Below, piece after piece: positions 1 to 64,000 of a DNA stretch of 64,000 nt. A model generated the notes under the pieces. That model was given only the letters and a program-made list of their open reading frames with translations. It made no database searches and had not been told where the DNA came from. This DNA is from Deroplatys truncata. Its lineage: Eukaryota; Arthropoda; Insecta; Mantodea; Mantidae. The DNA is taken from NCBI GenBank assembly GCA_030765065.1, contig CM060976.1:57644539-57708538 (forward strand), written 5' to 3'. Position numbers and translations under genes: made by a program. How positions within the stretch are numbered: position 1 is the stretch's first letter; every line of letters starts with the position of its first letter.

Positions 1-1085
1 GAATCAGCCATAATAGAGGAACAATGAAAGCTTGGTAACCGAGTCATTAGCAATTTAATAGACAAAGTGGTGCAAGAGAGGAAAAACGTACTAATTTTAT
101 TCTGTAAAAAACTTTTTGTGGTGCTATGCTTTTCAACATTACTACCAAACAAAGGCAGGCATTTATTGTAATAGAATTACTCAACGACTTGACAATTTTA
201 GTGAAAAAGCTACACGAGCTATGATTCTTACCCTGGTCAAGGATTATAAAGTTTGCGATGCAAGTAAATTAATGTTAATGTAGGTTTCCTTTTGTGGCTA
301 GTAACGTAATACATTTTATAGCCCTCTTTCAGGTGTTTTAATATGAAAAATTTCATATAATTTCTAAATTATACTAATTACTAAATATGATCTTTGTCCA
401 TAAAGTCCTATGTGGGCGGAGGTGGGGAATGGTCGGCCGTGCAATACGGTTTATCTCGTCGGCACTACATTTGAGATAGGGAGTGATATGTTTGCTTCTT
501 AATGGTTGATACCATTGTGATGTCATAATGGTTGACAACTCAAGATACGAGTTTTGCAACTAAATAATTATTTATTTGATTTACACAAAACATATCCATT
601 AGATATTGAGAAGGAAGTTTAAAACCCGAGTTAAAACCTTTCAGCTTTTACTCTCTCAGTGCCAGTCACACTTATTTCGAAGGATACACACATGTTGACA
701 CTTAATTTTGAAATAATCATTAGTATATTTGATTCATTTACTTATTCTCACACTTTCTGTGAGATGTGACTAGAATGAAAACATTGACTATGGTCAAGAA
801 ACGCGCCTAAAGGATCTGGTTCCGAAAGTTCCCAAATAGAAATTGTCCAGCAAACAGTAAAGTTCATGTTGAACACTTAATTTAGTAAATTGAATTAATT
901 ACATGCAAGAAAACTACCTAAATAAACCGCGTTTTCATACAACCGGCTTAAGAATAGGTTAAAAGCCAATCCTACCAATGTTAAATTTGCTAAATTAATA
1001 ACCCATCATTCTTAGGAACTGAATATTTTACATCCGCATTCACTGATCCACTTTTATCCAAAAAGTTTGCTGATAAGATAGGATA
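1..1085. other. AT-rich stretch, nothing recognised
   Basis: About 1.1 kb of low-complexity, AT-rich DNA without a reading frame, RNA gene or repeat that I recognise. Short frames on both strands lack any known motif and are treated as chance. Confidence 0.5.
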
Positions 1086-1620
1086 GAACTAGAAGCGGAG
1101 AGGGACATAGACCTCGACCTAGGCAGATCTTCTATGCCTATCCCCTGACGGGGCGTCCCTGGGAGGGTGGGATGAGGTGAGAGGAGACAGAGGGCGGCCG
1201 GACAAACAGGCATGACAGGCAGAGAGCAGGATGCTACCATTCACAGGTTTGAGCTCTCCGGGTTGTGGCTGGTATAGTCGACTCCCTTCTCCCAACCTGT
1301 GGGCTTATACATCCCCTGGGGGCCCCGGGACCCGGAGACCGCGCCCATTCCGGGGACGAAGGCTTCCTTAGAGCATCCTATTCCCCTGCTATGCACCCAC
1401 CTCCCTCCGACACTTTCAACCCTGAAAGAAACCAAGCAGATAAGAGGTGAATTGTAATGAGAATGGAGAATCAGCCATAGAAATGGAGATGAAATGGTGG
1501 GACAACAAATTTGGGAATGTCATGATTCTAGCATTCGCCTAGGAACCCGGGGCAACCGCCGAAAATAACCCGTTTGTCAGGAAGGGCGGTCACGGAAATC
1601 TAACCCTCGGTAGTATGTTG
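1086..1620 (-). repeat. S1 SINE-like retroposon copy
   Basis: GC-rich block matching four other blocks here (5600-5910, 30305-30715, 36085-36400, 38285-39095). Shared landmarks in this orientation are a CACTTTCAACCCTGAAAG-type segment, then ATTCGCCTAGGAACCCGGGG, then a block with CCGAAAATAACCC and a final CACGGAAATCTAACCC-type segment. The last part corresponds to the inverted pol III B-box seen better in the other copies. The strand is set by that B-box. Family assignment is by cross-matching within the window; the exact ends are uncertain. Confidence 0.6.
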
Positions 1621-2318
1621 TTTAAGAGAGATAGCATTTTTTCTCAGTTATACCGTCCTTCGATTAGCATTTCTCGTATAAGCTATTATTTTTAAAAGTA
1701 ACCAACATCTTAACACTAAAGTAGATCCACAACGGCATCCGGGGGCCCTTTTTTATCACAGTAAAATTGTATTTACTATCTTCTGCAGTTTCTGTGAAAC
1801 GGGTCATTTATGGTGGAAAATGTAATTCACAAAAAAGTAAAAATGGAGGAAAAGTAACAAAAATATATATATTTGCATAGAAAAATCCATATGGTTTGAA
1901 CACATATAAGCATCCATATTGAATAGTATTACCAAATTGTACAGTGAAACTTCCCTTAAAAGAAGGGCTAAAGTTTATTTCTCTACTTCGAGGTATATAG
2001 CAGTTAGGTTATTCTTCTGTGAAATAGTGCAGAATTAATGGTAAAAATGGCAGATGCTGGAGTATATATTTAAAATATAAGTTTAGTGCTCACAGTGATA
2101 AAGTATATATTAAATTAAAGAGGGAATTCGAATTTATAAAATTTATAAGACTGCATGAAAGCTACAAATGTCATTTGTGTCAATATACGCCATTTGGTCT
2201 CCCCTTAATTATTCTTTGTTCAAATTCAATTGAATGACACAGAAAATGTGAGAACAACGGATGATATGTACCAATAAATGAGTATGCTTTCAAATAAATC
2301 TTGTGTGTTACATTCAAA
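1621..2318. other. AT-rich stretch, nothing recognised
   Basis: No gene or named element seen; AT-rich sequence with A-runs and short TA-rich segments. Confidence 0.4.
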
Positions 2319-3101
2319 TGACTTTCTCTGCTCTCGATGTCTTACATGTGTGTATACAGATTATTCTTAAGAAAGTCTATTTTCCAATCTAGTTCATTTT
2401 AATCGAGATAAACCTTTACAGAAATAGTCACATACACATAAAGAGAAAAACGATAGTCAAATGTTTTGGAACCGGACGCTGTATACTCACCATATAATTC
2501 CATACTGTTTCCATGACATCGCGAGAAACAATTGAAAATCGAAAGCGCTTTAAAATAATAACTACTGAACAATTCGAACGATTATTGCTCGGGAAATGGC
2601 TGATGTCACAAAAAAGGTTGTTTGAAATAAATTCTCTGTTTTAAAGAAATTATCGTTTACCAGTTTAACGTTTACCAGTTATGAAAGATTAAAAAAGTTT
2701 CCTTCCCAATGAAAAACACTTCACAAGTTATTCCCAGAAAATTCAAGTTAGAAAGCGGATTTGTTATGTAAATATATTTAATAAACGGCAGTTTAATCCA
2801 CATCGTTAGTAATTTTTTTCAAAAAATAAAAAAATTCAAAAAATATTCCATGTAAAGGATAGTTTGGGTGAGGGATTTTCTTGAAAATCTTCGTTTGGTG
2901 TTTATCCCAAATTTCATTTTTGAGTTATTCAGTTCATAGACACACTCAAACACACATACACATACACACACAAACACATCTTTTATAAAAATACTTTTTC
3001 TGAATTCGGGGACCTCAAAACATGTATTTCCGGTGAAATGTCGATATCGAATTTTTGGGCTGAATCCAATACTTTACTTACTATGTACATGGTAGAGAAA
3101 A
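2319..3101 (+). repeat. Family A repeat, full-length, older subfamily
   Basis: Starts in the GTGTTACATTCAAATGACTT segment and ends with CTTACTATGTACATGGTAGA-type sequence, the two ends typical of the family. It carries the body landmarks seen in all copies: a TTACCAGTTATG-like segment, ATTCCCAGAAAATTCAAG, a G-rich block before TTTTCTTGAAAATCTTCG, a CA-rich microsatellite at about 2940-2980, and CATGTATTTCCGGTGAAATG near the end. Its middle resembles the copy at 58523-59374 (CATGACATCGCGAGAAACAA), which suggests a distinct, older subfamily. No coding capacity is visible. Confidence 0.75.
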
Positions 3102-3134
3102 TAAAAAAAAATCTCCCAACATAGCGAATAGTCT

Positions 3135-3225
3135 CGAAGTTCAGCTGATAGAGCATCTACTTGCTGCCTCAAGGGTCTCTGCTTAAATTCCTGCTTGAAC
3201 TTGAGAGAATTCTTTTTCCTTAATG
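3135..3225 (+). repeat. tRNA-derived SINE head
   Basis: TTCAGCTGATAGAGC (box A-like) is followed after about 30 bases by TGCTTAAATTCCTG (box B-like), the layout of a pol III promoter from a tRNA. The TTTTTCC stretch just after could be a pol III stop. The sequence does not fold into a proper tRNA by eye, so I call it a SINE and not a tRNA gene. Confidence 0.5.
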
Positions 3226-3339
3226 AAGTAATTACTCGATACGTTCATGTGTGTTAGTGTGTGCAATGTAATAAAGATTTACAGGACTGTCGCTAGGTCA
3301 TTATTAGCGACACATTTAGCATCATAATAAGCACAATTA

Positions 3340-4627
3340 CTAGGGCGGATCGAAAAGTAACGCACAATAATTTTTTCTGCCTTGGTATTGCAGCTGGAAT
3401 GTTGCAATTTCACACAGATATAGTTTGGAGTTTAAACTACAAAGAGTAGTTTTTGTTTCCTGTGCAGCTCTAGCGTGAACTACGGAACAAACATTGCTCA
3501 TGTTACTGTTGTCCACGTGTGAAGAGCAGAGAGGTGTGGTTCGATATTTTTGGGTCAAAGGGCATAAACCAAGTCATTTTCACAGGGACATGCGTGGCAT
3601 GTAAGGGAATGATTGTATGGACCGTAGCAATGTCTCCAGGTGGTGTGCATTCTTCCTAGAGGGCCGTGTGAACCTTAGTGTTTCGCCATGCTCCGGGAGG
3701 GCGTAACAGCTGCAACCCCACAGAATGTCAGAGGCATTGAGGCGCAACTGCGAACCTTATCACAACAGTTCAACATTTCCTATGGTGCAGTGTACGATAT
3801 TGTTCATGACACGTTGAAATTTCGTAAAGCTAGTGCTCGCTGGGTGCCTAAGAACCTGACAGACAACCACAAAGGACAGCGAATGATGACAGCTTGGATC
3901 ACCTAGCGCGGTACACCGCAGAAAGGCATGACTTTCTGAAAGGAATCGTCACTGGTTATGAGTCGTGGGCATATACTACACGCCCGAAACCAAGCAGGCA
4001 AGTATGGAGTGTAAACATAATGGTTCCCCAGTGAAGAAAATGTTCAAAGTGACTCAATCTGCTAGGAAATTGCTTGTGACGGTGTTCTGGGATATGCATG
4101 GTGTTGTATTGGTGGACTTTGCTGAACACGGGACCACTGTGAATGCTGCAGCCTATATGAAAACTTTGGTGAAGTTGCATGGTGCCCTCCGTGACAAACG
4201 CCGCAACATGAATGCGGTCTGTGTCAAAATTCTTCATGACAATGCTCCCCCCATGTTGCTGCTACTGTTCGTCAGAAAGTCACAAAATTTGGTTGGGAGG
4301 TGCTCCAGCATTCACCATACAGTCCGGACCTTGCACCGTCGGAATTTCATCTTTTTGTTCCCATGAAGAAATTCCTGGTCGGCCAACGCTTTGCCACAAA
4401 TGTGGAAGTGAAATCAGCAATCCGCAGATGGCTATACTCCAAGGAAACGGACTTCTACGAACTGGGCATATTGAAACTGGTATCACGATGGGAGAAATGT
4501 GTTGAGAGTGGCTATGTCGAAAAATAGGTAAAAGGTGTAATTTCATTTGTGATTTTGGTTTTTGTTTTTACTATTAAACTTTTTTGTAAAAAAAAATTAT
4601 TGTGCGTTTCGTTTCGACCCGCCCGCA
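3340..4627 (+). mobile_element. mariner-like transposon, copy 1
   Basis: About 1.29 kb between TA dinucleotides (3338-3339 and 4628-4629). The left end has GGGCGGATCGAAAAGTAACG and the right end reads the same way on the other strand with a few differences (GGGCGGGTCGAAACGAAACG), both running into GCACAATAA plus T-run. TA target duplication and a TIR of about 30 bases are standard for mariner. It contains a dead transposase. A second member lies at 18167-19354. Confidence 0.9.
3500..4527 (+). pseudogene. mariner transposase, broken
   Basis: The frame begins at an ATG at 3500 and the protein runs through helix-turn-helix-like sequence (EEQRGVVRYF, then FNISYGAVYDIVHD) into ARWVPKNLTDNHKGQRMM, a mariner hallmark, and on to the catalytic region. 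The usual first catalytic motif GDESW reads GYESW at about 3955-3970, so the first Asp is lost. The second Asp is in HDNAP (4238-4240). The third position is Glu in APSEFHLF (4342-4344) instead of the mariner Asp; with one missing base restored, 34 residues separate it from the second Asp. The end is YVEK followed by a stop at 4525-4527. Several frame changes and an internal stop make it inactive. Identity as mariner is firm; a relationship to the irritans group is my inference. Confidence 0.88.
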
Positions 4628-5599
4628 TATATATCACTAGCTTTTGACACAAAGTTAGCTTAATAAATATAATGAAGCCTAAACTGCAAGTGTCTGTTCT
4701 TTGGAACCTCTGATCATTTACTAAAGTGACGTATTTTTATTTCAATTACAAGAATAAATAGTTTAGCCTCAAAAGTTTTTTTTGACCAAAATCATATGTA
4801 ACTTCATGCTGTTTAATTCTTAGTGTACCTATGAAATTCAGCATGCATAAATGAAAATGTTACGAGCCTATTGTAGACATTTGTACATTTCTTCACATAA
4901 TGAACTGCATAAAGTAACACTCCTTCTAAGTCATCTCGTAGCTGTATTTTCCTTCATAGCTAGCTCTCATTTTCCCTAATGGTTGTTATTTTAGACTTAG
5001 GTAATTTGTAACGGCTTCTTGGGTGCATGGCCATCAAAATGCCTACAACCATGTGCATTTTTGAAACCCGTCAGGCCTTAGGAGCAGTCAGACGAGACTT
5101 CCATTAAATAGAACACATTCCACCTAGACTATAGTAGGTCCGTTGTGTTTCCAACGTGAGCCCTAGGAGATACGTATGAAGGTAGGACCCAAAGAGCAGC
5201 TATGTCCGGATTTTGGGGTCCCTACTATCCTGACGTCAGCTAGTCGTGCCTTACAGCTCCATTTAAACAACCTGAGCCTACTGACATTCTACTCTAAGCG
5301 GAGTTGTGGGGAAGCTGCGTTGCCACATTGTGTTATAGCATGTGTCAGCTGGTTATCAGTGTGCTGAATAGCAAACAACTCGCTGGGATGTAATGCTAGT
5401 GAGCAGTAGTAAACCACGCCAACATGAAACGTGTCACAGCTCAAAGTACAGCTTGTAGGTGAAGGAAAACGAGGGTGGTGGCATCTTAGCGCCTAGAGCA
5501 ACAGCGGAGAGGACGTTGCCATGGAAACTACACCTAAAAGTTTTAGAGATCTTATCTTATTTAAATTCTACCGTAGCCACTCGCTGGGGGGTGTATACG
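4628..5599. other. Unassigned stretch
   Basis: The first half is AT-rich and featureless. From about 5000 to 5600 base composition becomes more balanced, with short open frames (for example 5176-5367 and 5459-5653) that I cannot match to any family. It could be an unrecognised retroelement piece. Confidence 0.35.
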
Positions 5600-5910
5600 A
5601 GACAGTTCTCAGGAAGGAAGAGGACCCTAGCAGTCCCGCCAAGCGCCAGGTGAAATCTTTCCAAAGCGCAAATTTTAATATCCTGCTGCAATATATCAAC
5701 CCCCGTCGCCTGATCCCACAGTCCTGAAACAGATAAAAGGAAATGATGGAGAAAGGAAATGCTGTACAGGAAATTCTTGGTAGAACAGAAACTACCTCAG
5801 AATTCGCCTAGGAAATAACCCATGTTCAGAGTGACCGTCGCAACGGGAATCGAACCCGAAACTTCCGGAATGCTAGCCTCACACGTTAGCGCAGAGCAAT
5901 CTTGCTAGGT
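5600..5910 (-). repeat. S1 SINE-like retroposon copy with tRNA-like head
   Basis: On the reverse strand this reads from a tRNA-like head: GCTCTGCGCTAACGTGTGAGG, then a clear box B, GGTTCGATTCCCG (5842-5856 on the forward strand as its complement), then TTTCCTAGGCGAATTCTGAG and a pyrimidine-rich body. The head phrase CGTGTGAGGCT is shared with the forward-strand S1 copies at 36085 and 38285. The 5-prime head and box B make pol III ancestry likely. Confidence 0.65.
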
Positions 5911-6404
5911 AGGAGAAGAAGGTACGATGAGAAAAGAAGTGGATGTCATGGAACCTTAACATTTAGAACCCACCAAGATTCTCCAGGATCATGGATAGCT
6001 GTCCAATGGACGGAAATAAAATAATCATACAATAAGAAGTGTAACTATTATATTTTTGGTAGTGTACGAAAATTAAGTTTTTCAGTAAACACCTGCCTCG
6101 GTTGACCTAACACAATAAGTGTACAATGATATCCAGAAATTGCAAAACCAGAAGGCATTACTAAACCTTGGTAATACAATAGCAAGGAAGTAAAGTATTA
6201 GAAAACGAATAATGAGAAAAAATAGAGCAAGTCGTTAAGCCCGTAATGTACCATTTTGATCGACTTCATTATAATACGCTAATTACACTGAGTACCTGAA
6301 CTGTGATAATACTTCAGCGACTCATGGTTTTACTCGGCGGCACGCGCAGAGACTTTCAACACCTTGAAAGCAACAATCCATTCTCCAGGTAAGGAATGAA
6401 ATAT
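5911..6404. other. AT-rich stretch with a small S1 scrap
   Basis: Nothing recognised except 6330-6400, where GAGACTTTCAACACCTTGAA resembles the matching segment of the reverse-strand S1 copies. Confidence 0.35.
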
Positions 6405-6816
6405 AGGGTTATTCAAAAAGAAGGAAGAGACTTTAAATATTTATTTCTGCTGAACGACAATAATGGCGACACATGCGATATATCATTGAATAGAGAAAAG
6501 TTCAAAATTTTATTTGGTGTGTTCAAAATGAGCATCATTAGTTATGCGAGGACGACCAGTGCTTTTCCGTTTGCATACGCAACCGTCTCCTACGAATTTA
6601 TTGTCTCAATTGTAACATTTTTATAACAAAGCGGCTCGTTGTTGAACTTATAACGAAATGCACACTGGATTCACTCTTTGCATAATGCAGCACACAAAAC
6701 GAATTTTCCTGTGGAGTCGCCATTTTCTCGTAAACAAACACAACGTATGTGTCGCTATCTATTGTCGTTCATTAAAAATAAATATTTAAAGTCTGTTCCT
6801 TCTTTTTGAATAACCT
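6405..6816. mobile_element. MITE with ~70-bp terminal inverted repeats
   Basis: The left end (GGTTATTCAAAAAGAAGGAA, then GACTTTAAATATTTATTT and GAACGACAATA) is repeated inverted at the right end with few differences over about 70 bases. The interior is about 270 bases and has no recognisable protein. A clear target duplication is not visible (the left flank is TATA, the right flank GTGTGC), so the superfamily is open. A short frame from 6396 to 6626 is probably incidental. Confidence 0.75.
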
Positions 6817-8110
6817 TGTGTGCATTTTAAATAAAATAAATTATGTTCATTGTAATTTTAATATTCCAATAAATACAGTTTATGTCTTTTGCTTTAATAT
6901 GTGATTCTTTCAGTTTAACTGCAAAAATTACTAAATACGACCTGGACTCAACAGTACTGCTATCTGTTGCAATAGTCGCCAACGCGCTCAAGATTCTGCC
7001 ATCAGATTCATAACTACACACAATTAATCACACAAGATCTTTTCGTAAGAACTCAAACTGCTTAAATTATAGTATGGTCGACCAAAAACAGTCGTATGAA
7101 ACTCGACTATAACGGTAATTAAGACGCTCGTATGAAAATTATGAAACACTCAATTATTACTATTATAGTCTTGTTGCATCGCTACATTCTTAGAACCCAA
7201 CTTAATGTAAACACGTGACGTCATTAACTAGCCGCGATACGCGGGAACCAAAGCGAACCATAATACAATATTAAATATGCGCAATTATCTGGACTTTTTT
7301 TTTTAAAAAAAAAGGGGGGTTACTCAAACGCACTTCAAAATCTTTGATTAATATGAATAGTAAATAATATGAATTAAAGAAGTTGTAGCTTCCGCTTAAT
7401 ATTCTGGTGTCGTTCACTTCTCTTCTGTATTCCTACGATAATGACGAGTAGACGGTAAGAAGATAAACATGGCCGCATACGCAAGCGCAAAACGCAAGGC
7501 TAACGTGGAGGGATACAAAATGTTTTGTTTACATCGAGTCCGGTTGTATGGCTGGATTGACTATAGACAAACTAACGATCTGGTAACGCGGTGACATGTG
7601 AAGTCAGAGCATTCATGTAACGCAAGGACAAAATATTACTTTGTTTCAGGAGTCTGAAGAGCAAAACCGAGGAAGAATGAGAATGAGAGAGAGCTGGCAA
7701 AGTCAAATTGTTGAAAAGCACCAGTAATAGTGCAAGCATTTTCAGAATACACTATATTCTGTTTTAGCATCACATGCAAATGAATTTTCATGTACCCTAA
7801 GGCAACATACTGATCACAGGACAGATTTAGCTTTAAAACATGACATGTTGACAGCGTACGAGTTAGTGCAGAGATGACTTCCGCACTGCAGTCAAGTTGT
7901 CTCCCATCCTATTTCCCACATGTTCGTTGGCCCAGCCATCTCAAGCCATTACTTGCGCAATGTAATTGTTCTCGTTCATTCGCTCTATAGACCGTTGCCT
8001 CTACACACAACTATCTCAGGTCGTATAGTCATTCCGAACATAATCGAATTTCGGCATTGCAGTGCTGCTATCAGCATTAAAAATACTAATGGCTTAAGGA
8101 AGCATGAGCG
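6817..8110. other. Unassigned stretch
   Basis: No gene recognised. A homopolymer junction of T, A and G runs lies at 7294-7319. A short open frame at 7920-8192 overlaps the SINE that follows and has no recognisable motif. Confidence 0.4.
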
Positions 8111-8111
8111 A

Positions 8112-8225
8112 ATATTATTCAATCGATCTGAAGTCGAGTGGTCAGCGTTTTGGCTTTTCAATCCAGGGATCCGGGGCTCGATTCCTGGTTGAGACGGTGG
8201 ACATTTTCTGTAACTGGAACAGGCT
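8112..8225 (+). repeat. tRNA-derived SINE
   Basis: AAGTCGAGTGGTCAGCG (box A-like, about 8131-8147) and GGGCTCGATTCCTGGTT (box B, about 8174-8190) sit about 30 bases apart, as in a tRNA-derived pol III promoter. The following GAGACGGTGGACATTTTCTG is probably the SINE body. It differs from S1 and S2. Confidence 0.65.
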
Positions 8226-8275
8226 ATCTAAGAATTTAACATAAATTCAGGGATAAGACAAATAGATTCCCTGAC

Positions 8276-9180
8276 CACATTATTATTTAATATTGTGTTA
8301 AAAGAGATAATAAGGAAGATTTAAATAAATCCTGGAGGTACAATCTTTAACCGTACTAGGCAATATTTAGCCTATGCAGATGACATAGTACTTTTAGCTA
8401 GAAATATAAACGCTATGAATGAGACTTTAAGCAGTAGCTGCAAACAGAAGCTACTTTAGCAGGACTGGAGATAAATTACAATAAAAATAAATACATGGGA
8501 AGTGTAAAAAATGGAAATGATATAATATTAAATGGAGAAAGATATGGAAAAGTAAATCCATTTAATTATTTGGGATAAATGATGAATAATGATAATGATG
8601 TACTGAAGGAAATTAGAGAGAGAATAGCAGAATGTAACCGATGTCTCCATGCTCTCAACAATTTAATGAAACCCAGATATATTGGCAAGAAGATAAAAAT
8701 AAGACTGTATAAGGTGATAATTAAACTTATTGTGACATACGGAAGTGGAAATTGGGTACTAACTGAGAGAGCAAAAATAATACTTGCAACATGGGAAAGG
8801 AAGATATTAAGAAAGATCTATAGACCAGTATGTGATGATGGAATTTGCCGTATTAGAACAAATAATGAAACAGCAGAACAATATAAAGATTTGGATATAG
8901 TGAAAGATATAAAAATTAGAAGACTTCAATGACTGGGCCATTTGATAAGAATGGAAGACACAAGGATTCCAAAAATCACATTAGAGGCAAGACTGGATAA
9001 TAAGAGGAGAATTGGATGCCCAAAACTGAGATGATGTGGAAGATGATTTGAGTTCAATGGGTGTAAGAACATGGAGAAGGTAGGCACAGGACTGAGTCGA
9101 ATGATGGCATATCATTAGGGAGGCAAAGGTCAAACTTTGTAGCGCCAGAGGAAGAAGAAGAAGAATAAGAAGAATTCCCC
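8276..9180 (+). pseudogene. LINE reverse transcriptase, C-terminal fragment
   Basis: The fragment starts inside the reverse transcriptase with PLLFNIVL and reaches the catalytic motif YADDIVLLAR (YADD at 8373-8384). After a disrupted stretch the frame 8579-8932 carries the typical insect LINE thumb and C-terminal sequence: GKKIKIRLYKVIIKLIVTYG, then WERKILRKIY, DGICRIRTNNE and DIVKDIKIRRLQ. More of the C-terminus continues in other frames to a (GAAGAA)n tract at about 9150-9172, which is likely the 3-prime tail. The 5-prime part is missing and there are several stops and frame changes, so it is a dead 5-prime-truncated copy. The clade cannot be settled by eye. Confidence 0.88.
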
Positions 9181-9899
9181 ACCCTCCGCAGAGGCTAGGT
9201 GTGAATTTGAGTGTGTTTCCTAATGAAAAACAGACATAAAGACAAAGCCCCTGAGATGACAACAGAAGTTAAAAGAGGCTATACAAATGAAACAAAAAGT
9301 AGATTACTCAGAAGTTTCATTAAACGCCATTCAACTTATGTTATACATTTCTTATGGTGCTAATTTTGGCCATATATATCTACAAAAATATTCCATATAC
9401 ATGTTGCTGCAGAAATGAATACAACGAATTCAAAGGATATTGACGGGAAGCTAGATAAGCATTTTGAGATAGAGAGCATATGATCCATTTTGCCAAATTT
9501 AAAATATAGGATGCGTTTTTGATATAGGACATAGTGCTGATAGGTCAATATGAGGCGAATACACCTTAAACGTATGCTTAAATCCGCCTCAAGAAGTAGA
9601 ACTGCATTATATTTGACATTTATTGCCTCTTCTATATTGATAAAAATTTCGACTACGAGGTTAGGAACGTCAATGATAATACATCAGTTGACTTCAGATC
9701 GCATTAAGAGGCTAGAACAATAATTGTAGCCCAGTAGACAGATCGCTGGTCGCTCCAAATGTATTAATGCATTATTTGTGTTGCTTTTGTATGGTTTACA
9801 TTTGATCATTTTTATATTAATCATAACATACCCTTAGTGATTAAAGGAAGTGGTTTGCATTTCAATAAGGAGTTCAATATCGAGATTTCATCCGAGATC
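9181..9899. other. AT-rich stretch, nothing recognised
   Basis: Short frames at 8981-9262 and 9360-9548 on the reverse strand show no known motif. No repeat match was seen within the window. Confidence 0.4.
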
Positions 9900-10340
9900 C
9901 ATTAAACCACCCCCCAAAATTTGTTTTTAGAAGAATACCCGGTTTGTGTGTGTTTATATGTGTATGAACGACTCAAAAACGAATAGTAAATACTAAATTC
10001 AATGTTTGTGTTGGATACTATTTGAGCATGTCTCAAATCCAAATTAGTATACATGGGAATATTGTTGATATGTTTCATTTTCTCAAGTTTGTCTAAACAC
10101 TTTAATTGAAACATATCTGCAATGCATTTTAGATATTAATGTGACAAATCACATGTGCATCTTCAATTGTATACGAAGAACCTGAGAAGTCCTGTTCTCA
10201 ATTATTTAATTTAGTGTAACCGGGAAATCCTAAGTGATACACAAAAATTTAGTACAGGAAAAACGTAAATCTCCTTCAGACGTATAGTTTGTGTCAAATA
10301 AGTTTTTTTTCCAGCGTTAACCGCTTTGAAATATTCCATG
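9900..10340 (-). repeat. Family A repeat, divergent partial copy
   Basis: Read on the reverse strand it follows the family body: a microsatellite-like TGTGTGTGTTTATATGTGT block next to GACTCAAAAACGAATAG, then TAAATACTAAATTC. Further right are a TTAGTACAGGAAAAACGTAA segment and GTGTCAAATAAG, matching the region of other copies around the ATGACATAAATT landmark. Both ends are missing or too decayed to place. Confidence 0.6.
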
Positions 10341-10949
10341 TTACATGTTTACGTTTACTCAGAAACATGTTCTGACGGAGTTGCTTAAAACTTTGCAATT
10401 GTTTTTTTAAAAAACAATTGTGTCTATGTCCCGAGTAGTACTTACGGAGTTTTCTGACAGGTGCCACTTCCTCCGTCTTGCTGAGCTTGGTTCATCTGTT
10501 TTCAGAATTGCAGAGCTGCCAACATATGACTAACAAACATCCTTCCGAGAATAAAAAATACACCTTGCACCTCCTTATTCGCAGTGGCGGCCTTAATATT
10601 ACTACTCTTTGCTTAGGTTAATTAGTAACCAGTGGTTACAGAAAAGCACGCGAGAGAAGCGAGCGTGCATTCCTTATTGATGTTCAAGTTTGACTATTTA
10701 TATAACCTTAGGGTCCTGATTCATAGTAGGTAAGGTTTAGTTCTTTTTCTATATAACATTAGGTTTATTAGCAAACAGTTATCACTTCACAAGTGACTTT
10801 TTGATATAATGCATTATCAATAATACACCGCCTAAGCATTTACGTTTATATGAGCGGGAAGCGAACAATAAAAACAACAAACTTAAAAGCTTCTGCAATT
10901 AGCGGATTTGCCTAACTGCAATAGTTTGGTAATCGCATGCGTAACTATC
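10341..10949. other. Unassigned stretch with a short perfect palindrome
   Basis: At 10396-10421 the segment CAATTGTTTTTT is followed by its perfect inverted copy with a one-base centre. The rest, including the locally GC-rich 10440-10680 part, matches nothing I know. Confidence 0.4.
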
Positions 10950-11400
10950 CACTGGGATCATAGCAAGCGATCAAATTCATTAACGAAGAAGGCATACGAA
11001 TCTGTCCCTGTTGTAGAGATAAAGAAACTTGGATTCATATTCTGGCGCATTTTACTAACACAGAACAGTTGAGGAAAAGGTATCCGCCAGCTTCCTTTGT
11101 TAACTCAAGGAGAGGGTTACAAGCTTGTTGGACCTTGCTGGTTGGAAGAGCTGAAGGGGAAGCAATTGTAACATTTTTACAAACGGTTATGCAGCTCAGA
11201 TTGGAGTGAAAGGAAGAGGGTCAAGAGTGGGAAGGGGAGGGTTAGTGGTTATGGGGCGGGTATTTGTTTGTTTTGAAAACAATAGCGTGTGTGCTCGTGA
11301 ACAATTCTTTTTTTTCTTTCTTCTTTTGTTTTATTTGTGATTTTTGTTAGTTTACTTGTTTTTCCTTCTTTTCATGTAAATAGCATTAACTTTAAAGTTC
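10950..11400 (+). pseudogene. LINE 3-prime end: zinc-knuckle tail and T-rich UTR
   Basis: One frame ending in a stop at 11207-11209 reads RICPCCRDKETWIHILAHFT and then RKRYPPASFVNSRRGLQACW. The CPxC...H arrangement after the reverse transcriptase is typical of several LINE clades. The next 190 bases are a G-rich then T-rich tail. A second copy of the same type lies at 30735-31130, also followed by a T-rich tail. Only the last tenth of the element is present. Confidence 0.65.
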
Positions 11401-12081
11401 GGTGTGATGAATATAATCTGAAAAATATGAACTACACTGTATTATATAAGCAGGTCTATTTGACCTGTGCGATGTACGATTTTGAACATGTAAAATGTTT
11501 AAGATCAATAAATACATCACCCTACTCTAAATGGCGAAGTTTGTTGTGGTTAATCAAGAATTTTACAAAAAAGAAAGTATCTTTATAAGAGTGGTTTGAC
11601 GGGTGTGTCACAGGCTCACAGCGTCAACATCTACTACAAAACACAATTCTAAGGTACTATTACTAATTACGCTTATTAACACTATTTAACGAGGCCATAG
11701 ATACAACATTTTCACCCAAATTCTTTCCATCGCAAGAGCTCGTTACTCATGGAGGTATAAATTATATTACTCAAGACTAAATATATGATAGTTGTATGGA
11801 GCTAAACAGTTATTGCTTAATTTGAAATAATCCCTAAGCAAAAGCGTAACATGATTAACAAATCCTTGGTAGAAGAATCACTTTGAACAACGATGTGAAT
11901 TTATCTGGGATAGAAAAATTAATTTGAGTACCTATCAGATGCACTGACGACCATTAGATTAAAACATTCTGGAAATAATGGTAAATCTTCATTGAAAACT
12001 GGCTCTTTTCAAACTTAAGTAATCCATGAAGATAGTAACAGTAAGTAACAGGCTAGAAATTTGATGCTTAGATTTCTTCTA
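11401..12081. other. AT-rich stretch, nothing recognised
   Basis: The short frame at 11337-11588 has no known motif. No repeat is evident. Confidence 0.4.
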
Positions 12082-13901
12082 ATCTCTGTGAGGTTTAACT
12101 TGGCAGGTTTTCTACTGTCTTTGTCTCACACAGAGTGCTGTCCTTGTCTAGCAGAGGGGGTGGGACAGTAACCACTTCTTTCTTGCGATTTGTGGAAATT
12201 CCAGACCCATAGAACCTCGCATCCCTCCCGCTTCTATTGTATGCTGACTGAAGGTTACAGTGGCGTATGAGCTGTGGAACTCTGAGTTTGGTGTTTTGTG
12301 GTTTTACACGATACGCAAGATGTTTTCAGTGTTACAGCATATGGATATAATGTTGAATTATTTTCTAGTAGTTTTGGTTGCATTTGTATTGTTTCAAATT
12401 GGGTCTCGAGGGAAAGTTCTAAAATCAGATGATAGGGAAATGGTAGTTAAAGTTCACAGTTCCTTCAGTGATGAATGTGACGCGTTGAAATGTGGAAAGC
12501 CGACTATTTCAGTGACAAGTATAGTTGAGAGAACTGCTGCTGCTACAGCTATTTCTGCTCGTTCCGTCCAGCGAATTTTAAAAGAACACAAAAATCCTGA
12601 AGCTAGTGGCGGTAGATTGCAAACTCCAGGCAAGAAACGCTCGAATAGGAGATCGCAAAAAAACAGAAATAGACTCATTCACGGCAGCTGCTATTAAGCG
12701 AACAATCTATTCGCTATATCGTATGGACTTTCTGCCTAGTTTGCAGGGCATATATGAGGCTTTAAAATTTCAAGACTTACTGAAAGGAAGCGTGTGGTCG
12801 TTAAAAAAATTCTTAAAAAGCTTAATTTCAGTATTAGTAAAAATTCGCAAGGAAGACTTTTTTAATGGAACGAATGGATATTGTTTCTAAACGATTTGAG
12901 TTTTTAAGACGAATGAAGGAACTGAGGGCTACTGGTAGGTCTATAGTGTACCTTGACGAAATGTGGATAAATATAAACCATACGAGAAATAAGGTGTGGA
13001 AGTGTGACGGTGATGAAAATGATTTCCCTCTTAAAACACCAATAGGCAAAGGACAGAGATTTATAGTTGTACATGCTGGATGTTCAATAGGGTTCGTTCC
13101 TAATGCCTTGCTTTAAGTCAAAATCCAGTAAAGACTACCATGAAGAAATGGATAACAATATGTTCAAGGATTGGTTTGTTAATAAATTGCTACTTAACAT
13201 TCCTTCTAATAGTGTCATCGTTATGGATAATGCCCCTTATCATTCCATAGAAATTAATAAAGCACCCACTTCATCTTCCCTCAAATCCCATATGCAGGAA
13301 TGGCTCCGTAATATTGAGTTTGATCCCCGAGTGACAAAACCAGTGCTATATGTTAATTAAATTGAAAAAAGACAATTTTAAAGTTTATGAAATAGATAGA
13401 CTAGCAGAAATGCATGGACATACCATAGTACGGTTGCACCTTATCACTGTGATTTTAACGCTATAGAACTTATATGGGCGCAAGTCAAGAACGATGTTGC
13501 CAAACATAATATTTCATTTAAAAGTGGTGATGTAAAAGCGTTGTTTGAAAATGCTATTACAGAAGTGACTCCAGACAACTGGAAAAGGGCGTGTGAGCAT
13601 GTACAAAACACTGAACAGTTTTACTGGGAGAAAGACGGTCTGGTAGATGAAATTACGGACAGATTAGTCATAAACTTAGAAGAATCGGAATCGGAAGATG
13701 AGTACGAAGATTCGTTTGAAGTTTCTGATGCTGAATCGGAGAATGAACAATAACCGGTCGGAGAGGAGGAGGGCATCCCGCCACTGATGCGTGTTTGGCT
13801 GGTGTATCTGCTTTGCCTGCGTCACCATAGAGTGAGAGCGAGATGGTGAGCATTCCTTTCTCTGTATAAAAGGGACACGACTACTTAAACCTCACGGACA
13901 G
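12082..13901 (+). mobile_element. Tc1/mariner-superfamily transposon with wide D-E spacing
   Basis: About 1.82 kb flanked by TA (12080-12081 and 13902-13903). The ends are short inverted repeats: left ATCTCTGTGAGGTTTAA, right its complement with three differences, including an 11-base perfect core GTGAGGTTTAA. The TA duplication, the short TIRs and a DDE transposase filling the interior together support the boundaries. Inside the right end there is a TATAAAAG motif (13866-13873) and an AATAAAG just outside. Confidence 0.75.
12407..13753 (+). pseudogene. DDE transposase (DDE_3-type), broken
   Basis: This is the insect multicopy transposase family whose consensus I recognise. The N-terminal part is SRGKVLKSDDREMVVKVH with a helix-turn-helix (ISARSVQRILKEH), then TPGKKR, then FTAAAIKRTIYSLYRMDFLP. 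The catalytic part has RSIVYLDEMWININHTR (first Asp), IGKGQRFIVVHAGCSIGF, KDYHEEMDNNMFKDWF, and VIVMDNAPYH (second Asp, codon at 13226). The third acidic residue is in HCDFNAIELIWAQVK (Glu codon at 13466). The span from second Asp to Glu is 240 bases, about 79-80 residues, against 34 in Tc1. The C-terminus is acidic (NLEESESEDEYEDSFEVSDA) and stops at 13751-13753. Frame changes near 12650, 12860, 13110, 13350 and 13433 make it inactive. The start is uncertain: ATGs at 12260 and 12319 lie in poorly conserved sequence. Confidence 0.85.
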
Positions 13902-14202
13902 TAATAAAGTCATTGTTTTTCGTGAAAGTTTATTCCAGTGCCTTGCGTAAATGTGTACGTCTTCGTCAAAATTTATAGGCCTATTGTTGACTATAACATT
14001 AATAATACAGGTAGTAATAATAAAGTTACATTCTAATGTGGAGCCGAGAGCATATATCTAGGTGCCGAACCCCACTCACTGGGAGCTAGGGCCTTGTATT
14101 TTGCCAACCAACCATCTCGCCTACTGAGCATAATTTGGCGGTCAGCATAAATAGTTTCGTTTTACCAGCCTTGATTTTTCCCTTGCATACCAACATACAC
14201 TA
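13902..14202. other. Unassigned spacer between two transposons
   Basis: About 300 bases, AT-rich then more balanced, with nothing recognised. Confidence 0.4.
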
Positions 14203-15577
14203 CCGTTTGTGAAAATTGCAACACCAAGAAGGAAACGCGTGAATTCAATGAATTTAATACCACAGGTTAGGTACATAACAAGCAACAAATAATAAATACT
14301 TCAAATCTACAATGCCCTTAGAGCCCTAATATTCAGTATTTGGTGTGGCCTCCATGCGATGCAATGGGAGCTGCTATACGCCATGGCATTGAATCAAAAA
14401 GGTTCTGAATAAACTCCTGAGGGATTTCCCTCCACGCAGTTTGTACTGGAGCCCACAAATCCGTGACACTGGTTACTGGAGGACCGTGACGCACCAGGTG
14501 CCGACCAACCACATCCCAGACATGTTCGATGGGCGACATGTCAAGCTAACGTGCAGGCCAACGGTAGCCGTCGCTCTTCGAAGAAGGCTTGTACATTCCT
14601 CTCAATATGTGGCCGAGCATTTTCCTGTTGAAATGTGGCTGTGGAGATGCCTGAAGCAGTGGGAGTACCTCAGGCTCTACAACCACAGTTAAGTACCGGT
14701 TGCTGTTCGAAGTGCCCTCAATTCGCAGGAGGCGTAATCGGTTGTTGTACCACTGGCGCCCCAAACCATCACACCTGGTGTTTGTCTGTTATGCCCTCAA
14801 TAATGCAGCCCTCCAGGTTGCGCTCACCACGGTACCACCGGACACGTATGCGGCCATCACTGTACGGCAAGTTGAAGCGGGACTCGTCCGAAAAGACTAC
14901 ATTTTGCCACTCAGCACACCAGTGACGGTGTTCACGTGTCCATTGCAGCCAGAGGAGCTTGTGGTTTCTGGACAATGGAGGCCAACGTAATGGCATGCAT
15001 GTCACCAGTCCAACCTGCAGCAGACGGCGACGAACCGTTGATGCAGACAAGTTCACAACTTTTGCAGTGCTCCAGCGTCGAGTCAACACTTTGTATGAAG
15101 CTGTACGGTCCATTATGGCCATGCGGACAAGATGACGGTCATCACGGTCGTATTCCGTGGTCCAGTATACGCTCTTCGCTGCGTGCAACCTTCTATCTAC
15201 TGCTTCCACACACGCATCACTGTCGTAGCAGCATGCCCTGTACGAGCCGAAATGTCACGGTATGACAAACCTGCTTTCCGGAGACCGATCATTCTGCCCC
15301 GTTTGAACTCACTCACATGCCGATATGGCTCCCTTTGACGTCTACGAGGCATATTGGCACTTTCTTTATCGTTTCCACCTTGTTTGACAGCTCTGCACTG
15401 ACTACACTGGGCGAAACAGTGACCTTTCGGACCGACACGAGAGGGCTTTGCTCGATCTACGTGTACCCCATCTCTCTGGAAACCAAAGCACTTATTGCTT
15501 GCACGCTCTTCTACACTTCCACCAAGTTTTGAGTTATTCGAGAAATTCTTTCTTGGTGTTGCAATTTTCACAAACGG
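14203..15577 (-). mobile_element. Tc1-like transposon
   Basis: About 1.37 kb between TA dinucleotides (14201-14202 and 15578-15579). The terminal inverted repeats match perfectly over 28 bases, beginning CCGTTTGTGAAAATTGCAAC. The near-perfect TIRs against a decayed interior suggest moderate age. The transposase is on the reverse strand. Confidence 0.92.
14333..15352 (-). pseudogene. Tc1 transposase, broken
   Basis: Starting from 15352 on the reverse strand: MPRRRQREPYRHVSEFKRGR, IGLRKAGLSYRDISARTGH, the paired helix-turn-helix region of Tc1 proteins. Then come a second DNA-binding part (NLSASTVRRRLLQVGL), NVVFSDESRFNL (first catalytic Asp), and after a gap in VMVWGA, GTSNSNRYLTVVVEPEVLPL. 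The second catalytic motif, normally QDNARPH, reads QQENARPH in one frame, with Glu for Asp. The third is SPIEHVWDVVGRHL, with Glu intact, and the protein ends HGGHTKY and stop at 14333-14335. There are at least four frame changes or stops. Length and order otherwise fit a complete Tc1 protein of about 340 residues. Confidence 0.9.
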
Positions 15578-16354
15578 TAATGTATTTTCTTATTAAAAAG
15601 AGGGTTAAGAAAAGACTCAGTGACATGTTAATTTAGTGCACCTTTACTTTGCTTGTACGTATTAAGATTGTAAATACATCACATCAAAGTATGGCAAACC
15701 TATTTTTACATGGATAGGTCAAATAAGTAGCAAACACGTCACATATTGGTGACCCCATTTATCTCCTCCAGAGGACAGTCCACCACCCTGCAGCGAATGA
15801 CAAGATTGAGCTTTGGCTTCGGCAAGTGAAAAGTGCTTTGAAAGCACAACTTACCAATGAATGGGTTTCCAGATATCATTAGTTTTGATGGGTCTGCGCT
15901 CTTACGTCATTACTGAAGTGGATGCTACAGGTGTCTAACTGACCTATGGCGTAACCATTAGAATGCCGGGAAATTTCTTCACCGAACATAAATGCTATAA
16001 AATAACACTATGTAACAAACATTTTTTTGTTCACGTCCTTGGAAATTAGCTGTTATTTTTCGCATTCTTATGTCCCACTAGTTTAGAAAATAGCAATTAT
16101 TTTCAACAAATTTTGTCTCCATGCCCAGGACTTCGAAATTTTGAAATTTATTTTGGAGATATGTTGATTTTGTTTGTTTGTTTCTAGGTTGATATGGATA
16201 TAGTTATCATTGAATTAAAAAAAAACTCCAGAATTTCTAGAATTCTCATTAACCTGTATACAGTAAGTGCGTGTTCTTGAATACACAGCCAGTTTAGCGG
16301 CAAATATCATGCCTTCAAGAATCTATAAGCATTCGGTAGATGCATTTTGTTATA
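15578..16354. other. AT-rich stretch, nothing recognised
   Basis: No gene or repeat match. The short frame at 16267-16461 mostly overlaps the palindromic element that follows and is not considered real. Confidence 0.4.
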
Positions 16355-16708
16355 TAGGGTGGACCAAGTTGAGACTGTACAATACTCCAAAGCTAAGTGT
16401 TGTAGAAAGAAAGTCTTTAATGAAATTTGCTAGATATAATGGGGAAATTAAATGCTATTAGTCGTGTTTTATTTGGAAGACGTCTTAATGGTCATTTAAG
16501 GGTTAATTTAAATTGATCCTAATCCTAGGTTCCCGTTTAAAAATATTAAATTGACCCTAAAGTGACCTCAAAGCGTTCTCCAAATAAAAAACGACTGATG
16601 GAATTTACTTTCGCCTATAATATCAAGCAACTTTTATTCAATGCATTTATTTCTACAACGCTTACTTTCGGAGATATTGTCCAGTCATAACTTAAATGGT
16701 CCACCCTG
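16355..16708. mobile_element. Palindromic (foldback) MITE with TA duplication
   Basis: A 354-bp element flanked by TA (16353-16354 and 16709-16710). The outer AGGGTGGACCA is inverted at the right end, and the match extends inward for about 160 bases per arm (for example AGTGTTGTAGAAAGAAA on the left, AGCGTTGTAGAAATAAA on the right in complement). Nearly the whole element is one imperfect hairpin. The TA target suggests mobilisation by a Tc1/mariner-type transposase. No coding sequence. Confidence 0.82.
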
Positions 16709-17268
16709 TATATGTGGACAATTTATCAAGGCAAGGGCAAAAAAGTAGTACCTAAAATCGTGTAGTGTGTGATGCCTATAAATCATATTTGAATTCCTGT
16801 TGGAGATCTTGATAATCTCCAAATAATGTCAGTTGTGAAAACTGCAAACGAATCCTAGAAGGTGAGAGAAATAGGTATATATTATAGTTTTGAAAAAACC
16901 TCTTTGGCTTAGTAAAAGGATATAACTATGTTAACAGTTTAATTTTTATACAGAATGGTGCAGAGAGGGAAAAAGAGCCATGAAGTTCAGCATCCCGAGA
17001 AATTTAATGAGAACCTACTGACCATTCAACCAACTGGTACTTTTGCATGGTGGATCCTTCGAAACGGAGCATTGGCAAGAATGCACAAGATGTGATACAC
17101 CCAGATATTCCTTTATCTATTGCCCCGGTCCTTTCCTTTCTAGTACCTCCTCAGAAAATCACCTCCAAAAAACACCTCTTCAGATTAGTGAACATGATGT
17201 TGGAGAGAGCCTGAATGCAGTGGGGGAATTAGAGATGAAGAGAGAAATCCGAATTACCCCAACCGGAA
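16709..17268. other. Unassigned stretch before the gene-family relic
   Basis: From about 17043 the frame is open but only the end (from 17269) can be matched to a family. The part just before it may be decayed upstream sequence of the same gene. Confidence 0.4.
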
Positions 17269-17640
17269 GGACCTTAACGACTTGGTTAGAGACCTTGGTC
17301 TTACCAATTCCAGTGCTGAAATTTTGATTTCTAGGCTAAAGCTGTGGGGTTTGTTAGATAAAAATGTGCCCATCATAAGTCAAAGGAAACGTCATCAGCC
17401 TTTTCAAGTTTCTGTTCTTGTTAAGATGGACTCTGTTTCTATCACAATGTGCTGGGTTTGTTTGAAGCCATTGGAATACAGTGCAATCCAAATGAGGGTG
17501 CTTGTTTATTAATAGCTCGTCCAGAAGTCTTAAAGCCGTAATACTGCATAATAGAAATAAATATCCGCCGCTCCACCTGGATCATTCTATATACATCAAG
17601 GATAAGTACAATAGCCTCAAGATGCTACTAAAATCATTGA
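17269..17640 (+). pseudogene. Relic of a multicopy arthropod gene family of unknown function
   Basis: One frame reads DLNDLVRDLGLTNSSAEILI followed by SRLKLWGLLDKNVPI. A second frame, starting near 17490, reads INSSSRSLKAVILHNRNKYP and then SIYIKDKYNSLKMLLKSLKY. I recognise both as consecutive parts of a protein that occurs in many copies in insect and some other invertebrate genomes (consensus DLNDLVRDLGL...SRLKEKNLL...FIDSSKRSLKAVLLHNGNKY). Its function is not established as far as I know; the copy number suggests a transposon origin. The two parts are out of frame, a central stretch is decayed and the C-terminal half is absent. Confidence 0.65.
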
Positions 17641-17741
17641 AATATAATTCGGGTTCAAATGGCCTTCATGTTGAAGCCATCGTGCCTCTCACAGGAAAGA
17701 GTAAGCAATAAGAATCCATGAGGTCCAGTTGTACCAAGCTT

Positions 17742-18122
17742 CTATGTACACTCGCTTACATTTACGCCGTTACCACAACTTTGGGACGCATTCTACTGCC
17801 CTCACAGGTGGAGTATGTATAGCAAGGAGGAGGCGAGTTAAACTATTCCTTCGTGAATATATGTACAAAACACAGTTGTGTTTAGTTACATATTTAAACA
17901 TGGTTATTATAAGCGATGACGAGTAAGGCTATTATTCAAAACTATATACTCATATGTGAATAATATAGAATTGTGCTCGTAAAAAAACAGGACGCCACTG
18001 CATACGCGAAAAGGTAAATAGATAAACTCACTTCCTCCTTGCTATCGATATTCCACCTATGAAATGCAGTAGAATGTCTCCCAAAATTGCGGTAACAGCA
18101 TAAATGGACGCGAGTGTATATT
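17742..18122. repeat. Foldback element with ~105-bp arms
   Basis: The left arm (17742-17852; landmarks TTTACGCCGTTACCACAA, GCATTCTACTGC, ATAGCAAGGAGG) returns inverted at 18018-18122 with about 80 percent identity by eye. The spacer of about 165 bases contains AACACAGTTGTGTT, itself palindromic. No target duplication could be set, so it may be a MITE or an inverted duplication. The mariner at 18167 starts 44 bases to the right. Confidence 0.65.
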
Positions 18123-18166
18123 CTCGTATTCGACCACAATAAGCAACTTGTCCTAGCAGCAAAATA

Positions 18167-19354
18167 CCAGGGCGGATCAAAAAGAAACGCCGAATAATTT
18201 TTTCCGCCCCGGTATTGCAGCTGGAATGTTGCAATTTCACACAGATATAGTTTGAAGTTTTCACTGTCGAGGGTATTTTTTGTTTCATGTACAACTCTAG
18301 CGAGAGAAGCGTGAACTACGCAACAAAGATGGCGCGCATGTTCCTGTCGTCCACGTGTGAAGAGCAGAGAGGTGCGGTTCGATATTTGGGGGCCAAAGGG
18401 CATAAACTGAGTGATATTCACAGGGATGTGCGTGGCGTGTATGGTGATGCTTGTATGGACCATAGCAATGTTTCCAGGTAGTGTACATTCTTCCTAGAGG
18501 AACGTGTGAACCTTAGTGATTCGCCGCGCTCTGGGAGGCCGGTAACAGCTGCAACCCTGCAGAATGTCAGAGCATGAGGCGGCAATTTTGAACGGCCGGC
18601 GTGTGTAACTGCAAACCTTATCGCAACAGTACAACATTTCGTATGGTGCAGTGTACGATATTATTCATGACACTTGAAATTTCGTAAAATTAGTGCTCGC
18701 TGATTGCCTAAGAACCTGACGGACAAATACAAGGGCCAGCGAATGATGAGCTTGGATCACCTAACGCGGTACACCACAGATGAGCATGACTTTCTGAAAG
18801 CAATCGCCACTGGTGATCTGGGATATGCATGGTGCTGTATTGGTGGACTTTGCTGATCATGGGACCACTGTGAATACTGTAGCCTACATGAAAACTTTGG
18901 TAAAGTTGCGTCGCGCCCTTCATGACAAACGCCACAAGATGAATGCTGACGATGTCAAAATTCTTCATGACAATGCTCTCCCCATATTGCTGCTGCAGTT
19001 CGTCAGAAAATCACCAAATTTGGTTGGGAGGTGCTCCATCATCCACCATACGGTTCGGACCTTGCACCGTCAGAGTTTCATCTGTTTAGTCCCATAGAAA
19101 TTCCTGGCCGGTCAACGCTTTGAGACAGATGCGGAAGTGAAATCAGCAGTCCGCAGAAGGCTATACTCCAAGGAAACGGACTTCTACGAACAGAGCATAT
19201 TGAAACTGGTATCACAATGGGAGAAATGTATTGAGTGTGACTATGTCGAAAAGTATGTAAAAGCTGTAACTTCATTTGTGATTGTTTTTGTTGTTTTAAC
19301 TATTAAACTTTTTTGTAAAAAAATTAGTGTGCGTCACTTTTCGATCCGCCCTTG
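18167..19354 (+). mobile_element. mariner-like transposon, copy 2, internally deleted
   Basis: Flanked by TA (18165-18166 and 19355-19356). Both ends show GGGCGGATC followed by AAAAG-like sequence, the same TIR as copy 1 at 3340-4627. The interior matches copy 1 base for base over long parts but lacks about 125 bases in the middle (junction near 18815). Confidence 0.92.
18329..19253 (+). pseudogene. mariner transposase, broken, with internal deletion
   Basis: The N-terminus is well kept: MARMFLSSTCEEQRGAVRYL, KGHKLSDIHRDVRGVYGDAC, MDHSNVSR, then a stop at 18479-18481 and FFLEERVNLSDSPRSGRP in the next open segment. The deletion joins ATGGTGA-type sequence at the first catalytic Asp directly to WDMHGAVLVDFADHG, removing the GDESW follow-up. 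The second Asp is in HDNALP (18969-18971). The third residue is Glu in APSEFHLF (19073-19075), as in copy 1, and the same one-base loss lies between them. The end has YVEK with the normal stop changed, so the frame runs on. Confidence 0.88.
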
Positions 19355-19490
19355 TACAACTACAAAGACGGGGCGAAATGTTACGTTTTCCAGAAAATAG
19401 CTGGATGTTGTGTCTAGTTAGGGAGTGTATAACGGATAGCAGTATGCCTTTCTAGCTCATGTGGGTATGTGACATGTCCTAAAGATGTTT
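19355..19490. other. Short unassigned spacer
   Basis: About 135 bases with no recognised content between the mariner and the inverted family-A copy. Confidence 0.4.
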
Positions 19491-20330
19491 TTTACTCTCT
19501 CTACTACGTGTAGTAAGTAGGGGAAGTATTGTATTCCACCCAAAAATTCGATACCGACATTTCACCGAAAATATATGTTTTAAGACCCCCTGAATCCAAA
19601 AAGAAGCATTTTTGGAAACATGTCCGTGTGCGTGTCTGCGGACAGCGTAAATCAGAAACGAACAGTCGGATAAACACCAAACTTGGTATTTAGGTTCATA
19701 TCTTCCAGAGATACAACACGAAGGTTTTAAACAAAATCCCCCATCCCAGATTACCCTTTGCATGAAACCTTTTTCGAAATTTTTAATTTTCTCAAAAATG
19801 GCTCTAACGATTTTGATAAAAAATATCGTATATTTAAGATATCTTCATGACAAATGAAATGTATATCTCGAATTTTCTGGGAATGTCTCCAAAAGAATTC
19901 TTCATTGTGAACGACTTTTGCATAGCTGGTAAACCATAAGAGATAGACAAAATTTTAGTACACAAAAATGTAGATCACGTTAAAATACACGATTTATGTC
20001 ATATACATTTTTGTTGTTGAGTGAACTATTTTCGAGATATTGCTTGTGATTCCCTTAAATTTTCCAATACTATTTCTCAAGTAGGAATTCGTTATTCGTT
20101 TATTTTATGTCCTGGTAATGCAAAGAGAATGAAATGCACTACACAGCAACCAAGTCTTAAAATATTTGACTACCGCTTAAAACCTACCATATTACCCTTG
20201 CATCTACAAGAAAATTAGCAATAAGATTAACATCTCGATTAACATGAAGCATATGGAGAATAAGCGTTTGTAAAAATAGTTTTTACAAGAGTAGAGAAAG
20301 TCATGTGAGTGTAATACATCAGTTTTTTTT
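19491..20330 (-). repeat. Family A repeat, full-length
   Basis: Read on the reverse strand it starts with CTGATGTATTACACTCACAT and GACTTTCTCTACTCTTGTAA (20289-20325) and ends with CTACACGTAGTAGAGAGAGT (from 19515 leftwards). All body landmarks are present, including TTTACCAGCTATGCAAAAG, GGTAATCTGGGATGGGGGA, a short CA-type microsatellite slot (19618-19645) and the CGGTGAAATGTCGGTATCG segment. No protein-coding potential was recognised. Confidence 0.85.
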
Positions 20331-22810
20331 GGTTCAGCAGATAGAGAGCGCAAGTGCTTCTTTTGCCCATTACTTTACTTTCAAGTTGAGCTACAGAAAG
20401 GGGGTTCTGACCAGAACTACCCATCAGTCACCTGATGGCACCGTTTATGTAGAATCAAATTCTGACGGGCATGCGTCGCACACCACATAAAAATTTCGGG
20501 AGTAAATGGTATAGCAAAATAATTACATTTTATGATCTGCAATTATTTAATTTTAAAGCGCTTTGTGGTTATATCCAACATGTTTAGCTTAGTACTTGTT
20601 TATATTGGTTAAATTCGTTTTTCACTTCAAATGTGGTATGAAGATACAAGATACAAGAACAGATCCTCTTCCAGATGGTTCGATGAATATTCTGTCGAGC
20701 AGTAGAGGGTTAGTAAACACAACTATACAACTGACGTAAATGGTGATTTACTTGAAAATTGTTGGATTACACGATGGATATGATAGATACTTCCCTTCTT
20801 GTTTACTTTTGCATAACGCATCTTTGCGGACTTAACTCTTAGATAATTTATGCAGGCGATTCTAGCAAAAACATGGTAAAGCAAAAATACATAAAAAAAT
20901 AAATCTTGGCCTGGAAATTTTCGATTGATTTATGGAGGAAAAAGACCTGAAAGGATAACTAAGAAATGAGAATCTTTGAGAAAATCTCGATGCCTAGCAA
21001 TACGAGCTGGAAGATGCGATGTGTTTGCTCTGGAACAGAAAATAATAATAAAAAAATGATTGCAAGTGGTGCAACTGAACATATCGTTCCACTTTATAGA
21101 AATTGTGCAAGTGTAAGAAAGCCAGATTAAGGAGCTACTGTCTAATAAAGTAATTGTGTGCTTCCAACTTTTTATGTAATATAGGTAAGTATGTTTTAAA
21201 ATGCAACCTGTTGTGCTGTTATTAGTTTAATTATGAAGAAAGTGAAATAAGAGGCTTTAATTACAATTTATTGCCATATTATGAATCTATAAGTTTCTAT
21301 TTTGTAATTAACAGAAGCATGTATATTTTGGTTCTTATACAACGTGCTGACTGTAAAGAAATGATTATGAAATCATATGAACATAATGTTTAACAATTGG
21401 TTATATGACAGAGCATGAATATTATTTATGTGGTGTGTGACACCCACCCGAGTCGTTACGTAATTAACTAAAGCTGATCACTGGAAAGATAATTGTTTAA
21501 GTTTATCAAAATTGCACAGTAAAATAATACCCCCTTGGCGAGAGGGTTTGTTTAGGTGTCTATTTCAAAATAAACGTTTAGCATAAATACCAGGGCTGTT
21601 GCACCTGCAGATAACTCAGTCTTCACCCAGTCCTCCCTCAATTAGATGAAGCCGCGAATACATGTAACATTGATCTAACCCAACTTTAGTGTTTACACGA
21701 ATATAGTATTGCTCATCAATTCATTTTTGTTTCCTGGAATTTGTTTATCAATTCATAGAAATGATAAGGATTCGGTGGACGGGGTGGTATCTTAGGAACA
21801 GAAAGCACTATTGAGCTTCAGGGTATTCAACCACTTTTTATGCTCCCAAAGTTTGTGTACACCGGCATGCATAGGAATTGGCCCGTTACCCTAGATCGCT
21901 ATAGTGGTTTTTCCTGCGTTATGTTTCCTACTTCAGGAACCAACTTTTGACTTCAGCCAGCCAGCATCACTTCTCTACGTCACTGGTCTGAAAAACAATT
22001 CAGTGGCAAAAACTAATAAAATGAAAGATGTTTTTAATCTATATGAAATGGGGGTTGGTTTGGATACTACGTCTATGAAAAAGTTTCGCTACCAATTGTA
22101 CACAAGCAAAAGGCTAAACCATTTGCAGTATAATTCGTGCTTTAGAGGAAAGTATGAATAGTTATTTGCAAATCTAGTTAAACTGTTAAATAGCTACGAC
22201 ATTTACTTGTAGGAGAGCTTTCATCAGCGACATGGAAACGAAGTTAAGATATTGCTGCTACTAAACGGTAATAAGAAAACGGTAGCGTAGCATGGAAGTA
22301 TGAGGTTTAAGTTGTACTTTTACCCTTCGGAGTTCGACCTACTTCGGGGGGGGGGGGTAAGGTGCCCTGCTAATCCGGTGGATAGAATTCTGCTCGAAAA
22401 ACAGAGGTGGTCCAGTTGGTAGGACGGGGCTACATTTTGTCAGTACCAACATAAACAGCTCCGCTCCATTATGAGCCATATTTTATGCACGCTAGTATAT
22501 ACACACAAGTGTACGAGGAATGTACGCTTGAATATTTTAAAAGAGCTGCTTATCTACAGTTTGACGTAAGTAAGCAGCGTCCAATTAAATGCGTTGTATT
22601 ATAGCACAAGCGTCCTATTAAATGACTGTATTTGCAAATTAAAAATTAAGCTGGTTTGAATGAACAAGCATTCTGAACGAAAATACAGTTGAAGCGCTAT
22701 TAGAAAACGCAGGCTTTCACGGCCAGTGTCAATAGAGTGAAAGTAGTTTAGGGCTGTATGGCAATGGCCCACTGGTCTCTTCCTCTCCTTCATCCTTCAG
22801 GAGTTTCGTC
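20331..22810. other. Long unassigned stretch
   Basis: About 2.5 kb without a recognisable gene, RNA or element. The longest open frames (such as 21904-22161) match no family I know. A run of 12 G lies at 22346-22357. Confidence 0.4.
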
Positions 22811-22972
22811 TACGGCTACGGCAGACATCATCAGTGGTGTCCTCGATGTGACTACCAGATCTATCGACGCATAATAGCCTTACCCACCTATCCATCGAAT
22901 CAAGCGCTGTCGATATACGAGATGTTCATGTGAAGGGCATCACTGATGATGTATGCCGCAGCCGCAGAAGAA
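22811..22972. repeat. Inverted repeat (~40-base arms)
   Basis: CTACGGCTACGGCAGACATC with ATCAGTGGTGTCC (22811-22850) pairs with an inverted partner at about 22930-22970 (GGCATCACTGATGATGTATG, then CCGCAGCCGCAG), leaving a loop of about 80 bases. The sequence is more GC-rich than its flanks. It may belong to an old retroelement; the family is unknown. Confidence 0.55.
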
Positions 22973-23888
22973 ATCTGGGAAGATGAATCAGAGAAATCCC
23001 AGCGAACCACGGCCATACTGCCCGTAAAATTCTTTTCATTCTAGATAAAATGCTAGTTCAAAAACAAACTAAATATATGTAGTCAAGGTATCTTAAATCT
23101 CTGACTCTTGCTGTAACTTGACTGTGGTGGCAAATAGATCGCCATGGTATTAAATGAAGGCACTTTCTTTAGAAAGATATCCTTCATTTGAGCCAGTTTC
23201 TCTCCCCTCTCTATGACACTATTCACATGAGCTAGTGTGCAGCATCTTTCCTCTTCCAGTCCAACTTTTGTGATCAAGTCAGCGAAAAGTGGGTCGCTGG
23301 ATCACGATATTGACTGATGTTTCGCCAATCATGTGGCGGCAGCACTGGAGTTTCTGCAAATTGGAACTACGCACCTCTTGCAGGCTTATGTGAACTGGAC
23401 GTATGAGGAAGGAAGGGAGAAGCCGAGACATTGGTATAAGTCGATGTCGCGGTCGGAGTAGTCCAAGGCTCAGGAGCGTAATTTTTGGCCTTTTTCCAAA
23501 TTATCAAATCAACATGTTCTGGTTAGCAATGATCAGACATTTCTAATTGTTTAATGGCAGCGAATGGGGAGGAATCAAGCAGAAAGAGAGAGTTTTAAGC
23601 AACTTTGTTGTTTGTTAAATTGGCCAGTTTACAATGTTGTGAAGGATGTTTTAAAAAATTCTTAAAGCTTCAACATTTTAAGGACTGTTATCAGGGATAA
23701 ATGATATAGCATATGTTGCATTTTGCTAATCCTGTGGTTATAAATACAAGTCGAAGAACCATCATTCCAAGAATATGGTGTTACACTTTAGGTCTGTTAT
23801 TCTGAAAATAACTTAGACAGAAACTCTTAATATACATGAATGTTGGTGAACTTTGTTCATGGAAATCCCATGTTAAAGTGACTAATAA
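22973..23888. other. Unassigned stretch
   Basis: No gene recognised. 23330-23470 is somewhat GC-richer but matches nothing I know. Confidence 0.4.
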
Positions 23889-23940
23889 CAAATCCCGGCT
23901 GTGGCGTTGAATTTTTCGGTTGACTTTACATTAAAAATCT
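23889..23940 (+). repeat. S2 SINE fragment
   Basis: CAAATCCCGGCTGTGGCGTT then GAATTTTTCGGTTGAC matches the box-B-and-following segment of the S2 SINE at 26840-27110. Only this short piece is present. Confidence 0.5.
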
Positions 23941-24890
23941 ATGTACTCGTATATTACAATAATCACAGGAAAGGAAATTATCCGTATTAACTGTTTTAAC
24001 ATCCTTTCACTGGCACGTCTTAGTTCTTCCGCAATATATAACAGCTATTCTAGCTATAACAACAGGTTGCAAAAAGATCATCGAGCTGGTAAATAATATT
24101 ACACTTATACCTACATTCCGTCAAAAGTTTACGCAATGGCATGTTAATCCAAAACAGATATTGTACTATGTCTTTTAATTTAGAAGCCATACACCTTATC
24201 TCGAGATTATCAGATAACCATCCAGAATTTGGTTTCTCAGACAGGCAATCTTCAGATTCGCCACATAATCGATCTGCCTTCCGGCTAATACTACACTTAA
24301 CACTTTATATTGATTCTGATGAGAAGATTATAAGTCTTATTAGATATCTATTGATATTCGATTAATATCTTACTGCATCTTTGGATCGCTGCAGGGTTAG
24401 CAGCTACATGTGGTAGCATATTCAACGTTATGGGAAACCGCGGCTCGGTTATACGGTAATTATACAGAGATCTCATTTGTGCCGATGTGCGGAGAGCTCA
24501 AATTTCGTCTTTGCCCTGGTTTAGCGCAATCAGTAAATATGCTCCCAGTAAACCACATTTCTATTCATTGCAAAGCACAAGAGGAAAATGTGCCTCTAGG
24601 GTCTGTGCGACGATTGTGGCTTACGAATATTCACTATTCTGCGGTAAGTTTCTGTGCCTACGATCTGATTGCGGTATTGACCAAACTGATAAATAATAAT
24701 TCACCTCTTCTATCCCCTTTGCCAAACACAGATGACGGTGATGCTGATTATGCTTCTGAATACCATGCTTAAATGGACTAAAATGACTAACATGCAGTAA
24801 TACAAATAATACCTTCATGTCGTTGTTGTACGATGGCGAAAAGGCTGAAAACACTTTTATAACACGTGAAAAAATACTGATACATAACTA
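23941..24890. other. Unassigned stretch
   Basis: Open frames at 24141-24365 and 24410-24772 (120 codons) lack recognisable motifs; I do not call them genes. Confidence 0.4.
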
Positions 24891-25946
24891 CGAGGATTGT
24901 CCCAGAAGCATCCGACCTAACAAAGAATACACAAAAATGTTGGGAAAAAACATTTCTTTATTTCTCTACATAGTTCCCTTTCAGCTCGATACACTTTTCC
25001 CAAAGGTGTTCAATAGCTTCGATACCCTGTTTATACTGAGAACCATCGAGTTATGAAAAATAGCCATCAACTGCAGACTCCAGGTCTTCACTGTGGGCAA
25101 ATCTTTTAGCACCAAGCTATTTCTTCAACTTTTGAAATAGAAATTAATCAGAGGGGGCTAAATCTGGCGAATAGGGTGCATGATGAAGCAATTCAAACTC
25201 ATTGATTTCGGCCATGGCGATAATGGATGTGTAAACTGCTGCATTATCTTGATGAAACAAAGGTTTCTTTTCCACAAAAAGTGGCCGTTTTTGCTTGATT
25301 TCATCATTAAAATGCACAATAAGTTTGCATAATACTCGTCATAGATTGCTTTTCCTTTTTGAAAATAATCAATGAACATTATTTCACACAAATTCCAAAC
25401 AACTGAAGCCATGACCTTGCCTGCAAATGAAACTGTCTCGCCTTCTTTGGAGCCAGTTCTCACCTTTCAGTACACTGTTTTGACTGTTGCTTCGTCTCAG
25501 GTATGAAGCGATGGACCCATTTTCATCCATGGTTATGAATCGACACAAAAACTGGGTTTTTTTGCAGCAAAACATCGCCAAATACTCGACTGAAACACCC
25601 TCACGATGCTGCTTTTGCTCCATTGTGAGTAAACTTCGCACCCATCTTGCACATAGCATTCTCATGTCTGAATTTTCAGTCAGTATGCGATGTGCAGCAC
25701 TTTGTAAAATGCCCACGATGTCTGCTAGCTCGCGCAATTTCAGTTGGTCATCCATTACCATTTTGTGGATTTTCCTCACAATTTCTGGCGTGGTCACCTC
25801 ATTTAGTCGACCACTACGATGGTCGTCTTGGCAGCTCCTACCGCCTCGCTTAAACTCTGCCACTCAATATTTTATTGTTGTGAAACGAAGGAGCAGACTC
25901 CCCCAGAGTAGCTTTAACATTAGTTGGACTTCTGGGACTGCCCTCG
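24891..25946 (-). mobile_element. mariner-like transposon, second lineage
   Basis: About 1.06 kb between TA dinucleotides (24889-24890 and 25947-25948). Ends read CGAGGATTGTCCCAGAAGC on the left and CGAGGGCAGTCCCAGAAGTC on the right in complement, the ACGAGGG...CCCAAAAGT style of many mariners. It is unrelated at sequence level to the copies at 3340 and 18167. Somewhat short for a mariner because the transposase N-terminus is missing. Confidence 0.9.
24958..25900 (-). pseudogene. mariner transposase, N-terminally deleted and broken
   Basis: On the reverse strand: LGESAPSF, then AEFKRGGRSCQDDHRSGRLN, TTPEIVRKIHKMVMDDQ, a helix-turn-helix segment (LRELADIVGI), ARWVRSLLTMEQKQHRE, and ITMDENGS with the first Asp. 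The next part is AGKVMASVVWNLCEIMFIDY, then PLFHQDNAAVYTS (second Asp) and APYSPDLAPSD followed by a stop where FLF continues (third Asp kept). The protein closes with CIELKGNYVEK and stop at 24958-24960. It is therefore a DD34D mariner. The first 60 or so residues are absent: the TIR is followed almost at once by the LGESAPSF segment. Several further frame changes. Confidence 0.9.
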
Positions 25947-26369
25947 TACTTGCTGATGGCCAGATTTTGATCGCAAACTATATACAGCTGTCTGGAAAAA
26001 GGTTCCAATATTTACAGATGAATTAGTATGCAACAAATGAAGAAATTTCTATACGCATTGGTCGTAAACGTAATATGTTCTGAATTATGGTCTTATTTTG
26101 TACGAGGAGCATATTTTGCACTCCGAGCGCTTTGGCATGAAACGAATGAGAACACTTGTACGTAGAGGTTTCTTACTATGCAGCACATCGCGCTTGCATA
26201 CTGTATCAAGCAAGAACAGAACACAAGAGTATTCCACTGCGTGCTACTAACGTATTCCGCTATCAGTCTCGCATTACTTCTGGTGTACGGTAGTGTTCAA
26301 ATGTTGCGATACTTGTGTCACTTCTTTGTGACACAATTTGTTATCTTGTCCATTTGTGGACTGGATACC
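25947..26369. other. Unassigned stretch, possibly decayed upstream part of a transposase
   Basis: No recognised feature. Since 26370-26670 is the C-terminal end of a transposase, some of this may be its eroded upstream part. Confidence 0.35.
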
Positions 26370-26670
26370 TGCGCATTCTCTTCAAAAGTTAACACGAGTG
26401 TTTCATGAGCAATGGATTGATCGTGGCGGGCCAATACCTTGATTTTCACGTTCTTCTGACCTTAACCTTTTAGATTTCTGGAATTTAAAGGGACATTTAA
26501 AGTCCATGGTGTATGCTGTCCCCATAAAATATGATGTGCTGACGCTAAGAGAAGCGTGTTCAATGCCTATGTGCGATCCGACAACAACCTGAGGTGTTCC
26601 AAACAATTGTGATTCCATGAGAAGCAGGATGGAAGGTTGCATTGCAATGGTTGGATCGAGCACCTATTGT
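26370..26670 (+). pseudogene. DD41D-type transposase, C-terminal fragment
   Basis: In the forward strand FHEQWIDRGGPIP is followed by SSDLNLLDFWNLKGHLKSMV and YAVP, then C-terminal sequence with MEGCIAMVG. This matches the WIGRGGP...PRSPDLNPLDFFLWGHLKSLVY...RCIAMNG end of the insect transposases of the type found whole at 36705-37967. It has a stop in place of the WPP tryptophan region and further lesions. No termini were recognised. Confidence 0.7.
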
Positions 26671-26744
26671 GAAGAGTAGATCAAAGACAAGGTAATTATT
26701 GATGGTGGTGTAATAAACCATAATATTAACTTTACGACCAATGT

Positions 26745-26800
26745 TTATAGGAAATGGGAAGGTAGAATCGGGTGACTGAAAAATTCAATAATTAATTGAC
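26745..26800 (-). repeat. S2 SINE fragment, inverted
   Basis: The complement of this piece (ATTGAATTTTTCAGTCACCC, then GATTCTACCTTCCC) is nearly identical to 27029-27066 in the S2 copy just downstream, so the two form an inverted pair about 230 bases apart. Confidence 0.6.
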
Positions 26801-26839
26801 CTAATAGTGGTTTAAACTATGAATCCCGGGACTTAAAGT

Positions 26840-27110
26840 ACTTATAACATTGTAAGTCGCCATTGGGGTACGTCCTCTCAATACAATTTGAAATTTCCTT
26901 GTGGTTCACCAGGAAAAATGCGAATCAGCTGGAGAATTTAGTGTCGTGCCGGCATGTTGACATGGTAGCTCAGTGGTTAGAGCAACCGGACGGAGACCGG
27001 GAGATCCGTGATTCAAATCCCGCTATAGCATTGAATTTTTCAGTCACCTGATTCTACCTTTCCAACCCTGTGCAACACACGGTTTATGTAGAAGAACAAT
27101 TAATTCCACT
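26840..27110 (+). repeat. S2 SINE with tRNA-like promoter
   Basis: ATGGTAGCTCAGTGGTTAGAGC is a good box A and GTGATTCAAATCCC a good box B, in tRNA spacing (about 26960-27020), and the whole stretch resembles a tRNA. It is followed by a body (TGAATTTTTCAGTCACCTGA) and TTTATGTAGAAGAACAATTAA as a shared 3-prime end. The upstream part CGCCATTGGGGTACGTCCTC is shared with the copy at 31197-31440, so the SINE has sequence on both sides of the tRNA-like part. Confidence 0.75.
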
Positions 27111-27195
27111 TATAGAAAATGTTATTCTTCTTTTGTCCCATACTACCTTCTCTGAAAATATTGCAACCTTTTTTCCGGACACTCTGTATATATTA
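27110..27195 (-). repeat. Terminal scrap of a Tc1/mariner-type element
   Basis: On the reverse strand it starts TACAGAGTGTCCGGAAAAAA and continues with GGTAGTATGGGACAAAAG. Such ends are common in insect ITm elements, and a related scrap lies at 58394-58462 on the same strand. No partner end is seen. Confidence 0.35.
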
Positions 27196-27289
27196 TGAGT
27201 TTGTCTACACCATGCATATTTCATCACATTTCCATCTTTTCGTGTCACTCCAATGATCATATGTCTTCCACAGTTTGTCTCACACAATC

Positions 27290-27825
27290 ACTCGACAACA
27301 ATTGTGACCATCCCCTCGCTTACACCGAGGAGGCTGCCAATTATATAATTTTAATGCCCATCTCTTGGGTGATATTCTTCTAAGGTGTCCATACTATCTT
27401 AACCGTCTGACTTCTACCGCAGCGATGATATTTACTGCTGTCACTTGTACCTTCTCTAGTTAAGTTTCCTTTTTACTTTTGTGAAGTCTAGAGTCACAGC
27501 AACCTCTTCTACAAAAGTCCATTTCCATAGATCTTAATTTATTTTCATTCCATTTAGAGACATACCATAACTCATCACCATATAACGCAATACTTTCGAT
27601 TGTTGTTTCATAAATTCTTCTATTTATATCCTTATGTATCATATTGTTCCAAATTATGAAATGTAATTGTCTTATTGCAACTTTCCTTTTTGTATTCTGT
27701 GCCTGTTTTCAGTCTCACTACTTCCTTTGTCTAATATAATTTTTCCTAAACAGTTATAAGTTTGCAGCGCTTGATGGTACATCTATCTTCTAACGTCGTG
27801 TCAATTCTTACATTTGCAACAACCA
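27290..27825 (-). pseudogene. LINE reverse transcriptase, C-terminal fragment
   Basis: Reverse strand frames read (upstream to downstream) YNCLGKIILDKGSSETENRH, RIQKGK, then INRRIYETTIESIALYGDEL, WYVSKWNENKLRSMEMDFCR, and EVRRLRWYGHLRRISPKRW with LYNWQPPRCKRG. This is the thumb and C-terminal region of an insect LINE of the YLGS...RRIYET...YGAEVW...EVRRLRWYGHLRR type. It is truncated at both ends by other elements and broken by frame changes. Confidence 0.82.
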
Positions 27826-29060
27826 TGCAGAGTGAGGCAAAGATGTTTACTCTTTTAAACATTAATAACACAGAAAGTATTGGAACGTTTTAATCTGGAC
27901 CTGACATGACTAGTACTTGCCATCATTCATTCGTTTTATTTTTATTTTCAGGTGCTATAGTGATAAGCAATTGGCAAGAAGGTGGAAACCTTTCCTTTGA
28001 GCAATTAAAGTGGATTTTAAAGTGTTTTGAAAATGTGAAAATTGAAAGATGTGCAGAGACGATAGTGGGCAGAATTTGATACTACACCACCATCATGTGT
28101 AACAATTACGAAATTACGCGAAAATTTGAGAGAGAAGGAACGGTGTGTGATCTAAAGAAAGGCGGGTAATAAGTATCGGAAGAAATAAGTATCGGACAAA
28201 AGCGGGAAGGAAGCAGTGCTACAGACTTTCACAAGCTCCCTCTAGAAGTTTATACGGCAGGTTTGCGTGAGTAAGCAAATGAAGTGTCCACCGCATTTTA
28301 AAGCAAGCAAAGTGGGAAATCCTTGACGAGATAAATAAGGACGATACGGATAGGTGCTTCGAATTTTGTGAATGAGTTCCAGTAATGAACAGTTGGTTGA
28401 TAAGGCGACTTTTAAATTGAATGGAACAAATAATCGCCATAACTGTGTGCATTGGCAAGGGAAAATATCCATGTTATGGAAGAATGAGCTTTTAATCTTC
28501 CTGGGTTATCAATTTAATATCGTCTGTCAGAGGAATTGTAGAGGCATTCTTTATGAGGGAACAGCGTCAGTTCTGCCAATTTTAAGTGTTTCGGGAAGAA
28601 CTTGTGTCAGCTGTTCACCAACTCTACTCAGGTGAAGTTTCAGCAAGACGTTGTACCGCCACATTACCATCGAGACGTGCAGCATTTCCACAACGAAACA
28701 TTTGTTGAGAGCAAATGTCGAGTATCCACCAAGATCTTCCATCTAACACCATTAGATTCTTTCTGTGGGGAACTATGAAGAACACTGACACAAATCCGTG
28801 TATACTGGATGCCATGAGAGAGGCGACTGTACCGGCCTGTGAATCCATTCCTATGGAAACCATTCACATATTTGTCGATCTGTTCCACAACGTTCTAGAC
28901 GATGTATTGCTGCCAATGGAAGACAATTTGAGCATCTTCCACATTAGAACATAATCAGTAACGTTTTGAATATCGTTGTGAATTAAAAGCCTATAGTTTT
29001 GTTGACCTTTTTCCGAGTTATTAAAGTTCAAAGAGTGTAAATCTCTTTGTGGACACACTG
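27826..29060 (+). mobile_element. DD41D-type Tc1/mariner-superfamily transposon
   Basis: About 1.23 kb. The right end in complement reads CAGTGTGTCCACAAAGAGA with TTTACACTCTTTGAA and TTTAATAACTCGGAAA; the left end matches with small differences (GAGTGAGGCAAAGATG, TTTACTCTTTTAAAC, ATTAATAACACAGAAA). A TA follows on the right (29061-29062); on the left it is lost. The transposase inside is dead. Confidence 0.75.
28045..28954 (+). pseudogene. DD41D-type transposase, broken
   Basis: Forward frames give RKFEREGTVCDLKKGG, then after gaps [20 protein letters not shown] (first Asp kept, the Glu after it changed to Lys), then [16 protein letters not shown] (second Asp), PLD or IRFFLWGTMKNTDTNPC (third region), and ACESIPMETIHIF near the end. 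These match the insect family with consensus [33 protein letters not shown] and PDLTPLDFFLWG, often labelled Tc3-like in databases; in that consensus 41 residues separate the second and third Asp. A piece between them is deleted here. The last frame ends at 28952-28954. Confidence 0.82.
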
Positions 29061-29139
29061 TATATTCAGTCTTAAGATAAATTTATTTGTAGGTCCTAAT
29101 TTATGTATTATTCTTGCAAATTTCTGAGCATATATAATG

Positions 29140-29730
29140 TATTTATACAATATCTCAAGTAAATATGACCTTCAAATTTCACACGAGAAAACAAAAGTAA
29201 TGGCTTTAAAAGGAATAAACCATATAAGAACAAAAATAAACAGTTATTTCAATTATCTTTGATATATTAATAACAGAGATGTGCAAAATTAGAATATATG
29301 CAATAAAATGACTTATAAAAATTGTAATAAAGAACTACTTTGAGACTTTATAAAGAGGTGGCCAATCCAACATTGACCTATGGGTGTGAGAGTTGGGTGC
29401 TGGCCGTCTCACTACAGAGAAAGCTAAAGTTTGTCGAGATGAGATTTTTTAGATATATGGCAGATTACAGACTCTTAGATGAAAAAAAATGAACAAAGAC
29501 ATTAGAGGAGCGTTGGGTATTAAGAGATAAATGGAATAATAATAATTGAATACAGACGAAAATGGCAGATCATGTGAACAGAATAGATGACGTGGACACC
29601 ACAAATGGTACAAAAGTATAAATATATAGATAGAAGGAATGTTGGCAGACCGCGAATGAGGTGGATATATCATTTTCTTGAAGACGAAATAATCACAAGG
29701 CTCATGACGATGATGATGACATTTCCCAAA
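29140..29730 (+). pseudogene. LINE reverse transcriptase, C-terminal fragment
   Basis: Frames read MTFKFHTRKQK, then EVANPTLTYGCESWVLAVSL, QRKLKFVEMRFFRYMADYRL and RNVGRPRMRW-type sequence near 29640-29665, as in insect LINEs with TKVMAFKG...YGSENWTL...EMRFLRSVAGY...GRPRKRW. It ends in a GATGATGATGA tract (29705-29720), a common 3-prime tail of such elements. It is a different lineage from 27290-27825. Many stops. Confidence 0.8.
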
Positions 29731-29949
29731 TATTACGAAAAAAACAGTATTATTAACAAACGTTAATAACGGGAACCCAATTAATCTTCAACTAGCTAAG
29801 CTATAGCAGAAACACTTCTTTAAAATAAACATAAAGCAGAAAATGCTATATAAGTGACCATTCTTTTAGTTCCATTTATACCCCACTTTTAACTACGCTG
29901 GTCTTATCCGCGGCCTCTCCTTCGGAACTTGTTGCCTGTTGGCAGTGAT

Positions 29950-30170
29950 GTTAAATCGTATTCTCTTGTCCTTGGGTTTCTTGCACTTTTGAGATTTTAA
30001 TCATTAGATCACATTCACACTCTCATTCACACTTCCATGCTCTGGAGAGGATAGGGAAAAATCTTCGCTAGAGAAAAATTCCCAACCCAGCCGGGAATTG
30101 AAACCGGGACCACTCGCACAACAGGCACGTGATCTACCAACTTAGCTACGGGCCAGCCACCAATTTGTAT
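29950..30170 (-). repeat. tRNA-derived SINE (S3)
   Basis: On the reverse strand the head reads CCCGTAGCTAAGTTGGTAGA (box A) and GGTCCCGGTTTCAATTCCCG (box B), followed by GCTGGGTTGGGAATTTTTC and a T-rich, then TGTGAATGTGATC-type body. Confidence 0.7.
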
Positions 30171-30304
30171 AGCTGTTGCTATAAGCAGAAACTTGGGAAA
30201 GATAATTTTAGCGAGTATGCACCAGCAAGCTAAAAAGTCACGTTAATTCCCATAACCAGAAGCATTTGTTATTTTGTATTTAAATGTATTATACTCTCTC
30301 AAAG

Positions 30305-30715
30305 AGAGTGAGATAGTGACATAGTGAGTTTTCCAGACAGAGACACCCCGGCAGACGTACAAGCTGACCAGGGACCCCACTCCGCACAGAGGGGTCCAAC
30401 GCCCATCAAGGGGGTTCGGATATCCCCGGCAGCCAGCCGAAAGTCGAGTGACAGAGAGAGTCACAAAGAGCATCCTTTTCCCTGGCACACTGCATCAAAA
30501 CACCATCGCCGACACTTCCAACTCTGAAAGAGAGCTAAAGATGAAGTGAAATTAGCAGGGAAATGAAATGGAGGGACAGGAAATTCGGGGGATGTAGGAA
30601 TCCTTCCCAGTATTCGCCTGGCGACCCGGGAAAACCCCTAAAACTCCGATGTGTCAGGAAGGTTGGCCACGGGAATCAAACCCCTGACGTCACTGCCTGA
30701 GACCATCCTCTCGGT
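30305..30715 (-). repeat. S1 SINE-like retroposon copy
   Basis: Shares with the copies at 1086 and 38285 the segments GAGCATCCTTTTCCCTGGCA, GACACTTCCAACTCTGAAAG, ATGGAGGGACAGGAAATTCG, ATTCGCCTGGCGACCCGGG and GGGAATCAAACCCCTGACG; the last is an inverted box B. About 400 bases. Confidence 0.7.
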
Positions 30716-30734
30716 ATGACTTCAGGTCCTATTT

Positions 30735-31130
30735 TGTAATCATCAAACAAGACTATAGAGGAGACTGTTACGACTCAACGGTTGATGGGAGAATCTGCCC
30801 ATTCTGTGGCTTGCATGAGAACTCTGTAATATTTTGGCGGAATGCACACACTGGGAGAACAAGCGAACAATTTAACTCAAAGAAGAATTCTTAAGTCCTA
30901 CTAGAAGGAGAGTGGCATGTTGGGATCTACTGGCTGACCAGAGGAGCTGACAAAATATGGGCAAGTTCCAGGCTAATGTGCGCTAAGCAAGATCAAATTT
31001 AGTACAGTTAGTCGGAGACAACTTATCTCTATTTTTCTTTCTCCTTTCTTTCTTTTTTGATTTTCTTGCGTTTCTTTTTGTCAACTTTAACTTGTGCTTT
31101 AAACATGCATGTACGGTCAGTGACTCTTGT
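30735..31130 (+). pseudogene. LINE 3-prime end, second copy
   Basis: GRICPFCGLHENSV (CPFC at 30796-30807) and, one frame over, ILAECTHWENKRTI give the CPxC...H...C zinc-knuckle tail of a LINE polyprotein. A T- and C-rich tail follows from about 31025. It is the same kind of end as at 10950-11400. Confidence 0.65.
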
Positions 31131-31196
31131 CCTAAGTATTTGTGTAATAACTTTACTAATATGACAGCAATAAGATACCTTATCTATGTATGTATA

Positions 31197-31440
31197 TTGT
31201 AAGTTAACATTGGGGTGTTATCTCAAAATGAAATTGAGAACGCCTTGTGGTTTATCGGAAAAAATATTAATATAATCTGGGAAATTTAGTGTCGCCCCAG
31301 CATGTTGCTATAATAACTCGGTTAGAGCAACGGCACGGAATGCGAAGATCCGTGGTTGAAATTCCGGCTATGGCGAAGAATGTTCCAGTCTGATTCTACC
31401 TTCAGTTTATACATAAAATGTGTGAAGAACAATTAAATAT
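31197..31440 (+). repeat. S2 SINE copy
   Basis: Matches 26840-27110: AACATTGGGGTGTTATCTC, CCTTGTGGTTTATCGG, GGAAATTTAGTGTCGCCCC, a decayed box A (CTCGGTTAGAGCAACG), box B (GTGGTTGAAATTCCGG) and the end TGTGTGAAGAACAATTAA. Confidence 0.75.
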
Positions 31441-31949
31441 CAATGTTTTGTATATGCCTGCATACTCTGAAGAATTCAGGAAAAGCAAAAGTAAGGCGGT
31501 GAAGATTTATTGCATAAAGTATTACAAAATTCAAACAAATAACAGCGAATATTTTAGCTATGGTTAGTCCTACGCTAAACTTATTTGTCTCTAATTGTAT
31601 ATTTTAACCAGCATTACCTTTCTTTGAAATAATTTTTTGGTCTGTCTCCTATAGTTTCACAGAAAGCTGAAGGTATATAATTAATTAAGAATGCAAGAGA
31701 ACCCACATGCTGTTCACAGAAAGTTAAGGCTAGTCGTTTCATTCAACAGTTAATATCTACACATATAATATTTTAATAAAAATCCTAAGAACTATTATTG
31801 AATAGATGCAAATTAACATTTTCTATTTTCTGATTTTTAAAGTTTGTCCTTTAACCGGTTGGGTCATCTATATGAATGAAATGGGCGAAATAATGCTCTA
31901 ATGAGCTCGGGAACATTGAGTTTAAAGTTATCGGACATTCATTTTTTTC
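31441..31949. other. AT-rich stretch, nothing recognised
   Basis: No gene or repeat seen. Confidence 0.4.
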
Positions 31950-32080
31950 AGGATAAGGGAAAACCCCGGAAAAACCTTTTCGTAAGTCAGCATGACGGAG
32001 ATTCGAACACGTGATCTATTGAACGCGAGACAGACAAGCTCCCCTCAATCCACGGAGGTGAGCTATAATTTTCAACATTC
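31950..32080 (-). repeat. SINE fragment with inverted box B
   Basis: GGGAAAACCCCGGAAAAACC and GACGGAGATTCGAACACGTG are the inverted body and box B of a tRNA-derived SINE. Only a partial copy. Confidence 0.5.
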
Positions 32081-32089
32081 ATTCATTCA

Positions 32090-32450
32090 TTCATTCGCTG
32101 TTCACCCTCATCTTATGTAGGACTTACACTCCCAGGACTTACAAACGGGTGCCTGGGATCAGAGGCCAGTCGAGGAGCAGACACTCATGGAGCAGACAGA
32201 ATGTCCAGGATGGGTGATCAGCTCTATACCTGGTATAGGAGGAAGGAAGTAGATGAAGCGAAATGGATGATAGGAAAGGTGACGATGGAGCAGTTGGTGG
32301 AATGAATGGCGGGGGAAACCGAAGAACCCGGAGAAAACCCACCCAAACGCCGCTTTGTCCACCACAAATCCCACATGCGAGTCCCTGGGATTGAACCCGG
32401 GTCGCCTCGGTGAGAGGCGAGCGGTCTAACCACTCGGCCACGGCGCCGCC
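32090..32450 (-). repeat. tRNA-derived SINE (S4), well preserved
   Basis: On the reverse strand it starts at about 32448 with GGCGCCGTGGCCGAGTGGTT, box A of a tRNA-Ser or -Leu type, then CTCGCCTCTCACCGAGGCG and GGGTTCAATCCCAGGGAC (box B). The body is GTGGGATTTGTGGTGGAC, GGTGGGTTTTCTCCGGGT and a tail reaching 32100. Both pol III boxes fit the consensus, making it the best preserved SINE here. ATTC tetranucleotide repeats (32080-32096) border its 3-prime end. Confidence 0.85.
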
Positions 32451-32459
32451 TAATTTTCA

Positions 32460-32720
32460 ATATAAAGGGGTAATTTGAGGGGGGAATAGCTCATCTTTTA
32501 TTCATATTCACTGACACTGTCTGTTTCAAAAATGAAATTTGGTATTTATTAAACATTTCGTTTTTGTATGCTGTTCACACTCACACCACATACATACAAA
32601 CATACTTAAGAGTCAAACTCTAAAATTGTATTTGGGGGCAGGCTTCAGTACGCCTCAAAATGTGCATTTCCTGTGAAAACTCGTATTGTTCTAATGTATA
32701 TTCGCTGAAGAATGCTTAAG
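32460..32720 (+). repeat. Family A repeat, partial 3-prime copy
   Basis: AAATTTGGTATTTATTAAAC, TGCTGTTCACACTCACACC with a CA-type slot, then CTCAAAATGTGCATTTCCTG and GAAAACTCGTAT follow the order of the last third of the family. Ends unclear; divergent. Confidence 0.55.
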
Positions 32721-33844
32721 AATCATACACGCAGTGTATGAGACCCAGTCTACACTGATTGCATGATGATGCAATATTCTATTTGGAACAAAGTTTACTG
32801 TAACACAAATAAATTGTCCAAATGTTCTGCATAAAGTAAGATTAATGTTAAAACTGCAAAAACAAATAGTGATCGTTTCTATCTCGCTCTAAACACTTCA
32901 AGAAAGTGTATTTCTCCAAATCGTTGCTCATTTATTTTTTCTGGGCTTTAATAACTCCGTCTCGTTGCATAGACGACATCGTGTTTGTTTTTGTTTGTTT
33001 TTGTAGGTAGCAGAAAACCTTGCAGCAAAAATGGTGACCACCTGTTGATTTCCCACGAACAAACAGGAAGAAAATAAAGCTAAGAGTCAAAGCGATGATG
33101 CCAAGGATGAGGGATTAAAAGTTTCTTAAGCAGAAGGCCGTGGAAACTTTATCCTTAAGTCAGCAAAGGACGGAAATGTTCCAAAGAGACCAAGAAGGCT
33201 CATTTGAAATGGTGATCTCGAGTTATTCTCAGAGTCGACAAACTTTGTACAAGCTTGTTGGTCTTTTGTTGGCGGCAGAATGTCAAAGACAATCGGCTTC
33301 ATTAATGTCCTCGTGGTTGTCATCGTTGGTCACAATAGTCCCAGTATACCTTTCACATAGCGCGTATAGACAAACTAAATCGCATAAAGTACTGAAAGCC
33401 TTTATGGTTTAAATATTAATTCACTTCATTTTAGAAGAAGCAAAAGTCCACAATTTACCTTCTGTTAATTTCACGCAAATGCAGGACATAAAACTGAAGG
33501 AATGTACCTAATTCTTAAGGACTTGTGTCAAACTGTTTTGGGGATACTGTTTATTATTAATTCATTTATTTTCATACGCTAATACAAAATGTTTTATTGT
33601 GTATTCCGTAACATTTTATTTTAAGCTTAAAAACCAAGTATCAAGAGAATTTTGTACAAAGTGTAATTGGTATATTATAAAACAAATATTTTGTATAAGT
33701 GTTATTGTTTTTTCCAAATTTACCTATTTAATTCATAGAAATATATATTTTCAAAATTCACAGAAATTTCTATTTCATTACTATTTAAATCCCTCCTGGT
33801 AACAAGAGTACTTTGAAGGCTAAATTATATTGAAAAAAATTAAT
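32721..33844. other. Unassigned stretch
   Basis: An open frame at 33140-33412 has no motif I recognise. The remainder is AT-rich. Confidence 0.4.
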
Positions 33845-34368
33845 TGGGTATTTTAAAGAGATCTACATATAATTGGGTAGTACGTTTTCCCTTTAAGTTT
33901 ACCAGTTGTACAAGATTATACAAAATCCTTTCAAATGGGGCACTTCAAAGGGTATTCCCAGAAAATTCAAGATATACATTTTATTTACTATGTAAATATC
34001 TTTAATATACGGTATTTTAATTAAAATCGATAGAGCCATGTTTTAGAAAATCTTTTTTTCGGAAAATCTTCCATCTAAAGCGTAGTTGGGGTTGGGGGGT
34101 TTCTTTAAAATCTTCCTGTTTTATTATTGAAAGATACTGAACTGAAATATAAAGTTTGGTTCTTAGCCAAATTTTCGTTTTTGAGTTACTTTGCGCACAA
34201 ACACACACTCAGATATACACACATACACGCGCGCGCGGACCTTTTTGTAAAAATGCTATTTTTGGTTTCGGGGGCCTCAAAACATATATTTCCGGTGAAA
34301 TCTCGACATCGAATTTGTGCTTGAAATACAATATTTCCCCTACTTATTATACGTAGTAGAGAAAGTAA
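33845..34368 (+). repeat. Family A repeat, 5-prime-truncated
   Basis: Begins in the body near AGATCTACATATAATTGGG and keeps ATTCCCAGAAAATTCAAGAT, the G-rich block, TTTTGAGTTACTTTGCGCAC with a mixed CA/CG microsatellite (34198-34240), TTTCCGGTGAAATCTCGAC, and the end TTATTATACGTAGTAGAGAA. The 5-prime module is absent. Confidence 0.78.
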
Positions 34369-35369
34369 TAAATAACTGAGAAAAGTATACTTGAATTTTA
34401 TCAATGTTCTTCTCCCAAATGGCATAGGCGTATTTGAAATGACCTTTGAAACCTCAAAATTGGTCGATATTAAGAAACCAACAGTGTATCCAGATGTTAC
34501 AAATAAAAGAAGAAAACTCTAAATTTTCTTAATTTTTGTCAAAATTCACTAAAGCGTTGTCTTAATTATATTAATCAATTATACTTTTATAATCAAGGGC
34601 AGGCGCTTTTCTATAAGCCTACATCCTTCATTTGCGGTGACTATCCGTCGGTTTTATTCTAGACCCACGCTGGGCGGACAATTTGCGGCAGTATTTCTTT
34701 TAGGCGCCAATTTGCGGCGGTATGTGACAATTTGGCGGTATAGGATTTGTAGGAATGGTCCCGAGTTCGGTACTAGCTCAGGGATTTGCATGGATATTGA
34801 ATATCGGGTTAGTGGTGAATACGACTATTTTTTTTCCTGCTCGTTTATTTCTGGTCACCGCTTTAAAATTTGATTCCTGCTATTACTTCGCATTTCCTCA
34901 TTACTACGCTTCATATCCTCGAACCTATCCGCCGACACATTTTCTAAGAATCTCCAAGGAACTACCACGATCAAGTGTGTCTTCTAAACTGTCCTGTTTC
35001 TCTATTTCAAATTTTCTATCTCCCCATTCCACTATCACCTGATTTCTAGCTTATTTCATTGGATGCCTAGAGCTACGAACATTGACCCTTTCCTACACGT
35101 CTGCTTTTCAAGCAATCTAACGGGACACTTAACAATAGAGGGAAAAACCACCCGTTCCCGGTCGCTGATGGCATTGTCTACTCAATCCTTCCCTAAATTT
35201 AGTAACATTCGCCTCCCAGTCTTTTTCAATACTATTCCTAGTGGTATTAATATATATTTTCCCTATGATTGTAATTTTATTTAGCTACTCAAAACGTACT
35301 GGTTCACATTCTTTCCTGTTTCTCTTCTTTCCTCAACGTCTACATTATATTTCCTTTCTCTACCACTTA
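34369..35369. other. Unassigned stretch
   Basis: 34630-35290 is more balanced in composition and has several open frames (34755-35042, 35063-35284), but I cannot assign any to a family. It could be an old retroelement remnant. Confidence 0.35.
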
Positions 35370-35545
35370 TTTATAGTAGGAAAGAAAAAATTTGAAATTC
35401 AAATGCTCCGCTAAGTCGCCTAAATCCACAAAGAACACTTAAAAAGCCCCCGCATGTATATGTGGTTGTGTGTGTATGTGACAGAGACAGAGAGAGAACA
35501 TCACAATTTGAAAACGAAAAGTAGAATAAATACCATACACCAATA
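35370..35545 (-). repeat. Family A-like fragment, doubtful
   Basis: A TATAGTAGGAAAGAAAAAAT start, a GTGTGTGTATGTGACAGAG slot and CGAAAAGTAGAATAAATACC follow the family order on the reverse strand, but divergence is high. Confidence 0.35.
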
Positions 35546-35559
35546 TTTTCCACGAAATA

Positions 35560-35680
35560 TCCATCATTCCAAAGAATCCTTGATTCAAATCCCGCCTATG
35601 GCATTGAATTCTTCAGCCCGATTCTAACTTTCCAAACTTTCCTATACGCGGCTTGTGTCAAAGAACAATTAATAATAATT
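35560..35680 (+). repeat. S2 SINE, 3-prime part
   Basis: AATCCTTGATTCAAATCCCG (box B), GGCATTGAATTCTTCAG, GATTCTAACTTTCC and GTCAAAGAACAATTAA are shared with the other S2 copies; the box A half is missing. Confidence 0.7.
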
Positions 35681-36084
35681 TACATGATTTTACATTAAAA
35701 AGGATAATACTTATTGCATTCACACCTCTAATTACTGGGACAAAAGATTAGCTCATTTTTTCTATCTAGTTCAGGTGAATCTACATAAATGTGGGTACAA
35801 ATACTTTCATTACACATTTAATTAATTATACACATAGCAGGGATAAGGGAGACTGAAGCGACAGGACTGTTTTTAAAAAGCGGGTCGCTATATGATGGCC
35901 TTAAAATTGAATATACTTCATATATTACCAAAATCAAAATAAAGCGATTTAACACATAAAAACATGCTCGGACATTCAAAACAAAAGCAACATATATCTT
36001 AAAAACAGTTAACGCCACAAAGATTTATTTAACATTAATGGTCTGTTTTAACAATATCTGCAGTTTTTAGTAATTCTTTGTCTC
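35681..36084. other. AT-rich stretch, nothing recognised
   Basis: No gene or repeat seen. Confidence 0.4.
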
Positions 36085-36400
36085 GCTCCACAGTAACGTG
36101 TGAGGCTCGCATTCGGGAGGTCCCGGATTCGATTCGCATCGCCCGCCCCTTCTGAACTTGGATTTTTGTGGTTTTCCCTAGTCGGTAGGCGAACATTGGG
36201 TAGTTTCTCATCTACCACGATTTATTTTCCATCAGTTCCCTTTCATTCCGTTTCCGTAGACACAAGAGGGCTGTTAGGGACTTCCTTACGTCTCTGTAAT
36301 CTGTTTGATTCCGGCCTTAGCCTCCTGTGGTTCGTTCACTTCATCCCTTCCTCCTGGAGGGGTGGTGACTGCAATAGATCTATACTGTAACAGTGCGCCT
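36085..36400 (+). repeat. S1 SINE-like retroposon copy
   Basis: CGTGTGAGGCTCGCATTCGG, GGTCCCGGATTCGATTCGC (box B), CCTAGTCGGTAGGCGAACAT and GGTAGTTTCTCATCTACCAC are shared with 38285-39095. The remainder is pyrimidine-rich and ends near GGAGGGGTGGTGACTGC. Confidence 0.7.
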
Positions 36401-36704
36401 AAATATTTGAATCTTTTATAGTAAAAATGTCACTAAAGACAACAGCTGCCGTCTTTGCTTTCCTCAACAAAATTTTAAAATTGCATTCTAGGCATAACTA
36501 TTCTTCTTTCAATGCTAATCTAAGGGTGGTAAGTTGAGATCGGAAAAGCTCAGGCTGTTTAGTCGGCATCCCATCACAAGAACCAAATTGCATAGCCGTG
36601 TCACGCGAAAGCAAGGATAGTAATTTGATTCTAAATCACTGCACTGACTTTATAAATATAATTCTGCCGTCAAAAGTCACCAAATTTATTGTTTTGATAA
36701 ACTA
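36401..36704. other. AT-rich spacer, nothing recognised
   Basis: No gene or repeat seen. Confidence 0.4.
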
Positions 36705-37967
36705 TGTTTGGGGGACGTATTCCTCACATCAAAACAGTAAAAAAAATTTCATATGTACACGGGTCTGAAAATCAACCTTTCCTTGTTATAGATCAAAGAA
36801 GATGTATTCCATGAGTGAACAGACGGATATGCACTACACGTATGGCCGTGCAGACGGCAATGCAGCACGAGCACGTGAACTTTATACAGAAAGGTACCCT
36901 GACAGGAGTTATTGTGTGCAAGAACATTCGCACGAATTCACCAACGCTTGAGAGAGAATGACGCATTTGAGAGGAGTACTAGGGATGTTGGGAGACCAAG
37001 AGCGGTACGAAGCACTGAGCTTGAAGAACGAGTTCTTCGTGCTGTGGATGCAGACGCATCACAAAGCCCAAGACGTATGGCCGTAAGGGAAGGAGTTAGT
37101 GATATGACTATCTGGAGAATTCTGCATGAAAATCTTCTGTGCCCGTATCACCTTCTATGTGTTCAAGGATTAAATGAGGCGGACTCTGTGCCAAGAAGAC
37201 GTTTCTGTCAACGCATGTTGCAGCAGTGCGCTGTGTTCATCAATTTCCTAAACTGTATCTTATTCACGGATAAGGCTGGTTTTACTCGCGACAGCATCTT
37301 CAATTTTCATAGCACTTATAACTGAGCATTTGAAAATTCTAATGAAGTACGACAGACAACCATCAACAGAGGTTCTCCCACAACGTTTGGGGTAGAATCA
37401 TTCATGATTACCGTATTGGTACCTAATTCTTCTCTCCGCGTCTGAATGGACAAATCTATCTCCAGTTTTTCAGAAATTAGTTGTATCACTTAAATGATAA
37501 TGTCTCTGCACATCATCCACCGAATGTGTTTTTTACACGATGGTGCTCCAGCTCATTTCAATGCGATAGTTCGTAAGTTTTTGAATGATCGATTTCCGCA
37601 AAGATGGATTGATCGATGGGAACATATTGCATGGCCTGCTCAATCACCTGATTGGAATCCAGTGGATTTCTTCGTCTGAAGACATTTGAGGTCCTTGGTT
37701 TATGTGACTCCTTTACCTGATGTTGACATTTTGAGAGGACGTATCGAAACTGGATTTGACCAAATACGAAACACTCCAGAAATTTTTAACAGAGTACTCC
37801 AGAGCATGGAACGCAGGCTTACTGCATGCATCGAAGCAATGGGAAGCCACTTCGAATAATTTTTGTAACTTTCGATTTTGTGTTGTAACTGAAATAAATG
37901 ATTTTCATACCCATGTACATATGAACTTTTTTTACTGTTTTGATGTCAGGAACACGTCCCCCAAATA
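36705..37967 (+). mobile_element. DD41D (rosa-like) transposon with long TIRs
   Basis: About 1.26 kb between TA dinucleotides (36703-36704 and 37968-37969). The terminal inverted repeats extend about 75 bases with few mismatches: TTTGGGGGACGTATTCCT on the left, TTTGGGGGACGTGTTCCT on the right in complement, both followed by ACATCAAAACAGTAAAAAAA. The transposase inside keeps its three acidic positions but is broken. Confidence 0.88.
36815..37858 (+). pseudogene. DD41D transposase with DUF4817-type N-terminus, broken
   Basis: The N-terminus reads DMHYTYGRADGNAARARELY then TERYPDRSY and RTFARIHQRLRENDAFERST, the layout of the DUF4817 helix-turn-helix domain. GRPRAVRSTELEERVLRAVD and MTIWRILHENLL follow. 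Catalytic parts: ILFTDKAGFTRDS (first Asp kept; the next Glu is Lys), FLHDGAPAHF (second Asp) and SPDWNPVDFF (third Asp). I count 41 residues between the second and third Asp, the spacing that names the DD41D or rosa group. The C-terminus is NRVLQSMERRLTACIEAMGS and stops at 37857-37859. There are several frame changes and stops, including one where DFFVWG should continue. Confidence 0.88.
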
Positions 37968-38284
37968 TATGACACCAATAAAGATACATTCTGTATACAG
38001 AAAATGGTAACAAATGCTGGATACAAGGCCATTTATATAAAGCTAAACGAACTGATTCCTTAGTGCTCTCTCAACCCAAATGTTAAACATATGCAACCTT
38101 CAAACACAGTAACAATATTGGTCTAAGATAATACAATATATCCTTATCTGAAGCACACATAATTTTAAATTCAACAGAAAACAACCAAAGAATTATCAAA
38201 TAAGAACTTCCATTGCGACAATTATTTTTGAATGATTTAAATTAATTACTTTTATTAGCGTCATTCGTTTCGATTGTGAATATT
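37968..38284. other. AT-rich stretch, nothing recognised
   Basis: No gene or repeat seen. Confidence 0.4.
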
Positions 38285-39095
38285 ATGTGTTCAGCATTGT
38301 GGCTTCCCAGAGGTCCCGGATTCGATTCTCGGCTGATGAGGGAGAATTTTTCTTTAATTAGGATCTTCTTGATCCTCCGCAGACCGAGTGAGATGGCTTC
38401 GCGGAATCGTGTGAGGCTCGCATTTGAGGGCTCTCGCCCACTCTGATCTTGGATTTTTCATGGTGTTCCCTAGTCGGTAGGTGAATGCTGGGGTGGTTTC
38501 TCATCTACCACAATTTCTTTTCCATCATTTCTCTTTCACTCCATTTCGATCACCGGCGACCGTCCACTCTGTCCTATGGTTTATTTTCGGGGGGTTTCCC
38601 GGATCCTCAGGCGAATGCTGGAGTGGTTTCTTTCATACTCCAAATTTCCTGTCCCTCCATTTCGTTCCATTCATCTTTCATCCCGTTGGTCTCTTTCAGG
38701 GTCGGAAGTATCGACGACGGTGTTTCGGTGCAGCGTGGCAGGTTAAAAGGATGCTCTTTGTAATACTCTCCGTCCCTCGGCTTTCGGCTGGCTGCCAGGG
38801 TATCCGAAACCCCTTGAGAGGAATTGGATTTCCTCTATGTGGGGTGGGTCCCCGGTCTGCCTTCCGGCTGTCTCTATCTGGAAACTTAGGGATCCTGTGA
38901 TTGCTGTACCGTCGTTCCTGGTTCCGGCCGCCCGGTGTCTCCTCTCACATTATCCTTTTGTCTCCTCTCGCCTTACCCTTCCTCCCGGGGACGCCTCCAC
39001 GTGGGGCGTAGGTACAATATCCACTCTGGATCTGTGCCGAGTCCCCGCCGTAGTCAATCCAATCCAATCCAGGAGTAGTAGATGCAATAGTTCTA
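38285..39095 (+). repeat. S1 retroposon, longest copy, with internal duplication
   Basis: Starts with a box B-bearing head (GGTCCCGGATTCGATTCTCG at about 38311-38330), then GACCGAGTGAGATGGCTTCG and CGTGTGAGGCTCGCATTT. Two related modules follow: GGTGAATGCTGGGGTGGTTT at about 38480 and GGCGAATGCTGGAGTGGTTT at about 38611, each leading to a CCATTTCG-type segment. The tail (GGATGCTCTTTGTAATACTC, GGCTTTCGGCTGGCTGCCAG) matches the inverted copies at 30305 and 1086. It ends in a CAATC pentamer repeat (39056-39071). The long open frames through it are by-products of high GC. Confidence 0.72.
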
Positions 39096-40365
39096 TGTAG
39101 GTCGCAGTGCGCGAGGTGTCCCTCCGTTGTATAAGCTACAACTTTACCCTCCGTAAAGTCTGGAGTATAATTGTGGGACTGAATGTGTATCTGTTTTCTA
39201 ATGATAGGTAATTAGTAAAAACCAGAAGAAAAGCTCTATACTAAACGACCTAGTTGTTTTTCTAAACTTAAAGTCCCCGGACGTTAAAGTCGGATATACA
39301 AATGAAATAATAATAAACCAAACATTATTTTAGCACAATGTTCCTTCTTGCAGTCGTAGGAAGCAGACGCTTGCATCATAGCAAGCTTTGCAATATAAAA
39401 GCTGTTATAGGTTTAAATATTATTTGCAATGCGTTAAACGCATAAAAGAAGATTAAGTACAAACTCGTTTGTCATGAAAAAGATTTTCGACAAATATGTG
39501 CAATAAATGCTCACAAGAGTTATATAACAAATTTGCGTTGTTATTTAACATAGTACTCATTAGTTTCCGGTGCCACAACCTGTAGATATGAAAAACTGAT
39601 CTCATTGCTATAAATCAAGAATGTTTTCAGATATAATTCACCATGTATAATTATTTTATTCATTTTCAATAATTTTTTATTGTTGCAGTTATTGAAGAAG
39701 GTGCTGCAAGACCTGCTGATCAATATGAGTAGGTGCTTCCTTATTTTCAAATTCTAAAATATTAATTAATATACCTGTTTAGTTTAGTGAGTGTTCTATA
39801 AGTTCTTGAATATTATCCTAGAAAACGTTTAGCACGTGATGAATCGCATTTTTAATTATTTGCAGTTCGACTGCAGGAAATAACAATGCTTATTATTTTC
39901 AATGTATTGCCATGAATTCAGACTTTTACAACATCTCGGGTATTGGCATGCACCCGGAAATGACAAATTTGCCTTAATATATCTTTAAAAATTAAAAAAT
40001 TAAAGCTATAACTTAAAGTATATACAACTTAATCTAAATTTACAACACACATTATCCCACAACGTAACCTAGTACTACTGGTTGCTAGTACATAACCTAG
40101 ACTACTAACTAGTTACAAAGATACGTTGCACACTGATGTAATAATGAAATGATCGGTTATGTTGTTATAATTTAAATGACGAAAGAAGAAGTAAAACTGT
40201 TAAATACAGCGTATCAACAAAGTGAAGAAAATACTCGTGATGTAGTTATTTCAGATTGATAGAAATTTAAGAGTATCTGTAATGGGAAATGTGTTAAAAA
40301 TATCCGAATTTTGAGATTTTTTCCTCAAATGTGCTCGAAATACCAGAAGGCAAGACTCAAAATAT
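39096..40365. other. AT-rich stretch, nothing recognised
   Basis: No gene, RNA or repeat match noticed. Confidence 0.4.
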
Positions 40366-40700
40366 GTCCTAATCCGTGGCACTGTGGGCTAGAGTGTGGA
40401 TCCCGTTTCCACCATGGAATGCGCTCGGGCTCGATCCCAGGTATAAGTTCCAGTTCCAGGTATAAGACGGACATAGGATCAGCATCATGCGGAAAGTGAG
40501 GAGCTACGAGAGGCAGCGATCCTGGTCACGGAAGCCAACAATCTGGCTGTGGAATACGCGATGCTGGCCACTTTACCTCTCCGTATCACTTGGATGTTTC
40601 CTCACCTCTGCCGCACGTACGTGAGCTGAGACCGACAGTCGGTTTGGCAGATCTAGGCCCTTCGCTTCACAAAGTGAGCAGCGAAAGGAGTGGGAAACGG
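40366..40700 (+). repeat. tRNA-derived SINE (S5)
   Basis: The head has GGCACTGTGGGCTAGAGTG (box A-like) and CTCGGGCTCGATCCCAGG (box B). The body is longer than in the other families and GC-rich, with GGCAGCGATCCTGGTCACGG, CTGGCCACTTTACCTCTCC and GGCAGATCTAGGCCCTTCGC. Confidence 0.6.
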
Positions 40701-42679
40701 AAGCATTTTACGTGAGTGGCTAGAAGGTACTCACCAGATCTGTTCGTGTCTTATTGGTTTGATGTCAAAAGTCTGTCACTCAAATCCTAACTAATAAAAA
40801 GTGGTAGATTTCCGGCTCCGGAGCGAAGGAAGGCTGAGAGAGGGGGTAAGACAAACATTATGTGGAGTGTTTGGAAGAAACTGGCTTGTAAACAATGTCC
40901 CCTTTATTATATATGTCATTTGAAAGGAACAAAGGATGTGGACCACAAACCGAAAATGATGTCCTTAATGAGCAAGGTAATAACGCAGTGAGAGCTGTGG
41001 AGTATCTACAGGAACAGCATCAAACTGGTGGAAGAAATACCACAAACGGCGTTACTGAACACACAAACCAGATGGCATATTTAGTTATAAATGCGTAATG
41101 TAGTCCTCGTGGCACCAGAAGTTTTAAAAACATATCACAACGCATACAAAGCAAAATGAGAGTAGTGTGAAAAAAAAACAGTTCAAGAAATAACATTTTC
41201 AGAAGGGATTAAAAAGTATCAACATATTGATTTTGATTATAAAGCATCACAAAGTAGCGTGGTAAGCAGCTGAGTTATAGGAAATGAACAGCGTAAAACG
41301 AAAAAGCATTACAAAACAGTCGCAGAACATAGCATTTCCGCAGGTTGGCAACCTTCTTTATATTTATTTTTCTTGCAAAACTCTGAATAATAAAAAGTAT
41401 TGCTGTAATAATAATACTAATTCTGAATTAACTTTGGAAAGGGAAAATCAAAATAAAAAATTCAATGTCATAGTTGGGGTTGAACTGGATATAAGCTAGG
41501 AAATAAACAAAATGTTGCAAAAATGCACAAATCAAAATTTATTCTTGTACAAAATATATATTTTAGTTATATTTGTGCAAAATATAAGCTTGTGCAAAAT
41601 TCTGCTAGTAGAAAATTTTATAAAATATACTATTAATGAGGGTTTCAGGAGTGAAATGTTATGGAATTAAAACCAACAGAAATCTGCTAAAATTAACTTT
41701 TACACATACAGATCCACACATTCCATATAATATCTACAGAAAACTGTCAGTATTGATTTGCATATTTTGCATTATATATCATATTAAATCAAAATAAAAT
41801 ACATCGGTTTTTATACATAATCCACACACTAAATCGCTTTTCAAAATTAAAGTCATTGCGAGATGGCCGTTTAATGTTAATTATTATCAGACGTTTGCTA
41901 ACTGTTTCTACAGAAAGGCAATTTCTGATTTCGTTTTTATATTGTTCATGCAACTAAACTAGAACTAGAAGTAAGATGTTCTGTAATATATGGAATCCAA
42001 ATTATTTATAAACGTGGGAATAATTTAGAACTGCATCAACGAATTAATTAAGTCGACATTTATAACCAGATAATTTAAACCGGAGTTTTATTTTTTCAGG
42101 AGAACCTAATTTGAGTTAAATATAAAGAATGATTTTATAATTAACATTTCGTTGCTGTCCATATTAAAACACTACGTTAAGTGCTCGCGTTTGTTGTGAA
42201 TGTTAATGCTACAGCTTACCTGATGATGACGCCAAACAGTTGTTTTTTGTGTTCTCGCATAAACTCCGCACAAATAATGGAATTTCTCCAGAATACTTCA
42301 CTTTGCACCTCTTATATAACACTTTCCACTAACCGTTTATTTTAGTATGAAGTTTTGTTTCTTTTGTATGTCCATTTTTAGTTTCACTGGGACTAGGTCG
42401 TCATTTCCTTTTCTGCCTTAAAACAAAGTTATCCATATCTTCTTAAAAAGCACACACATACACAGTGTACATTTGACAAGAATGAGTGAATACGCAAGTC
42501 AAATTAGAAATGAGCTCCACTAGCTGGGAGGGAAAGCGGTATATCATTTGTTTGAAAGTTTGTGTTTATAGCCTCTTACAAAGAAGCGGCAGATTGTTGT
42601 CGCATTTTTGAGAATGTTGTTTTAAAGTTTATCGCATTCTTCGACCTCGGTAGCAAAAAGCGACAATTCATCAATCGAG
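40701..42679. other. AT-rich stretch, nothing recognised
   Basis: Short frames (40895-41098, 41284-41499) carry no known motif. Confidence 0.4.
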
Positions 42680-42810
42680 ATCCGGTCGCCCAGGTTTACT
42701 TAGGCGGAATGTAAAATCGACTGTAACTTTAACACTGGATTTGAACCACCAATACTGTACCACTTCCTGTACTACCGCTGCTCCGCCCTCAGAGCTACAA
42801 TCTCGATAAA
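42680..42810 (-). repeat. tRNA-derived SINE
   Basis: On the reverse strand GTAGCTCTGAGGGCGGAGCA is box A-like and GGTGGTTCAAATCCAGTG contains a consensus box B; the body continues TTACAGTCGATTTTACATTC and CGCCTAAGTAAACCTGGGCG. Confidence 0.7.
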
Positions 42811-44490
42811 CAACACCTAATGAAATTCTCCATGTGATTCCAAATTTACCGGTAAAACAAAGTATCTTTTCTATATAACATACCCATGTCACTTACATAC
42901 CTTGTGAAACTGATTATATCTTTCCAGCTTATGGAAGAATACTTAATAATACTGAATTGATTATGTTTTCCCAACGAATCTAAAACTATCTTGGATCCCA
43001 GGATCTGGAGTAATCCGTCATCGCAAAAGCCTCAAATCAGCTTGGGTTGCTAGAACTTGTAAGCCATAAATGGGGATGAGCTGCTTTATTAAGCCCTTAC
43101 CAACTTAACACACAGCACATTATATCGCAACTTTTTTCTACCTAAATGTACATGATTAAGCAACCCATTCTGCAGCTGAGTATCTATCCGAATTAGTCTA
43201 TTTATTCCCTTACGTCCTATTAACCTGTGTTTTAAATGCACCTTATTGTATTATGTACCTTTAAAATGTTTACTAAAGGAAGAAGAGCCTTATGTTTTTA
43301 AGGGTAGACTAATTGACGAAAATTGATAATAAAAAACTCACAGTTTCTTGTATAGTATTCTAATTTGGAATCTCCTCTTTAATTTTGTGTATGTTTATCA
43401 TTGTAGCCACAATGTTTATATTTTAAATATATATTTAAAATCGTGCTGTATCTGCCATATTGTATAGTGAATTCTACAATACTTCATAGAAAAAATCATA
43501 ATTCCTACACACTTTAGAGCAGAGGGGTAAACTTTAGCCCATTCTCCATTTTAGGGGAAGTTTTGCTGTAAGAATTGGTATCACTGTTAAGTGTGGGAAC
43601 TTCTCTATTCTGAAGCCATGTAGTTTCCATCTTTGCAAATATATGCGACATTGTTCTCCAGTTATGCTTTGAACAGCATTTTATGTGATTGATATACTCT
43701 GGCATAATGAGCCATTTTATCAGAAACTGTTCAAGACAAATAAATTAAACCCTCAGGATGATAAAACAAACTTATAAGGGTTGTTGTGGATCGTTGGTGT
43801 TGATAAACTGTTGGTTATTTTTATAAATAAAATCATATCTCCCTTACTAAACGAACTTATTGGATAAAAGTTAATCCGCCAAACTTAAAAAAGTGTTCGC
43901 CGACGTTATGTAAAACATTCAGTCTGATGTATTAAATAGTTTTGTGGATAGTGGGTCACGAATTTAACAAATTTAACATTGGTGAGTTAGTTATTTTGAT
44001 CTTCCCTTAACTCCTTCTGTCGCCCTTTTTAAAAATTCATATTACTCGATGTCGGTACCGAGGTGAAATTTCACTGTCTTTCCAGCAAAGATACCGTACG
44101 TTTTAAATTGACAAAATAGCTTCACTGTTAGAATTCAATATAAAATTCCGGTTCCGTGGTAAACTTTGCTGCAACTACACGACCTGGATTTGGGTCGGGA
44201 TGTAAGGTCAGGAGTTAACGGATTTTCTTGTTCTTTTCATCGCACACGATACTGTCTGTATGCAGCGGAGCATTACTGTTCCGAATTTCTGTTGAACTCG
44301 GATACTCTAGGGAGCTTGCTGTTGTGGATTCGAATGATTTATCATGTGAAAAGTGAATTCTCTCAGGGTTTACAGTTCCCCGCACCGGTTTCATAAGTAA
44401 CGGTAACCAACGAGTTGATGTAACGCTATGTTTCGTGTTAATATTTCACAAAGTCTAAACTTTGAGAATAATTATTATTCAAAACACAAT
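42811..44490. other. AT-rich stretch, nothing recognised
   Basis: No gene recognised. 44140-44400 is less AT-rich with an open frame (44166-44396) that I cannot identify. Confidence 0.4.
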
Positions 44491-45352
44491 ATTTTAATTT
44501 CTTTACTAGTTACTTATAATAATTGGAGGAAGTATTACATTCCACTAAAAAAACAAACACTCACTGACTTTCTTACTACTGCACAAACTATTGTTACAAA
44601 TGCTTATTCTCCACCTACTTCCTGTTTATCCAGATAAGCATTTGCAAAAACTATCTTATTGCTAGTTTTCTTGCAGGTGCAAGGGCTATACGGTAGGCTT
44701 TATGTGATAGTCTGAGCCTTAACTTTTAGGAGCTGGTTGATGTGCAGCATTCCCTTCTTTGCATGTCTGGCACATATTAAAATTAAAAAATCAAGAATAA
44801 TGAACTCCCTTTTTGAGAAAAATATTGCAAAATTCAGGCAAATAAAAATGAATGTCTCGGAAATGGTTCACTCGACCAAAACAATGCATATGACATAAAT
44901 TATTTATTTTAATGAGATCCACTACTAGTTATGAGAAAGCCATCCAGAATGAAGAGGACCTTCGGAGACATTCCCAAAAAGATTAAAAATATACGTTTCA
45001 TTTACCATGAAAATTATTTTAAACATATGATATTTTAATCAAAATGGTTAGCCATTTTTGAGAAAATCAAAATGTTCGAAAAATGTTCCATGTAAAGGGT
45101 AGTCCGGAGTGGGGCAATTTTAAAAAGGTTTGTGTTGCATCCTTGGAAGATACTAATCTCAAATGCCAAGTTTGGTATTTATCCGACTTTTCGTTCTTGA
45201 GTTAGGCTGTTTACAGACAGATACGTACATGGACATGTTTCAAAAAATGCTTTATATGGATTCAGGGCACCTCAAAACATGTATTTATGGTGAAATCTCG
45301 GTATCGAATTTTTGGGTGGAATGCAATACTTACTATACGTAGTAGATAAAAT
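44491..45352 (+). repeat. Family A repeat with an inverted 3-prime end at its left
   Basis: 44491-44550 (TTTACTAGTTACTTATAATA, GGAAGTATTACATTCCAC) is the inverted complement of the family's own right end. It directly abuts a forward copy that starts with CACTGACTTTCTTACTACTG and runs through GGTGCAAGGGCTATACGG, the body, a very short microsatellite slot (45208-45235) and the end ACTTACTATACGTAGTAGAT. So this copy looks like an element with terminal inverted repeats of about 55 bases. Confidence 0.75.
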
Positions 45353-45419
45353 GATTAAATACTAAAACAACGTATTAAATACACATTATGATGTCTTTTT
45401 AAATTAAAACATAAAGTAT

Positions 45420-45855
45420 TAAAAGGTACTTGTGTGTGTGTGTGTGCGCGCGCGCATGTCTGTGAACAGCATAACTCAAAACGAAAATACTAAATCAGTT
45501 AAATACTAAATTTGGTATCTAAGCGCATAGCCCTCTAAGAATACGGAAGGGAAGTCTTCAAGAAAATCCTCCTTCCCCAAACTACTTCTATATGCAAAAT
45601 TTTCCTTATCTTTAATTTCCCTACATTATTCCAAATATTTGGATTCAAATACCATATATCTAAGTCATTAGCATGAAAAATAAAATGTATATCATGAAAT
45701 CTCTGGAAATATATCGTCTTCAATCTGAACGGCTTTTGTATAATCCGTAAACCCTAAGAGATAGACAAAATCCTACTATACAAAAAATGCAGATCTCATT
45801 ACAACACAAAATTTATGCCAAATAAAAGTTTTAAAGCGTTAACCATTCTTGATAT
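45420..45855 (-). repeat. Family A repeat, inverted, part 1 (split by LTR element)
   Basis: Reverse-strand copy: microsatellite TG/CG slot (45428-45460), CATAACTCAAAACGAAAATAC, CTTCAAGAAAATCCTCC, CTGGAAATATATCGTC, CCGTAAACCCTAAGAGATAG, then interrupted at 45855 by the LTR element. The continuation lies at 50786-51075. Confidence 0.8.
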
Positions 45856-46343
45856 TGTGGCATGTGCACAGATTATATATTGGTAATGCGCCCTCTGGTT
45901 ACCCAAGTTGAAGGTTGGCAGTTTATCTGAGGAGGGGTGTTTAAGGGGAAACAGTCTCATTGGAGGGGATGGCGTTAGTGACGCCAAGTTTAACGAGTTT
46001 TCTCAGTCAGTCTGGGACGAGTCTTTGTGTGAGGTGTACGGATAGCTGCCCAATGATATGGCGTCCTCGCCCCGGCAGGCACATGGGGTAAGTTATTATA
46101 ATAAATAATTCTAGTTGTCCATTCCGTTGCAGTTCTTAATTATGGTAGAATAGAATCCTTGCCTCTCCCTTCAGCCAGGAATTATATTAGTGTAAATTAT
46201 GTTGTGAATTTAACTTTAGCTGCGTCCCTTTGTCGGTGCCTCTTAAATTAAAGTTTCCTTTGTTTGAATAACGATCCCTCTCGCAGCGAGTTGCCCACCA
46301 CTGAAGTTAAATAATTAATTACATAAATGTGAGGTACGCGACA
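45856..46343 (+). repeat. Left LTR
   Basis: 488 bp, TG...CA ends, essentially identical to 50298-50785. It contains an AATAAA-like motif and AT-rich stretches in its second half, where transcript start and end signals would be expected. Confidence 0.93.
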
Positions 46344-46346
46344 AAT

Positions 46347-46364
46347 TGGCGTGAGTCGCCGGGT
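46347..46364 (+). promoter_or_regulatory. Putative primer-binding site
   Basis: TGGCGTGAGTCGCCGGG starts a few bases after the LTR. Sites beginning TGGCG are typical of tRNA-primed LTR elements; the matching tRNA was not determined. Confidence 0.5.
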
Positions 46365-47433
46365 AATTGGCGGAGGTGCCGAGCAGTTGGTTTGATTTGT
46401 TTTGAGATTTTAAGTGCAAATTTTTTTCTTCCCTCCAAATTTAACGCTTTCTGCTCCACGTGGTCGTGAAAAATGTAAAGTTCTTTCTGGCTGAAGGGTA
46501 AGGATTTTTATACTTTAATTTGTGATTCTCTTCTTCTAAATTTTGGTTGCATCATTTCTGAAAGTTTGGTGTCGAAATTTCAATTTTGAGTTCATTTTTG
46601 CATATTTTCCCATTGTCTGCCGGGTGACGCTAAAACTTCTGACTCCATTTTCCCCTTGTTTTGGCTTCATTTCCTTTAAATTGTATCACTGTGTTCCGTT
46701 CTTTGTGCTGGTTAATTTCAAAAAATGTTTCTGTGAAAGTTCAGTGGTGCAACGAACGAGATAGTTGTAGTTTCACAATGTGCTCGTCACGTGTTGGCTA
46801 TCCGTTTGCAAATCTTGTTTTCTGTGTTTATTAGCAGTGGTTTGGAAATGTATTACTTTATATTCCAGTGATTGTGATTTCTAGCTATTTACTGCACTTT
46901 TCTGAGTTATTTTTCGTGTAACTTTTATGTACGCACGTGTGTTGTGTAATTCCCGCGTGGTCGTGCATTTCAGCAACAATTTTTAGCTTGTGAAACCAGT
47001 CTTCCTCAGCACGTGTTTTGGCGCGTTTCTTTGCGTGTGCATATCAGATTATATACATTTGATTTAAGAGAAAAAAAAGAGAAGTTTTGTGTGCTAGTTT
47101 AAATTACAAGTTTGTATTCTGCTCCTTTTGAGAATCTTCGCGGTGGTCACAGTAAGTGTGACGTAGTTTTTTTAAGTTCCAGTTCGAGGTTTCTCACTGC
47201 AGCTATCATTTTGTTTTCTTCCATATGTTCATTCTGCTTAAAAATCTTGGTATTGTGTCCAAGTGGCTTGTGTAGCCGTGTGTTAGTATAATTTTCTGAT
47301 ATTTCGCCGCGGGCGCTTAATTGTGTTCTTTCTGCAACTGTTTTATTTGGCTATGTTCTGATCTTGCTACTTACATTCATGTGATGTTATAAGTGTTTAG
47401 TTTGGTGTAATCTGAATTGCTTGGCCCTACTGT

Positions 47434-47751
47434 TTGTTTATTGGTTGCGTTATCTTTTGTGCTGCAATCATGTCTAAGCGACGTACTGCACAGAAATCTG
47501 ATATAGCAATTGTTCCAGTTAGCGAGCATAGCGAGGTAGATTCTATGTCTAGTGTTGGTACGCCTGTTGTTACGCAGTTGTCAGTGATGGCTAATCCGCC
47601 TGTCGTGGCCCATGTTCCCCCACCAGCTGCCTGCCGCCGGTCATTGACCCCTCTCTCAGGGAGCATTCCAACGAGTTGTCGCCGTATGAGTTATTTTAGA
47701 ATTTTGCAATGTTGGCTACTACTGCTAATGGCCGCTCTGAGAAAATCATAA
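47434..47751 (+). other. Short open frame inside the LTR element
   Basis: The longest plausible frame of the interior; from an ATG at 47470 it reads MSKRRTAQKSD, then an acidic and proline-rich part. It has no recognisable gag or pol motif. It might be a trace of a gag N-terminus or chance. Confidence 0.3.
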
Positions 47752-48501
47752 TGATGATAATTTTGCTTTACCGTTGCCAAGTTTGGTTTAATTCCGCAAT
47801 GCATATTTTTAAGGGAAAATCTTTCGCAGTTACTCATGTAAGTAAAAGTTTCAGGAGCTACCAACCTTGCCAGTATCTACACCTAATTAGGTTTGATGTG
47901 CTTCTGATATGGACCAGTACGATGTGGATGTTGATGAACCAGCTGTACGTGTGTTACCAGATTTTGGACAATTTGCACGGGAATTTTGTGGTAAACGAGT
48001 AAGAGATAAGAAAAAAAAATCACCTGTAAGTATGTAAACATTGTGAGTCTAAACTATGGACGAATGAAACAGTTTTACGACTCACACAGGTATGCTAAAT
48101 TTATTGTTTCAGTGACTGATGCTTAATTAAGCTTTGTTTTTCAGGAATACTGTGCTATGAATGTCTCTGCTAAATTACAAGTATATTGTTATTTTGGGTG
48201 TAATTTAAATTTTGAATTGTGTTTTGATAACTGCAAATCATTTGTTTTGTTGTATTATGCTGCAGGAATGTGTTTCAGGTGTACTATATGCTTAATTGAG
48301 CTTTCATTTTCAGGAATGTTATGTGACAATATTGTTTTGAGTAATGATGTGATGTTGTTTTGTTGCATTCGATTTGATTTGATATGATTTGATTTTGACT
48401 CTATTTGATTTCCATAATGATGCTGTAATCTTTATTTGCAGAAATTTGTTGCATGAATAGTGTTTGTATGTATGTGTGTATTTGAGGTTATGTGATATAG
48501 G

Positions 48502-48706
48502 TGAGATTTGCCTCGGTGGGAGTGCCAAAGAGTAACCCCGATGGCGTAGTGTGAGTTTATGTGAGAAATAAGAGTTGAGATTTGCCTCGGTGGAAGTGCC
48601 AAAGAGTAACCCCGACGGTGTGGATGTGAGATGAGGAGAGATGAGATGAGATGAGATGAGATGATGTCAGCTTCGGTGGAAGTGCCACAGTGTAACCCCG
48701 ACAGTT
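48502..48706 (+). repeat. Three-unit tandem repeat inside the LTR element
   Basis: Units at about 48502, 48577 and 48664 share GGTGGAAGTGCCA followed by GAGTAACCCCGA. A (GATGA)n microsatellite sits between units two and three (48629-48663). Confidence 0.75.
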
Positions 48707-50288
48707 GTCTGATTTCAGAGATTTTGCTTATTGGTGTTGCTGTAACGTGCCCAGTATAGCGTGTGTGATGAATTCACACGAGAGATTAAATGGATGGAAG
48801 TGAATGTAATGAAAATAATTTTTTTTTCTCCGTTTATGCAACAAGTTTATTAACATCTTAGATAGCAAATGTTAATTCCACCTGTTTTCCAGCTTATTTC
48901 TTGATTTTGAGGATGTAGATGCAACATTATAATGTCATGTTATTTGTGTAATTCCTGAATTAATGTGATTTCTTGAAGGTTATGCCTATGTCAGATGTTT
49001 TGAATTTACAGCATGTTAAATGAGACACGTAAGTGCAGATGTTTTGTTTTGGAGAGAAAATTGATAGATGATGATGATTGAAGTAATGATCGAGATTGCA
49101 CTATTACTATTACTGCTAATGTTGATGATGATTATAATTGAGTTAATGCTCACACTGCGATGAGAAGGATAGTGATGTGGATAAGAAGTTATATTGGTGA
49201 CAAGAGTAGGACACTAGTAGTTGAAAGCATGTCACGTGGCGTAGTTTAGAAATGTATTGTGGATGTAGCTTGTAGTGATGCATACACTAGTTTGCGTAGT
49301 TAGTTAAGTCAGTGTTGTGTGTAATTTGGGGCCATGGTCAGTGTGAATGAGTTCATTTCATTGTCATGTGTGATTGTCTTGTAAGTGCACTTACTTTCTT
49401 TTGTTAGTGATACCAGCTGGTTATTGAGTTGTAATATTGGGATCCCAAGATAAGGTTATGTTTCATTTCTGTCATGTTTATGTACTTTGAGTCTGTTTTA
49501 CTGTTATTTGCATTATGAAGCATTGTAAGTTACACTTTGGATGGCAACTCTGTAAAATTTCTGTCTTATGCCAATTTGTTCTAATTTTCTTTTCTCTTTA
49601 CCCCATGTCATAAAAATTCTTTAAGTGTACACTTTTCATACTTTAAAATCTTTAATTGTAAATGACATACCCTTCTTTTATGTGTGATTCTTTGTGGGAG
49701 CATCCTGTTTATTGTGTGGTGGTTTTGTTTTAGTATTGTGCTGGGCAGAGAGCGAGAAGATGCACCAGCATCCCCAGAGCACACCAGAAGTCAAGAAACA
49801 CCACAGGGAAGCTGTCGGGCAGCCACTACACTGCCGTGGCATAAGGAGCCACCATGTCGGGGGGCAGTCCAAGTCAGCGACTGCCACCCTGTTGTCATCA
49901 CCAGAGACCTGCGGTGCTAATTCTACACCAGGACAAATCGTCGTTGTGGGCACTGTCTAAACCCACCCACAAACAGTTACGGCAGTTCATCACCCTTTTG
50001 CGCAGTGTAGTGTGCCTGTGAACTAAGGCAGCGTGGTGTGTGCGTGTGCGGGATGCCAAAGCTAAGTGCATTAACAATACTAAGTCGACAGCACTTACAT
50101 CGCTCCTCTCTCTCCATATCACCCAGCACCATGGTGTCGTCGGCTGGGTGCAACCACACATATTTATTACTGTTTTATTTTACATCACACATTTGTATGT
50201 CATTTTTTTTGGTATGTCTTTCTTTTGTTTGTTCCTGTATTTTGTATTTATGTTCTTTCTGTCGACGAGGACGTCGACTTCGGTGGCC

Positions 50289-50297
50289 AGGGGGAGA
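50289..50297 (+). promoter_or_regulatory. Putative polypurine tract
   Basis: AGGGGGAGA lies directly before the right LTR (one base before the TG), as expected for plus-strand priming, and fixes the element's orientation. Confidence 0.7.
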
Positions 50298-50785
50298 TGT
50301 GGCATGTGCACAGATTATATATTGGTAATGCGCCCTCTGGTTACCCAAGTTGAAGGTTGGCAGTTTATCTGAGGAGGGGTGTTTAAGGGGAAACAGTCTC
50401 ATTGGAGGGGATGGCGTTAGTGACGCCAAGTTTAACGAGTTTTCTCAGTCAGTCTGGGACGAGTCTTTGTGTGAGGTGTACGGATAGCTGCCCAATGATA
50501 TGGCGTCCTCGCCCCGGCAGGCACATGGGGTAAGTTATTATAATAAATAAATCTAGTTGTCCATTCCGTTGCAGTTCTTAATTATGGTAGAATAGAATCC
50601 TTGCCTCTCCCTTCAGCCAGGAATTATATTAGTGTAAATTATGTTGTGAATTTAACTTTAGCTGCGTCCCTTTGTCGGTGCCTCTTAAATTAAAGTTTCC
50701 TTTGTTTGAATAACGATCCCTCTCGCAGCGAGTTGCCCACCACTGAAGTTAAATAATTAATTACATAAATGTGAGGTACGCGACA
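50298..50785 (+). repeat. Right LTR
   Basis: 488 bp, TG...CA ends, essentially identical to the left LTR. Confidence 0.93.
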
Positions 50786-51075
50786 ATATATTCTTTGTTA
50801 TTCTTTTGAATTTTCAAATTCTTATACTTTTTTCATATGATAAGTCGCTATTTGCTTTTTACTCGTCAAACCTATCGATCCGCTTTTTACAAATCTGACT
50901 ATCGCTACAGCCTGCTTTATCCTTCTTACGTATACCTACAACGAAATGTATAAATATGTAATTAAAGTTTATCTTAATTAAAAAGTGGCAGGTACAATAA
51001 TAACGTTTTCACAAGAATAGCTTGTAGAAGAGTGAGTAGAGATAGTTATGTGAATGTAATGCGTTAGATGTGTTT
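50786..51075 (-). repeat. Family A repeat, inverted, part 2 (split by LTR element)
   Basis: Continues the copy interrupted at 45855: TTATTCTTTTGAATTTTCAA, ATTCTTATACTTTTTTC, then decayed 5-prime module and the end GTAGAGATAGTTATGTGAAT with GTAATGCGTTAGATGTG (the family's start on the reverse strand). Confidence 0.75.
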
Positions 51076-51808
51076 TTCTGTCTACTTAATGTTAATCAAA
51101 ACAAACAGAGAGATACCAAGAACTTGTTGCTCAAAGCTAAATTGGGCGTGGGATCTTTAGAACATAAACATACATAAATTCACATTCATCTTTGATTTAT
51201 TATAATTAACAAGGTGCCCTACATTATAAACAAAGGGTTACAGACAAACACTGGGGGAGATGTCCCACGCACACACACACACATCTCACACACGCAACCA
51301 TACACTCTGAAGACCTACACTAGACTGACGCCACGCTTCCAGACCCACGCTCGCTACATACAAAGAGGCTCTTCACTCAAGTGCCTTCAACCACCCCACT
51401 AGGAATTGGAGGGAAGTATGCCGCGTCGGACAAGAATTCAAAGTTGCAAACGAAATAATCAGTTCAACAATATTATACACGGCAATAATGTGTCCGACGT
51501 GACAATGCACACACATACGCTACAATATGCTGAGTTTTGGATTCCAGAATATTTCCATGAATCGCGAGAGGCAAGTGAATAGCGACATTAGTTAAAGGGG
51601 AGATGGGCGACTGAAATTTCAAAAATTCATAATCTCTTATTTTGTAAATAAAACTGTGCAATTCTTGTTGATCAGAATGATAGGTTGCGATATTATTTAC
51701 ACCCTTCACTGGTAATTTAATACGGTAGTCGGCCCTTTATATGCCTGCCACGCCTCCACTTTAAATTGGTTTTTCTCAAACATAAATTTTCTTTGCTTTA
51801 TGTACCTT
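51076..51808. other. Unassigned stretch with CA microsatellite
   Basis: 51253-51295 is CA-rich. No gene recognised; the frame at 51214-51402 derives largely from the repeat. Confidence 0.4.
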
Positions 51809-52012
51809 TTACTTTGCTGCTTACTTTTAGTAATTAGAAAAAATATTGCATTTCACAAAAATTTGAATACAAAAGTAACACTTTAAATATACATTATGAG
51901 GTTTCCTAACCCCCCCCCAAAAAACGAAAAGTCGGTTAAATACGAAATTTGGTATTTAACTCATATTTTTCCCTGGCCAATCGTTGTGAAGTATTGCAGG
52001 AATATATAAAAA
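51809..52012 (-). repeat. Family A 3-prime end, inverted, left of a compound array
   Basis: TTACTTTTAGTAATTAG, ATATTGCATTTCACAAAAAT and GGTTAAATACGAAATTTGG are the inverted right end of the family (about 180 bases), abutting the forward array at 52013. Confidence 0.65.
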
Positions 52013-53817
52013 AAAATCTGATGTGTTACACTCACATGACTTTCTCTAATCTTGTACAAACTATTTTTACAAGCGCTTACTCTCCATATGCTTCATGTTA
52101 ATCTAGATGTTAATTTTATTGCCAATTTTCTTGTCGGTGCAAGGGGTATTGGTAGGCTTTAAGCGATAGTCAAATATTCTCTTTGCACTACCAGGACAAA
52201 AAAAATCTGATGTGTTACAATCACATGACTTTCTCTACTCTTGTACAATCTATTTTTACAAACGCCTATTCTCCATATGCTTCATGTTAATCGAGATATC
52301 GAGATGTCAATCTTATTGGTAATTTTCTTGTAGATGCAAGGGGAATATGGTAGGTTATAAGCGATAGTCAAATATTTTAACGCTGGTTGCTATGTGGCGC
52401 ATTTCATTCTCTTTGCATGTCCAGGACATAAAAAAAATCTGATGTGTTACACTCACATGACTTTCTCTACTCTTGTACAATCTAATTTTACAAACGCCTA
52501 TTCTCCATATGCTTCATGTTAATCGAGATATCGAGATGTCAATCTTATTGGTAATTTTCTTGTAGATGCAAGGGGAATATGGTAGCTTTTAAGCGATAGT
52601 CAAATATTTTAACGCTGGTTGCTATGTGGCGAATTCCATTCTCTTTGCATGTTCAGGACATAAAAAAAATGAATAACGAATTTGAGAAAAAGTATAAGTA
52701 TTGGAAAATTTAAGGAAATAACAAGCAATATCTCGAAAACGGTTCACTGAACAAAAGAAACGGATATGACATAAGTTGTGTATTTTAACGCGATCTACAT
52801 TTTTTGTGTAGTAAAATTTTGTCTATCTCTTATGGTTTACCAGTTATGCAAAAGTCGTTCACAATGAAGAATATTTTTGGAGACATTCCCAGAAAATTCG
52901 AGATATACATTTTATTTGTCATGACAATATCTTAAACATATGATATTTTAATCAAAATCGTTAGAGCCGTTTTTGAGAAAATTAAAATTTTCGAAAAATG
53001 TTCCATGTAAAGGGTAGTCTGGGGTGGGGGGATTTTCTTGAAAACCTTCGTGTCGCATCTCTGGAAGATACTGAACCTAAATACCAAGTTTGGTGTTTAT
53101 CCGACTGTTCGTTTTTGAGTTATGCTGTTCACAGACACACAGACACACAGACACACAGACAGACAGACACACAGACACACAGACACACAGACAGACACAC
53201 ACACGGACATGTTTCCAAAAATGCTTTTTTTGGATTCAGTGATTCTCAAAACATGTATTTCCGGTGAAATCTCGGTATCGAATTTTTGGGTGGAATGCAA
53301 TACTTCCCCTACTTACTATACGTAGTAGAGAAAGTAAAAATGAATAACGAATTTTAGAAAAAGTATAAGTATTGAAATATTTAAGGAAATAACAAGCAAT
53401 ATCTCGAAAACGGTTCACTCAACAAAAGAAATGTATATGACATAAGTTGTGTATTTTAACGCGATCTACATTTTTTGTGTAGTAAAATTCTGTCTATCTC
53501 TTACGGTTTACCAGTTATGCAAAATTCGTTCACAATGAAGAATACTTTTGGAGACATTCCCAGAAAATTCGAGATATACATTTCATTTTTCATGACATTA
53601 TCTTAAACATATAATATTTTCATCAAAATCGTTAGAGCCATTTTTGAGAAAATTAAAATTTTCGAAAAATGTTCCATGTAACGGGTAGTCTGGGGTGGGG
53701 GGATTTTCTTGAAAACCTTCGTGTCGCATCTCTGGAAGATACTGAACCTAAATACCAAGTTTGGTGTTTATCCGACTGTTCGTTTTTGAGTTATGCTGTT
53801 CACAGACACACACACAG

Positions 53818-53851
<34 letters not shown>

Positions 53852-54006
53852 ACACACACACAGACACACACACGGACATGTTTCCAAAAATGCTTTTTTT
53901 GGATTCAGTGGGTCTCAAAACATGTATTTCCGGTGAAATCTCGGTATCGAATTTTTGGGTGGAATCCAATACTTCCCCTACTTACTATACGTAGTAGAGA
54001 AAGTAA
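52013..54006 (+). repeat. Compound family A array: three 5-prime modules, two bodies
   Basis: Three consecutive 5-prime modules start near 52017, 52207 and 52437 (each with CTGATGTGTTACA, CACATGACTTTCTCTA and TGCTTCATGTTAATC). The second and third are about 235 bases and nearly identical; the first is shorter. Two consecutive bodies (about 52675-53335 and 53338-54006, offset 671 bases) begin AATGAATAACGAATTT and end ACTATACGTAGTAGAGAAAG. All junctions lie in short A-runs. The bodies differ mainly in the microsatellite (CAGACA-rich at 53139-53205; CA-rich at 53804-53873). Confidence 0.88.
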
Positions 54007-54431
54007 TAATGTCTGCTTAGCGTGAATTACAATCATCTGTGTATCTTGAACTATATGGACATTAGTGAATGTTATTATTAAAAATATATGCATTTTCTTG
54101 AGCATATATTTTCAAGAATTATAATTTCTTGTGAAAGCTGTAATTAATCTGTTGAAATCATTCCAGGTCGAATTAAAAAAAATATTGCTGACAGTCTCTG
54201 TACTAAATTTCAAAGTTGTATCATTAATGGTTTATTCAAAAAGGAACATTAAAGAAAATATAACCTCAGGATAAAAACAGCTAATTCATTTCAGATATAC
54301 ACAAAATTTAGGTTGTGTATCCAGCAGACATTAGTATACAGGCATAGGAAATTTGTTGACTTTATTGAAATAGCTCAAGATAAATTAGGGATTTACTAAA
54401 AGGATACACTTTTGCTTATTTCATTCATCTA
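54007..54431. other. AT-rich stretch, nothing recognised
   Basis: No gene or repeat seen. Confidence 0.4.
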
Positions 54432-54560
54432 ACTCCCTTAAAAAACTGATGTGTTACACTCACATAACCTTCTCTACTCATTCTTCTAGAAACCACTGCT
54501 TATTCTCCCATCTACTGCTTGTTTATCTGTAGTAATACCACAGTTGGTTTTCAAATCATC
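54432..54560 (+). repeat. Family A 5-prime module fragment
   Basis: AAAAACTGATGTGTTACACT, CACATAACCTTCTCTACTC and GCTTATTCTCCCATCTACTG match the start of the family; the copy breaks off after about 120 bases. Confidence 0.7.
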
Positions 54561-56439
54561 GATAAATTAATTATTATCATGATTATTATTATTATAATAA
54601 AATTTATAAAATATTTATATTTATTTGCAATATAAGTGGCATTGTTTTCGAAAACAAGTTAGAATCCTGTGGTCACGTTATGATCGTTTGATCACATTGT
54701 AAGTATTATTTTCTGCTATCTGGAGTGCAGAACATGAAAAAGAAATTCGCTATTATTTTATCTATGATTGTAAGAATGCTTCTAGTAGAGAAAATATGAA
54801 GCAAGTAAAATTATCAATATTTAGGTTATGACTTTATTTACAGAAAACGGCTGATAAACGTATTTTGTTTCAATTCGTTGGCTTATTATGAACATTATTT
54901 AAAAACACAATTATGTTAATTTTAGAGTGTATTCATTTTAGTTTTCTCGGTTTGATTTCCTAACATTGATGCTATAAAAGCAACGTGGAATGTGCGGTAT
55001 ACTCGTGGTGGGTGAGCATAACTCGCAGTATGTCCGATATATTAATATATGAACTATGGTGATACTGATAATTAACCTGTGTTTTAGTTGTTACTCTTAA
55101 AGTGTTACTTTTATTTCTTGCCACGGCTGTTGTTATTTAGCTTGTATAACTTTGCAGGATGTGATACGGGAAGGAAGGTAATAAGTAACAACTCTAACAA
55201 TAGATTAAGTTAATGAAGAGCACTATGCTTTAATGGCTCACGCATTTACTGTCCTAGTAATAATGTACACAGGTTCTTAAGTTAGTTGGAGCTGTAGAAC
55301 GGTCGAGCCCTACCACGTTCGTGCTCCAAACTTGCGGTCGTTGAGCAATCAAGTATTTTATACGTGCTCTAGAAATAATTGTAGTATTTATCACACGTTC
55401 CTATGGACTTTTAAATTGATAACATTTCAACGTTCCTACTACATTATAAGAAGTAATTAATATCGCCTGCTTCGTAGCGATTACATGTAGGTTATTCACA
55501 TCGTAGGACTTTATATTCCACCAACCTGGCTGATGGAAACGCTACAACTAACATTTCTGTACTTAAAGGTTTTAAACATATTCTTCCTTAAAATTTCATT
55601 GTCTGTCTTCGTTCAGCTTGGAACCTTCCAGATGACTTACCCGGCTATTGTTCGACGTTTGCAAACATGTGACCTCTCTACAAAAATATGATGTGTTCGC
55701 TTGTCGCCTTTTCTATTTCACAAACACGCAAGGTCTGGCTTTTACAACTTTCCGGTACAAGTCCTTTTTGCCTGGACTCTAATTCTAACACAAAGATAGG
55801 TTTGTCGGCTTTTAATAAGGGTTCTACAGCTCCAGCTACACTTGCAGATACATAAAACTTATGCCTTAACTTCTATTTCTATAACCAGTATTTTGATTAT
55901 TAATATTATTTTACATTATAATTTACATTAATGTATATATGGCATATATAACCATAGTTACTGTCTCAAATGTCACAGCTAAAATGCTAAAAGAAATATC
56001 ATATAAAGTTCAATCCATCTGAAGACTGGAGTTTCCAAGACGAGAGATGAAAGAACGCAAAAAGAAAACTGTTCCAAAATTTACCGGAAAAAGAAAGGCT
56101 AGAGCAGTGGTTTTGAAATCCGAAGAATATGAAACAATGATAAATTTATGTAATGAGAATACCCCGGAAATGTTACAAATGAAGCGATAAACTTTGATAT
56201 TGGATTATGATCCGTGTTATATACATGTAACACACGCATACACTGCATGTCTTTTATTGACTTCAACACATTATTACACACAATAAAGAACAAATGATAT
56301 GGTGCTTTACTTATTTTCATGATATGTGGCATGTTTTGTCACTTTTGTTCTATATTGCTGACACATAGAAGTCGTAACGCATGCATCTCAACCGTGGCAT
56401 CATGGGAACGTTGGTTGCCAAGATTTGAAATCCCAACAT
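54561..56439. other. Unassigned stretch
   Basis: Mostly AT-rich without a recognised gene. A TATAAAAGC motif occurs at about 54972 but no gene follows. Confidence 0.4.
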
Positions 56440-56620
56440 AGCTGAAAACACGATTTAGGACCCTCAGCCTCAAAGCGTAGTCTTGGGATTGAGGGTCCTC
56501 GGCCTCAAAGAGTAGCCGAGGGATGTTTTTTAGAAGTAGAGGAGTGTGGTAGTTGCGGCCTGCGAAGCGACGACAGGGCGTAGCCGAGGGATCTGCGCGT
56601 CTAAAACTCGATGATCCACG
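56440..56620. repeat. GC-richer segment with internal dyads and duplications
   Basis: AGGACCCTCAGCCTCAAAGC is followed by TTGAGGGTCCTCGGCCTCAA, forming both a partial direct repeat (GCCTCAAAGxGTAG) and an inverted pair (AGGACCCTCA with TGAGGGTCCT). A further GTAGCCGAGGGATCTG repeats GTAGCCGAGGGATGTT. Frames across it on both strands (56339-56650 reverse, 56553-56813 forward) match nothing known to me. Confidence 0.5.
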
Positions 56621-57044
56621 TTGCCAACAATTCCTTCCAAAAGTCGCCAAAAACCCACCAAAAACGACTAGATATGTAAGAACGGCCGCATATAAGGGCG
56701 GGTGGGCAATATATTACTCCAGGAGCAACATGTACTATACCAAAACGTTCCTCATTAACCAAGAATTACTGTGGGTAGTAAAAAGAAAAAGAAAAAAGGA
56801 CTCGATTTCGTAAGTTAAAAGCTTTTATTTTCACCATAATCCAATATCACAGTAACTCCCAAATGAAGTTCTTTCGTGTCGCAGCGCTAGAATTGGCATG
56901 CCTAATTAGTTAACTCGTTTACATCTTCATTTGAAGCGTTATCAAATCTCGTTTCTGCCATTCTTATGTTTAAACGTAGGGGCATTGATTGTTGGTAGCT
57001 GAGTCATGGCAAAATGATACTTCAACCTCTTCAGAGTATTAAAA
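56621..57044. other. Unassigned stretch
   Basis: No feature recognised. Confidence 0.4.
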
Positions 57045-57867
57045 AAATCTTATGTGTTACACTCACATGGCTTTCTCTACTCTTGTACAAAATATTTTTA
57101 CAAACGCTTATTCTCCATATGCTTCATGTTAATCGATATGTTAATCTTATTGCTAATTTTCTTGTAGATACAAGGGGAATATGGTAGGCTTTAAGCGATA
57201 GTCAACTCATTTAAGAGGTGGTTGCTATGTGGAGCATTCCATTCTCTTTGCATATCCAGGACCTAAAAAAATGAATAACGAATTTGGGAAAAAGTATAAG
57301 TATTGGAAAATTTAATGGGATAACAAACAATATTTCGAAAATGGTTCACTCAACAACAGAAAAATGTATATGACATAAATCATGTATTTTAACGGGATCT
57401 ACATTTTTTGTGTAGTAAAATTTTGTCTATCTCTTATGGTTTACCAGTTATGCAAAAGTCGTTCACAATGAAGAATACTTTTGGAGACATTCCCAGAAAA
57501 CTAGATATACATTTAATTTGTCACAAAAATATCTTAAACATATGATATTTTAATCAAAATCGTTAGAACCATTTTTGAGAAAATTAAAATTTTCGAAAAG
57601 TTTTCCATGTAAAGGGTAATCTGGGGATTTTCTTGAAAACGTTCATATCGCATCTCTAGAAGATACTGAACATAAATACCAACTTTGGTGTTTATCCAAC
57701 TGTTAGTTTCTGAGTTATGCTGTTCACAGGCACACACGGATATTTTTCCAAAAATGCTTTTTTTGGATTAAGGGATCTCAAAACATAATTTGCGGTGAAA
57801 TCTCGGTATCGAATTTTTGGGTGGAATGCAATACTTCTCCTACTTACTATACGTAGTAGAGAAAGTA
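57045..57867 (+). repeat. Family A repeat, full-length, simple copy
   Basis: The cleanest single copy: 5-prime module (TGTGTTACACTCACATGGCT to GGACCTAAAAAAATGAATAA), body, a minimal microsatellite slot (CAGGCACACACGG at 57727) and the end CTTACTATACGTAGTAGAGA. It shows that one module plus one body, about 823 bases, is the basic unit. Confidence 0.88.
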
Positions 57868-57959
57868 AAAACGAGGAGTCCAAAGTGGTAAAGATATTTC
57901 GATAAACATTGAGTAGAATCATGGCCGTGGTTGGTTAAGAAACAACATTACTTTAAAGT

Positions 57960-58350
57960 GATTGGTCATATCTCCCATTTACGGCATGAATGAAATAGTT
58001 AACATAAAACTTTAATACTCTTTACACATTTCGTTTTAGGTATAAGAAGAGTATACAGGGATAAAGTGACAGATTTTAATGAAAGGTGCTGGCTACGTGA
58101 TGACAGAAATTCCATGCTCTTTGTATGACCACGATAAAAACAAGCTTTGACGAGTTACATTCACAAGAATTTCTCCACCCATGATGCCTTATTCTATATA
58201 GCTTATACAAAGTATGCTTTAAAAATGTATGTTTCTAACCACATAATGTTAATTGACATTAACAGTTCTCATTTGTTTACTGTCTTCTGTAGGTCGTACG
58301 TAATAGCAAAGAGCTTGCAGTATAAGCGATGTTTTACAGTAGCGAAGATG
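57960..58350 (+). repeat. Family A, decayed 5-prime module pieces
   Basis: GGTGCTGGCTACGTGATGAC with ATTCCATGCTCTTTGTATGA resembles the module end, and GAGTTACATTCACAAGAATT with TTCTCCACCC a module start after it. Highly diverged. Confidence 0.45.
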
Positions 58351-58522
58351 AACAAGTGCTCATAGCTCTTAAGGTATGTTTACTGGATATTGTTTCTTAT
58401 TTTGGTCCATACTACCACCTCGCAAAACATGGAATACTTTTTTTTAACACCTGGTATACTGGCCTCTAAATTCCCTACTCTTTGCATGACATCGCAAGAA
58501 ATAACTCATTAGCGACAGCACT

Positions 58523-59374
58523 TTAAAAAACTGATCTGTTACAATAATATGACTTATACTACCTACTACCGTTTATTTATTTACACCTATATAGCTTCTA
58601 CAAACTATTCCTACGAAAGCTTATATTTCTATCTTCTACTCTTTGTTAATCGATATAAACCTTTTCAGAAATAATTCCGCATATTTCGTTGAAGTTACAA
58701 GGGGAATAGAGGAAACTGAATCCATAGTCAGATGTTTAAAAGCTAGCCGCTGTAATATACGTAGAAACTTCTTACTCTTTCCATGACAACAACGCGAGAA
58801 ACAAATGAAAGGCGATAGCACTTAAAACTGACAAATTATTCAACAGCTGAAACCAATAACAAGTGATATCTCGGAAGTGGCTAATACCATAACGAGTTAT
58901 TGAAATAAACCGTATGCTTTAAAGATATCCAGCACGCTCTGTGTATCTCTTATGGTCTAGCAGTTATACAAAATTGTACACCAACCCTTCGCAATGAAGA
59001 GGAATTCCCAAAAAATTCAAATTATACACTTTATTTGTCATGTATCTTAACCTACGGCATTTTAATCCAAATCTTTAGAGCCATATTTAAGAAAATCTAA
59101 AATTTCAAGAAATCTTCCATTTAAAGAGTAGTTTTGGTTGGGGGGGGGGATTTTCGCTTCATCCTCGAAAGACGCTTAACAAATGCATCAAGTTTGTTAT
59201 TTATCCAATTTTTCGGTTTTTAGTTGTTCTGTTCACAAATAGATATACGGAATATTTGCTAAAAATTCATTGAAAGGGCTTAAAACACGTATTTCCGGTA
59301 AAAATATGGTCAATCGAATTTTTGGGTTGAATACACTACTTCCTCTGCCTACTAGGTACGTGGTAGAGAAATTA
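58523..59374 (+). repeat. Family A repeat, older subfamily
   Basis: Starts AAAAACTGATCTGTTACAAT and ends CTAGGTACGTGGTAGAGAA. Shares with 2319-3101 the CGCGAGAAACAAATGAAAGG segment instead of the A-run junction. The G-rich block has eight or more G (59145-59152). The slot near 59240 has almost no CA repeat. A partial module end precedes it (58470-58520). Confidence 0.75.
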
Positions 59375-60971
59375 ATAAAATGTATACATTAAAATTTCTG
59401 TGAATAGCTTGTTAAGACTCCATTCATTTGATTGAAATTGTTTATAACTCAGAAAATATATTTTTAATCTAGAGATAGAAATATAGAGATATTTCAGAAT
59501 AAATATCGAGGTTACTACAATATCTATTTTTATAGCTTTAGCCGTTTTTTATATTTTCTGTTATTGGCCAACATTTTCCATTATTATGCTACACATTTTT
59601 ATAACACTGCACTTGCACTTTCATTAAGCATAAGACAATGCAAAGAGTAATCAAAATATTAAGATCACCATACAAAGAACGAGTTTTAAACGGGTTAGAC
59701 TATTGTGCTAGAGGCCTGTAACCATCTATGCTTCTATATTTTAACGAATTGACAACTTTCGCTGCGGGGATAGCGGGGCGTGATATCCGTAACATAATTG
59801 GTTCTCTCGCCCGATGTAAATTCTAGAACCCCTGTAGAGACCCATCTCCCGCGAACCATCTCGAAGCTCCTGCGATTATATGTCGGCGAGCGTTCTCGCA
59901 ACAAAGAATGAGTTAGTGAATGACGTTCTTATTAGGTGACGCAGTCGCTCAACGAATTCTTCTTGTCAACTAGAGTGGAGAGGAGAAGTCCTATGTTCGA
60001 TAGAGGCAAGTTGAAGAGAGTATTTTGGTACACAAAATGTAATAATAGTAATAATAATTTTAATAAAGTTTGGAGGTTTTAAGCAATGGTTTCAAATGTT
60101 GACTTGAAATGTTATTTTGATTTTTTTTTTGTGCTTTAATTTTAATCAGGCTTATGAGAAGTGCTGTGTTCGACACTCCAGTGAGAGAAGTGGAGGGAAG
60201 AAGGGACTGCTTTTTGCATTATTCATTACACCGCTACGCGCAAAAAAGAAAAGTGAAGTGACGATGAAAACTGAAATAAGTCAGAATATGTATTTAAACC
60301 ATTTTGGAAAGTTTTTATTATGCTTATTAAGTATAAAACGAGCTCTCTCTTTTCAAAAACAAACTAACTTACAGAGGATATGAAAGTAAATATTGGTAAG
60401 TAGAGAGAGTCTTGTGTATCTAATAGGTACAAGAGATGTTTTGTTCTTCTCCGGTAAGGTTACGCCCTTCTCCTTCTCTAGAGATGTTATAAGCTTTTGC
60501 ACACCTCATTATCATTTAAAATTGCCGTTTGTGTGAAGGAGTTTAAATAAACTTCTTGTCCAGTAACCCTACACCTTGAATATCGTGTTTCCTTTTATTA
60601 AACACGAGAGTTCTTGCTCTACTTAGAACAATACGAGAATAAGACAGAAAGCAGAGGAAACGAACTAAGTAAAGGTTTTTCGTTTGGTTTTGTGAGCTTA
60701 AAATTCTTGTTAATACTCTGATTGTTATTTCAGCTTTTAATTAATAAAAATTAAACCAAGACAAATTTAGTGTTATTACGTAAGATAAAATCAGTTTGAA
60801 ACTTAATTTCTCTTATTTCCGCATTTATTTTTTAACTGAGGGTTCTATTTGGGTTCTTCAATACAACCTTAGGAAAACCAGCATACAGCCATTTTTAACT
60901 CGCTACAATTTACTTAAGTAATATCCTAGCACGCAAATAGGTGTTCACGATTCTATCTATGTTTTCCTTCT
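59375..60971. other. Unassigned stretch with a GC-richer island
   Basis: 59745-60030 is clearly less AT-rich than its surroundings and is followed by AATAATTTTAATAAAG (about 60051-60068). I could not find matching ends or a second copy. The frame 60117-60383 (88 codons) has no known motif. Confidence 0.4.
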
Positions 60972-61065
60972 ACGTTATTATAAGTAGAGGAAGTATTAGT
61001 GTATTGTAACATAAAATTCGATACGAAGTTTCACCCCAAATAAAAGCTTTGAGGCCCTCGGAATA
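60972..61065 (-). repeat. Family A 3-prime end, inverted
   Basis: ATTATAAGTAGAGGAAGTAT, AAAATTCGATACGAAGTTTC and GAGGCCCTCGGAATAAC are the inverted right end, abutting a forward start at 61066. Confidence 0.7.
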
Positions 61066-61437
61066 ACAAAAAATTCTGATGTGCTACATTCACATGACTT
61101 TTTCTACCCTCTGTCATTTATTAGTGGACACACAAATTATTCTTAAAAAAGCTTATTTGTCTACCTACATTATTTTAATCGAGAAATAGCTACATTACAC
61201 ATTTCGTTAGGATAATAAGACAACAGCGACAGTTAAATTGTTTTAGAACTGGACGCTAAATGCTGGCCTTAATATTCCATACACCTTCCATACAATCACG
61301 AGAAACTGAATATCGACAGGATTTTTAAAGCATGACAATAATATTGAGCAATTAGAACCATTAATAGCGGATACCTTGGACATGGCTTATGCTACAAGAA
61401 AAATTTGTTTTAAAAGATCTACATTTTTTGCTTTCCC
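61066..61437 (+). repeat. Family A 5-prime part
   Basis: ATTCTGATGTGCTACATTCA, CATGACTTTTTCTACCC to AAAGATCTACATTTTTTGC, then cut off where an inverted copy begins. It is of the older subfamily (GAACTGGACGCTAAATGCTG). Confidence 0.75.
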
Positions 61438-62292
61438 TGCCACGTATGTAATACGTAAAGAAGGTATCTATTGCATTCTGCCAAAAATGTTGGCACCTAG
61501 ATTTCACCGCAATTACAAGTTTTTGAGGCATTCTGAATAAAAATAATTTTTTTTTGAAAATTTTCCGTCTATAAACGTGTGTGTGTCTGTATATCTGTGA
61601 ATAGCATAACTCAAAAATTAAGTCCGATAAACATTAAACCTCGTATTTAGGTTCAACATCTTCCCAAAATGCGACACAAACATTTTCAAGAAAACCACCC
61701 ACCCCAAACTACACTTTGCATGGAAAATTTTTCGAAATGTTTGATTTTATAAAAAATGGCTCTAACATTTTGATAAAAAATACCACATATTAAAGATATT
61801 TTGGACAAATAAAATGTATATTTTGAATTTTCTAGGAATAACCTATGAAGTCGTGTTCATTCGGAAAGCATTTGCCTAATTTTATGCAACTGGTAAACTT
61901 TAAGCAATAGACGATGCAATACAGAAAATTTAGAACTCTAAAATACACAATTTTTTCAAAATTAAGTTTTTTATGGCATAAGCTATTTCTGAGATCTGCG
62001 TTATTAAAGGTTGGGATTTTTCATTTCCTTTCAACATTCAGTTGTTTCTCGCGATTGCGGAAACAATATGGAATTTTTAGGCCAGCGTATAGCGTCCAGC
62101 TCTTAAGATATTTAACTGCTACTGCTATCTCTTTGTATCTATAATGAATTCTGTAAATTAGCTATTTCTGTAAAGGCTTATTTTTATTTAAATGTAGTAT
62201 ATAGAAAAATAAACCTTAATTAGAATAGTTTGCATATCCATAATAGACGATAGAGGGTAGCCAAACTCATGTGAATGTATTACATCAGATTT
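61438..62292 (-). repeat. Family A repeat, inverted, near full-length
   Basis: Reverse-strand copy from TTTACGTATTACATACGTGG (its right end at 61440-61460) through a TG-type slot (61578-61600), CCACCCACCCCAAACTACAC and GGCTCTAACATTTTGATAAA to its start at 62255-62290 (CTCATGTGAATGTATTACAT). Confidence 0.78.
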
Positions 62293-62609
62293 TTGCATAG
62301 TGCGTTTTCGTCCATCGCTTAATGTTACCAGTTATACGGAATTTCTTTCAAATGAAGAGGACTTCACAAGCTTTCTCTAGAAAATTCATGACATACATTT
62401 TATTTGTCAGTTGTTTTATTAATATTAATCAAAATCATTAGAACCATCCTGGTAAAATAAAAACACTGAAAAATCCCATGTAAAGGTAGTTGGGATGTGG
62501 AGTTTTCTTGAAAATCTTCGTGTCGCATCTTTGGAAAATGTCTGAACTTAAAAACCAATTTTGTTATTTATTCCACGTTTAGTTTTTGAGTTATGCTGTT
62601 CTCTCTCTC

Positions 62610-62643
<34 letters not shown>

Positions 62644-62794
62644 AGAGACACAAACACGGGCCTTCTGCTAAAAATGCTTTCTTTTTTATTCAGGCGAGCT
62701 CTAAACACGTATTTGAAGTGAAATCTCGGTATCAAATTTTTAGGTGGAAGGCCATACCTTCTCTAATAACTACGTGCGTGATAGAGAAAGTAAA
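62293..62794 (+). repeat. Family A repeat, 5-prime-truncated
   Basis: TTAATGTTACCAGTTATACG, AATCTTCGTGTCGCATCTTT, a CT then CA microsatellite at 62601-62655, GAAGTGAAATCTCGGTATCA and the end ACTACGTGCGTGATAGAGAA. Confidence 0.78.
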
Positions 62795-62809
62795 CATAAT
62801 TTTAGAAAA

Positions 62810-62905
62810 TGGCGTGTGTGAGCGGTAAATACTAATCTTGGTATGTAATTTCAGCAGTTTCCTAGGATTTTCAAGAAAATTCTACTCCCCAAACTACCCT
62901 TTATA
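62810..62905 (-). repeat. Family A fragment cut by a Tc1 insertion
   Basis: TTTTCAAGAAAATTCTACTC and CCCAAACTACCCTTTATA are inverted body sequence; the copy stops at the TA where the Tc1 element begins. Confidence 0.65.
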
Positions 62906-64000
62906 CACGGTGTGCAAAACCTAAGGACGAAAGTAATCTTCGCAAGCTGTGACACTGCCAGTAACATAGCTCGATGAAACTTGAATCATACATAGAAGGA
63001 AACTGCTACAGTAGGCAACTAAACGAAATATGCAATGAAACGGACAGAAATGTCACTTTTATCCATAGACCATAAGTTACACTAAAGTCAATACGACATA
63101 TGATGGCTCTCTGGATTTACAGAAACAGATACACGGTGCTTAAAAGGGTGTATGATCACCACGGACAGCAATGCATGCTCTACATCGTGCTCTCATGCTG
63201 GCCACAAGGTTGCTAAGCAGTTCTTGTGGTAGGGCGTTCTATTCATCCACTAGCGCTGTTGACAACTGTTGGATGGTCGTCGGTGCATGTAGATGTGCTG
63301 CAATGCGTCTCTCCAAAACATCCCACGCGTGTATGATGGGATTTAAATCGGGGGAACGGGCAGGCCAGTCCATTCATCGAATATCCTCTGGTTCCAAGAG
63401 ATCCTCCACCTGCGCTGTTCGATGCGGTCGCGAGTTGTCTCCATAAAAATGATGTCAGGGCCGACTGCACCTCTGAAAAGACGCACATGGGGAAGGAGTA
63501 CAGTATCACAATAACGTGGTCCAGTGAGCGCACCGTGTTCAAAGATTTGGAGTTCGGGCTGCTCATGCAACATTATGCCTCCCCAAACCATAACACCCGG
63601 ACCACCAAAACGATCATGTTCAAGGATTTTCCTGGGTTCATTACATGTTCCCACCTCTCTCCAGATAAGGGTGCGTCGAGAATCACTACTTAGACTGAAT
63701 CTGCTCTCATCCGAGAAGAGCACGCAACCCCATTCCTCGTTGGTACAATGTTGATATTCTTGAAACCATCGCAAATGGTGCCGCCGATATGCGAATGTCA
63801 ATGGAACACAACGTACTGGCCGTCGGGTACAGAGACTACCTCTGTGTAGTCACCGTGCCACTGTGTATCGTGAGATTGCGTGCCTAGCTGTCCTGTTAAA
63901 TGTGGTTGCAATTGCATCCGCTGTTTGGCGTGGATCCCTTCTTGCTTGTTGCACAATGTAGCGCTCATCTGCTGCTGTAGTTGAGCGTGGTCGACCACCA
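62906..64000 (-). mobile_element. Tc1-like transposon, runs off the window
   Basis: The end CACGGTGTGCAAAACCTAAG with GACGAAAGTAATCTTCGC follows a TA at 62904-62905 and is a typical Tc1-family terminus. The other end is beyond 64000. It carries the transposase below and differs from the Tc1 at 14203. Confidence 0.85.
63145..64000 (-). pseudogene. Tc1 transposase, partial and broken
   Basis: From the right edge on the reverse strand: GRPRSTTAADERYIVQQARR, TADAIATTFNRTARHAISRY (helix-turn-helix), VARRLHRGSL, YRRHHLRWFQEYQHCTNEEW and VLFSDESRFSL (first Asp). Then GVMVWGGIMLHEQPELQIFE, RYCDTVLLPHV, and in a shifted frame DNSRPHRTAQ (second Asp kept). The third motif reads DLNPIIHAWDVLERRIAAHL, with Ile where the catalytic Glu should be. 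The C-terminus ends near CRACIAVRGDHT. One frameshift and two in-frame stops (near 63375 and 63240) plus the lost Glu make it inactive. The N-terminus lies outside the window. Confidence 0.9.

Follow-up and report, generated by a model that had tools for sequence, protein, structure and literature searches.

A high-copy repeat that looked unclassified is probably a non-autonomous Helentron with an autonomous partner in the same insect genome

Helentrons and their non-autonomous, DINE-1-like derivatives, the HINEs, are an already known kind of element. As described by Thomas, Vadnagara and Pritham (2014; PMC4067079), HINE/DINE-1 elements are non-coding and of sub-kilobase length, with inverted repeats of about 12 bp near both ends and a palindrome at the 3' end; they target T-runs without a target-site duplication (TSD) and have an autonomous element with common ends, and DINE-1 is described with an embedded microsatellite. 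The same description treats the serine of RGSPH in Rep motif 2 as diagnostic of a Helentron as against a Helitron. In the accessible text of PMC5148889, Helitron2/FoHeli of Fusarium has asymmetric terminal inverted repeats and a T-rich target, and composite elements with internal termini are discussed. The Cg_HINE of the Pacific oyster is portrayed in PMC7492417 as a HINE carrying satellite-like arrays. According to the available part of PMC10941475, 39% of one annotated genome is still classed as unknown elements when a published Orthoptera library is used.

The repeat analysed here, family A of Deroplatys truncata, is like HINE/DINE-1 in all the features just listed and like FoHeli in its inverted repeats and target; the Fusarium likeness is one of description, and in the accessible text of PMC5148889 no endonuclease domain is reported for any fungal Helitron. 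The probability is about 0.88 that family A, about 833 bp long, is a DINE-1-like HINE, a non-autonomous element that would be moved by Helentron machinery, and a partner element found in the genome is very probably its mover. The sequence-only reading of this DNA had left the family unclassified. That label no longer fits, given the HINE anatomy of family A on the minus strand and an autonomous element with common ends. Nor does the family stand clear of larger known elements, a possibility which that reading had itself raised: its copies share about 700 bp with a larger element of known class.

The window, that is, the whole stretch of 64,000 bases analysed, had been credited with more than a dozen copies on both strands. 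We compared it with a profile of 833 positions made from 38 of 41 full-length copies; left out were L047 (a mis-joined pair, 41% from the majority), L070 (an array shared with L069) and L073 (951 bp). All 15 places named by the sequence-only reading match this single profile, each within about 70 bp, which bears out that they form one family, and the named copy at 57045-57867 is full-length with correct boundaries (profile 1-832, 905 bits). As a count of copies the list fares less well: several places are parts of one interrupted element, so insertion events are fewer than places, and six further fragments were missing from it (Table 1). Against the earlier estimate of roughly 9 kb, the profile gives 27 matches that cover 10,861 bases of the window, with 0 matches in the reversed window. 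Three window copies (19493, 52438-53336 and 57045) are inside the profile and match it by construction. Plain BLAST of 57045-57867 against the window agrees with this picture, with fewer old copies. The 4.9-kb insert that splits one element (45860-50785) holds no ORF of at least 120 aa. Family A itself is non-coding, as had been proposed; its longest stop-to-stop frame is 73 codons, and 67 of 200 shuffles have one as long or longer.

Table 1. Copies and pieces of family A in the window
Feature	Position	Strand	Remarks
Full-length HINE, named copy	57045..57867	-	5' end 57867 (TACTTTCTCTACT), 3' end near 57048, then T-run (A-run on +)
5' terminal inverted repeat TACTTTCTCTACT of named copy	57855..57867	-	0 mismatches
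3' subterminal inverted repeat of named copy	57070..57081	-	AGTAGAGAAAGC here; AGTAGAGAAAGT in most aligned copies
3' palindrome ATGTG-7 nt-CACAT of named copy	57052..57068	-	4 nt plus Ts from end
Full-length HINE	19493..20324	+	Profile 1-831
Full-length older HINE	2299..3102	-	Profile 2-832
Near full-length HINE	44557..45350	-	Profile 4-821
Full-length older HINE	58531..59373	-	Profile 2-831
Nested pair, outer HINE	53859-54005, 53336-53820, 52206-52438	-	Split at internal T-run
Complete HINE inside outer HINE of 52206..54005	52438-53336	-	BLAST and profile
(CA)n-type microsatellites in nested pair 52206..54005	53130-53209 and 53801-53873
Extra HINE 3'-end fragment, in tandem	52017..52205	-	Profile 610-832
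Nested pair 61075..62792, outer HINE	62290-62792 and 61075-61430	-	Profile
Full-length HINE splitting the 61075..62792 element	61431-62289	+	Profile
HINE in two halves	45445-45859, 50786-51068	+	4.9-kb insert between halves
5' part of HINE	33839..34367	-	Profile 1-506
Old HINE fragment	9834..10355	+	Profile 18-570
Old HINE fragment	32452..32683	-	Profile 63-280
Old HINE fragment, absent from earlier list	31517..31824	-	Profile 284-581
Weak HINE-like fragment, absent from earlier list	35458..35538	+	Profile 125-189, E 0.00075
Old HINE fragment, absent from earlier list	35756..36088	-	Profile 448-771
Weak HINE-like fragment, absent from earlier list	51921..51961	+	Profile 162-202, E 0.00011
HINE 3' end fragment	54445..54527	-	Profile
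Old HINE fragment, absent from earlier list	58022..58143	-	Profile 610-730
HINE 5' end fragment, absent from earlier list	60964..61074	+	Profile 6-113
Old HINE fragment	62824..62905	+	Profile 176-271

A genome search with the named copy yielded 40 stretches, of which 39 have family matches and one has none. The 39 copies first aligned come from the top 40, by score, of 10,594 candidates, so that their divergence from the majority sequence, 3-7% (L047 apart), is biased to young copies. In 37 of the 39 genome loci, and in the window, the ends are fixed, from TACTTTCTCTACT... to ...AGTAGAGAAAGTCATGTGAGTGTAACACATCAGA plus Ts. In the window orientation of the named copy the right boundary is sharp, ...CTACTTACTATACGTAGTAGAGAAAGTA giving way to an A-run, and at the left boundary an A-run is followed by ATCTGATGTGTTACACTCACATGACTTTCTCTACTC...; read on the minus strand, the element runs from a T-run and TACTTTCTCTACTACGTATAG to AGTAGAGAAAGT-CATGTGAGTGTAACACATCAGA and a second T-run. 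Inverted ends of 12 bp, as described by the sequence-only reading, are present (ACTTTCTCTACT / AGTAGAGAAAGT) but asymmetric, one being terminal and the other about 24 nt inside. The distance of the 3' inverted repeat from the HINE end is about 23 nt plus Ts, and the stretch between is a short palindrome. The 5' terminus is an inverted repeat in its own right and forms a hairpin; its fold is more stable than those of 199 of 200 shuffles (z -3.2). On its own the 3' palindrome has no such advantage over shuffles (z -0.95). Its five pairs are each preserved in 46-48 of 51 distinct ends, among which there are no clear compensatory changes. A (CA)n/(CACAGACA)n tract is also present in the HINE. A canonical Helitron, with 5' TC, 3' CTRR and insertion between A and T, was rejected, in keeping with the earlier view: the ends are TACTTT...CAGA(T)n and the target is a T-run.

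Both flanks were compared in 41 full-length copies, a set that includes the mis-joined L047 and two monomers of one array (L069, L070) and leaves out L001-L008, which repeat other loci. T stands at -1 in 39 of the 41. On the 5' side there are exactly four Ts in 23 copies and at least four in 31; on the 3' side at least four Ts follow CAGAT in 32. The sequence-only reading had suggested searching the flanks of many copies for target-site duplications, and none beyond the Ts was found in these 41: flank words of 2-8 bases, all-T words excluded, repeat no more than shuffled partners. Empty sites were found as well. The HINE in L073 stands where L072 and L075 have a plain T8, the loci being otherwise 98.7% identical, and the nested window copy at 52438-53336 has many empty counterparts in the T-runs of other HINEs. 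Judged by eye, each insertion adds some 4-6 Ts and no other base, so a TTTT duplication is inseparable from Ts borne by the element.

The assembly comprises 4.29 Gb in 818 contigs, and a genome search placed family A on every one of its 16 large sequences, of which 15 measure 134-339 Mb and the remaining one 707 Mb. At up to two mismatches in 36, the 5' terminus occurs 252,927 times (126,257 + 126,670) and the 3' terminus 249,888 times (124,224 + 125,664); reversed-pattern controls for both termini gave 0 occurrences in the genome. Over the first 15.9 Mb of C1, a correctly oriented exact 3' end lies within 1.3 kb of 42 of 85 exact 5' ends, against 1 of 85 with strands flipped, and the pairs have a median span of 868 bp, 39 of the 42 falling in 700-1100. 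This pairing used 85 of 100 listed 5' ends and 74 of 100 listed 3' ends; the rest were dropped, 26 3' ends because they belong to the C1 array and 15 5' ends because they lie past the point where the 3' list stops. If every counted terminus belonged to a complete copy, the family would occupy 208 Mb, or 4.9% of the 4.3-Gb assembly. Among 20 random 1.5-kb stretches, 7 match the profile (reversed control 0), over 3,774 of 30,000 sampled bases (12.6%, bootstrap 4.2-22.3%); with old copies counted, family A may make up 4-22% of the genome. The accessible text of PMC3789558 counts 67,555 Helitron-related sequences of 21 families in silkworm, and that of PMC7486953 puts helitrons at 7-20% of gomphocerine grasshopper repeatomes, so that abundance on this scale is not unprecedented for large insect genomes.

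The genome contains at least 152 Pfam Helitron_like_N matches, and 0 of 14 control genomes match. A partner copy on C13 (L072, L071), read as it stands, has an open frame of 2,408 aa with Helitron_like_N (100.3 bits), PIF1 (101.1 bits), DUF6570 and Herpes_teg_N, the last of which we take to be a region of cysteine-protease type; Rep and PIF1 helicase thus lie in a single ORF. The ORF also includes about 18 tandem charged repeats of 21 residues (63-bp units, L072:3366-4493). Among partner copies, ORF lengths of 2261, 2324, 2345, 2387 and 2408 differ by multiples of 21 residues, which suggests that this repeat changes in copy number; other lengths do not fit. Rep motif 2 of the partner is RGSPHEH (VEFQMRGSPHEH). 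Among the other Helitron loci (L049-L068), 11 of 20 have the canonical form RGLPHAH and 9 are without the motif. These 11 canonical Helitrons are like the partner in having a Rep of the rolling-circle class and differ from it in RGLPH versus RGSPH; the HINE ends are not TC...CTRR. Canonical Helitron Rep genes, several of them with stops, coexist in this genome with the Helentron-type element.

The C-terminus of the partner is less clear. Exo_endo_phos_2 reaches 28.3 bits (cut-off 27.4) only with the C-terminal 241 aa scanned alone, and is absent from scans of the 1,391-aa partner frame at E<=0.01 and E<=1. Other endonuclease models in NCBIfam and Pfam scans of the C-terminus fall below cut-off (Exo_endo_phos 19.0 or 14.3 of 24.5 bits; exonuclease III 16.7 of 99 bits), a PDB sequence search with the C-terminal part returned nothing, and a single-sequence structure model of that part was uninformative (mean pLDDT 36.4). 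The translation does contain the words GDFN and SDH, presumably of the kind known from the Exo_endo_phos-type endonuclease family. The partner may be said to bear a putative, weakly supported C-terminal endonuclease. Of 600 candidates 40 were scored; 24 of these are full-length, matching the 1,149-residue Rep-helicase query from end to end with 97-100% identity. In 22 of the 24 the Rep-helicase region is stop-free, so the partner family looks young.

Partner and HINE have much of their ends in common. The first ~700 bp of the partner are collinear with the HINE, at 83% to the window copy (BLAST) and a mean of 90% to the full aligned copies. The 5' terminus is identical over 21 bases (0 mismatches), the 3' terminus differs at 2 of 36 positions, and the partner 3' repeat, TGTAGAGAAAGT, has 11 bp in common with that of the HINE. 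Up to CAGAT, 39 of the last 60 positions agree, and 33 of the last 36; this is under the published 80% rule, which makes the two different subfamilies, although the 11-bp rule still places them in one family. There may be a partner that matches the HINE more closely. Downstream of the common 700 bp, at L072:1305-1812, the 5' noncoding part of the partner contains more stretches resembling the HINE: positions 698-418 in inverted orientation and 301-495 in direct orientation.

Several features bear on membership in the HINEs: inverted repeats of 11-15 bp, a 3' palindrome, a T-rich target, no coding capacity, and a partner whose repeats are identical over at least 11 bp were all found. The partner is like a Helentron in its Helitron_like_N, PIF1 and RGSPH, with a marginal C-terminal endonuclease match, and is set apart by its length (10.4 kb in C9), a 5' end doubled by a HINE arm and the ~18 tandem 21-residue repeats. 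Family A in turn differs from described HINEs in its own sequence, its ~250,000 termini and a partner of another subfamily by the 80%/60-bp rule. Its 3' repeat lies about 24-27 nt from the end, unlike the 38-60 bp of HINE families from mites, a spacing that PMC4067079 gives as a description of seven mite families and, in its accessible text, does not state as definitional. Among the matches listed, the literature on Helentrons and Helitrons of Orthoptera, katydids and bush-crickets yielded no description of family A, and a full-text search for its terminal sequence yielded only papers that are unrelated, judged by title and the start of the abstract; the family may or may not be in repeat libraries. 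What is notable beyond the routine is its scale, the doubled 5' end and the possible self-nesting considered below.

The anatomy could also be read as that of a Helitron2-type non-autonomous element in the strict sense, with a partner that has no endonuclease and an unchanged rolling-circle mechanism. The terminal inverted repeats, being asymmetric, and the palindromes at the two ends agree with the Helitron2 description in PMC4067079, the TTTT target side fits that in PMC5148889, as do the copies with exactly four 5' Ts (23 of 41), and the endonuclease call is marginal. This reading is nonetheless unlikely: RGSPH is diagnostic of a Helentron Rep according to PMC4067079, Exo_endo_phos_2 is above cut-off on the C-terminal part scanned alone, and the TT/T-run target and DINE-like microsatellite fit HINEs as well.

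It is very improbable that family A is a MITE, derived by deletion from a TIR transposon of the cut-and-paste type whose terminal inverted repeats are 12 bp long. Such an element would explain inverted repeats near both ends and the absence of coding capacity, but here one repeat is terminal and the other ~24 nt inside, the 41 copies have no TSD beyond Ts, empty sites differ by gained Ts only, and what the end-sharing element encodes is no TIR transposase but Rep and a PIF1 helicase. Hardly credible is an origin outside Helentron machinery, as a dispersed satellite or SINE-like retroposon. Some copies do stand in tandem, among them those of a 3.4-kb array on C1 and a 130-bp x4.6 array of the 3' region in L078; these arrays look secondary, however, for dispersed copies have two fixed ends, unrelated flanks and no TSD beyond Ts, and the ends are common to a Rep/helicase element.

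Returning to the Helentron reading, we examined both ends in 8 of the 24 full-length autonomous copies, picked from the best-scored and not at random. In all eight, a HINE segment (positions 1-611) precedes the 5' end and stops at the internal T-run of the HINE (...GTTATTCATTT directly followed by TACTTTC); in C13a two overlapping stretches together show it. Autonomous copies have this segment in common at 97.7-100% identity (145 bp only in C13a), which indicates that it travels with the autonomous element. In C9 and C1 the outer flanks resemble neither HINE nor partner, and the unit extends from the 5' end of the HINE as far as the 3' end that belongs to the partner itself, a length of 10,414 bp in C9. 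As the layout of these two units has it, HINE and partner ends are used as one pair, and both ends would then serve one machinery. The simplest reading is that the partner once landed in a HINE and then moved with the HINE 5' end and its own 3' end.

Four of the eight copies (C13a, C8, C5 and C4) are nested again in a HINE T-run, at one and the same position; on the right side of C4 there is a diverged relative, then more 3' ends, and the arm compared there does not adjoin the insertion. C13b and C13c are also within HINE sequence, at other places. That the four are a single composite moved as a unit is the less likely reading: divergence between copies is 2.4-7% in the outer arms and 0-2.3% in the fixed 5' duplicate. 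With the outer arms the more divergent, separate landings are likelier, the gap being modest. The genome has about 3 million A/T-runs of at least seven (estimated from a random sample) versus about 250,000 such sites in HINEs. Finding four of eight copies in the HINE T-run is above expectation, with a probability of about 0.001 for 4 million targets and 0.01 for 2 million. The eight copies are not a random choice, however, and just 2 of 41 HINEs have the HINE T-run site in a flank, so that a partner preference for the HINE T-run is suggestive. A fuller scheme of self-nesting, in which the partner repeatedly lands in the T-run of its own derivative and the current lineage owes its substitute 5' end to one of these landings, is possible but on balance doubtful.

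With an internal T-run and terminal Ts in the HINE, T-run targeting alone would yield nested and head-to-tail arrays. If an array came from a single round of rolling-circle copying, its neighbours should resemble each other more than copies paired at random. The neighbours of the L040 and L045 arrays show no such closeness (rank 30 of 40 and 31 of 40), but those of the window array do (95.5%, rank 1 of 40). Head-to-tail arrays may thus arise by repeated T-run insertion or by rolling-circle read-through.

Arrays of another sort were also seen. The start of C1 (L069, L070; C1:19012-25456) is a tandem array with a period of about 3,409 bp and a HINE at the identical site in both units, which implies that the HINE was amplified as part of a satellite; at least 26 exact 3' ends are listed for this array (C1:20512-119397). 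At L078:901-1500 (C8:147048567-147050066), an array of 4.6 copies of a 130-bp unit, which match at 98%, corresponds to the 3' subterminal region of the HINE, and by this correspondence the array is satellite-like and born from the HINE. In carrying satellite-like arrays the family is like Cg_HINE; it differs in that the Cg_HINE arrays, as PMC7492417 presents them, are central repeats and that of L078 is 3' subterminal.

A mechanism can be proposed from these features. The Helentron protein would nick at the 5' T/TACTTT junction, and one strand would be displaced, or copied by rolling circle, up to the 3' palindrome. The strand or circle would then enter a T-run, which the putative endonuclease domain may open; a circular intermediate would join the ends as ...CAGATTTT/TACTTTC.... 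HINEs would move because their ends match those of the autonomous element, and insertion into HINE-borne T-runs, internal (~611) or at the 3' end, would produce nested and head-to-tail arrays.

A repeat that looked unclassified can now be assigned to a mechanistic class, and its likely engine is identified. Since the termini, a candidate partner and near-identical open copies are all in one genome, Helentron cutting, copying and target choice become directly testable. If the self-nesting is true, the parasite would be both a landing pad and a spare end for its own engine, permitting amplification without disruption of host genes, and would seed new composites, tandem arrays and satellites.
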